A stretch of DNA of 37,917 nucleotides, from the NCBI GenBank assembly GCA_031287685.1, contig JAITSQ010000036.1, positions 1 through 37,917 of the forward strand, read 5' to 3'. The notes beneath the pieces were generated by a model that did not search any database, was not told the DNA's origin, and was given only the letters and a program-made list of their open reading frames with translations. Below, one piece after another: positions 1-37,917 of this stretch (within the stretch, counting starts at the first letter, position 1; the number at the start of each line of letters is the position of its first letter). The stretch is from Clostridiales bacterium (GTDB lineage Bacteria > Bacillota > Clostridia > Lachnospirales > WQUN01). Both the position numbers and the translations under genes were made by a program.

Positions 1-99
1 GCTGCCGTAGTCGGCTATGACCTTGACGGCGATTGCCGTGATGAGCAGAATGGCTAAAAATACTGATATTCGTTTTTTTCGTTTTTTGAGCGGCGACAT
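1..99 (-). CDS. N-terminal end of a membrane-anchored or secreted protein (cut by window edge)
   Basis: Only the first 33 codons are inside the window; the gene continues past the left edge. The start ATG is at 97-99 read leftwards, and a strong GGAGGTG ribosome binding site sits just upstream. The visible peptide starts MSPLKKRKKR, a basic stretch, followed by about 16 hydrophobic residues (ISVFLAILLITAIAVKVI). That is the layout of a signal peptide or signal anchor, so the product is probably exported or membrane-tethered. The family cannot be identified from this much sequence. It is transcribed away from the sulfate operon. Confidence 0.6.
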   Translation of the reverse strand, partial: MSPLKKRKKRISVFLAILLITAIAVKVIADYGS

Positions 100-174
100 A
101 AACACCTCCGGGTGGGAAAATTGGCATAAAAAAAGGGGCGGTTAGCTATCTAATAACACGTTAGTGACAAGAAA

Positions 175-208
175 AGCGGGAAAGCCCGAAAAATAGGGCT
201 TTCCCGCT
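175..208. terminator. Perfect 13-bp hairpin
   Basis: Arms 175-187 and 196-208 are exact inverted repeats (AGCGGGAAAGCCC) around an 8-nt loop. Read leftwards, the stem is followed by TTTTCTT, so it would work best as a minus-strand terminator. The only feature upstream in that direction is the eroded tex region. It may insulate the left-edge gene from read-through. Confidence 0.45.
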
Positions 209-423
209 AATGCTTTAATATTACATATATTACAGCATAGACCGGGAAGACGGCGCGGAGGACGCGCGTAACGCCTTAATTATCATTCATAAACAAGCCC
301 TGCGGTTGGGCGCATGGCAGAGGGAATGGTAAGACTCGCGCTGTCTGCCGGCAGCCCGAAAAGCCGCGAAAAATCCGGCTTTGCCGCTATGCTGAAAAAC
401 TGCGCCGAAACCGCCCGGTTGGG

Positions 424-1043
424 GCTCTGGACGATGCGCGGTCGATAAGCCCGCAAGACCGAGGTTTTGCAGCTTATCGACGAGCAAGGCAAATTTCCGC
501 CCGAACCGCGGGCGGAAATTGAGCGGGCGCTTCTTTGGCAACGCGTGGAGAATTTGTACAAGCCATAAGTAAGAAGAAACGCGCCACGCGAGCTTCCAAG
601 GCTCGCGACGCCGGGCTTGAATCGCTGGCGGCACCCTATGTTAATGAATAAAAGGGCTTCGCCAACGCCGGAAGGGCGCCATAGTCAGCGAAGCCGCCAA
701 TAAAGACGAGAAAACCGTCTGCGAGATATACCGCGATTTCAGCGAGCCTATCGCGAAAATCCCGAATCATCGCGTTTTAGCGATAAACCGCGGGGAGAAG
801 GAGGGCAAGCTGAAGGTTAAGGTGCAGACAGGCGCGGATTTGGCGGTTAAATTGCTGGCGGAACGTGCCCTCAAGGAACCGGACATCTTCACGGAGCTGA
901 TTCAATCAACCTTGGCGGACAGCCGCAAGCGGCTGATAGCGGGCTATATATGGCGGGAATCGGCGTGGCTGCGGCTAAAAATATCGTGGAGTACCGAGAG
1001 GAAAACGGCGCGTTCCTTTATAGAAAAGGCGTTTGAAAACTGT
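424..1043 (+). pseudogene. tex: Eroded tex (S1/HhH RNA-binding transcription accessory protein) pseudogene
   Basis: No long frame is open here, but translating the plus strand in shifting frames gives successive segments of a Tex protein in the right order. Around 461-545 it reads EVLQLIDEQGKFPPE and RVENLYKP, the N-terminal helical domain. Around 570-630 it reads KKKRATRASKARDAG and GLESLAAPYVNE. Around 670-820 it reads IYRDFSEPIAKIPNHRVLA then INRGEKEGKLKV. Around 910-945 it reads LADSRKRLIA, and around 955-1035 AKNIVEYREENGAF, the helix-hairpin-helix region. Stops, frameshifts and large internal deletions separate the pieces; a full Tex is over 700 residues, so most of the gene including the S1 end is gone. 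The assignment rests on recalled family motifs. The nearby plus-strand ORF at 822-1214 overlaps this remnant in part and is not a gene in its own right. Confidence 0.7.
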
Positions 1044-1172
1044 TCATCCATCGCTCAAAACGTAAAAATCGTGCCTGAAAGAAATCCGAACGCACAGAAA
1101 GCCCGGCTTCACAGATTCAAAATGCCCTTTATAGCGGGTTTTGATTTACGAAAACGATTGCGCATTTTCCTC

Positions 1173-1201
1173 TTGCGTTTTGAAGGGCAATCCAGTATAC
1201 T
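1173..1201 (+). promoter_or_regulatory. Sigma-A promoter of the sulfate transport operon
   Basis: A TTGCGT -35 box (1173-1178) and a TATACT -10 box (1196-1201) are separated by exactly 17 bases. Transcription would start near 1208, about 60 bases before the first gene of the sulfate transporter. Confidence 0.6.
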
Positions 1202-1212
1202 GAAAATGTATT

Positions 1213-1236
1213 AAACATATATGTTTACATATATGA
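1213..1236. promoter_or_regulatory. Palindromic operator candidate at the sulfate promoter start site
   Basis: AAACATATATGTTT (1213-1226) is a perfect 14-base palindrome. It is followed at once by a second CATATATG core (1228-1235). The pair lies just downstream of the -10 box, over the expected start of transcription, where a bound repressor would block it. The regulator is unknown; it should respond to sulfur status. Confidence 0.45.
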
Positions 1237-1270
1237 AAACAAGGCGTTTGCTTTGAGAGGGGCAATTTCC

Positions 1271-2380
1271 ATGAAAAAATCTATTCTGAGCAAGACGACC
1301 GCCGCCGCGCTTGGCGCGTTTCTTTTAATCGCGGCGCTTCCCGGATGCTCAGGCGGCGGCGCGGTCAACACCAGCGGCAATACCGCCTCCGCGGACGCGT
1401 CAAACCCAACTCCGGCGGGGGCCGCGAAAGAACCCGCCGCCGCGCCCAAAAGCGTGTCCATCACTAACGTATCCTATGACCCGACCCGCGAGTTATATGA
1501 GCGGTACAATAAACTTTTCCAGGAATACTGGCTTAAGGAAAAAGGGCAGGAGGTCGAAATCACCCAGTCCCACGGCGGTTCAGGCAAGCAGGCGCGCAGC
1601 GTTATAGAGGGCAACGAGGCCGACGTCGTTACGCTTGCCCTTGAGGGCGACGTGGACGAGATACGCAAAGCCGGACTGATTGACGAGGGTTGGGTGAAAC
1701 GCCTTGATAAGGAAAGCGCGCCCTACACCTCCACAATCGTTTTCTTGGTGCGCAAGGGCAATCCTAAGAACATAAAGGACTGGGACGACATCGTAAAATC
1801 CGGCATAGAGGTTATCACGCCCGACCCCAAAAGCTCCGGCGGGGCGCGCTGGAATTTCTTGGCCGCGTGGGCGTTTTCCAATCAGCAAAACGGCGGCGAT
1901 GAAGAAAAAAACAAGGAATTTATGAAGGCGCTGTACTCCAACGTGACGGTGCTTGACTCCGGCGCGCGCGGCTCCACCACCACCTTTGTCGAAAACGGGC
2001 AGGGCGATGTGCTTTTGGCTTGGGAGAACGAAGCGTTCCTTTCCCAAAAAGAGCATCCCGGGGATTTTGAGATTGTGACACCGTCTTTGAGCATTTTAGC
2101 CCAGCCCTCGGTTGCGGTGGTGGACGCCAATGTGAAAAAGCACGGCACGGAGGAAGTCGCCACAGCGTACTTACAGTACCTGTACTCTGACGAGGCTCAG
2201 CGTTTGGAGGGGCAAAACGACTACCGCCCTTCAAATCCGGATATTTTGAAGGAATTTGGCGACACTTTCGACCTGAATATCAAGCTTGTCAACATCGACG
2301 ACGATTTTGGCGGCTGGGAAGCCGCCACGGAGAAATTTTTCGCCGACGGAGCTATTTTCGACCAGATTTACAAGAGGTAA
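1271..2380 (+). CDS. sbp: Sulfate ABC transporter substrate-binding lipoprotein
   Basis: This is the extracellular sulfate (or thiosulfate) receptor of an ABC importer, about 369 residues. The start at 1271 is preferred over an in-frame start at 1253 because the AGAGGGG ribosome binding site (1256-1262) lies between them and a lipoprotein signal begins right at 1271. The signal peptide ends in a lipobox (LPGC, Cys near residue 26), followed by a low-complexity Ala/Gly/Pro linker typical of tethered receptors. The mature part shows the Sbp/CysP pattern: [20 protein letters not shown] near its start, then [26 protein letters not shown] and [16 protein letters not shown]. The permease and ATPase genes follow in the same direction, which supports sulfate uptake. 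Sulfate versus thiosulfate preference cannot be decided from sequence. Confidence 0.92.
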
Positions 2381-2422
2381 AACGGAACCGCTATAAGGAT
2401 TTACGGAAGGGGGGATTTTCGC

Positions 2423-3274
2423 GTGTCAGGCTTGAAAGCTCCGTTTAGACGGCGCGGAAACAATGTCATACCCGGGTTCGGGCTTTCGATGGGCGTAACG
2501 CTGACCATGCTCAGTCTGATTGTTCTTATCCCTCTCGCGTCTGTTTTGTTAGTATTGAGGGACTATTCCTTCGCGGAATTCTGGAGAGTCGTGGCGGATA
2601 AGCAAACCCTCGCCACATATAGAATCAGCCTCTCCTGCGCGGGGATAGCCGCCTGTGTCAATGTCGTTTTCGGGGTTTTGCTGGCGTGGGTTATTACCCG
2701 CTATAAATTCCCGGGCAGGCGGATTTTGGACGGCCTGATTGAGCTGCCCTTCGCGCTCCCCACGGCTGTGGCCGGAATAGCGCTGACGACTCTCTATTCC
2801 GACAAGGGCTGGATTGGTTCTTTGTTTGACAAAATCGGCGTGAAAATTTCCTATACCACAAAAGGGATTACGATTGCCATGATTTTCATCGGAATCCCCT
2901 TTGTGGTTCGTTCCATTCAGCCGGTGCTGGAAAAGCTTGACCCTCAGTATGAGGAGGCCGCCGCCGTGCTGGGCGCCGGGCGCGCGGAGACCTTCTTCCG
3001 CGTGGTGCTTCCCGAGCTTCTGCCCGCCGCGCTCACCGGTTTTGCCCTGGCTTTCGCGCGTTCCGTCGGAGAGTACGGCAGCGTGGTGTTTATCGCCGGG
3101 AATATACCTTATAAAACGCAAATTACGCCGCTGATTATTATGAATAAGCTGGAGCAGTTTAATTACCCCGCGGCGACCTCCATCGCTCTGGTGATGATTG
3201 TTTTCTCTTTCCTCGTTTTATTCGGGATTAACCTTTTGCAGTCTAAAATAAATAAAATCGCGAGGGGGAGCTGA
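2423..3274 (+). CDS. cysT: Sulfate ABC transporter permease CysT (CysU)
   Basis: One of the two membrane subunits of the sulfate importer, 283 residues with about six hydrophobic segments. It starts with GTG at 2423 behind a GGAAGGGGGG ribosome binding site. The cytoplasmic coupling loop that contacts the ATPase is clear around residues 176-200 (EEAAAVLGAGRAETFFRVV, then LPELLPA). Other CysT signatures are IELPFALPTAVAGIALTTLY and the FARSVGEYGSVVFIAGN segment near the C-terminus. The next permease gene begins two bases after its stop, so the subunits are probably made in equal amounts. Confidence 0.93.
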   Translation: MSGLKAPFRRRGNNVIPGFGLSMGVTLTMLSLIVLIPLASVLLVLRDYSFAEFWRVVADKQTLATYRISLSCAGIAACVNVVFGVLLAWVITRYKFPGRRILDGLIELPFALPTAVAGIALTTLYSDKGWIGSLFDKIGVKISYTTKGITIAMIFIGIPFVVRSIQPVLEKLDPQYEEAAAVLGAGRAETFFRVVLPELLPAALTGFALAFARSVGEYGSVVFIAGNIPYKTQITPLIIMNKLEQFNYPAATSIALVMIVFSFLVLFGINLLQSKINKIARGS

Positions 3275-3276
3275 GG

Positions 3277-4086
3277 TTGCGCTCAAAAACGCTTCAAATT
3301 TTTCTGATTTTACTGGGCGTTTTGTTCGTCGCCCTTATGCTGCTTCTGCCGCTTGCCACGGTCCTGGCCTACGCCCTGCGGCAAGGGTGGAGGATTTTCG
3401 CCGCTGCCATAACCGACAATTACGCGGTAAAAGCGCTGAATTTAACCTTGCTCGCCGCCGGAATCACCCTGGTGGTCAACACCACCTTCGGTATTTTCGC
3501 CGCGTGGGCCATCACCAAATTTCGCTTTCGCGGAAAACAGGCGCTTACCACCTTGATAGACATACCGTTTTCAATTTCGCCAATCATAGCGGGACTTGTG
3601 TTTATCCTGATATTCGGGCGTATAGGCTGGGCTTATCCGCTGCTGGAGGCGTGGAAGGTTAAAATTGTGTTCGCCGTTCCGGGAATTGTGCTGGCGACTA
3701 TTTTTGTTACGTTTCCGTTTGTTTCACGCGCTCTGATTCCCTTGATGCAGTCCCAGGGCAGCGACGAGGAGGAAGCGGCGGCGCTTATGGGCGCCAAAGG
3801 GCTTGAAATATTCCGCAAAATCACCTTTCCGCATATCAAATGGGGATTGCTGTACGGCGTCATTCTCTGCACCGCCCGCGCCCTCGGGGAATTTGGCGCG
3901 GTGTCGGTGGTGTCAGGGCATCTGCGCGGAAAAACCAATACCCTGCCGCTCCATGTGGAGATACTGTTCAGCGAGTTCAGACTGACGGCGGCTTTCGCCG
4001 TGGCCTCCGTTTTGGTGGTAATCGCGGTTATCATACTAATTCTTCGGAATATTGTCGAATACCGCCTGAAGAAAGAGGAGGAGTAA
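3277..4086 (+). CDS. cysW: Sulfate ABC transporter permease CysW
   Basis: The second membrane subunit of the sulfate importer, 269 residues, paralogous to CysT. The start is a TTG at 3277, two bases after the cysT stop, which suggests translational coupling. The EAA coupling loop is at about residues 163-190 ([19 protein letters not shown], then [10 protein letters not shown]). The family segments [20 protein letters not shown] and [20 protein letters not shown] are present. It forms the heterodimeric pore with CysT; CysA docks on the cytoplasmic side. Confidence 0.93.
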
Positions 4087-4087
4087 A

Positions 4088-5146
4088 ATGTATGTTGAAT
4101 TGAAAAACCTCAATAAACGTTTCGGCGGCTTTCAGGCGTCAGACAATATAAGTTTCGGCATAGAAAAGGGGAAATTAATCGGCTTGCTCGGCCCCTCCGG
4201 CAGCGGCAAGACGACGATCCTGCGAATGATAGCCGGGCTTGAAACGCCGGATTCAGGAGATATTTTTATCGCCGGGGACAGGGTAAACGATTTGCCCGCC
4301 GCCAAGCGCGGAATCGGCTTTGTGTTTCAAAATTACGCCCTCTTTCGCTATATGACGGTTTTTGACAATATCGCCTTTGGGCTGACGGTGCAGAAAAGAG
4401 ACAAGGAATACATCCGAGGCCGCGTGAGCGAGCTGATTAAGCTTATAGGGCTTGAGAAAATGGAAAAACGCCATCCCCATCAGCTTTCCGGCGGGCAAAG
4501 ACAGCGCGTGGCGTTTGCGCGCGCCTTAGCCCCCAATCCGCATTTATTGCTCTTAGACGAGCCCTTTGCGGCAATCGACGCCAAGGTGCGGAAGGAATTG
4601 CGTTCCTGGCTTCGAGAGACGATTAACAAGGTCGGGATTACGAGTATTTTTGTCACTCACGACCAGGAGGAAGCGGTGGAGGTTGCCGACGAGATAATAA
4701 TCACCAACAGCGGGCGCGTGGAGCAAGTCGGAACGCCTATAGAAATCTATAAAAACCCTAAAACCCACTTTGCGGCAAAGTTTATCGGCGAATCTATTAC
4801 ACTCGCGGATTATGACAAACTGCATGGCTTTGAGAAGGTCAAAGGCTTTGACCGCGCCGTTCTGCGCCCGGAGTTCGTTCATATTACAAAAGTCCAAAAA
4901 GAATTGTATCCTCACGCGTCCCAGCGGGGAATCGTGGAAAATATTTTCTTCAAGGGAAACACGCTGGAGCTGCGCGTGGACTTAGGCGGGCAGAAAATAA
5001 CCGCGTACCAATCGCTGGACGACGCCTCCTTCTCTGTGGGCGAGGAAGTCAGCGTGTTAATTTACCGTCTGTATTTGCTTGGCGAAAACGAAGTGCGGCT
5101 GGAGGAAAACCACTCCATTAAAAGCGAGGGCAGCTTCTTTATCTGA
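4088..5146 (+). CDS. cysA: Sulfate ABC transporter ATP-binding protein CysA
   Basis: The ATPase that powers the importer, 352 residues. Walker A GPSGSGKT is at residues 35-42, the signature LSGGQRQR near 132-139, Walker B LLLLDEP near 153-159, and the switch histidine in FVTHDQEEA near 188-196. The C-terminal 110 residues form the extra regulatory TOBE-type domain expected of CysA/MalK-type ATPases. The gene starts one base after the cysW stop, and its own stop overlaps the next start (TGATG), so the chelatase behind it is part of the same operon. Confidence 0.94.
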
Positions 5147-5814
5147 TGAACATATATTTGATTGGAGCGGGGGATATTTCGGCCCTCGCGGCCGACGCCG
5201 CCGAGCGGTTTCCGGAAAGCGCGGTATGGGCGGCAAAAGCCCTGCCGAAAGGAATAGAATTTACAGATAACCACATAGTGCAGCCTGTTTATCTTTTGCC
5301 CGGGATAAAATATGAGCAATTGCTCCGGGAGGCCTTGGCTTATTCCGGCGGAGTCACGCTCGGCGAGCCGCTTCTGCGGGATGAAGCCGCTGTTAACCGG
5401 CTCGCGGGCATACTCTCGGCGGAATATGGAAATCAAAACGCCTTGTTTGTCGGCCACGGCACAAATCACTCGTCGGGGCGGCTGTATCGCGAATTGGGGG
5501 AAGCGCTGCGCCGCGAGAGCGGCGGGCGTTTCTTTTTGAGCGTGCTTGACGAAGATTTCACCGCCGCGAGGGAATGGATTGCCGAAAACAAAATTGACAA
5601 AACTCTCCTCGTCCCGCTGATGATAAGCATGGGGCGGCACGCCGAAAATGAAATTATAGGCCGAGGCGGGGAAAGCATACGCTCACGGCTTGAGGCGGCG
5701 GGCGTTGAAACGGTTTGCGTCGCCAAGGGTCTGATTGATTATCCCGCCGTGCGGGAGGTGTTTATTGATAATATAGCAAGTCAGCTTAAGTCAGCGCTCC
5801 TTGCTGATTTTTAA
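5146..5814 (+). CDS. cbiK: CbiK-type sirohydrochlorin chelatase, probably for siroheme
   Basis: A 222-residue protein resembling the CbiK class of sirohydrochlorin metal chelatases, which insert Co or Fe into the tetrapyrrole. The two metal-site histidines of the family are recognisable in LFVGHGTNHSS (around residue 104) and PLMISMGRHAENE (around residues 155-168). The following KGLIDYPAVREVF segment is also typical. The N-terminal third is poorly conserved against what I recall of CbiK. Its start overlaps the cysA stop, so it is co-transcribed with sulfate uptake. Because the locus also encodes a siroheme-dependent sulfite reductase and an iron-type transporter, ferrochelation to siroheme is the likelier role here than cobalamin synthesis. 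No other siroheme gene is in the window. Confidence 0.72.
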   Translation: MNIYLIGAGDISALAADAAERFPESAVWAAKALPKGIEFTDNHIVQPVYLLPGIKYEQLLREALAYSGGVTLGEPLLRDEAAVNRLAGILSAEYGNQNALFVGHGTNHSSGRLYRELGEALRRESGGRFFLSVLDEDFTAAREWIAENKIDKTLLVPLMISMGRHAENEIIGRGGESIRSRLEAAGVETVCVAKGLIDYPAVREVFIDNIASQLKSALLADF

Positions 5815-6566
5815 AGCTGCCCCGCCTTTGAAAAAACAATTTGCGGATACTTACTGATTTTCACGCCAAACGCGTTTTCTATGGCGCCTGTTCTCAGAAT
5901 TTCCTCCGGACCGCCCGCCGCCAGCACTTCGCCGTTCTTCAGGACCGCCAGGCTGTCGGCGCGTTCCAGCGCCATATTTATGTCGTGCAATACCACCGCC
6001 ACCGCCTTTCCCTCCCGCTTCAGCAACTCCGTCAGCTCAATAAACTCAAGCTGATGGGCGATATCCAAATAAGCTGTCGGCTCGTCAAGCAAAGCGTGGC
6101 TTGTGTTTTGCGCCAAGGTCATGGCAATATAGGCCTTTTGCCGCTCACCGCCTGAAAGCCGGGGGAGCGCTTCGCGGCGTTTATGGAGTATCCCCGCTTT
6201 TTCCATCGCGGACTCGGTTACGGCTCTGTCCTCCGCGCGGTATACCCTCGGATAGCCAAGCCACGGAAAGCGTCCGTGCAAGACAAGGGCTTCCACAGAA
6301 ATATCAGGCGCGGTTCGGCTTTGGGGAAGATAAGAAATGGATTTCGCGGCCTCCGCTCGAGACAGACCGGACAGCGGCTTGCCGTCGATAAGGATTTCGC
6401 CGCCGGAGGGCTTCAGCTGTCCGCAGATGAGTTTTAACAGCGTGCTTTTCCCGCAGCCGTTGGCGCCGATTATAGCGGTGATTTTTCCGTTTGGTATGGT
6501 CAAGGATACATTTTTGGTAACCGCCGCGCGTCCGTAGCCGCCCGAAAGGTTGTTAAGCTCAATCAC
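5811..6566 (-). CDS. Metal-chelate (iron-siderophore or corrinoid) ABC transporter ATPase
   Basis: The ATPase of a FecCDE/BtuCDF-type importer, 251 residues. Walker A GANGCGKST is at residues 34-42, the signature LSGGERQKAYIAM near 137-149, and Walker B ALLDEPTAYLD near 155-165. The AYLD D-loop with SYLPQSR upstream is typical of FecE/FhuC/FepC-type ATPases. Its end overlaps the end of the convergent chelatase gene by four bases, and its start overlaps the permease stop by a few bases. The transported compound could be ferric siderophore, heme or corrinoid; the nearby chelatase makes iron plausible but does not prove it. Confidence 0.9.
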   Translation of the reverse strand: MIELNNLSGGYGRAAVTKNVSLTIPNGKITAIIGANGCGKSTLLKLICGQLKPSGGEILIDGKPLSGLSRAEAAKSISYLPQSRTAPDISVEALVLHGRFPWLGYPRVYRAEDRAVTESAMEKAGILHKRREALPRLSGGERQKAYIAMTLAQNTSHALLDEPTAYLDIAHQLEFIELTELLKREGKAVAVVLHDINMALERADSLAVLKNGEVLAAGGPEEILRTGAIENAFGVKISKYPQIVFSKAGQL

Positions 6567-7566
6567 GCCTCCTCCTCCTGTCCCTATATAACAGCCACAT
6601 AAACAACGGAACGCCTAAGTACGCGGCCAATACCCCCACGGGAAGCTCTCCCGGCGAGAAAAGCGTCCGGGCGGCGGTATCGCACAGCGTTAAAAAAGCC
6701 GCCCCCATAATCGCGGAGGTTCCGATAAACATTCTCTTGCCGCCGTTTGGCAAAAGCAATTTCGCCATGTGCGGCACTATCAGGCCGATAAAGCCCAAAA
6801 GCCCCGAAAAACTCACGGCGGCTCCCGCCAGAGCCGCCGCCAGCCCCAGGAACAAAAAACGAAACAGGCCCGCATTCAGCCCCAAGGCTCTGGCCGAGTC
6901 TTCGCCCAGACTTAATACGGAAAGCTCCCCGCCGAAAAACAACGCCGTCAGAAGGCCGATAGTTATGACCACCCCCGCCGGAAGAAGCTGTCTTATCGAA
7001 ACGCCCGCGAAGCCTCCCGTTTGAAAATCCCGAAGCCCCCGCAGAATATCGGGGTATAAGCTTAATAATGTGTTAATTCCGGCGGTCATAAGGCTTGAAA
7101 CGGCCACGCCTGACAGGATCAGCGTTGTTCGCGAGGCTCCCGCCGCTCTGGCGGCGCCGTAAACAAGCAGCACAGTCAGCAGCGCCCCAAGAAAAGCCGA
7201 AACCGGAACAGCCCAAAAAGCTCCCGGCAAAAGCGCCATAGCCGCCGCCGCGAATAGCCCGGCCCCCGCGTTTACGCCGATTATCCCCGGAGCGGCCAAG
7301 GGGTTCGAGAGTATTGTTTGAAGAATAACGCCGGAAACCGCCAGCGCCGCTCCCGCCATAGCTCCCGCCAGCAGGCGCGGGAGGCGGACATTTAGCATAA
7401 TTTGCCGCGCCGCGTCATTGGGGGAGCCGAACAAGCCCTGAAAAACCTCGGAGGGGGTGAGCCTGACCGCCCCCAGGTTCAAGGCCAGCGCGGCGGAGAA
7501 AATCAGCGCGGCAAGGCAAGCCAGCAATACGGCGCCGTTTTTTCCATTATCCATGCGATTACCCAT
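6559..7566 (-). CDS. Metal-chelate ABC transporter permease (FecCD family)
   Basis: A highly hydrophobic permease of about 331-335 residues with the FecCD/BtuC pattern: RLPRLLAGAMAGAALAVSG, LQTILSNPLAAPGIIGVNAG, FSGLLGFIGLIVPHMAK and a GELPVGVLAAYLGVPLF end. The frame stays open to 7590, but the extra N-terminal residues are not family-like. Starts at 7566 (MGNRMDN) or 7554 (MDNGKNG) fit better. Both lie around the stop of the receptor gene, so translation is probably coupled. It lies between its receptor and ATPase genes in one minus-strand operon. Confidence 0.88.
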   Translation of the reverse strand: MGNRMDNGKNGAVLLACLAALIFSAALALNLGAVRLTPSEVFQGLFGSPNDAARQIMLNVRLPRLLAGAMAGAALAVSGVILQTILSNPLAAPGIIGVNAGAGLFAAAAMALLPGAFWAVPVSAFLGALLTVLLVYGAARAAGASRTTLILSGVAVSSLMTAGINTLLSLYPDILRGLRDFQTGGFAGVSIRQLLPAGVVITIGLLTALFFGGELSVLSLGEDSARALGLNAGLFRFLFLGLAAALAGAAVSFSGLLGFIGLIVPHMAKLLLPNGGKRMFIGTSAIMGAAFLTLCDTAARTLFSPGELPVGVLAAYLGVPLFMWLLYRDRRRRRD

Positions 7567-8491
7567 ACAATTTATCCCACAGGTATTCATAGCTTTCCGC
7601 CCAGCGGTCGTTTGGCTTTTGGTGAAACAAATCTTTCGGAAGAAGAATATACCGGTTGTTTTTTACGGCGGACAGATTGCTCCACGCGGGGTCATTTTGC
7701 AAGGTTTCCTCCAGAAGCCGCCTGCTTTTGCTTTCATCTCCCATAGCCACGGCGAAAATAAAATCGGGATCCTCCTTAATAATTATTTCCATGCTCAAAT
7801 CCGCGAGCAAGCTTTCATTCGTATCCGCGATGTTTACACAGCCCATATCCTTTAACATAGCTCCCGCCATAGTGTCGCCGCCTCGCGCGGCTACTTTGCC
7901 CGCCCCGGCGCGGACGAGCAAGACCTTGGGGGAGGGCTTGTCCTTCGCCCTGCCGATAATCTCGTCAATATCGGCGCGAATCCGCTCTCCGTTCCGTTCG
8001 TATAAATCGCTTCGTCCGGTGAGGTCCGTGCAGATTTTGAGCATGGCGAGATAGTCGTCAAAAGTTTCCACCGAAAAGTAAGCCGCCGGAATTCCCGCCG
8101 ACGCGAGAGCCTCCTTCAGCTTAACCTCGGCGGGTATGTCGGCGGAAAGTATTATGAAGCTTGGCCGCAAGGCTAAAATCCGCTCCAGGCTCGGCTCGTG
8201 CAGACCGCCTATATCGGTCACGCCCTCTGTGCCGTCAGAAAAATTGTCCTCGAAAAAATCGCTCGTCGCGCCCAGAAGCTCTCCTCCGGCAAGTATCCAG
8301 ACCCGCGCGAAACTGCCGGAGCAAACGACGGTTCTGCCGCAGTCGGATACCGAAAGGTCATTTCCAAGGGCGTCGGTGAAGGAGGGGGCTTGTATTGGCT
8401 GTGAATCGGGGTTTTCCCTATTGCTCTTTCGCGAACAGGCCGGCAGCAAAACCATCAGGACGACAAGCGCGAGACAAAAAAGCTTCTTCAT
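7559..8491 (-). CDS. Metal-chelate ABC transporter substrate-binding lipoprotein
   Basis: The extracellular receptor of the importer, 310 residues. The signal peptide MKKLFCLALVVLMVLLPAC ends in a lipobox with the anchoring Cys at residue 19. The mature protein has the helical-backbone metal-receptor (FepB/BtuF/TroA-like) layout: DALGNDLSVSDCGRTVVCSG at the start, then DIGGLHEPSLERILALRPSF, and the C-terminal NLSAVKNNRYILLPKDLFHQ. Its ATG overlaps the stop of the LacI-type regulator (ATGA), so the regulator and transporter share a transcript. The ligand is not determinable from sequence. Confidence 0.88.
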   Translation of the reverse strand: MKKLFCLALVVLMVLLPACSRKSNRENPDSQPIQAPSFTDALGNDLSVSDCGRTVVCSGSFARVWILAGGELLGATSDFFEDNFSDGTEGVTDIGGLHEPSLERILALRPSFIILSADIPAEVKLKEALASAGIPAAYFSVETFDDYLAMLKICTDLTGRSDLYERNGERIRADIDEIIGRAKDKPSPKVLLVRAGAGKVAARGGDTMAGAMLKDMGCVNIADTNESLLADLSMEIIIKEDPDFIFAVAMGDESKSRRLLEETLQNDPAWSNLSAVKNNRYILLPKDLFHQKPNDRWAESYEYLWDKLYG

Positions 8492-9534
8492 ATATGCATC
8501 CCCTCAAAGGCTCCGGAGTTGCTGGCGACGCTTTCCCTGGCCACCAGCTTGCAGGGCAGATTGATTTTCAGCGGAAGCCTGTGCAGCTTTCTAATGCGGC
8601 CGATTAAAGTCTGCACCGCGACGTTAGCCATTTCAATCGTCGGCATACCGATAGTCGTAAGCATTGGCGACGCGTAGCCGGAAGACACTATATTGTCCAT
8701 TCCGATTACTGAAATCCGCTCGGGAACCTTTATGGCGGCTTCCCGCAAGCGGCTCATAGCGTCAAGGGCGATAAGGTCGGAGGCGCAGAATATGGCGGTG
8801 GGAAGGGGCTTTGCCTGCCGCAGAAGCCTTTCGGCCCCCTGACAGCCCCCTCCCTCGCTGTTTTGCGGGCAGTCCACGGACAGGCTCGGGTCGCTCTCCA
8901 GTCCGCCCTCCGCGGCCATATCAAGATACGCCCTGTAACGCGCCTCGTTTTTCTTTTCGCCGATATAGGCTATCCGCGTGTGCCCGCGCGAGATTAAATA
9001 CTCAAGGGCGGTCCGCGCCGCCGCGTAACCGTCGCAGATAACCTGATCCCAATCGGCGTCTATCGGGTTGCGCCCTAAATAAACAATATTTTTATATTTG
9101 CTTTCAAGGAGCCGCGCCGCCGATTCGCCCTCGAACCGCCCCAAAACGACGGCGCCCAGCTGGCGCTCGGATTTTGCGGCGGCAGGCCGCGCTTCCGGCT
9201 CCAACACCGAATAGAGCATCTGAACGGTGTATCCGAAGGAGAGCGCGTGGGCCGTGACCGCCCTCGCGGCCTCGGAGAAAAAGGGGTTATCCTCCGTGTT
9301 TTTCGCGCGTCCCAGTACGCAAGCAAGCAGCCCGTTTTCGCCGGGTTCCTCCCGCGAACCTTTTTTCCTGAGGGTTTGGGCGCTTTTATTCGGCACGTAC
9401 CTGTTTTCTTTAACAAGCTCCCAAACTCTTTCGCGCACCTCGCGGCTCGCGAAGCGGTCGTCGGGGGAATTGATTATCCGCGATACCGTGGAACTGTGAA
9501 CGCCCGCCAGCGCGGCTATTTCTTTCAAAGTCAA
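8488..9534 (-). CDS. LacI/GalR-family transcriptional regulator
   Basis: A 348-residue repressor with the LacI helix-turn-helix at the very N-terminus (MTLKEIAALAGVHSSTVSRI, then the INSPD hinge helix region). A periplasmic-binding-protein-like sensor domain follows, with YIGEKKNEARYRAYLDM, PTAIFCASDLIALDAM and SVIGMDNI. LacI family members normally sense sugars or nucleosides. Here the gene is first in an operon with a metal-chelate importer and divergent from the APS reductase operon, an unusual setting. A good promoter and two palindromes lie in its upstream region, so autoregulation and control of the divergent sulfur operon are both plausible. Confidence 0.9.
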   Translation of the reverse strand: MTLKEIAALAGVHSSTVSRIINSPDDRFASREVRERVWELVKENRYVPNKSAQTLRKKGSREEPGENGLLACVLGRAKNTEDNPFFSEAARAVTAHALSFGYTVQMLYSVLEPEARPAAAKSERQLGAVVLGRFEGESAARLLESKYKNIVYLGRNPIDADWDQVICDGYAAARTALEYLISRGHTRIAYIGEKKNEARYRAYLDMAAEGGLESDPSLSVDCPQNSEGGGCQGAERLLRQAKPLPTAIFCASDLIALDAMSRLREAAIKVPERISVIGMDNIVSSGYASPMLTTIGMPTIEMANVAVQTLIGRIRKLHRLPLKINLPCKLVARESVASNSGAFEGMHI

Positions 9535-9579
9535 AGCGAAAGCACCTCTCTAAGTAGGAAAACCGCCTTTTCTATAAGG

Positions 9580-9608
9580 ATTATATACCGAGCTTGCGCG
9601 GATTACAA
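9580..9608 (-). promoter_or_regulatory. Promoter of the LacI-regulator/metal transporter operon
   Basis: Read leftwards, TTGTAA (9603-9608) and TATAAT (9580-9585) are separated by 17 bases, a near-consensus sigma-A promoter. It fires towards the regulator start at 9534. Confidence 0.65.
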
Positions 9609-9621
9609 GAGAAAACAGAGA

Positions 9622-9642
9622 AAACGTTTGCGCAATTTGCGC
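9622..9642. promoter_or_regulatory. Two adjoining palindromes between divergent operons (operator candidates)
   Basis: AAACGTTT (9622-9629) has the central CG typical of LacI-family operators. It is followed directly by GCGCAATTTGCGC (9630-9642), an odd-length perfect palindrome. Both lie between the leftward regulator promoter and the rightward aprA promoter, so one bound protein could affect both directions. Confidence 0.5.
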
Positions 9643-9665
9643 TGGCTTTTCCCCGGGAACCCCTT

Positions 9666-9671
9666 TATAAT
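9666..9671 (+). promoter_or_regulatory. -10 element of the aprA operon promoter
   Basis: A consensus TATAAT stands 29 bases before the aprA start. No good -35 box lies 16-18 bases upstream; the closest, TGGCTT at 9643-9648, is weak. Such a promoter may need an activator, or may be a site where the neighbouring palindromes matter most. Confidence 0.45.
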
Positions 9672-9700
9672 ATAAAAAATAGTTATTTTGAGCGGGTGAT

Positions 9701-11380
9701 GTGTTGAAGCTTCAGGTGAAACGGCTTTCTACGGATTTTCTGATTATAGGCGGGGGGACGGCGGGCGCTTACGCGGCGCTGACTTTTTGCGAACATTCCG
9801 ACAAGCGGGTTCTGATAGCGGAAAAGGCGAACATCAAGCGGAGCGGGTGTCTCGCCGCCGGGGTCAACGCTCTTAACGCTTATATCGTCCCGGGGAAAAC
9901 GCCTCAGGACTATGTGGATTACGCCAGGGGCGACGCCCACAGCATTGTCCGGGGGGATTTGCTCCTTACCATGGCGGAGGGGCTTAACCGCGTGACCCAT
10001 AAATTAGAGGAGTTAGGGCTGACTATATTAAAAAACCCGGACGGAAGCTACGCCGCCCGAGGAAACCGCAACCTGAAAATAAACGGGGAGAATATCAAAC
10101 CAATATTGGCTGGGGCCGTTTCAAAAGAGCCTCAAATATCCGTGCTTAACCGCGTGAGCGTATTTGAGTATATTGTCCGGGAAAACCGGATTTGCGGCGC
10201 GTATGCCGTCGGCGTGGACGAACCGTCGCTGTACGTTATCTCGGCCAAGGCGGTCCTTTGCGCGGCGGGCGGGGCGGCGGGCCTCTATAAGCCGAACAAT
10301 CCGGGATTTTCCCGCCATAAAATGTGGTATCCCCCCTTTAACACCGGCGCGGCCTGCGCTATGGGAATCCGCGCCGGAGCGGAAATGACGACGCTTGAAA
10401 TGCGTTTTATCGCCTTGCGCTGCAAGGATACCATAGCCCCCACGGGGACTCTGGCGCAAGGAGTCGGCGCGAAGCAGATTAATTCTCTCGGAGAGGTATA
10501 CGAGCAAAAATATGGCGTGACGACCTCCCAGCGCCTTTACGGAACGGTCGTTGAGAATTTGGAGGGGCGGGGGCCGTGTTATTTGCGCACCGCCGGAATA
10601 TCGCGCCAGCAGGACGAGGACTTGCAAAAGGCCTACTTAAATATGGCGCCGAGCCAAACCCTGCGCTGGATTGAAAGCGGCGGCCCGCCGTCCGAGCAAA
10701 ACGTGGAAATTGAAGGCACGGAGCCGTATATCACGGGCGGGCACACCGCTTCCGGCTATTGGGTGGACGCCAACCGGGAAACCACCATACGCGGGCTGTT
10801 CGCCGCGGGCGACGCCGCGGGCGGCTGCCCGCAAAAGTATGTCACCGGGGCGTTTGTCGAGGGTGAGATTGCCGCTAAGGCCGCGCTGAAATACTTGGGC
10901 GACGAGCTGACTGACCCTGGGGACGGCGCCGACAGCGTTAAGGCTCTGTTGGAGGCGCGGCTGGACGCCGCCGCCGATTCTGACGAAATCGACCGTTTGG
11001 AAGAGGAAATGCAGTCGATTATGGACGAGTACGCCGGAGGGATAAGCCGGCATTACCGCTATTCGGAGGAAAGCCTGAAAACAGCCGAGGAGAAAATCCG
11101 CGCGCTTACGGACAGAGTTAACCTTACCAAGGCGAGGGACACGCGAGGGCTTGTTTATATACTGGAGCTTACGGAACGCCTTATCCTCTGCCGGGCGCTG
11201 ATTGCCCACCTTTTGGCAAGGAAGGAAACCCGCTGGCGCGGTTTTGCCGAAAACACGGATTACCCGGATACGAGCGAGGATTTTCTTAAATATGTAAATT
11301 CCCGGTTTAATCCTCATACTGACGAATTTGAGATTATATTCCGGGATTTGGTTGCGGAGGGCGAGATATATGAGCATTGA
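9701..11380 (+). CDS. aprA: Adenylylsulfate (APS) reductase alpha subunit, FAD-binding
   Basis: The flavin subunit that reduces APS to sulfite and AMP, 559 residues. The FAD-binding motif IIGGGTAGAY is at residues 15-24. The SGCLAAGVNALNAYI segment follows, and later ITGGHTASGYWVDANRETT and KYVTGAFVEGEIAAKAAL, all characteristic of the fumarate-reductase-like flavoprotein fold of AprA. It is about 100 residues shorter than the dissimilatory enzyme I know from sulfate reducers, which fits the shorter assimilatory clostridial form. The start is a GTG at 9701 behind GCGGGTG; a TTG one codon later is the alternative. Its end overlaps the start of aprB by 11 bases. Confidence 0.9.
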   Translation: MLKLQVKRLSTDFLIIGGGTAGAYAALTFCEHSDKRVLIAEKANIKRSGCLAAGVNALNAYIVPGKTPQDYVDYARGDAHSIVRGDLLLTMAEGLNRVTHKLEELGLTILKNPDGSYAARGNRNLKINGENIKPILAGAVSKEPQISVLNRVSVFEYIVRENRICGAYAVGVDEPSLYVISAKAVLCAAGGAAGLYKPNNPGFSRHKMWYPPFNTGAACAMGIRAGAEMTTLEMRFIALRCKDTIAPTGTLAQGVGAKQINSLGEVYEQKYGVTTSQRLYGTVVENLEGRGPCYLRTAGISRQQDEDLQKAYLNMAPSQTLRWIESGGPPSEQNVEIEGTEPYITGGHTASGYWVDANRETTIRGLFAAGDAAGGCPQKYVTGAFVEGEIAAKAALKYLGDELTDPGDGADSVKALLEARLDAAADSDEIDRLEEEMQSIMDEYAGGISRHYRYSEESLKTAEEKIRALTDRVNLTKARDTRGLVYILELTERLILCRALIAHLLARKETRWRGFAENTDYPDTSEDFLKYVNSRFNPHTDEFEIIFRDLVAEGEIYEH

Positions 11381-11684
11381 GATAAACCGAGAGGCTTGTG
11401 CCGGCTGCGGGGCGTGTTCCGAGGCTTGCCCCGGAAGCTTGCTCCTGCTTGACGAGAAGGGCAAGGCCGCTATCCCCAAGCCGGAACGCTGCTGGGGCTG
11501 TGTTTCCTGCGTCAAGGAGTGCCCCGCGCGAGCCATAGAGTTTTTTTTGGGCGCGGATATGGGCGGAAGGGGCGGAAGAATGAGCGTCCGCCGCGAAGCT
11601 TCTATGCTTCATTGGGATATAAGAAAGCCTGGCGGCGGGCTTAAAACCATCACCGTGGACAGCGGGGACGCCAATAAATATTGA
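11370..11684 (+). CDS. aprB: APS reductase beta subunit (2x[4Fe-4S] ferredoxin)
   Basis: The electron-delivering partner of AprA, 104 residues. It has two classic cluster motifs: cysteines 10, 13, 16 and 20 ([11 protein letters not shown]) and cysteines 41, 44, 47 and 51 ([11 protein letters not shown]). The ATG at 11370 was chosen because it has a GGAGG ribosome binding site inside the end of aprA, while the open frame upstream is not family-like. The C-terminal tail (about 45 residues) is shorter than in dissimilatory AprB. It is followed 16 bases later by cysD. Confidence 0.88.
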
Positions 11685-11700
11685 GAGGGGGGCGGAAGCT

Positions 11701-12597
11701 ATGCCGCAAACACAGTTGGATAAGCTTGAGGCCGAGGCCCTTTACATATTCCGTGAGGTCGCTTCTGAGTGCGAACGCCCGGTGATGCTCTATTCCGTCG
11801 GCAAGGACAGCTCAGTTATGCTTCATTTGGCGATGAAAGCGTTTTATCCCGAGAAGCCGCCTTTTCCGTTCTTGCACATCGATACGGGCTGGAAATTCAA
11901 GGAGATGATAGAGTTTCGCGACAGACGGGCGAAGGAATTGGGACTTGATATGCTTGTATACAGAAACGAGGCCGCCCTTGCGGAGGGAATCAATCCCTTT
12001 GACCACGGGGCGGCGTATACCGACATAATGAAAACCCAGGCCCTGAAGGACGCGCTGACCAAATACGGCTTTACCGCCGCGTTCGGCGGCGGGCGGCGCG
12101 ACGAGGAAAAATCCCGCGCCAAGGAGCGGATTTTCTCCTTCCGCAACGAGAACCACGCGTGGGACCCCAAAAATCAACGCCCGGAAATGTGGAAACTTTA
12201 CAACACAAAGCTCCGCAAAGGCGAAAGTATACGCGTTTTCCCTATTTCCAACTGGACGGAAAAAGACGTCTGGCAGTACATCGAAAGAGAGAACATCCCA
12301 ATTGTGCCGCTGTATTTCGCGAAGGAACGCCCCGTGGTCGAGCGCGACGGCAACATCATCATGGTTGACGACGGCCGTCTGCGCCTTGCCCCCGGGGAGC
12401 TTCCGCAAATGAAAAAGGTTCGTTTCCGCACGCTGGGCTGTTATCCGCTCACGGGCGGCGTGCTTTCGGAGGCGGACACGCTTCCCGCCGTTATCGCCGA
12501 AGCTCTTTCGGCGGTTACGAGCGAGCGGACCAGCCGCGTGATTGACAAGGAAGCCTCCGGAAGTATGGAACGCCGCAAGCGGGAGGGGTATTTTTAA
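11701..12597 (+). CDS. cysD: Sulfate adenylyltransferase subunit 2 (ATP sulfurylase small subunit)
   Basis: The catalytic subunit that activates sulfate with ATP to make APS, 298 residues. The PP-loop ATP-pyrophosphatase motif SVGKDSSVM is at residues 32-40. The family blocks [58 protein letters not shown] and [14 protein letters not shown] are all present. A GAGAGGGGGG ribosome binding site precedes the ATG. The stop overlaps the cysN start (TAATG), as is usual for the obligate heterodimer. Confidence 0.96.
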
Positions 12598-14213
12598 TGA
12601 CGAAAGCCTCTGAAAACGGATTGCTCAAATTCATTACCTGCGGAAGCGTCGACGACGGGAAATCCACGCTCCTCGGGCATATTTTATACGACTCCAAGCT
12701 GCTTTTCGCCGACCAGGAGCAAGCCCTTATTTTAGACAGCCAAGTCGGCAGCCGGCGCGGCGAGATAGACTATTCCCTGCTGTTAGACGGGCTTATGGCC
12801 GAAAGGGAGCAGGGAATCACGATTGACGTGGCCTACCGGTATTTTGCGACAAGCAAGCGGAGCTTTATAGCGGCGGACACGCCCGGACACGAGGAATACA
12901 CCCGAAACATGGCGGTGGGCGCTTCCTTCGCGGATCTGGCGGTGATTTTGGTGGACGCGTCCCGGGGCGTTTTGACGCAAACCCGCCGGCACGCCCGAAT
13001 CTGCGCCTTAATGGGGATCAGACATTTTGTGTTCGCCGTGAACAAGATGGATTTGGAGGCTTACAGCGAAGAAACTTTCCGGGCTGTTTCAGCCGGCATA
13101 AACGCCCTCAGCGGGGAGCTTGGCTTGGAAAATGTCGTCGCCATTCCGGTTTCCGCCACGGAAGGCGACAACGTGACGGAGCTTTCCTGCCGCATGAAAT
13201 GGTACGAAGGCCCGACCCTGCTCGGATTTTTAGAAACCGCGGACATTTCCGGCGCGTCGCCTGAAGAAGGCTTTTATATGCCCGTTCAGCGCGTATGCCG
13301 CCCGGATCACACCTTCAGGGGCTTCCAGGGGCAGATAGAAGCCGGAAGGGTCGGCGCTGGGGACCTGCTGACGGCGCTCCCCAGCGGCGAAATCGCCCTT
13401 GTAAAGTCAATTTATCTCGCGGACAAAAAGGTGGAAAGCGCTTTTGTCGGCCAGCCCGTGACGCTTCAGCTCGACCGTGAGGTAGATGTTTCTCGAGGGT
13501 GCGTATTGGCGCGGAACGCGGGGCTCAAAACGGAAAAGTCGTTTTTCGCGTCCCTGCTTTGGATGGACGACCAAAAACTGATTCCCGGCAAAGACTATTG
13601 GGTGAAGGTCGCGACTAAGCTGCTTCCCGCGATTGTCACCGGTATTCGCCACAAGGTGGACGTCAACAGCGGCGAACTGACGGCGGCCGATTCAATAGGC
13701 AAAAATGAAATTGTTGAGTGTGAGCTTGTCCTGTCGGAACCGGCTGTATTGAGCGAGTTTCGCTCGCATAAGGGCCTGGGGGGGCTTATCCTGATTGACA
13801 GGGTATCCCACGCCACCTCGGCCTGCGGAGTGATAACCTCGGCGGGAAAACAAGCCGGAACCGGGGTTTATTTAAACGACGGCGAACACAGCCTGCAGGT
13901 TTCGCTTTTTGACGGCTTCCTCTACCACCCGGATATTCACGCCATACTGCGGCACAGCCCCAATCCGGCCATATATAAGCCGGGGGACGCTTTGCCCTTG
14001 AGGGAAGCCGGTCTTGCCTATCCGAGCGATTTTGACGTCGCTTCTGATTTTGGTTTCGCCAATGTCCGTAACGGCGTTTTTACCGGGTTCGGAGCAAGAG
14101 AGCCGAGGTATGCCCTGCTGGATCCGAGAGGTCTGGATTTGGACATCCCCCCTCCCAGAGATTTTACAAAATATCGTAAAATCAGCGTTTGGGAGAAGGA
14201 TTATGAGATTTGA
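12597..14213 (+). CDS. cysN: Sulfate adenylyltransferase subunit 1 (GTPase)
   Basis: The EF-Tu-like GTPase that drives APS formation by CysD, 538 residues. GTPase motifs are G1 GSVDDGKST (residues 16-24), G3 DTPGHEEYT (near 94), and G4 NKMD (near 149). The EF-Tu-like beta-barrel domains follow. There is no C-terminal APS kinase (CysC) domain, which agrees with the neighbouring AprAB using APS directly instead of PAPS. The last 100 residues go beyond the minimal CysN core and I cannot assign them a role. Confidence 0.95.
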   Translation: MTKASENGLLKFITCGSVDDGKSTLLGHILYDSKLLFADQEQALILDSQVGSRRGEIDYSLLLDGLMAEREQGITIDVAYRYFATSKRSFIAADTPGHEEYTRNMAVGASFADLAVILVDASRGVLTQTRRHARICALMGIRHFVFAVNKMDLEAYSEETFRAVSAGINALSGELGLENVVAIPVSATEGDNVTELSCRMKWYEGPTLLGFLETADISGASPEEGFYMPVQRVCRPDHTFRGFQGQIEAGRVGAGDLLTALPSGEIALVKSIYLADKKVESAFVGQPVTLQLDREVDVSRGCVLARNAGLKTEKSFFASLLWMDDQKLIPGKDYWVKVATKLLPAIVTGIRHKVDVNSGELTAADSIGKNEIVECELVLSEPAVLSEFRSHKGLGGLILIDRVSHATSACGVITSAGKQAGTGVYLNDGEHSLQVSLFDGFLYHPDIHAILRHSPNPAIYKPGDALPLREAGLAYPSDFDVASDFGFANVRNGVFTGFGAREPRYALLDPRGLDLDIPPPRDFTKYRKISVWEKDYEI

Positions 14214-14234
14214 CACTAAGGGAGCGTGAAGCAG

Positions 14235-15107
14235 ATGGCTGTTGATTACAAAGCCCTCAAAGACGGGGGATTTATGCGTCAGACGCAAAAGAACCATTTT
14301 TCCCTGAGGCTGAAGGCGATAGGAGGGAACTTCACCGCCGAACAGCTTTCGACCATTGCCGAAATCAGCAAAACCTTCGGCTGCGGGCAGGTTCATCTCA
14401 CCTCGCGGCAAGGAATTGAGATTCCGTTTATCAAGTTAGACGACGTGGATAAGGTAAAGGCGGAGCTTGAGGCGGGCGGCGTGTACACGGGCGTGTGCGG
14501 ACCCCGCGTGCGAACCGTGACCGCCTGTCAGGGCGCGGAAATCTGCCCCTCCGGCTGTATTGACACATATCCGCTGGCGCTTGAAATATCCGATCGTTAT
14601 TTTGGCCGCGAACTGCCCCATAAATTCAAATTCGGGGTGACCGGCTGTATGAACAACTGCCTCAAGGCCGAAGAGAATGATTTGGGCATAAAAGGCGGGT
14701 ATACCATAGAATGGATTAAGGAAGCGTGCACCCTGTGCGGAGTATGCGCCAAAGCCTGCCGGGAAGGGGCGATCGCCCAAACCGAGAGTGAAATTCTGCT
14801 GGACGAAACCAAATGCAGTAACTGCGGACGCTGTGTCAAATCCTGCCCCTTTGACGCGTGGAGGGGCGAACCGGGCTATATTCTCTCTTTCGGGGGAACC
14901 TTCGGGAACCTGATTGCCAAAGGGGAGCCGGTTCTGCCCATTCTCCGTGACAAGGACGCGCTGTTCCGCGCCGCTGACGCGGCCCTTGCTTTCTTTGATA
15001 AATACGCGAAGCCCGGCGAGCGTTTCCGCGTGACTATAGAGCGGGCGGGCTGGGAGGCTTTTAGACAGACTCTTGAAACGGAAATGGAGGCGGCTTATAA
15101 TGGCTGA
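14235..15107 (+). CDS. Small assimilatory sulfite reductase (AsrC-like, siroheme + ferredoxin clusters)
   Basis: A 290-residue reductase that should convert sulfite to sulfide. The siroheme/[4Fe-4S] ligands are visible as TACQGAEICPSG (C-x5-C, about residues 96-102) and GVTGCMNNC (C-x3-C, about 138-142). Two ferredoxin-type clusters follow inside the same chain: CTLCGVCAKAC and CSNCGRCVKSCP. The N-terminal domain carries the substrate-site pattern GQVHLTSRQGIEIPFI. This compact architecture matches AsrC/small clostridial sulfite reductases rather than the 550-residue CysI. The ATG at 14235 is preferred over a GTG nine bases upstream because GGGAGC sits at the right distance. It overlaps the next gene by 8 bases. 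Confidence 0.85.
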   Translation: MAVDYKALKDGGFMRQTQKNHFSLRLKAIGGNFTAEQLSTIAEISKTFGCGQVHLTSRQGIEIPFIKLDDVDKVKAELEAGGVYTGVCGPRVRTVTACQGAEICPSGCIDTYPLALEISDRYFGRELPHKFKFGVTGCMNNCLKAEENDLGIKGGYTIEWIKEACTLCGVCAKACREGAIAQTESEILLDETKCSNCGRCVKSCPFDAWRGEPGYILSFGGTFGNLIAKGEPVLPILRDKDALFRAADAALAFFDKYAKPGERFRVTIERAGWEAFRQTLETEMEAAYNG

Positions 15108-15345
15108 TTTTCAAATTGACGCGGAGGCGGACATAACCGACGTTGTGTGTCCTGTTACTTTTGTGAAGGCTAAGGTCGCGCTGGAGGAATTGGAGGACGG
15201 GCAAATTATCTCTATCCGCATAAATGACGGCGAGCCTGTACAAAACGTGCCCCGGAGCCTTAAGGAGGAAGGGCATCAAATTTTGAAGCTTTCGGCTAAC
15301 GGCGACGAAACCTATAATCTTATTGTAAGAAAGGTTGGGGAATAA
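15100..15345 (+). CDS. TusA-like sulfur carrier/sulfurtransferase
   Basis: An 81-residue protein of the TusA (SirA) fold. The catalytic cysteine lies in DVVCPVTFVKAKVALEEL (Cys 17), matching the TusA position, but the usual CPxP motif reads CPVT, so the second proline is lost. The ATG at 15100 lies inside the end of the sulfite reductase gene behind GGAGGCGG. Its place between sulfite reductase and the ThiS-like carrier suggests it takes sulfide or persulfide from the reductase and hands it on. That handover is inference from gene order. Confidence 0.78.
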   Translation: MADFQIDAEADITDVVCPVTFVKAKVALEELEDGQIISIRINDGEPVQNVPRSLKEEGHQILKLSANGDETYNLIVRKVGE

Positions 15346-15346
15346 A

Positions 15347-15553
15347 ATGAAGCTTACGGTATCGGGAAATGTAAAAGAATACGCCGGCGGTTTGACCGTG
15401 AGGAAGCTCCTTGAGCTTGAGCAAGTGGAAACGCCGGAATATGTCACGGTTTCCGTCAATGACGAATTTATCCCGACTGGAGATTTTGACACGGCGGCGC
15501 TGAGCGACGGCGACAGCGTGGAATTTCTGTACTTCATGGGAGGCGGGCGCTGA
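15347..15553 (+). CDS. hcyS: ThiS/MoaD-like sulfur carrier protein with blocked C-terminus (HcyS-like)
   Basis: A 68-residue beta-grasp (ubiquitin-like) sulfur carrier. It matches ThiS in size and in the SVNDEFIP and LSDGDSVEFLYFMGGG segments. The active end of such carriers is a free Gly-Gly; this one ends GGGR, with an arginine still to be removed before adenylation. The ATG at 15347 overlaps nothing essential upstream; an in-frame TTG at 15335 is less likely. The MoeB-like activating enzyme starts at its stop codon (TGATG). With the JAMM protease two genes on, this recalls HcyS of Wolinella succinogenes, which is made with an extra C-terminal alanine. It is unlikely to be thiamine ThiS because no thiG or thiH is present. 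Confidence 0.8.
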   Translation: MKLTVSGNVKEYAGGLTVRKLLELEQVETPEYVTVSVNDEFIPTGDFDTAALSDGDSVEFLYFMGGGR

Positions 15554-16365
15554 TGGCTTTCACAAACGAACAACTGGAGCGTTATTCCCGCCACATTATT
15601 TTGAGCGAGGTCGGCGTTAAGGGACAAAAACAACTTCTGCAAAGCAAGGTTCTTATCATAGGGGCGGGGGGCTTGGGCGCGCCCGCCGCGCTGTACCTTG
15701 CCGCGGCGGGGGTCGGGACAATCGGAATCGCCGACGCGGACTCGGTGGATTTATCCAATCTGCAAAGGCAGGTTATTCATACTACGCCCGACGTGGGCAA
15801 GGCCAAGACGCAATCCGCGAAAGAAACTATGGAGGCTATTAACCCGGATATAACTGTCAACACCTATCACACCTTCGTAACGGCTCGAAATATCCCGGAA
15901 CTTATCGCCGGTTATGATTTTATAATTGACGGAACGGATAATTTCCCCGCGAAGTTTTTGATTAACGACGCCTGCGTGCTGGCGAAAAAGCCGTTTTCCC
16001 ACGCGGGCATAATTCGCTTCAAGGGACAGCTCTTGACCTACGCTCCCGATAAAGGGCCGTGCTACCGCTGCGTGTTCAAGGAACCGCCGCCGCCCGAGGC
16101 CGTTCCGACCTGCAGGCAGGCGGGGGTTATCGGCGCTATGGGCGGTGTAATCGGCTCTCTGCAAGCTATGGAAGCTATTAAATACATCATCGGCAAAGGT
16201 GAACTGCTGACCGGGTATCTCCTCACCTATGACGCTTTGAAAATGGAATTTAGAAAAATCAAGCTGCCCGGAAACGATTCCTGCCCTGTTTGCGGGAAAA
16301 ACCCTTCTATTCTTGAGCCGTTTGATTATGAGCAGACGGCGTGCGATTTGAAAGGCGGCCATTAA
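15553..16365 (+). CDS. hcyF: ThiF/MoeB/HesA-family carrier-adenylating enzyme (HcyF-like)
   Basis: An E1-like enzyme that adenylates the C-terminus of the ThiS-like carrier, 270 residues. The nucleotide-binding loop VLIIGAGGLGAPAALYLA is at residues 33-50, and the conserved DADSVDLSNLQRQ at 61-73. Two zinc pairs are visible: CYRC in the middle and CPVC near the C-terminus. A conserved cysteine sits in VPTCRQAGV near residue 187. No rhodanese domain is present, so sulfur must come from elsewhere, plausibly the TusA-like protein or free sulfide. Overlaps with both neighbours tie it to the carrier and the protease. Confidence 0.88.
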   Translation: MAFTNEQLERYSRHIILSEVGVKGQKQLLQSKVLIIGAGGLGAPAALYLAAAGVGTIGIADADSVDLSNLQRQVIHTTPDVGKAKTQSAKETMEAINPDITVNTYHTFVTARNIPELIAGYDFIIDGTDNFPAKFLINDACVLAKKPFSHAGIIRFKGQLLTYAPDKGPCYRCVFKEPPPPEAVPTCRQAGVIGAMGGVIGSLQAMEAIKYIIGKGELLTGYLLTYDALKMEFRKIKLPGNDSCPVCGKNPSILEPFDYEQTACDLKGGH

Positions 16366-16776
16366 ATGGTGATTAAAATAAAACAAGCGGACTATGAGGC
16401 TATTGCCGCCCACGCGAGGTCGGCGCTGCCAAAGGAAGCCTGCGGCCTGATTGCCGGGCGCGACGAGGGCGATACCCGCGTAATCGAAAAGGTGTACTTG
16501 CTCACCAACGCAGACCAAAGCCGGGAGCATTTTTCCATTGACCCCAAGGAGCAGCTCGCGGCAATAAAGGATATGCGCAAAGACGGTCTGAACCCGCTGG
16601 GCAATTTTCATTCCCATCCCGAAACGCCCGCCAGACCGTCAGAGGAAGATATCCGCCTGGCCCTTGACGCCAAGGCAAGCTATCTTATTCTTTCATTGGC
16701 GGAAAATTCGCCGGTGCTGAAAGCGTTTAGTATTGAGAAAGGGGCGGTTATCAGCGTCCCTTTGGAGGTGGGGTAA
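16366..16776 (+). CDS. hcyD: JAMM/MPN+ zinc metalloprotease (HcyD/Mec+-like)
   Basis: A 136-residue JAMM-fold protease with a complete active site: Glu 24 (PKEACGLIAG), His 82 and His 84 (FHSHPETPARPSEED), Ser 92 and Asp 95. Bacterial stand-alone JAMM proteins next to ThiS-like carriers cut residues from the carrier C-terminus and can release the amino acid made on it. The ATG follows the stop of the adenylating enzyme directly. It is the last gene of the sulfur operon; the convergent thiE ends only a few bases beyond, and I see no strong terminator between them. Confidence 0.87.
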   Translation: MVIKIKQADYEAIAAHARSALPKEACGLIAGRDEGDTRVIEKVYLLTNADQSREHFSIDPKEQLAAIKDMRKDGLNPLGNFHSHPETPARPSEEDIRLALDAKASYLILSLAENSPVLKAFSIEKGAVISVPLEVG

Positions 16777-16784
16777 AAAGGGGA

Positions 16785-17435
16785 TTATAGGTTTGTCAAC
16801 CGCGCCTTCACCTTTACAAAAAGCTCTTTTATCTCACGGGCGGCGGCGGTAATGTCAGTTTGAGCTATAATCGCCGACACAACCGCGATTCCGCCAACGC
16901 CCGTTCCTAAAAAACCCGGGATTGTCTCCTTGTTAATCCCGCCTATTACGACAAGCGGCAAATTTGTCGCCGCGCGAATTTTTGTCAGCTCTTCAAAAGA
17001 AACCACAGCGGCGTCGGTTTTGGTGTTTGTGGCGTACATCGCTCCGACGCCGAGGTAGTCCGCGCCTAGGCGTTCCGCTTCTTTCGCCTCCGCGAGGCCG
17101 CTGACCGAAACGCCGATTATTTTGTCCTCGCCAATAATACTCCGCGCCGCGTCGGGCGGCAAATCGCGCTGACCAATATGCGCTCCGTCCGCGTTTACGG
17201 CTATCGCTATATCAAGACGGTCGTTGATAATGAGCGGAACGCCGTGTTTTCGCGTTATCTCGCGTACTCTTAGGGCGGTATTGTAAAACTCGCGAGAGGA
17301 CGCTGTTTTCTCGCGAAGCTGTACGGCAGTCACGCCGCCGAGAAGCGCTAGTTCCACGGATTCCTCCACCGTCGCCGTGGTCATAAGCTCGCTGTCCGTG
17401 ACAAGGTACAAAGAGTAATCAATTTCAGGCTTCAC
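16785..17435 (-). CDS. thiE: Thiamine-phosphate synthase ThiE
   Basis: Joins the pyrimidine (HMP-PP) and thiazole phosphate halves of thiamine, 216 residues. Diagnostic blocks are AVQLREKTASSREFYNTAL, INDRLDIAIAVNADGAHIGQ, GADYLGVGAMYATNTK and LPLVVIGGI. It is last in the minus-strand thi operon and overlaps the end of thiM by 11 bases. Confidence 0.95.
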   Translation of the reverse strand: MKPEIDYSLYLVTDSELMTTATVEESVELALLGGVTAVQLREKTASSREFYNTALRVREITRKHGVPLIINDRLDIAIAVNADGAHIGQRDLPPDAARSIIGEDKIIGVSVSGLAEAKEAERLGADYLGVGAMYATNTKTDAAVVSFEELTKIRAATNLPLVVIGGINKETIPGFLGTGVGGIAVVSAIIAQTDITAAAREIKELFVKVKARLTNL

Positions 17436-18234
17436 TTAGTTTCGCCTTCTTTTCAAGCGTGGCCGCGTCCAATTTGCTGATCGCGTCGTGCAAGGCCGCG
17501 CGGAAGCTGCCGTTGCCCAATTCTCCCGCTTTTTCATAAGCTATTTCGCCCGCGATTCCCATTGATAAAACGGCACATACCGCCGCTTCAAAGGGTGCGC
17601 GCGGAGACGCTCCGACAAACGCGCCGACGAGCGACGTGCACATACAACCGGTACCTGTCAAATTGGCAAGCATAGAGTGTCCGTTTTTGATTAAAGCGGT
17701 TTTTTCGCCGTCCGAAACAATGTCGGTCGCGCCCGTTATCGCAATCACACAGTCTAATCTTTTGGCAAGCGATTTGGCGATATTTTGCCCATCAGCGGAA
17801 TCAATATCGCCCTCGCCCGCGTCAACGCCCTTTGTTTCGGATTTAAGCCCGGCGATATATTTTATTTCGGAAATATTTCCGCGAATCACCGCAAATTTTA
17901 CTTCTGATATCAACGCCGCCGCCGTTTCATTGCGATACGCGGACGCGCCCGCCCCGACCGGGTCAAACACAACCGGCGCTCCGGCGAGGTTCGCGGCTTT
18001 ACCCGCGATAAGCATTGACCGCGCCGTTCGGGGGTTGAGCGTTCCCATATTCAGCACGACCGCTTGAGAAATTCCGGCTATGTCCGCCGCCTCCTCGTTC
18101 GCGTCCGCCATAATCGGAGAGGCGCCGATGCCGAGCGTGACGTTGGCGCAATCGTTTACGGTGACATAGTTTGTAATGTGGTGAACAAGCGGTTTTTTTG
18201 CTCTCACTTTTTCGATTAAATTGAAAATTTTCAT
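17425..18234 (-). CDS. thiM: Hydroxyethylthiazole kinase ThiM
   Basis: Phosphorylates the thiazole alcohol so it can be joined by ThiE, 269 residues. Family segments PLVHHITNYVTVNDCANVTL, VVFDPVGAGASAYRN and NLTGTGCMCTSLVGAF (active-site region) are intact. It starts behind AGGAGGAAT. It is a salvage enzyme; with no thiG, thiH or thiO in view, the locus seems built to use preformed thiazole. A gap of about 150 bases with a GC-rich palindrome separates it from thiD. Confidence 0.95.
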   Translation of the reverse strand: MKIFNLIEKVRAKKPLVHHITNYVTVNDCANVTLGIGASPIMADANEEAADIAGISQAVVLNMGTLNPRTARSMLIAGKAANLAGAPVVFDPVGAGASAYRNETAAALISEVKFAVIRGNISEIKYIAGLKSETKGVDAGEGDIDSADGQNIAKSLAKRLDCVIAITGATDIVSDGEKTALIKNGHSMLANLTGTGCMCTSLVGAFVGASPRAPFEAAVCAVLSMGIAGEIAYEKAGELGNGSFRAALHDAISKLDAATLEKKAKLSEA

Positions 18235-18384
18235 TCGATATTCCTCCTGTTTTATACTAATTCCATTTTCACAACGCTCTTTGTTCGCTCAAAACGCAAA
18301 AACCGCGCCGAGAATAAATCCGGACGCGCCGCAGGCGCGGCGTTTCGCTTCGCTCCAAACAGCGTGTTCAAACCGGAATTCGTA

Positions 18385-19173
18385 TTAGTTGTCAAAAAAC
18401 TTGTAAAAATGATTTGTGGGGCCATTTCCTTTGCCAAGCGGCAGCGCGTGCCGAATAGCCTCTGTGACATATTCCTTCGCCATTTCCACCGTTTTTTCCA
18501 ATGTCAATCCCAAAGCAAGGTTCGCGGCAATCGCGGAGGAAAACGTACAGCCTGTTCCGTGAGTGTTTTTTGTGTCAATTCGCCGCGCCGTAAAACTGTA
18601 AAACTCGCTTCCGTCATACAATATGTCGGCCGCGTCGCCAGCGGAGTGACCGCCTTTGACAAGCGCGGCGCGGCAGCCCATTTCGCGGATAATTTTCGCG
18701 GCTTTTTTCATATCCTCCCGCGTTTCAATTTTGATTCCCGCCATTTTTTCAGCCTCGGGAATATTAGGCGTAATCAAGTCCGCAAGCGGGACAATCTCTG
18801 AAATCAGCGTCTCTATTGCTTCCGGGTTCATTAAAGCGCTGCCGTTTTTCGCGTACATAACAGGGTCGATAACCACGTTCGCGGGTTTATATTCTTTCAG
18901 TTTATCGGCGACAATCAGCATTGTTTCGCGGTTTGACAGCATACCGATTTTGACGGAAGCCGGAACAATATCCTCGAACACCGCGTCAATCTGTTTCGCT
19001 ATCATATCGGGGCGGACGTCCTGATATTCAATCACGCGGAACGTATTTTCGGCGACGACAGACGTTATAACACTCATTCCGAAAACCCCGTGAGCCGAAA
19101 AAGTTTTCAAATCGGCCTGAATCCCCGCTCCGCCGCCGCAATCGGAGCCTGCTATCGTTAACGCTGTTTTCAT
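18385..19173 (-). CDS. thiD: Hydroxymethylpyrimidine (phosphate) kinase ThiD
   Basis: Phosphorylates HMP and HMP-P to HMP-PP, 262 residues. Signature segments are ALTIAGSDCGGGAGIQADLK at the N-terminus, VVIDPVMYAKNGSAL, DLITPNIPEAEKM and NTHGTGCTFSSAIAANLA with the catalytic region near the C-terminus. It follows thiC by 10 bases, so the two pyrimidine steps are co-expressed under the TPP riboswitch. Confidence 0.96.
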   Translation of the reverse strand: MKTALTIAGSDCGGGAGIQADLKTFSAHGVFGMSVITSVVAENTFRVIEYQDVRPDMIAKQIDAVFEDIVPASVKIGMLSNRETMLIVADKLKEYKPANVVIDPVMYAKNGSALMNPEAIETLISEIVPLADLITPNIPEAEKMAGIKIETREDMKKAAKIIREMGCRAALVKGGHSAGDAADILYDGSEFYSFTARRIDTKNTHGTGCTFSSAIAANLALGLTLEKTVEMAKEYVTEAIRHALPLGKGNGPTNHFYKFFDN

Positions 19174-19183
19174 CGAAATCCTC

Positions 19184-20488
19184 CTATTTTGCCGTAACCT
19201 TTTCGCCGTTCAGGATTAAATTCATATTACGCATGGCGCAGAATTTCCCGCACATTGTGCAGGTATCCGCACACTCCGGAGCGGATTCCTCGTGCGTTTT
19301 CCGGGCGTTGTCGGGGTCAAGCGAAAGGCTGTACATTTTCTCCCAGTCAACCGCCTGCCGCGCTTTTGACATCTCATTGTCCCGGTCGGCGGCGCGAGGG
19401 ATATTCTTGGCTAAATCAGCGGCGTGAGCGGCGATTTTGGCGGCGATAATCCCGTCGCGAACGTCTTGTTCATTTGGCAGACGCAGATGTTCGGCGGGCG
19501 TGACATAGCACAAGAACGCCGCTCCGTTTGCCGCCGCGACCGCGCCGCCTATCGCGGCGGTGATATGATCGTAGCCCGGCGCGATATCCGTTACCAGCGG
19601 ACCCAGAACGTAGTACGGCGCGCCGTGACAAAGCGTGCGCTCAAGCTCCATATTGGCGGCGATTTTGTCAAGTGTCATATGCCCGGGACCTTCGATAATC
19701 ACTTGCACATCTTGCTCCCAAGCGGTTTTTGTAAGTTCCCCGAGAGTTATCATTTCCTCAATTTGCGCCGCGTCGTTGGCGTCATTGGTAGACCCTGGGC
19801 GGCAGGCGTCGCCCAAACTTAATGTCACGTCATACTTCCGGCAAATCGCTAAAAGCTCGTCAAAGCGCTCATAAAACGGATTTTCCCTGCCCGTCATCTC
19901 CATCCACGCGAACATAAGCGAGCCGCCGCGCGAAACGATATTGGTAAGTCTGTTGCGGTTTCGCTTGAAGCGGGCGGCGGTAGCTCTGTTCATTCCGCAA
20001 TGGATTGTCATAAAATCCATGCCGTCCTCGGCGTGTATCCGCGCGATATTAAGCCACTCGTCCGATGTGATTTTTTCTAAATCCTTATCGTAATAAACAA
20101 GCGCGTCATAAATCGGCACACTTCCGAGCGCGGCTTTGCAAGTTTCAGCGAGTTTTCTCCGAAACGCTCTCGTATCTCCAACTGTTGACAAATCCATAAT
20201 CGCGTCCGCGCCGAATTTTTCCGCTTCGGCAACCTTGGAGAGTTCAACGTCAAAATTCGCGCAGTCCTTCGAGACTCCCAAATTGACGTTTATTTTAGTG
20301 GATAACGCCCTGCCGATTGCTTTCGGGCAGCCGCGTTCGTGATTGACGTTTTTGGGTATAACCGCTTGACCGCCAGCAATCAGCTGACGCAGCTCGTCCG
20401 CCGCGATATACTCGTCCGCGGCGGCGATTTCGATTTCCGGCGTGATAATTCCACGTCGCGCGGCTTCCATTTGCGTTTGATAGTCCAT
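19184..20488 (-). CDS. thiC: Phosphomethylpyrimidine synthase ThiC
   Basis: The radical-SAM enzyme that rearranges aminoimidazole ribotide to HMP-P, 434 residues, the usual length of the bacterial form without an N-terminal extension. Family blocks include [11 protein letters not shown]-like [51 protein letters not shown] and [12 protein letters not shown]. The C-terminal cluster motif [11 protein letters not shown] is complete. An AGGAGG ribosome binding site precedes the ATG. The gene is first behind the TPP riboswitch. Confidence 0.97.
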
Positions 20489-20504
20489 ATAAAATTCCTC
20501 CTGA

Positions 20505-20542
20505 CAAAAATAAAAACTTGCTTCTCAAAACAGAAAAGCAAG
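20505..20542 (-). terminator. Riboswitch-controlled intrinsic terminator before thiC
   Basis: On the minus strand a 10-bp stem (20533-20542 pairing with 20517-20526, loop of six) is followed by TTTTTATTTTT at 20506-20516. It lies between the TPP aptamer and the thiC start, where a switch terminator is expected. Confidence 0.85.
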
Positions 20543-20585
20543 CGCGCTCCGCCCGAAACGCCGGGCGTTAAAACTCGTTTGTCTG

Positions 20586-20668
20586 TTCTCCCTACGTCGG
20601 CATTACCCGCGTCAGGTTCAAAGGGTTATTTCTCAGTTCTCCCGCGCTTGCGGGAGAACACCCCTGAA
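20586..20668 (-). ncRNA. TPP riboswitch (thi box)
   Basis: Read on the minus strand, the conserved elements come in order: AGGGGTG, a variable GC-rich P3-type hairpin (GTTCTCCCGC paired with GCGGGAGAAC), CTGAGAAATAACCC, TTGAACCTGA, GGGTAATGCCGACG and TAGGGAGA. These are the core thi-box sequences that bind thiamine pyrophosphate. A terminator follows, so when TPP is plentiful transcription into thiC-thiD-thiM-thiE should stop. Confidence 0.96.
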
Positions 20669-20859
20669 CATTTTGCATATTATAGCACGTTTGGAGCCTA
20701 ATTGCAAGCGTTTTTTTAAGACCTCAAAATAATTGTTGTGACCAACAATTCTCGCGCTCGCAGGGCGCCGATACGTCCGGGAGTCGGGTTATACCCGGAT
20801 GCGGCGCCTTCATATAATTTCGCCGCTCAAGCGGGCGACGAAAACCTCGTCGTCGTTTT

Positions 20860-21165
20860 GGTGGAATTTGCGCCTGAAGGTGACGAGGATAATACAATTC
20901 TGTATAACACTAACGCTGAGGAATAATACATTCAAAGCCTTGGCGGCAGACGCGAACGTAACCTCGTGGATTACGAGCCTGCCCTCGGGCTTGACGGCGA
21001 AAGTAAAAAGGCAGTGAGCGGCGGGAGCGGCCACGGCAACGTAACTATCGGCAGCACGCCGTCAGCAGCAAGCACGGCGGCTAGGGCAATTACTATTCCC
21101 GCCGCGGCGCTGACAGGAAATGCCCAGTTGACGGTAATAAGCAGCGAGAACGCGAAGTATAGCAT
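20860..21165 (+). pseudogene. Fragment of a bacterial surface-protein repeat domain
   Basis: Two frames join to give one Ig-like repeat of the kind found in large clostridial surface proteins: ANVTSWITSLPSGLTAKVKR (about 20950-21017), then in another frame GNVTIGSTPSAASTAARAIT with IPAAALTGNAQLTV and NAKYSI (about 21040-21168). A stop and a frameshift separate them and no signal peptide or anchor is present, so this is a relic. The 185-base piece before it (20690-20860) has no recognisable gene. The family is remembered by style, not by name. Confidence 0.4.
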
Positions 21166-21287
21166 AAATCGGGGGCTGATACAATCTAATGGACTTCCTA
21201 ATCAGGAGTCCATTATTTATAGCGGTCGGGCGCTTGCGGCACGAACGGACGGACGCCACAGCACGGCTACAAGCCGAGAAAGGAGAG

Positions 21288-21533
21288 TTTGAGGAAATAC
21301 AATGTTGACTTCGCGCTCAAACGCGATACCACAGAGATGCCGCCCAAATGGTTAGTGTTTTTCAAGGCGAAAGACGCCGCCGCGCTCACGGCGGCTTTCG
21401 AGGAATAGCAAGGTCACGCTACGCAAGAAAGAACGCAAGCCGTCGCTGCTCGCCGGAGGTCGATAAGGCGAAAGAGCTTGTATCGGAGCTTGCGCCTGTC
21501 AAGAACCGCCACCGAGGGGAGCGTGAGCTATGA
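21288..21533 (+). pseudogene. pcfB: Remnant of a PcfB-family (DUF3801) conjugation protein
   Basis: In one frame (about 21290-21408) the sequence reads LRKYNVDFALKRDTTEMPPK then WLVFFKAKDAAALTAAFEE, a recognisable PcfB core segment, before a stop. In another frame the end reads KAKELVSELAPVKNRHRGER and stops at 21533. The N-terminal half is missing. PcfB-like genes lie directly upstream of the VirD4 coupling protein in many Firmicutes conjugative elements, and a VirD4 remnant follows here, its start overlapping this end. Confidence 0.6.
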
Positions 21534-22081
21534 ACACGAAGCGAATCAAGCAGATAATTCTCCCAAACCTCCCCTATGCTCTGCTGTTTTGGATGTTCGA
21601 CAAATGCGGCGAGGCGTTCCGAATATCGCCCGGTGTTGACGTTCTGCGGAAGCTGATGAGGCGCGGTCGCGAACCTGAATATCGCGCGGTCGCGCCCTAT
21701 GCTGTCGTTTGAGCCGTTCGATTTGTTAATCGGACTGCTCGGCGCGGCGGCGGTCTACGGGTTCGTGATGTATAAAAAGCACCACCGTAAAAAGTGGAGA
21801 AAGGAAGTGGAATATGGCTCGGCGCGGTGGGGCAATAAACAGGACATCGCGCCGTTCGTTGACCCGAAGCCTGATAATAATATCATTCTCACCGCAAGTG
21901 AAAGTTTGATGTTGTCTGGCAGACCGAAAAATCCCGCACACGCGAGGAATAAAAATGTGCTTTTAATCGGCGGCTCCGGCACCGGCAAGACAAGATTTTT
22001 CGTTAAGCCTAATTTAATGCAATGCCGCTCAAAGGATTACCCCGTGTCATTCGTGGTCACCGACCCAAAGGCGAGATATTA
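21530..22081 (+). pseudogene. virD4: VirD4/TraG-type conjugative coupling protein, frameshifted and truncated
   Basis: The N-terminus begins MNTKRIKQIILPNLPYALLF (21530) and changes frame near 21660-21700. It continues as MLSFEPFDLLIGLLGAAAVY, then VEYGSARWGNKQDIAPFVDP, RPKNPAHARNKNVLLIGGSG and TGKTRFFVKPNLMQ (Walker A), ending at FVVTDPK. The rest of the ATPase domain, several hundred residues, is gone. The sequence is then fused to unrelated RCC1-like repeats near 22075. A full VirD4 pumps the relaxase-DNA complex into the mating channel; this copy cannot function. Confidence 0.78.
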
Positions 22082-22452
22082 TAGCAATCGCAACGGGACA
22101 CAACGGTTCTTTCGGTCTAAAATCTGACGGAACTGTTTTAGTTGCAAGCACACTCACATTTAAGGATAATTGTTGGTATGATGTATCAAACTGGCACGGC
22201 ATAATTTCAATCTCAACGGACGGAAGTAGAGCATATGGTCTGCGCTCTGATGGCACCTTAGTTGCCGCCGGGCTTAATGAATATTTTAACCCGGTTGAAG
22301 CTCCAAATTGGAGTGGTATCAGCGCAATAACGGCTTTTGGAAGCGAAGTTTTCGGAGTGAAATCTAATGGCACGGTTGTCACAACAGCGGGCGGTGATTA
22401 CGGTCAGGCTGTATCGCAATGGCGCTATATTGTTACTATCGAAGGGGGGAAA
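22075..22452 (+). pseudogene. 5' part of an RCC1-like repeat gene, cut off by a frameshift
   Basis: In the frame starting at 22075 the sequence is clean RCC1-like repeats: IIAIATGHNGSFGLKSDGTV, YDVSNWHGIISISTDGSRAY, GLRSDGTLVAAG, NWSGISAITAFGSEVFGVKS and so on. It stops at 22451-22453 just after a run of six G. Taking out one G from that run restores the frame into the intact ORF that follows. The true start of the gene is missing, because the repeats run straight out of the broken virD4. One repeat is about 40 residues. Confidence 0.7.
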
Positions 22453-24010
22453 TAGCCAAGTCATCGGACTAAAATCTGATGGCACCGTAGTGATTACACC
22501 GGGAATAGATAAATGGGGAAACCCCATTGATGTTGCCTCTTGGAGTAATATAGTTGCAATAGCGGGCGGAGACCATCATATCGTCGGTTTGAAGTCAGAC
22601 GGGACAGTTGTTGCCGTAGGACAGAACCCAAACGGCGAGTGCGATATAACCGCGTGGAAAAATATCATCGCGATTGCGGCAGGCAATTCTCATACTGTCG
22701 AATTAAAATCGGACGGAACGGTCGTGGCAACGGGAACAGATGCAAACGGACAATGCGACGTATCTGATTGGGATTTGCTCGAAAGCGCGGAATCTGATGT
22801 CGCAACTCAAAGCAGCAATTTGATAATTGGGAAATACTCTATAAATCTTACTGGTATATGGTCGCAGACGGCAACAACACTATCGAAATCTTTTTGGGCT
22901 GATTTCGATAACGACAATGTTGGTGACGCATATATTAGCTTGTACTCTGATGCTATTTCAAGCGAAAAGTACAAGGATATGATAGACTATCTTTCATCTT
23001 CCGAGGCTTTCGATGGTATAGGTTCTGAATGGATAAAAACATCATCAGAAAAAAATGGTTTGAACGCCATTGAATTTAGCGGTGAGTGGAATCTCTCAAA
23101 CGCAACAAGTGATGAATATAGAGAGGACATATTGGCTGCAATTCAAAATGGTAGTGGTCGAGTAAAACAATATCTCACGCATTATTGGGTAGACAACAAT
23201 ATGCTTGAAATAGCCTTTTATGTGTACAATGATAAGTTTTCCGAACGGGCGATAAGTGAATACAAGTCGATTGTAGACAGCGTTAAGTATGCTACAACCG
23301 ACAATACTGATAAACTAACTCCGCAATCTGAAAATTCAGCGCGGAAAGGGTTAGGGGAGGTAACTTTCCGCAAGGGAAATATGTTGTCAGACCCGATAAT
23401 TATTCAAAATACTGATATTAAACAGGCCGTTGCGACCCTTGGAAGCGAATATGAAATTGCCGTTGCTGTATACCTGAATGAAATCGGACAGCAGAAAATG
23501 TTTGATGCAACAACCGAACTCGCTAAAAGCAATGGGGTTGTTTCGATATGGTTTAACGATGTGTGTTACTCCGCGCCGACCGTGACCTCTCCGCTTAGTG
23601 GAGACATATTCGTTATTAGCGGAGATTTCACGAAAGATTCCGCAACAGCTTTGGCAGATGGGATTAACAAAGCGATAGGCTCGGAGACAGACGCTAATCC
23701 CTCTCTTTACTTTAACTTTGGCGCTTCAAGTAGTTCCAACGATGAACAAAGCGTTCAATCGACTTTGCGGGAAAGCCAGTTACCGTCTATCACAGTCAAG
23801 GTTAATATCCCGGTTAAGTGGACAATTACCGTGCCGGAAGGTGTACTTAATGGCTCTAATTCCCGTATAGTCATTCCGAGTTTTGATATTTCCGATTATG
23901 AACTCAAAATCGGAGATAATGTGATAGAGTTTACCCCGACGCAAACGGGCGTGTTCGCTTACAGCGACTGGGTGGGTATGCTTAAAGGCACAATAACCGT
24001 AGTAGAATAA
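22367..24010 (+). CDS. Chimeric surface-type protein: RCC1-like repeats, SecD-head-like domain, cupredoxin-like domain
   Basis: The open frame gives 547 residues, but real homology starts near residue 28 (GGNSQVIGLKSDGTV) because the frame before 22444 is shifted. Residues 28-138 are RCC1-like repeats (GLKSDGTVVAVGQN, WKNIIAIAAGNSHTVELK). Residues 145-310 are an uncharacterised alpha/beta region. Around 345-440 lies a segment like the SecD periplasmic head: AVYLNEIGQQKMFDATTELA, CYSAPTVTSPLSG, ISGDFTKDSATALADGINKA. The last 75 residues look cupredoxin-like (VNIPVKWTITVPEGVLNGSN, GDNVIEFTPTQTGVFAY), but the expected metal cysteines read Ser and Asp. The DNA is visibly richer in A and T than its neighbours, pointing to horizontal origin. 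It ends 22 bases before the next fragment. Probable function: none assigned; extracellular location likely. Confidence 0.6.
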   Translation: MARLSQQRAVITVRLYRNGAILLLSKGGNSQVIGLKSDGTVVITPGIDKWGNPIDVASWSNIVAIAGGDHHIVGLKSDGTVVAVGQNPNGECDITAWKNIIAIAAGNSHTVELKSDGTVVATGTDANGQCDVSDWDLLESAESDVATQSSNLIIGKYSINLTGIWSQTATTLSKSFWADFDNDNVGDAYISLYSDAISSEKYKDMIDYLSSSEAFDGIGSEWIKTSSEKNGLNAIEFSGEWNLSNATSDEYREDILAAIQNGSGRVKQYLTHYWVDNNMLEIAFYVYNDKFSERAISEYKSIVDSVKYATTDNTDKLTPQSENSARKGLGEVTFRKGNMLSDPIIIQNTDIKQAVATLGSEYEIAVAVYLNEIGQQKMFDATTELAKSNGVVSIWFNDVCYSAPTVTSPLSGDIFVISGDFTKDSATALADGINKAIGSETDANPSLYFNFGASSSSNDEQSVQSTLRESQLPSITVKVNIPVKWTITVPEGVLNGSNSRIVIPSFDISDYELKIGDNVIEFTPTQTGVFAYSDWVGMLKGTITVVE

Positions 24011-24032
24011 AATCAAGGATACGAGGTGCGAT

Positions 24033-24420
24033 ATGAAAGGGAAAAATAGCAGAAAATAATAATCTCGCTTATCGCGCTCGTATGCGTGATTTTGGCATTG
24101 GCAATAGCGTTCGTAGGTACGCGCTTGATAGGCGATTTTGTTTCGAGCAGAACACCTGCCATAGACGACGCAGCCGATTTGTCAGATGTTCTTTATGTGC
24201 ATAAGACAGCCATTGAGAATATTATCGTTGACGAGAATAGTGGAACAGGCTATGTCAACAACGAGTTGCTTTTTACCGTGGGTGAGAATGTAAGCAAATC
24301 AGATGTCGAAAATGCGATTTCCGCGACAAATGGAACGATTGTCGGTTATGACAAGTATCTGAGCAGCTATCAAGTCCAGTTGAGTAAGAATTATACAAGG
24401 TTAATAGGATTTAATTATGA
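24033..24420 (+). pseudogene. N-terminal fragment of an S8-type peptidase (signal anchor and propeptide)
   Basis: An ATG at 24033 with an AGGTG site starts MKGKNSRK, then a one-base frameshift in GAAAATAATAATC breaks it. In the corrected frame it continues IIISLIALVCVILALAIAFV (membrane segment) and IIVDENSGTGYVNNELLFTV, then GENVSKSDVENAISATNGTI with VGYDKYLSSYQVQLSKNYT. That is the inhibitor-I9-like propeptide found ahead of subtilisin-type domains. Homology ends near 24405 and no catalytic domain follows. The open frame to 24550 adds residues that look random. Confidence 0.5.
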
Positions 24421-24843
24421 AATTCAAGTGAGCGGTTTAATCTTGTCGAGGGCAGCGAGAATTACTTTATATTATCTCATTGTCTTAAATAGATCGATTA
24501 CTGATCGGTATATAATTTTTAGTGTCTTACAGTACATAAATTCAAGATGAACGGCGCGGCGAGAATATGTTGTAACTCTGTTGTAATTCTGCGGCGAGGC
24601 GGCGGGTGGTGGTTCTCGTTCTTGGTGAAACATTACATTAAGGAAGGGGCCAACCCCGTATTCCCCTTTAAGTTTCCGCTTCGCCAGCCGGCGCTTGCGT
24701 TCTTCAAGGGCGTTAACCCGCCGCTTTAACCCGCCTAAAAAGCTTCAGACAACCTCAAGCCCCTCCTTAAGTAAAAACAGCGGTATCTTCCGCGCTCATC
24801 TTTGTATATTATAAAGTATCAAAGGTTGGGTCAGGTGGTCGAA
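24420..24843. other. Intergenic region before dpaAB; one hairpin repeat, otherwise no gene seen
   Basis: No convincing gene is visible. On the minus strand 24725-24769 is a diverged copy of the hairpin repeat family that recurs in the sporulation half (GGTTGTCTGAAGCTTTTTAG). A T/A-rich stretch at about 24801-24822 precedes dpaA and could hold its mother-cell promoter, but I cannot assign a sigma factor. Confidence 0.5.
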
Positions 24844-25740
24844 ATGGAGGACTTATCCGCGCTGACGGCGGCCGTTATAGGCGGCGATAAGCGCAATATA
24901 TATCTGTATAAACTTTTGGCGGAGCGAGGCGCGGCGGTTAGGTGCCGCGGGTTTGACCTGTACGAGGCCGAGCTTATAAACGAGGCCAGGAACCTGTACG
25001 AAGCCGTCAGCGGCGCGGACATAATCATCGGGGGCACGCCGGCGGCGGACGCGGGGGGCGCGCTGAATATGCCGTTTTCGAGCCGGACGGAGACGGCCGA
25101 CAGCCTTTTCCGGCTTATTAAGCCGGGTCAGCTTTTTTTCGGCGGCTTCCTGCGGGAGGAAACTATCCGCCTGGCCGAAAAATACGGCGTAAAATACCGG
25201 GACCTGCTGCGGCGAGAGGACCTCGCCATTCTTAACGCCATTCCCACCGCCGAGGGGGTGGCGCGGCTGTGCATAGAAAATACGGACGCCACCCTGCACG
25301 AGGCGAAAATCCTTGTAATCGGCTACGGGCGGTGCGGCAAGGCGATTTGCGGGATTATGCGCGGGTTCGGCGCCGACCTGCGCGCGGCGGCGCGGGGCGC
25401 GGAGGAGGCGGCCGCCGCGCGGCTTTGCGGCGTGCGGCCGGTGAGTCTTGAAAACGAAGAGCTGGCGCGGGCGGACATTATTATCAACACCGCGCCCGCG
25501 CGCGTCATAACCCGGCGCAACGCCAAGCATATCCGGCGGAGCGCTTTGATTGTGGACGTTTCCTCCGCGCCTCACGGGGTAGATTACGGCGCGGCTAAGG
25601 CGCGCGGACTGAACGTCATTTTTACCGGCTCGCTCCCCGGGTCCACCGCGCCGAAAACCACCGCCCTGTATAACCTGGAGGGGATTCTGCGGGTTATCCG
25701 TGAGCAAGGGCAGGAACAGGGAGGCGCGGAGGGTGACTGA
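24844..25740 (+). CDS. dpaA: Dipicolinate synthase subunit A (SpoVFA)
   Basis: Makes dipicolinic acid from the lysine-pathway intermediate dihydrodipicolinate together with DpaB, in the mother cell of sporulating cells; 298 residues. The NAD(P)-binding Rossmann motif VIGYGRCGKAICGIMRGFGA is near residues 157-176. The N-terminal half has the family IGGDKRNIYLYKLLAERGA start and ADIIIGGTPA. The C-terminal half has ADIIINTAPARV and VDVSSAPHGVDY. The ATG at 24844 is chosen; an in-frame TTG at 24802 lacks a ribosome binding site. It overlaps dpaB. Confidence 0.93.
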   Translation: MEDLSALTAAVIGGDKRNIYLYKLLAERGAAVRCRGFDLYEAELINEARNLYEAVSGADIIIGGTPAADAGGALNMPFSSRTETADSLFRLIKPGQLFFGGFLREETIRLAEKYGVKYRDLLRREDLAILNAIPTAEGVARLCIENTDATLHEAKILVIGYGRCGKAICGIMRGFGADLRAAARGAEEAAAARLCGVRPVSLENEELARADIIINTAPARVITRRNAKHIRRSALIVDVSSAPHGVDYGAAKARGLNVIFTGSLPGSTAPKTTALYNLEGILRVIREQGQEQGGAEGD

Positions 25741-26308
25741 ATATAAGAAAAAAGTCGGCCTGTGCGTCACAGGCTCGTTTTGCACGCTGAGCCGCTTCCT
25801 GGGGAGGATAGAAGAACTGGCCGGGCTGTTTGACCTCACGCCGGTTTTTTCTGAGGCGGCGCAAACGACGGACACGCGGTTCGGCGCGGCGGCGGACGTG
25901 ACGCGAAGGATTGAGGCAATCGCCGGAAAGCCGGGCTTACGTAGCATTGCGGAGGCGGAGCGCGTCGGGCCGGAGGGCCTGTTCGACTTGCTTTTAATCG
26001 CGCCGTGCACAGGCAACACCCTGGCGAAGCTGGCGCTCGGAATTACCGACGGCGCGGTGACAATGGCGGCAAAATCCCACCTGCGGGGGGGCAAGCCGCT
26101 TGTCATAGCCCTTTCGACGAACGACGCGCTCGGCGCGAACGCCAAAAACCTCGGCGAGCTGCTGAACGTAAAGAACGTATATTTCGCGCCGATGTATCAG
26201 GACGACTGCGTGAACAAGGCGAAGTCCCTGACTTTCCGGATGGAGCTGTTGACGGAGACGCTTGAGCTGGCCCTGGAGGGGAGGCAGATACAACCGATGT
26301 TTGGGTAA
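25733..26308 (+). CDS. dpaB: Dipicolinate synthase subunit B (SpoVFB)
   Basis: The flavoprotein-like partner of DpaA, 191 residues. It shows VGLCVTGSFCTLSRFLGRIE at the N-terminus, then LLLIAPCTGNTLAKLALGIT, VTMAAKSHLRGGKPLVIALS and APMYQDDCVNKAKSLTF, all DpaB/Dfp-like. A GTG at 25733 behind GGGAGG overlaps the dpaA stop; the frame stays open to a GTG at 25700 but that lacks a good site. Expression is expected in the late mother cell. Many clostridia lack this pair and use another route, so its presence is informative. Confidence 0.93.
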   Translation: MTEYKKKVGLCVTGSFCTLSRFLGRIEELAGLFDLTPVFSEAAQTTDTRFGAAADVTRRIEAIAGKPGLRSIAEAERVGPEGLFDLLLIAPCTGNTLAKLALGITDGAVTMAAKSHLRGGKPLVIALSTNDALGANAKNLGELLNVKNVYFAPMYQDDCVNKAKSLTFRMELLTETLELALEGRQIQPMFG

Positions 26309-26460
26309 GAAGGGGGCTTTCATTTGTCTAAGCTTGCTTTAGACAAATGAAAACACCGAGCAAGAAGGGGGTTTTGGGTTGTCTGAATCTTTTTAGGCAA
26401 CCCAAAACACCGGGCAACGCGATTTCCGGCTCGAAACCAGCAAGTCAAACCTGGAATCGC
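26309..26460. repeat. Double hairpin repeat plus 42-base element after dpaB
   Basis: Two stems lie in tandem: 26318-26331 with 26339-26352 (TTTCATTTGTCTAA) and 26371-26384 with 26395-26408 (GTTTTGGGTTGTCT, one G-U pair). They are joined by the linker CACCGAGCAAGAAGGGG. A 42-base imperfect palindrome (26419-26460) follows, and recurs inverted at 36208-36249 with only two differences. The block separates the convergent dpaB and mfd and may end transcription of either, though no U-tract is present. Confidence 0.75.
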
Positions 26461-26510
26461 TCTGCGAGTAAACAGCGCGCGCAGTCAAACTCCCGTTCCG
26501 CGGCATTTTT

Positions 26511-29500
26511 TTACAGCTCCTCCAGATATTTCGCGACCATTTGCGGGCCGACCGTCTCTCCCGGAACGGCGGTCAGGGTCAGGTACTGTTTCGGGCTGTT
26601 GGTGTAAAAAAACCGCCCGGGGTATTTGCGGAAAAGCTCCGGAAATTTCAGCTCGGAGAGGTCCGCGTCTTTATGGAAGGTTATAATCACCGAAGCCCCT
26701 TTTTGGGTGACGCTTTCCGCGCCGATTCTGCCGGCGGCGGCCTTAAGCGCGGCCACCTCCAGCAGGCCCGCCACGCTCGCCGGGAGGTTTCCGAAGCGGT
26801 CGAGCAGCTCGTCCCGCGCGTCGGACAAATCCTCCTCCCCGCGAATCGCCGCGATTTTTTTATAAACGTCGAGCTTCACGCGCTCCGACGATATATAAAA
26901 ATCCGGGATATAGGCGTTGACGTTCATATCGATGAGCGTGTCGAAAGAGGCGGGTTTCTCCCCGCGCAGCTCGCTTACGGACTCCTGCAGAAGGCGGCAG
27001 TAAAGCTCGTACCCCACTGAGTCAAGGTGCCCGTGCTGCTGGGAGCCGAGCAGGTTGCCCGCGCCGCGGATTTCAAGGTCCCTCATAGCTATTTTGAAAC
27101 CGGAGCCGAACTCCGTGAATTCCCGTATCGTCTGGAGGCGCTTTTCGGCCACTTCGCTCAGGATTTTGTCCCGCGTGTACATAAGGTAGGCGTAGGCCAT
27201 ACGGCGGCTGCGCCCCACGCGCCCGCGCAGCTGATAAAGCTGCGAAAGCCCCATGCGATCGGCGTCGTCAATTATTATCGTGTTGGCGTTGCTTATGTCA
27301 AGCCCGGTCTCGATTATGGTCGTGCAGACAAGCACGTCCAGCTCGCCGGAAATAAACTCGTTCATAATATTTTCCAGGCCGCGCTCGCTCATCTGGCCGT
27401 GCGCCCCGCGTATCTCCGCCTGGGGGACCAGCTCTTTGAGCCTGGCCACGGCGTCGTCTATGCCGGTGACGCGGTTGTGCAGGTAAAAGGTCTGCCCGCC
27501 TCGGGAAAGTTCCCGCAAAATCGCGTCGCGCACGAAGTCCGGGTTATACTCCATAACGTAGGTCTGGACGGGGCGCCGGTGCTCCGGCGGCTCCTCAATC
27601 ACGCTAAGGTCGCGGATTCCGGAAAGGCTCATATGGAGCGTGCGCGGAATGGGCGTGGCGGAAAGCGTAAGCACGTCCGCCGTTGTTTTGAGCTTCTTGA
27701 GCTTTTCCTTGTGCGTAACGCCGAAGCGCTGCTCCTCGTCAACTATGATAAGCCCCAAATCCTTGAAAACGACGTCTTTTGAAAGCGCGCGGTGCGTGCC
27801 GATGAGAATGTCGGCCGCGCCGCTTTTCAGGCGGGCCAGGCTCTCCGCCTGCTCCTTTGGGGAGCGGAAGCGGCTCAGAAGCTCAATTTCCACCGGGTAT
27901 TCTTTCATTCGCCTCGTGAACGTGATATAGTGCTGCTGGGCGAGAATCGTCGTGGGGACGAGCAGGGCGACCTGTTTGCTGTCCTGGACGCATTTGAAGG
28001 CGGCGCGGATGGCCACTTCGGTCTTGCCGTAGCCCACGTCCCCGCAAAGGAGCCGGTCCATTACCCGCGGCTTCTCCATATCGGCTTTTACTTCGGCTAT
28101 GGCGCGGAGCTGGTCGTCGGTTTCGTCATAGGGGAAGCTGTCCTCAAACTCCGCCTGCCAAACCGTGTCGGCGGAAAAGGCCCAGCCGGGGCTGGCCTCC
28201 CGCGCGGCGTAGAGTTTAATAAGCTCCGCCGCCAAATCCTGAACGGCGGCCCGGGCGCGGCTCTTGGCGCGGCTCCACTCCGCGCCGCCGAGCTTGTTCA
28301 CTTTAGGGTTCTCCGAGCCTATGTATTTGCCCACGGAGTCCGCGCTGTTGACCGGCACGTAAACAACGCCGCCGTCCGCGTACAGAATTTTCATATAATC
28401 CTTGGAGGCTCCGCCGTTCTCTATTTTTTCGATGCCCTCGTAAACGCCCACGCCGTGCGCGTCGTGCACGACGTAGTCCCCCGTTTTAAGGTCGAGAAAA
28501 CTTTCGATTTTGCTCCGGTTTTTAGCCTTTTTCAGCTTGCGCTTTTTTTCGGAAAAAATATCGCCGTCGGTGATTAAGAGGAACTTTATATCCTCGTAAA
28601 GAAAGCCCTCCCGCAGGCTCCCTCGGGAGACGGAGACGACGCCCGGCTTCGGGTCGGCCCGCTCCGCCTCCCTGAAAGCGGCGGGGATCCCGAAATCAAG
28701 CATTTCCCGCGTGAGGCGCTCCCCTCGGGAGGTAGACGCGGTCAGCACGACGACGGCGTGGTCGGCGCACTTCTCCTTTATGTCTCCGAAAAGCATATTT
28801 ATCTGGTTTTTGAGAACCATGGAGGACTTGACGCGGAAGGAAAAGCTCTCCTCCGGCTTAAACCCCGCGCCCAAGCCCTCGCCGAAAAGGACTAATTGGA
28901 AGCGCAGCGCCTTGCGCACGGCGGATTCGTAGGGAATGAGCATATTGACCTGCTCCGGCAGGCAAAGGCCGGACTCCGCCCGGCGCGCCACACTCTCGAG
29001 AAACTCCGCGAAAAACACTTCCGCGCGGGATTTTATCCGGTCCGGCTCCTCCCAGAAGATCAGGGCGTTTTCAGGCAGATAGTCAAGCAGGTTAACGTCC
29101 GTGTCCGAAAAAAAGCCGGAAAATTTTTCGTCGGAAAGAAAGCGGCTTTCACGCGCGGAAAAATCCTCAGCCGCGTCAAAATCGGCGAACTCGCCGGCGA
29201 GAGCCGCGGCGGCGCTGTGAAGCCCCAGGGCCTCCAGATTTTTCCTGTGGGCCAGATACGCGGCAAGGAGGCGCTCCCGCGCGGCCTCCGAAGCGTCCTG
29301 GGCAAAAACCTCGCTCGCGGGGTAAATTTCGGCGCGCGGCACGTTTTCAAGAGAACGCTGGCTTTTTACGTCAAGGCTGCGCATAGAGTCTATTTCGTCG
29401 CCGAAAAACTCAATCCGGTACGCGCCGGCGGGAGAACACACGTCCAGAATACCGCCGCGCGCGGCGAACTGGCCCGGGGCCTCGGCCGTCGCGGCGGCGG

Positions 29501-29987
29501 AGTAGCCCATTCCGACGAGCTTTTCGGACAATTCCCTCGGAGAGGCGGACCCGCCCACGGAAAGGCTGATTACTCGGGAAGCGGCGGCGGCCTTCGGCGA
29601 GAGCCGGTTGAACAGCGCCTCCACCCCCGCCGCCACAGCCACGGGGCCGCCGGAGGACAGCGCCCGCAGGACCTCGAACCGCGCGGCGGCCAAGTCGCGG
29701 CTCTTTACGTCCGCGTCGTAAAAAAGCAGGTCCTTCGACGGGAAAAACTTCGCGCCGCCGCCCCAGAAACAGGCCATATCCTCGTGGATTTCCCTGGCGC
29801 GAAGCTCCGAGTGGGCAATTATAAGCGCGGGGCGGCCAAGCGCCTCCGCCGCCGCGAAAGCAAGGTGCGTTTTTGCCGTAACGGAAGAAAGCCCCGATAC
29901 GGATACGGGGCTTTTGCGGTTTTCCAGGGCGGCCGTCAGGCCGTTAAAGGCCTTAAGCCCAAGAAGCGGGCGGGTAAGCGGGTTCAC
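26511..29987 (-). CDS. mfd: Transcription-repair coupling factor Mfd
   Basis: The DNA translocase that removes stalled RNA polymerase and recruits UvrA, about 1158 residues. Order of parts: UvrB-like N-terminal modules, then the RNA-polymerase-binding domain (TGDYVVHDAHGVGVYEGI, near residue 480), then helicase motifs DRLLCGDVGYGKTEVAIRAA (Walker A), VDEEQRFGV (motif II), TLSATPIPRTLH (III) and the RecG-like TRG block SGFKIAMRDLEIRGAGNLLG. The GTG at 29987 overlaps the stop of the glycosyltransferase gene (GTGA), so the open frame upstream to 30050 is not used. Being translationally coupled to a TPR glycosyltransferase is unusual for mfd, which often follows pth. Confidence 0.96.
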   Translation of the reverse strand: MNPLTRPLLGLKAFNGLTAALENRKSPVSVSGLSSVTAKTHLAFAAAEALGRPALIIAHSELRAREIHEDMACFWGGGAKFFPSKDLLFYDADVKSRDLAAARFEVLRALSSGGPVAVAAGVEALFNRLSPKAAAASRVISLSVGGSASPRELSEKLVGMGYSAAATAEAPGQFAARGGILDVCSPAGAYRIEFFGDEIDSMRSLDVKSQRSLENVPRAEIYPASEVFAQDASEAARERLLAAYLAHRKNLEALGLHSAAAALAGEFADFDAAEDFSARESRFLSDEKFSGFFSDTDVNLLDYLPENALIFWEEPDRIKSRAEVFFAEFLESVARRAESGLCLPEQVNMLIPYESAVRKALRFQLVLFGEGLGAGFKPEESFSFRVKSSMVLKNQINMLFGDIKEKCADHAVVVLTASTSRGERLTREMLDFGIPAAFREAERADPKPGVVSVSRGSLREGFLYEDIKFLLITDGDIFSEKKRKLKKAKNRSKIESFLDLKTGDYVVHDAHGVGVYEGIEKIENGGASKDYMKILYADGGVVYVPVNSADSVGKYIGSENPKVNKLGGAEWSRAKSRARAAVQDLAAELIKLYAAREASPGWAFSADTVWQAEFEDSFPYDETDDQLRAIAEVKADMEKPRVMDRLLCGDVGYGKTEVAIRAAFKCVQDSKQVALLVPTTILAQQHYITFTRRMKEYPVEIELLSRFRSPKEQAESLARLKSGAADILIGTHRALSKDVVFKDLGLIIVDEEQRFGVTHKEKLKKLKTTADVLTLSATPIPRTLHMSLSGIRDLSVIEEPPEHRRPVQTYVMEYNPDFVRDAILRELSRGGQTFYLHNRVTGIDDAVARLKELVPQAEIRGAHGQMSERGLENIMNEFISGELDVLVCTTIIETGLDISNANTIIIDDADRMGLSQLYQLRGRVGRSRRMAYAYLMYTRDKILSEVAEKRLQTIREFTEFGSGFKIAMRDLEIRGAGNLLGSQQHGHLDSVGYELYCRLLQESVSELRGEKPASFDTLIDMNVNAYIPDFYISSERVKLDVYKKIAAIRGEEDLSDARDELLDRFGNLPASVAGLLEVAALKAAAGRIGAESVTQKGASVIITFHKDADLSELKFPELFRKYPGRFFYTNSPKQYLTLTAVPGETVGPQMVAKYLEEL

Positions 29988-31945
29988 GGCGTCACTTTCT
30001 TCCTCTCGGCCTCTACGCACTCCAGGTAAAACGGCACGCCGTTCTCCCAAGTCGGGTCGATTTCGGCGGCTTTTTTGAGGTAAGTTTCCGCGCCGTCAAA
30101 GTCGTTCGTAAAATAACAGCAATCGGCGAGCGGAATGTAAATATCGTTCCCGTGGCGCTCCTCCGGCTCGGTTATTTCGATAAAGCGCAGGAGGGCGCTT
30201 TTGGCCTCATCGAAGCAGTACATCAAATAAAGCTCCCGCCCGAGGGCCTCAAGAAGGGCGGAATTATCGCGGGCAAGCTCCAGAAGCCGCTTGAAGCCCG
30301 GCGTGTCCGGCCCGAAGAACTGGAGCGTGCTCAGGGTTATTTTTTTGTAAGCGTTTATGTTTTCGTCGCCGCTCAGGTCCGCTTGCGGGTTTTCGCCGAA
30401 AACCCCCGAGAAAACGGACCTTTGCGCGTCGATTAAGCGCGGGGAGAGCCGCTCGAACAAGTCGGCGCGCTCGCGGGCCAAGCACATCGAGAGCGCCATC
30501 TCCGCGGGCACCGCATAATCCCCGTTTTGGCTGGCGACGATTTCTATAATCTCCTCAAAAAACGTAAAGGCCTGGTCGGTGTTTCCGCTTAACGCCGAGG
30601 CCAAGGCCCCGAAAATGTCTTTGCTCTTGTATAGATTGAAATATTCCGACCAAAGCCGGAGGAAACACCCGCCTTGGTCGGGCGCACGGCGGGCGAGCCC
30701 GCCCATTATATACTGATAGTCCGCCGGGGTTATGTTCTTGTAAACGTATTTTATAATATTCAAAAACACCGAAACGTTCTGCTCATAGCTTAAATTCCGC
30801 GGATTGCGGAAGTAAATCGCGCCGAGCTTCATTAAGGCCTGGGCGTTGCGCGGGTTCAGCTCAAGGCACTTCGTGAGCCAGCTAATCGCGTTGTCCCAGT
30901 TGCGCAGAAGCGCGTAGATGTCCGCGATCCATATATGGCAGGTCTCGAACAGAAACATTTCCTGCGGGGTCTGCTTCGAGTAGTATTCCAGCGAATAGCG
31001 CATTTTTACGGCGGTTACCGCGGCTTTGAGCAGCACGCCGGTTTTGTGCTCCTTATTCGCGGTGAAGGCCACCACAAGGTGGGACGTAAAATTATTCGGG
31101 AACGCGGTCAGCGCTATGTGCGCCAGGCGCTGATAATCCTCAATCGGCTTTTTGAGCGCCTCCAGCAAGGTGAGAGTGCGCATTATGCCCATTGTGGCGT
31201 AGGGGGAGCGCCGGAAGGCGGGCTGCTCAAGCAGCGCGTCCACATAGACCAGGTAATATTCCAGGGCTTTTTCGTTTTCGCCGATCTGATTGTAGGAAAC
31301 GCCTATGTTATAGTCGATTTCCCTGTCCATATTGCCGTTTTCACGCTGAGTCAGCAGATACTCAAGGTTGCGTTCGCCCTTTTTCTTTGTGACGTCGCCG
31401 GTGTATCCGTCGTGCCAGAGGATGGGCGGGTCGGCTTTGTTGGTGTACCGAAGGTTAGGCGGCACGCCGATATACTCGTGTATCTCCCGCTGGTAGCGCA
31501 GCTGCGGCAGGTTGCGCCAGGCGCGCTGTAAAACTCCCTCGTCCATTACCTGCTTGGTGTTGGCGGCGGTCACGTTCTTAAGCAGCACCTCGACGGACAG
31601 AATTCGCTTCATCTTATGCGCCTCCCGGACGTCGCGCAGGAGCTTTTTGGCGTCCTCCGGAGAGTCGAACCACTCGTCCGCGTCAAGGCACATAAACCAG
31701 TTTCCCGTGGCCTTGTCTATGGCGAAATTACGCGCTTTGGCGAAGTCGTTCACCCACTCGAAGTGAAAAACCCGCGCTCCGCAGGATTCGGCTATTTCAA
31801 CCGTCCTGTCCGTAGAGCCGGTGTCCACCACTATAAGCTCGTCCGCTATTTCCTTTATGCTGTTCAGGCAGCGGGCTATGCAGCGTTCCTCGTTTTTTAC
31901 TATCATACAGCTTGAAAGAGTTACTTTATTGCTGGATTTGGCCAT
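29984..31945 (-). CDS. Glycosyltransferase family 2 with C-terminal TPR repeats
   Basis: A 653-residue cytoplasmic protein. Residues 8-110 are a GT-A domain: SSCMIVKNEERCIARCLNSI, LIVVDTGSTDRTVEIAESCG, AKARNFAIDKATGNWFMCLD and the DADEW motif that binds the sugar nucleotide and metal. The rest is alpha-helical, with TPR-like units such as ISWLTKCLELNPRNAQALMK and AETYLKKAAEIDPTWENG. SunS-like and other TPR glycosyltransferases have this layout and often modify proteins. The start at 31945 is fixed by an AGGAA site; the open frame to 32299 is not homologous to anything I know. Acceptor unknown. It is coupled to mfd downstream. Confidence 0.85.
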   Translation of the reverse strand: MAKSSNKVTLSSCMIVKNEERCIARCLNSIKEIADELIVVDTGSTDRTVEIAESCGARVFHFEWVNDFAKARNFAIDKATGNWFMCLDADEWFDSPEDAKKLLRDVREAHKMKRILSVEVLLKNVTAANTKQVMDEGVLQRAWRNLPQLRYQREIHEYIGVPPNLRYTNKADPPILWHDGYTGDVTKKKGERNLEYLLTQRENGNMDREIDYNIGVSYNQIGENEKALEYYLVYVDALLEQPAFRRSPYATMGIMRTLTLLEALKKPIEDYQRLAHIALTAFPNNFTSHLVVAFTANKEHKTGVLLKAAVTAVKMRYSLEYYSKQTPQEMFLFETCHIWIADIYALLRNWDNAISWLTKCLELNPRNAQALMKLGAIYFRNPRNLSYEQNVSVFLNIIKYVYKNITPADYQYIMGGLARRAPDQGGCFLRLWSEYFNLYKSKDIFGALASALSGNTDQAFTFFEEIIEIVASQNGDYAVPAEMALSMCLARERADLFERLSPRLIDAQRSVFSGVFGENPQADLSGDENINAYKKITLSTLQFFGPDTPGFKRLLELARDNSALLEALGRELYLMYCFDEAKSALLRFIEITEPEERHGNDIYIPLADCCYFTNDFDGAETYLKKAAEIDPTWENGVPFYLECVEAERKKVTP

Positions 31946-32503
31946 TCTGAAGTTCCTTTCCGGCCTTAGCGCCTGTAATCCGCGTTTCGTAACGCGCGCG
32001 GCTCGGCGCGGCTTAGCTTGGGCTTTATTATTATACCAAATTTTATCGGCGCTGTAAATAAGCCTCGGCAGAATTTTACGCCGCCGCGCCGCCGCGTACA
32101 TAATATCCCGCAATCCGGCTAAAAATATAAGCGGCTGTTTCACGGTTTTTTCGCAATTTTCAAAATCGTGGCTCGGTGTTTTGAGCTTCCAAGAGAAGCT
32201 CAAAGCCCCCTCCTTGAGAAGCTCAAAGCCCCCTCCTTGACTGCCGGCGTTCGCGAAAAACGGCTTAAAATCGGCGTTTTTCCGCTCCGCGCCAGTCAAC
32301 GTTTTGTAAAATTGCTATATACAGCTGAAACGGCCGCTTATAGTCGTTCAACTTGAAAATAGGCTTTAAGCGTCGCCTGAAACGCGCCTAATGCTCGGTG
32401 TTTTTTGGCGCCGGCGCGCGAAGCGCGCTTTCGCGAAGCGAAAATTCAGAGTCAGCCTTTTTCAAGTAAGAACGACTGTACCGGAAAGAAAGGAGCTGAG
32501 GCG
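31946..32503. other. Long intergenic region between divergent genes with hairpin repeats
   Basis: About 560 bases between the glycosyltransferase start (leftwards) and gpr (rightwards). No gene is convincing on either strand. It contains the hairpin repeat family at 32166-32238 (minus orientation), including a 23-base unit in tandem at 32193-32215 and 32216-32238, and a further linker copy at 32396-32409 (GCTCGGTGTTTTTT). Promoters for both genes must lie here, but I could not pick out clear boxes; gpr should depend on the forespore sigma factor. Confidence 0.6.
32166..32238 (-). repeat. Hairpin repeat with duplicated arm
   Basis: On the minus strand the order is AAGGAGGGGGCTTTGAGC twice (the 23-base tandem), then a stem whose partner GGAAGCTCAA is followed by AACACCGAGC. 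The linker matches the family seen after dpaB, near spoVAE and before dpaA. Duplication of one arm gives two alternative hairpins. Confidence 0.7.
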
Positions 32504-33493
32504 TTGCGAAATTATCGGACGGACCTTGTTATAGAAGCGCCGGGCGTCGACGCGCGGGAAGGGCCGGCGGGGCTTCCCGGGGTTTCGGTGTCGGAGCGGC
32601 GGCTTTCGCGGGATATTCTCGTGACGACCGTGGCCATAGAGGGCGAGGCGGGAGAAGCGGCGCTGGGCCGCCCGCGCGGGACTTACGTTACAATCGAGAG
32701 CGGCCTGATGAAAGAAAACGAGCCGGAGGCGCACGAGGAAATAATGCGGGCGCTGGCCGACGAGTTAGGGCGGCTCCATAGCCTGCCGGAGGAGGCTCAG
32801 GTGCTCGTGGCCGGGCTGGGCAACCGCAACGTCACGCCGGACGCCCTTGGTCCGAAGGTCGTCGCCCGGACTTTGGTGACAAGACACCTCGGGGAGGCTA
32901 TGCCCAAAGGGATTGCCGGGCGGCTCAGGCCGGTCTCGGCCATAGCGCCGGGGGTTATGGGCCAGACCGGCGCGGAAACCGGGGAAATCATCGCCGGGAT
33001 TGCAGAAAAGGTAAAGCCCGACCTCATAATCGCGGTAGACGCGCTGGCCGCGCGCCGCGCCAGCCGCATAAACGCCACGATTCAAATGTCCGACACGGGG
33101 ATTTCCCCCGGGGCGGGCGTGGGCAGCCGGCGGATGTCTATAGACGAAAAAACCCTGGGCGTGCCGGTTATCGCCGTGGGCGTGCCCACCGTGGTGGACG
33201 CGGCGACGCTCGTGGGCGATACGATTGACATCTGCCTGGAGCAGATGATAAGCGAAACCGAGCGCGGGAGCGATTTTTACAAAATGCTCTCCGAGCTTGA
33301 GAGGGAGGAAAAATACGGCATAATCCGGAAAATTCTCGACCCTTACGACAAAAATATGTTCGTCACCCCGAAGGAGGTGGACGCGGTGGTGGAGCGGCTG
33401 GCCGCGATAATCGGCAACGCTATAAATATAGGGATCCACAAGGGGATAACCAAAGACGATATAGACAGATACAGCAGGGATTTGGCGAATTAG
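32504..33493 (+). CDS. gpr: Germination protease Gpr
   Basis: Degrades the small acid-soluble spore proteins in the first minutes of germination; made as a zymogen in the forespore, about 329 residues. The start is a TTG at 32504 behind AAAGGAGCTGAGG; translation gives (M)RNYRTDLVIEAPG, a typical Gpr N-terminus. The active-site aspartates are expected in LGNRNVTPDALGP (near residue 111) and IAVDALAARRASRINATIQ (near 178). SDTGISPGAGVGSRR and VPVIAVGVPTVVDA are also conserved. The frame open to 32405 is not used. It heads a run of spore genes with spoVAA. Confidence 0.95.
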   Translation: MRNYRTDLVIEAPGVDAREGPAGLPGVSVSERRLSRDILVTTVAIEGEAGEAALGRPRGTYVTIESGLMKENEPEAHEEIMRALADELGRLHSLPEEAQVLVAGLGNRNVTPDALGPKVVARTLVTRHLGEAMPKGIAGRLRPVSAIAPGVMGQTGAETGEIIAGIAEKVKPDLIIAVDALAARRASRINATIQMSDTGISPGAGVGSRRMSIDEKTLGVPVIAVGVPTVVDAATLVGDTIDICLEQMISETERGSDFYKMLSELEREEKYGIIRKILDPYDKNMFVTPKEVDAVVERLAAIIGNAINIGIHKGITKDDIDRYSRDLAN

Positions 33494-33625
33494 AGCAATT
33501 CCGCGTTTTGCTTATGTAAAACGGAATTGCTGTTAAGAACCTGTACTCATAGGTAGGAATGTCGGAACCCCGCATTTTCGCTTCGCTCACAAAGACGGCG
33601 TTTCTATCCTATGGGTACAGGTTCT
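33494..33625. repeat. Two nested hairpin elements between gpr and spoVAA
   Basis: The first is AGCAATTCCG (33494-33503) paired with CGGAATTGCT (33522-33531), extended by four A-T pairs. The second is a long inverted repeat, 33536-33559 with 33602-33625 (AGAACCTGTAC arms, about 20 of 24 paired), with 42 bases between. The first element's right half recurs at 36387-36407. The long arms resemble a small MITE-like element; the right arm ends just before the spoVAA ribosome binding site. Confidence 0.7.
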
Positions 33626-33643
33626 AAGGAAAGGAGCGGGCAA

Positions 33644-34270
33644 ATGGACGTTTACATTAAGCCGAAAAAGACCGCGCGGCTGTCGGGCGTTTCGGAAATT
33701 TATATGCGGGACGTAAGCGGGGTTTCGGCTCCGCCGGGGCTCGCGGAGGCGGTCGGCGGGATCCGGCTGCTGGAGGTTCCGAAAAATATCAACAAAAATT
33801 ACCTGATTTCCGTGATAGATATGATTAACGCCGTCAAGGCCGCGTTTCCGGGGGATACGGTGATAAACGTGGGCGAGATGGACACGCTTGTTGAGTATAA
33901 GGCGGAGACGGAGCCGGAAAGCTCCGCGCGGGAGATAATCAAGGTGGCGCTGGTGTCTCTTGTGCTTCTGGCCGGCTCCGCGACGGCCATAATGAGCTTT
34001 CACGCGGACGCGCAGATGCCGGAGATATTCAAGGCCTACCACAAAATGTTCCTCGGGAGGGAGACGGACAAACCCCTTTTAATCGACATTCCGTACTCCC
34101 TCGGCCTGGCGTTCGGCATAATTTTGTTTTTTAACCATTTCGCGGGTAAAAGCGTAACGCGGGACCCTACGCCGATAGAAGTCCAGACGGCGGTTTACGA
34201 TAAGGAAGTCTCCGATACGCTTATTGAAACTTTAAGCAAGGAAAAGGAAAAGGGAAAGGGAAAGGCGTGA
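33644..34270 (+). CDS. spoVAA: Stage V sporulation protein AA
   Basis: A component of the forespore SpoVA channel that loads dipicolinate into the spore, 208 residues, the same size as the Bacillus protein. A soluble N-terminal domain (VYIKPKKTARLSGVSEIYMR) of about 100 residues is followed by two hydrophobic segments (KVALVSLVLLAGSATAIMSF and SLGLAFGIILFFNHFAG). The ATG at 33644 has an AAAGGAGCGGG site; the upstream in-frame extension belongs to a repeat. Five bases of gap or less separate it from spoVAB. Confidence 0.92.
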   Translation: MDVYIKPKKTARLSGVSEIYMRDVSGVSAPPGLAEAVGGIRLLEVPKNINKNYLISVIDMINAVKAAFPGDTVINVGEMDTLVEYKAETEPESSAREIIKVALVSLVLLAGSATAIMSFHADAQMPEIFKAYHKMFLGRETDKPLLIDIPYSLGLAFGIILFFNHFAGKSVTRDPTPIEVQTAVYDKEVSDTLIETLSKEKEKGKGKA

Positions 34271-34274
34271 CGAA

Positions 34275-34703
34275 ATGAGGGAGGCTTTAAGCTGTTTTGT
34301 CGGCTTTTCGTCCGGGGCGGTCATTTCCGGGGCGGTTTTCGCCTTTATCGCCGTCATAGGCGTGGTGCCCCGGTTGGCGCAGAAAACCCGGACGACGCGC
34401 CATATCAGGCGTTACGAGGATTGCGTGGCGGCCGGGGGGATTCTGGGGACGCTGCTCCTGCTTAAGGATAACGTCCGGGTGCCGGCGGGGGGCTTCGGCG
34501 CGGTTCTGTACAGCCTGGCCGCCGGGGTTTTTTACGGCTGCCTGGCTATGTCCATAGCCGAGGTGCTTAACGTGATACCCATATTAAAAAGGCGGCTGAA
34601 TATAAAAACGGGAATGTTTTTTTTCGTCGCGGGGATAGCGCTGGGGAAGCTGGCGGGTTCCGTTATTTATTACGCGGCGCCCGGATTTTACAAAAATATG
34701 TGA
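34275..34703 (+). CDS. spoVAB: Stage V sporulation protein AB
   Basis: A small integral membrane protein of the SpoVA complex, 142 residues, as in Bacillus. About four or five hydrophobic helices are visible, including SSGAVISGAVFAFIAVIGVV and GVFYGCLAMSIAEVLNVIPI. It has the family motif VPRLAQKTRTTRHI and ends IYYAAPGFYKNM. Many clostridia keep only spoVAC-AD-AE, so the AA-AB pair points to a fuller SpoVA set. Confidence 0.92.
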   Translation: MREALSCFVGFSSGAVISGAVFAFIAVIGVVPRLAQKTRTTRHIRRYEDCVAAGGILGTLLLLKDNVRVPAGGFGAVLYSLAAGVFYGCLAMSIAEVLNVIPILKRRLNIKTGMFFFVAGIALGKLAGSVIYYAAPGFYKNM

Positions 34704-34735
34704 TGTTACAGCGTGAGCGATAAGGAGGGCTTTTA

Positions 34736-35188
34736 ATGAATCAGCAGGCTTTGGCTGAGGAACGATACAAAGAGCTTGTAAACGCCGTGACGCCGGACAG
34801 CAAAACCGGCGAAAACTGCCTCCGGGCGTTTTTATGCGGCGGGGCGATATGCGTTCTGGGCCAGTTTATAAATAATTGTTTTACGAGCGCGGGCTTCGGA
34901 AAGGACCCGGCCGCGTCCTACACGGCGGTGATTCTTGTGCTTCTTTCCGTGGTTTTGACGGCGGCGGGGCTTTACGCCAAAATAGGCAAATTCGCGGGGG
35001 CCGGCTCCGTCGTGCCCATTACGGGGTTCGCGAACGCCGTGGCCGCCCCGGCGGTAGAGTTCAAAAAAGAGGGCCTTGTTATGGGCGTTGGAGCGCGGAT
35101 GTTTATCGTGGCCGGCCCGGTCATAGTTTTCGGGACGCTCGCCTCTATGATAATGGGCTTAATTTACTGGTTTACGAGGATGAGGTGA
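34736..35188 (+). CDS. spoVAC: Stage V sporulation protein AC
   Basis: The mechanosensitive-type channel subunit of the SpoVA complex, 150 residues. The N-terminus is soluble and charged, with RYKELVNAVTPDSKTGENCL. Helices follow, and the signature GAGSVVPITGFANAVAAPAV, EFKKEGLVMGVGARMFIVAG and GPVIVFGTLAS. It resembles SpoVAE further on, with which it shares the VP-x-x-GF core, so the two are ancient paralogues. A strong AAGGAGG site precedes the ATG. Confidence 0.96.
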   Translation: MNQQALAEERYKELVNAVTPDSKTGENCLRAFLCGGAICVLGQFINNCFTSAGFGKDPAASYTAVILVLLSVVLTAAGLYAKIGKFAGAGSVVPITGFANAVAAPAVEFKKEGLVMGVGARMFIVAGPVIVFGTLASMIMGLIYWFTRMR

Positions 35189-35192
35189 AAAT

Positions 35193-36206
35193 ATGAATAA
35201 ACATTTAGGCGCTCAGTCCGTCTGGTTTGAAAACGTCGTGTCCGTGAACGCGGCGGCTTCCGTCGTCGGCCCGAAGGAGGGGCAGGGCCCGCTCGGCAAA
35301 TATTTCGACATTGTGTGCGAGGATAACCTTTTCGGCGCGGACAGCTGGGAAAAGGCCGAGAGTGAGTTCGCGCGACGGGGGCTTGACCTGGCGGTGAAAA
35401 AATCCGGCCTGCCGATGGACAATATGGACTATATAATATCGGGGGATTTGCTTAACCAGAGCACCGGCTCGACTTTCGGCGTTATTGACACGAAGCGCCC
35501 GTTTTTCGGGATATTCGGCGCGTGCTCCACAATTGGGGAGGGTATGGCCCTCGGGTCGGTTCTGATAGACGGCGGTTTCGCCTACAATGTGCTGGCCGGG
35601 GCGGGGAGCCACTTCTGCGCGGCGGAGAAACAGTTCCGGTTTCCGCTTGAGCTTGGGTCGCAGCGCCCGCCGTCGTCCACCTGGACTGTGACGGGGCACG
35701 GAGCGGTTGTGCTGTCAAACCTTGGCGAAGGCCCGTTCGTTACGGGCGCGACCACCGGGAAAATCGTCGATATGGGCGTGAAGGACCAGAACAATATGGG
35801 CGCGGTTATGGCGCCGGCCGCGGCGGACACCATAGCCTCTCATTTGCGGGATTTTAACCGCGCGCCTGATTATTACGACTTGATTCTTACGGGAGATTTG
35901 GGGTATGTCGGGCGCGACTTGCTGTACACCCTTATGAAGGACGAGGGGTACGACATATCGCGCAATCACAAGGACTGCGGCATAGAGATTTTCGACAGGG
36001 AGAGCCAGGACACGCACAGCGGCGGGAGCGGGTGCGCCTGCGCGGCGTCCGTGTTTTCGGCGTATTTTTGGCGCAAGCTGAAGGAAAAAAGCCTGAATAA
36101 AGTGCTTTTTGTGCCGACGGGGGCGCTGCTTTCCCCCACGTCGTTTATGCAGGGGGAAAACATTCCCGCCATCGCCCACGCGGTGGCGCTGGAAACAAGC
36201 AGATAG
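35193..36206 (+). CDS. spoVAD: Stage V sporulation protein AD
   Basis: The soluble SpoVA component that binds dipicolinate; it has a thiolase-like fold, 337 residues. Family blocks are SVWFENVVSVNAAASVVGPK, DNMDYIISGDLLNQSTGSTF, FFGIFGACSTIGEGMALGS, RPPSSTWTVTGHGAVVLSN and DLILTGDLGYVGRDLLY, then DTHSGGSGCACAASVF. The first part lies on the cell side of the inner forespore membrane. Its ATG follows the spoVAC stop by four bases. Confidence 0.96.
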   Translation: MNKHLGAQSVWFENVVSVNAAASVVGPKEGQGPLGKYFDIVCEDNLFGADSWEKAESEFARRGLDLAVKKSGLPMDNMDYIISGDLLNQSTGSTFGVIDTKRPFFGIFGACSTIGEGMALGSVLIDGGFAYNVLAGAGSHFCAAEKQFRFPLELGSQRPPSSTWTVTGHGAVVLSNLGEGPFVTGATTGKIVDMGVKDQNNMGAVMAPAAADTIASHLRDFNRAPDYYDLILTGDLGYVGRDLLYTLMKDEGYDISRNHKDCGIEIFDRESQDTHSGGSGCACAASVFSAYFWRKLKEKSLNKVLFVPTGALLSPTSFMQGENIPAIAHAVALETSR

Positions 36207-36207
36207 A

Positions 36208-36412
36208 GCGATTCCATGTTTGACTTGCTGCTTTCGAGCCGGAAATCGCGAAGCCAACGCGGGGAGGCGCCAAAAAACACCGGGCAAGAAGGCGGCTTTT
36301 TCGCGGGGCATTAACCGCGAAAAAACACCGAGCAAGGAGGTGGCTTTTTCGCGGGGCATTAACCGCCAAAAAACACCGAGCGCAGCTTATGTCAAACGGA
36401 ATTGCTATATTC
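36208..36412. repeat. Hairpin repeat array between spoVAD and spoVAE
   Basis: Three parts in order: the 42-base palindrome 36208-36249 (inverted copy of 26419-26460); two near-identical hairpins 36297-36306/36315-36324 and 36345-36354/36363-36372 (stem TTTTTCGCGG, the second with one mismatch), each flanked by AACACCG[AG]GCAAG linkers; and 36387-36407, a copy of the right half of the gpr-spoVAA hairpin. The array splits spoVAE from the rest of the operon by about 226 bases. Confidence 0.75.
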
Positions 36413-36432
36413 AGAAGGGAGGGAGTATTATA

Positions 36433-36786
36433 GTGTATATAAAGGCGTTTATAGTCGGCGGGCTTATATGCGTAATAGGCCAGCTGCTCATCGACAAGAC
36501 GAAGTTCACGCCGGCGCGGATTCTGGTTTTATTCGTCGTGGCGGGGTGCGTCCTGGGCGCGCTGGGGCTGTACGCGCCGCTGGCGGAGTTTGCCGGAGCC
36601 GGGGCCACGGTGCCCCTGCCGGGCTTCGGTTACGCGCTTTACAAAGGCGCGGCGGAGGAGATTGACCGAAGCGGCTTTCTGGGCGTGCTCACCGGCGGGC
36701 TGAAAGCGGCCTCCGCCGGGATTGCGGCGGCGGTCTGCGGAAGCTTCCTCGCGGCGCTTTGCTTTAACCCGAAGGAAAAGGAATAA
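36433..36786 (+). CDS. spoVAE: Stage V sporulation protein AE (SpoVAEb type)
   Basis: A 117-residue membrane subunit of the SpoVA channel, paralogous to SpoVAC. It reads IKAFIVGGLICVIGQLLIDK, then ARILVLFVVAGCVLGALGLY, AEFAGAGATVPLPGFGYALY and EIDRSGFLGVLTGGLKAASA. The start is a GTG at 36433 behind GAAGGGAGGGAG; the frame runs open upstream to 36109, inside spoVAD, but that part is not homologous. The gap to spoVAD filled with repeats is wide for this operon. Confidence 0.93.
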   Translation: MYIKAFIVGGLICVIGQLLIDKTKFTPARILVLFVVAGCVLGALGLYAPLAEFAGAGATVPLPGFGYALYKGAAEEIDRSGFLGVLTGGLKAASAGIAAAVCGSFLAALCFNPKEKE

Positions 36787-37048
36787 GCTTAAGCTCAAAA
36801 GGCCCTCGCCCGGCGTTTTGGGTTGTCTAAAAAGATTTAGACGACCCAAAGCCGCCTTCCTGCCCGGTGCTTGGGTTGTCTAAAAAGATTTAGGCAGCCC
36901 AAAGCGCCGAGCAGGAAAGGGGTCTTTTATATTTCCGTAAGTTTATAGCCGCAAGTTACTCTTTCGCGCTTCGTTATAGCGGCCCGGCGACGGGTTTACG
37001 CGGAATTATCCGCGAGAAACACGCGCGAGGCCGCCCGCTCGTTTTTGC
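36787..37048. repeat. Hairpin repeats downstream of spoVAE
   Basis: Two hairpins: TTTGGGTTGTCTAA (36817-36830) with TTAGACGACCCAAA (36837-36850), and 36870-36882 with 36891-36903. Changes between copies turn A-U pairs into G-U on the plus-strand transcript, so pairing survives. The linkers (CCTTCCTGCCCGGTG and GCGCCGAGCAGGAAAGGGG) are the family linker in opposite orientations. The rest of the gap (36925-37048) shows nothing recognisable. Confidence 0.75.
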
Positions 37049-37462
37049 CTATTTTGCCAGCCCCATTGCCCTGAGCGTTTCTATCGTCTCAAAAACGGCG
37101 CTTATCTCCGTAATTTTCAGCAGCGCGTCCGCCCGCTCCCGGCGTTTTTCGTCCAAACGGGGGCGTATTTCAAGCAAAAACCGCGTTTGCCAGTCCTCTC
37201 CGTATACTTGCCGCAGGTCCCCGGCGAAGTCGGCGGCCAGTTCAAGCGCCCGCGCCGCGCCGACTGCCCGCCGCAAAAAATCCGCCGTTCCCCCGCGTTC
37301 TTTTTGTAATTCCCTGCGCAACGCTTTTTGAAGCCTTTCGTACCGCCCGTTTTCAGGCCCGCCCGGCGCGCCTTCCCTATGTAGAGCGCCCGGCCCGCGC
37401 GCTTTCTCCCGCGTTTTCTGAAAAAATCCAAGTATCTCGAGAAAATCCTGATAATCCGCCAC
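37049..37462 (-). CDS. Uncharacterised alpha-helical protein, 137 residues
   Basis: A GTG at 37462, with AAAGGGGG upstream, starts (M)ADYQDFLEILGFFQKTREKA. The product is very rich in Arg, Glu, Leu and Ala, with segments such as RRAVGAARALELAADFAGDL and LDEKRRERADALLKITEIS. It is predicted as mostly helical and soluble, with no signal peptide, cysteine motif or known domain that I recognise. Codon and base composition agree with the neighbouring genes, so it is probably real. It stands alone, convergent to spoVAE. No function can be assigned. Confidence 0.55.
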   Translation of the reverse strand: MADYQDFLEILGFFQKTREKARGPGALHREGAPGGPENGRYERLQKALRRELQKERGGTADFLRRAVGAARALELAADFAGDLRQVYGEDWQTRFLLEIRPRLDEKRRERADALLKITEISAVFETIETLRAMGLAK

Positions 37463-37517
37463 GCCGCGCCCCCTTTCCCCGGGGTTTTTAATATTTTATT
37501 ATGGAGGGTCCGGCTTT

Positions 37518-37619
37518 ATGTATAATTTGGTTAGCGGTAAAACGGCTAAATCCATATTGATTTCCTGCGGCGCAAGGCTCGCGGTGTTCGATATTCGGGA
37601 GCTTCGGGAAGCTATATGA
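37518..37619 (+). pseudogene. Short fragment resembling a VirB4/TraE-type conjugation ATPase
   Basis: A 33-residue frame behind GGAGG ends ARLAVFDIRELREAI. The core VFDIREL is a pattern I know from VirB4-type ATPases of Firmicutes conjugative elements. Nothing else of such a protein is visible, so the assignment is weak. It sits just before a TnpV remnant, which supports a conjugative-element origin. Confidence 0.25.
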
Positions 37620-37745
37620 TGATAAAGGTGCAAATGGAACACGCGCCTTTATTATTATTTTTTTTGCAGTCGGACGCTTGCGGCACAGGTGAACGGACAC
37701 AGCTACAACAAAAACGCAGCGCAAGCCGAGAAAGGAGCAAACAAA

Positions 37746-37817
37746 ATGAGTGAAATCCAGTACACACTTGTTGGTGATTACTACTTACCTAACATTATAC
37801 TGCACCATAGTCAATAG
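37746..37817 (+). pseudogene. tnpV: 5' remnant of a TnpV-family transposon protein
   Basis: The ATG at 37746 behind AAAGGAGC starts MSEIQYTLVGDYYLPNIIL, the typical beginning of TnpV-like proteins of clostridial mobile elements, which are usually over 100 residues. After IIL it reads HHSQ and stops, so the rest is lost. The 65 bases before it resemble those at 21225-21290 next to the PcfB remnant. Confidence 0.55.
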
Positions 37818-37917
37818 AGTAGACAGCAAAAAAGGATAAAAAGCGCGAAAAAATTCATAGCGCCGCCTCCTTTTGATTAGGAGTCAGACCGCCGTTGGCG
37901 GAATGGGGTCGTCTGTC
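37818..37917. other. Right-edge sequence with a possible minus-strand gene end
   Basis: On the minus strand a good AAAAGGAGG site precedes an ATG at about 37857 that opens only a 15-residue hydrophobic peptide (MNFFALFILFCCLLY). The bases beyond it read openly towards the edge. Too little is visible to call a gene. Confidence 0.2.

Follow-up and report, generated by a model that had tools for sequence, protein, structure and literature searches.

The window analysed here, meaning the whole stretch of 37,917 nucleotides (contig JAITSQ010000036.1 of the Clostridiales bacterium assembly GCA_031287685.1), carries a small TusA-like gene lodged between the genes for a siroheme sulfite reductase (SiR) and a ThiS-type sulfur carrier, and its product has CPVT where the canonical motif is CPxP. 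The locus raises the question of where such a protein obtains its sulfur, from the reductase beside it or from a cysteine desulfurase, and of what the replacement of the second proline signifies. The genes of the window which bear on this are as follows:

1253..5146, forward strand: sulfate ABC transporter (binding protein, CysT, CysW and ATPase)
5811-8491, reverse strand: Fe/heme/B12-like ABC transporter (ATPase, permease and IsdE-like binding protein, all below model cut-offs)
9701..11380, forward strand: AprA, APS reductase flavoprotein
11370..11684, forward strand: AprB-like APS reductase ferredoxin subunit (E 4e-16, below model cut-off)
11701..12597, forward strand: CysD, ATP sulfurylase small subunit
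12597..14213, forward strand: CysN, ATP sulfurylase large subunit
14235..15107, forward strand: small SiR of 290 aa, an Fsr-C/AsrC-like Dsr-LP with two extra 4Fe-4S motifs
15100..15345, forward strand: tusA-like gene, 81 aa, CPVT at residues 17-20, single Cys17
15347..15553, forward strand: ThiS-type sulfur carrier, C-terminus MGGGR with an extra residue past the glycines
15553..16365, forward strand: E1-like ThiF/MoeB adenylyltransferase, 270 aa, without a rhodanese domain
16366..16776, forward strand: JAMM (Prok-JAB) metalloprotease
16785-20488, reverse strand: thiE, thiM, thiD and thiC, all above NCBIfam cut-offs

The window protein is a genuine member of the TusA family. It matches Pfam PF01206 with 65.1 bits (gathering cut-off 28.6, E 5e-18), and the predicted model (mean pLDDT 82) has the two-layer α/β TusA fold, with the solved TusA structures 1jdq, 8j4c, 1dcj, 3hz7 and 3lvj included amongst the best Foldseek matches. 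The open reading frame begins with M1 at 15100, ends with a stop at 15343-15345, and has one cysteine in 81 residues, within C17-P18-V19-T20; the cysteine and first proline are kept and the canonical CPxP is absent. The original prediction of a TusA-like protein at 15100-15345, with the catalytic cysteine kept and the second proline replaced by threonine, was correct in coordinates, frame and motif. It had also described the gene as overlapping the sulfite reductase and preceding the carrier, which is borne out by an 8 nt overlap, the tusA start preceding the SiR stop (15105-15107), and by a gap of one base between the tusA stop and the carrier ATG. A GGAGG sequence is found 9 nt 5′ of the tusA start, within the SiR gene. 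The CPVT TusA is the sole PF01206 match above the family cut-off in the genome (1.88 Mb, 97% complete).

The type of operon is already known. That of the window unites the carrier, the E1 without rhodanese, JAMM, SirA/TusA and SiR, and corresponds to operon row 4e of Iyer, Burroughs and Aravind (2006), which in the available part of that paper shares a ThiS/MoaD-like carrier, JAB, an E1 without rhodanese, SirA (= TusA), sulfite reductase, ATP sulfurylase and O-acetylhomoserine sulfhydrylase (PMC1779556). Row 4e operons occur in Wolinella, Geobacter, Chlorobium and Pyrobaculum. Iyer and colleagues report that the E1 of the sulfate-assimilation operons always lacks the rhodanese domain and that SirA, for which a rhodanese-like role was predicted, is always in the neighbourhood. 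The same part of the paper mentions no motif, clade or SiR–TusA fusion for row 4e and leaves the SiR-to-TusA step unnamed (PMC1779556), and no description of such a fusion or of a CPxT/CPxN motif was found in the open-access literature. What is added to it here is the threonine or asparagine (T/N) signature as the mark of a clade, the reductase–TusA fusions, and the contrast with a desulfurase-linked gene group.

The genes of the window can be read as a pathway running from sulfate uptake through ATP sulfurylase, APS reductase, SiR and TusA to the ubiquitin-like carrier. The sulfate ABC transporter, which is not contiguous with the operon, is likely to be the upstream supply. The Fe/heme/B12-like ABC transporter sits between this transporter and the sulfur operon. 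We rejected a thiazole role for the carrier, despite thiE, thiM, thiD and thiC next door, because no ThiG was found in the genome (97% complete), which makes it unlikely that the carrier serves thiazole synthesis; with these four genes present and ThiG absent, thiazole is probably salvaged and not synthesised. Two strong PF01053 enzymes are encoded on contig C15, unlinked to the window, of which one (and only one) is MetY-like (TIGR01326 448.8 bits, cut-off 495.1); the second resembles cystathionine lyases/synthases more closely.

The exchange of proline for threonine is shared with a large group of relatives. Searching species genomes with six relatives as queries indicated at least 555 encoded relatives, of which 80 were kept, and in these together with ten loci from the window's order the fourth motif position was threonine in 90/90 cases (CPVT 53, CPTT 29, CPIT 4, CPLT 3 and CPMT 1; a gene may be counted more than once amongst the loci, as seems to be so for L042 and L074). 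The control set comprised all 95 PF01206 matches in 146 genomes of the order, which had CPxP in 80 cases, CPxT in 11 and CPxN in four. In the tree of these sequences, which like the second tree below is based on few columns with unsettled bootstraps and long-branch warnings, the 15 T/N proteins were placed on one side of one branch (support 100/98) with the four CPxN proteins grouped inside it (99/97). The second tree was made with the motif column removed and included 104 of 259 sequences (all of the N and unlinked T sequences, with the rest part-sampled at random); here P and T/N were separated by two changes, and three unlinked CPMP sequences were placed beside unlinked CPYT and CPVT sequences within the wider branch. 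In both trees the CPxT proteins form a branch with the SiR-linked members and are not scattered. With threonine in 90/90 relatives and the T/N sequences on one side of a branch, we rejected the possibility that CPVT is a random or sequencing variant. Just one of the 80 CPxP domains of the order lies within 20 kb of a NIR_SIR gene on the same contig (tables compared by eye), in a long frame some 9 kb away in G041, and the TusA adjoining that SiR has CPLT. Sixteen plasmid records were matched, all at <60% identity (27–36% in the rows listed), and no close plasmid-borne member was seen amongst them.

The motif is also associated with physical linkage to SiR, counting a TusA gene as near when it was on the same strand and <4 kb away. 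Amongst 182 TusA hits in 175 loci, 119 CPxT and four CPxN were near SiR, 18 CPxN were in one ORF with a reductase, and 13 T/N and 28 CPxP had no SiR near (111, 4, 18, 12 and 28 of 173, respectively, when identical cores were merged). SiR-linked hits were therefore T/N in 141 cases and P in none, 0/28 CPxP hits were near SiR, and T or N was present in 123/123 SiR-adjacent hits in the stretches examined, noting that the linkage profiles were built from T/N proteins and may miss a distant CPxP TusA beside SiR, whereas the Pfam-based order control is without that bias. Of 123 adjacent SiR–TusA gene pairs, 101 overlap or abut. All 137 SiR-linked rows that were aligned have F or Y after T/N, and most have GEP where the E. 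coli protein has PAT. A divergent CPMT TusA (76 aa) overlaps a 424-aa SiR in L330, L365 and L366, where the gene order is ThiS–ThiF–SiR–TusA–MetY. In these three loci the T is retained and the GEP loop lost.

In 18 loci a single ORF encodes a siroheme nitrite/sulfite reductase followed by another segment and by a C-terminal TusA which is always CPxN (761–816 aa in 16/18, the other two being cut at contig ends). In the L264 fusion, two Pfam NIR_SIR domains are followed by a segment that matches no Pfam family and then by TusA; its reductase is nearest to NirA and CysI and scores best as NirA-type, below every NCBIfam cut-off. Because the fused reductase has carrier, JAB, MetY, CysK or AprA genes beside it, we take its substrate to be sulfite, an assignment that depends on gene context. 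In the six fusions inspected, TusA is preceded by a long, charged linker that might be likened to a swinging arm. Cys550 of the L264 protein, a non-cluster cysteine in a G-E-C motif between the reductase and TusA, is invariant in 18/18 fusions; the same motif is present in both TusA-less Bacteroidota reductases examined (L379 and L380), and this residue was set aside as a relay cysteine and kept as a lead only.

Co-occurrence was examined in a phylum sample of 398 genomes, in which a profile search gave matches in 99; 15 of these, all low-scoring, were left unread and the other 17 non-T/N genomes had CPxP where read. A NIR_SIR gene was present in 65/67 T/N genomes and in 93/331 others (Fisher p 5e-28, uncorrected for phylogeny and with the 15 unread genomes scored as non-T/N; the motifs in G424, G232 and G267 having been read later). 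A SiR-family gene was likewise present in 14/14 T/N genomes of the order sample, and T/N TusA thus co-occurs with a reductase in both samples. The two computational checks set out with the original prediction, on branching and on co-occurrence, therefore came out in its favour. Operon walks were possible in 133/152 T/N loci and encountered SiR or the fused reductase in 120, MetY in 71, a thioredoxin in 52 and CysK in 43. The dedicated thioredoxins would fit a persulfide or acyl-disulfide step which needs reduction. Sporobacter termitidis and Ruminococcus callidus (loci L105 and L079) are amongst the cultured anaerobes that have the operon.

The SiR of the window has the Pfam domains NIR_SIR, NIR_SIR_ferr and Fer4 (twice), and possesses the siroheme–4Fe4S motif plus two further 4Fe-4S motifs by which group III Dsr-LP / Fsr-C / AsrC proteins are defined in the available part of PMC3448663. 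The closest PDB entry is 7np8 (E 8e-40), and the AsrC model gives 132.7 bits, below its cut-off of 324. In an alignment read by eye the window SiR matches Fsr at 5/5 active-site Arg/Lys positions (R24, R57, R92, K129 and K131, with R57 aligned to Fsr Arg388), and its cluster cysteines, C97-X5-C103 and C137-X3-C141, have the CX5C + CX3C arrangement of Fsr. The DsrAB-type features, a CXnCCX3C cluster and Thr for the aSir Arg, are absent from the window SiR. Fsr with these features is held, in the part of PMC10229431 available, to take sulfite to sulfide without intermediates, and the active-site residues of the window SiR are those of an assimilatory, sulfide-releasing enzyme. An Fsr-like SiR means that TusA would intercept sulfur before full reduction, use sulfide plus an oxidant, or act at the carrier only, and of these three options we favour interception, to which the fusions point.

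The explanation we prefer is that, in assimilatory sulfate reduction, the CPVT TusA would be a dedicated sulfur-transfer subunit linking SiR to a protein-thiocarboxylate carrier, and, taken as a whole, we see this as evenly poised between right and wrong. Sulfate would enter, be activated by CysDN and converted to sulfite by AprAB, and then be reduced by SiR, and Cys17 would take up the sulfur at or near SiR, possibly in direct contact with it and most likely as a persulfide. The sulfur of Cys17 would be passed to the E1-adenylated ThiS-like carrier, with TusA in place of the E1 rhodanese domain, and JAMM would trim the extra C-terminal residue(s) of the carrier and probably later free the amino acid built on it by MetY or CysK. 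Carriers have residue(s) after GG in 117/126 cases, lack GG near the end in 8/126, and end in GG in 1/126 (L304, a thiamine-type locus); tails past GG are expected if JAMM matures the carrier, as is reportedly the case for HcyS-Ala/HcyD of Wolinella. The CPVT TusA probably hands newly reduced sulfur to an amino-acid-making carrier, and a dedicated SiR–carrier sulfur relay is well supported as a module by the T/N branch, SiR adjacency, fusions, co-occurrence and the contrast with the desulfurase-linked group. A more demanding proposal is that an assimilatory SiR passes sulfur to the fused or translationally coupled CPx[T/N] TusA without release of sulfide, the sulfur remaining protein-bound as far as homocysteine or cysteine; this we advance tentatively, with its chances a little short of even. 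If true, a DsrC-like hand-over of product would have evolved separately in assimilation, with Thr/Asn for the second Pro as its signature.

One alternative would place TusA on the carrier side only, where it would replace the E1 rhodanese domain, load from free sulfide or a low-molecular persulfide and never touch SiR, the linkage reflecting no more than one pathway in one operon. The assimilatory, sulfide-releasing type of active site in SiR agrees with this, as does the linkage of the T/N hits, which are near or fused to SiR in 141/154 cases, near ThiF or ThiS in 141/154 and linked to both in 132/154; because they are as often linked to carrier genes, the motif is not assignable to SiR contact. 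G358 and G489, whose genomes are 98–99% complete, have CPxT proteins and no SiR gene at all; these proteins are without the GEP loop and are placed in a side branch with CPMP sequences, and that of G358 is a CPYT TusA beside ThiF, JAB, ThiS and CysK. G136 and G075 have SiR on another contig, and their three carrier loci retain CPVT TusA with MetY- and CysK-like genes and, in 2/3 of them, a thioredoxin-like gene. A window-type SiR may also be found without its usual partner, as in G098, where it lies beside CysD and CysN with no T/N TusA and no JAB, and in G051, which has no TusA match and one weak JAB match:

6348-7217 of L362 (G051): orphan small SiR, close to the window SiR and from a genome of the same family

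This gene lies downstream of a sensor/response-regulator-like ORF (by eye). G139 shares its genus with G098 and has a SiR of similar length, which was left out of the SiR tree.

We rejected the simple statement that T/N is found only with SiR, given 13 hits without SiR near, two genomes without SiR and three CPMP sequences in a neighbouring branch, and equally the statement that a SiR of window type needs TusA, as the G051 and G098 reductases fall amongst the linked ones and neither genome has a T/N TusA. Because of these natural losses in G098, G051 and G358, TusA seems to belong to the combination of SiR plus carrier and not to SiR alone. The prediction that the relay receives its sulfur from the siroheme reductase stands in so far as the fusions support a physical link; counted against direct transfer are the Fsr-like, sulfide-releasing residues of SiR, the equal linkage to the carrier, the two CPxT genomes without SiR (G358 and G489), and a window-type SiR without TusA (G051). 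Confinement of TusA to the carrier side is in turn opposed by the 18 natural reductase–TusA fusions and by the overlap or abutment of 101/123 SiR–TusA pairs. Sulfide forms no persulfide without an oxidant; the S(0) required for a persulfide is not supplied by free sulfide. On this evidence we regard a carrier-only role as possible but unlikely.

A second alternative is that Thr/Asn is a neutral marker of lineage with no bearing on the donor, capping helix 1 as the second Pro would, and this is compatible with the other readings. Threonine and asparagine are good helix caps as well, and the swap from Pro to either may therefore be structurally mild. Helix 1 of the predicted model begins at V19-T20 and has T20 in its first turn, and CPxP is proposed as the helix 1 cap in the available part of PMC11073785. 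Few independent events are involved (the two changes between P and T/N noted above). Against neutrality, P was found in 0/141 SiR-linked hits, which include the divergent protein of L330, and the three CPMP sequences of the wider branch are unlinked; we consider it doubtful that the residue is neutral.

The remaining alternative is a canonical TusA role, in which a persulfide would be received from a cysteine desulfurase and passed to the E1 and carrier, SiR being merely a neighbour. The fold and family agree with this, and at least one cysteine desulfurase is encoded in the genome, within a separate gene group:

63476-69892 of contig C15 (G000; L138, L374 and L378), all on one strand: sulfur-transfer gene group

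The C15 group consists of a serine acetyltransferase (CysE), an encapsulin-cargo-type cysteine desulfurase, a family 2A encapsulin shell, an E1-rhodanese (404-aa frame), JAMM and CysM, and no ThiS-type carrier or TusA was found in the stretches of it examined (a short gap between two loci lies outside these). The arrangement is similar to row 4c in the paper by Iyer and colleagues (PMC1779556). In the same genome, then, the desulfurase-linked E1 has a rhodanese domain, and in contrast the SiR-linked E1 has none but is accompanied by the CPVT TusA. The ThiF ORFs in T/N loci are 250–299 aa in 128/143 cases, which is too short for an added rhodanese domain, and five are >330 aa.

The residues by which E. 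coli TusA contacts IscS include M24, R27, R31, F55 and F58 (PMC2854127, available part). At M24, R27, R31 and F58 the window protein has V, K, E and E, respectively, the K retaining the charge of R27. The SiR-linked rows have K for R27 in 134/137, E, D, S or A and never a basic residue for R31 in 137/137, S for F55 in 134/137, and mostly E/D or a small residue for F58. As a test of docking this is weak because the CPxP controls also mostly lack E. coli-type interface residues, and it suggests a distinct surface of the SiR-linked TusA proteins rather than a proven loss of desulfurase docking. That the sulfur would not come from a cysteine desulfurase, as had been predicted, is made plausible by the missing docking residues and by the separate desulfurase/E1-rhodanese group, and is weakened by the controls. 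With a NifS-like desulfurase gene in 3/133 operon walks (by eye) against SiR or a fused reductase in 120/133, a reversed charge at R31, a desulfurase-linked group that uses E1-rhodanese and no TusA, and a cost in cysteine, spent to make cysteine or homocysteine, that would defeat a sulfate-assimilation operon, we consider the canonical role improbable.

The dedicated transfer from SiR through TusA to the carrier which we prefer can be compared with several known systems. Krishnamoorthy and Begley (2011) reportedly described a HcyS/HcyD/HcyF plus MetY pathway to methionine in Wolinella succinogenes which uses a protein thiocarboxylate and has a carrier with an extra residue after GG, a JAMM protease, an E1, SiR and MetY; the window operon is alike in its tailed carrier, JAMM, E1 and SiR. 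In that pathway Sir-derived sulfide is said to attack the carrier adenylate directly, and TusA is not known to have a role in it. DsrC with DsrAB is alike in concept, in that a siroheme reductase passes its sulfur to a small cysteine protein, but DsrC is unrelated to TusA, and DsrB has CXnCCX3C where the window SiR has CX5C...CX3C. E. coli TusA (1DCJ and 3LVJ) shares the fold (TM 0.83 to 1DCJ) and the N-terminal Cys-Pro, and differs in having CPEP and in the IscS-docking residues, which are not kept in the window protein. YeeD/TsuB is the nearest solved sequence by single-sequence search (1JDQ by profile), and here too a member of the TusA family serves a single partner, to which it is sometimes fused (PMC11073785); its motif is CPxP, however, and the partner, YeeE/TsuA, transports thiosulfate across the membrane.

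In the known role of TusA, its cysteine accepts sulfur from the desulfurase IscS. The CPx[T/N] branch is large, with at least 555 relatives of the window protein, and its sequence signature points to another genetic context. From the samples used here we suggest as an annotation rule that CPx[TN]F plus GEPxxNVP indicates a sulfite-reductase/carrier module. For the thiocarboxylate route to amino acids, a passage of sulfur from SiR to carrier without free sulfide becomes testable. We note that two distinct CPxT TusA genes share one gene cluster (L283, L322), and that a CPYT TusA lies at a contig end (L282, 3342-3581) beside a permease-like ORF (a phosphate/sulfate permease by eye).
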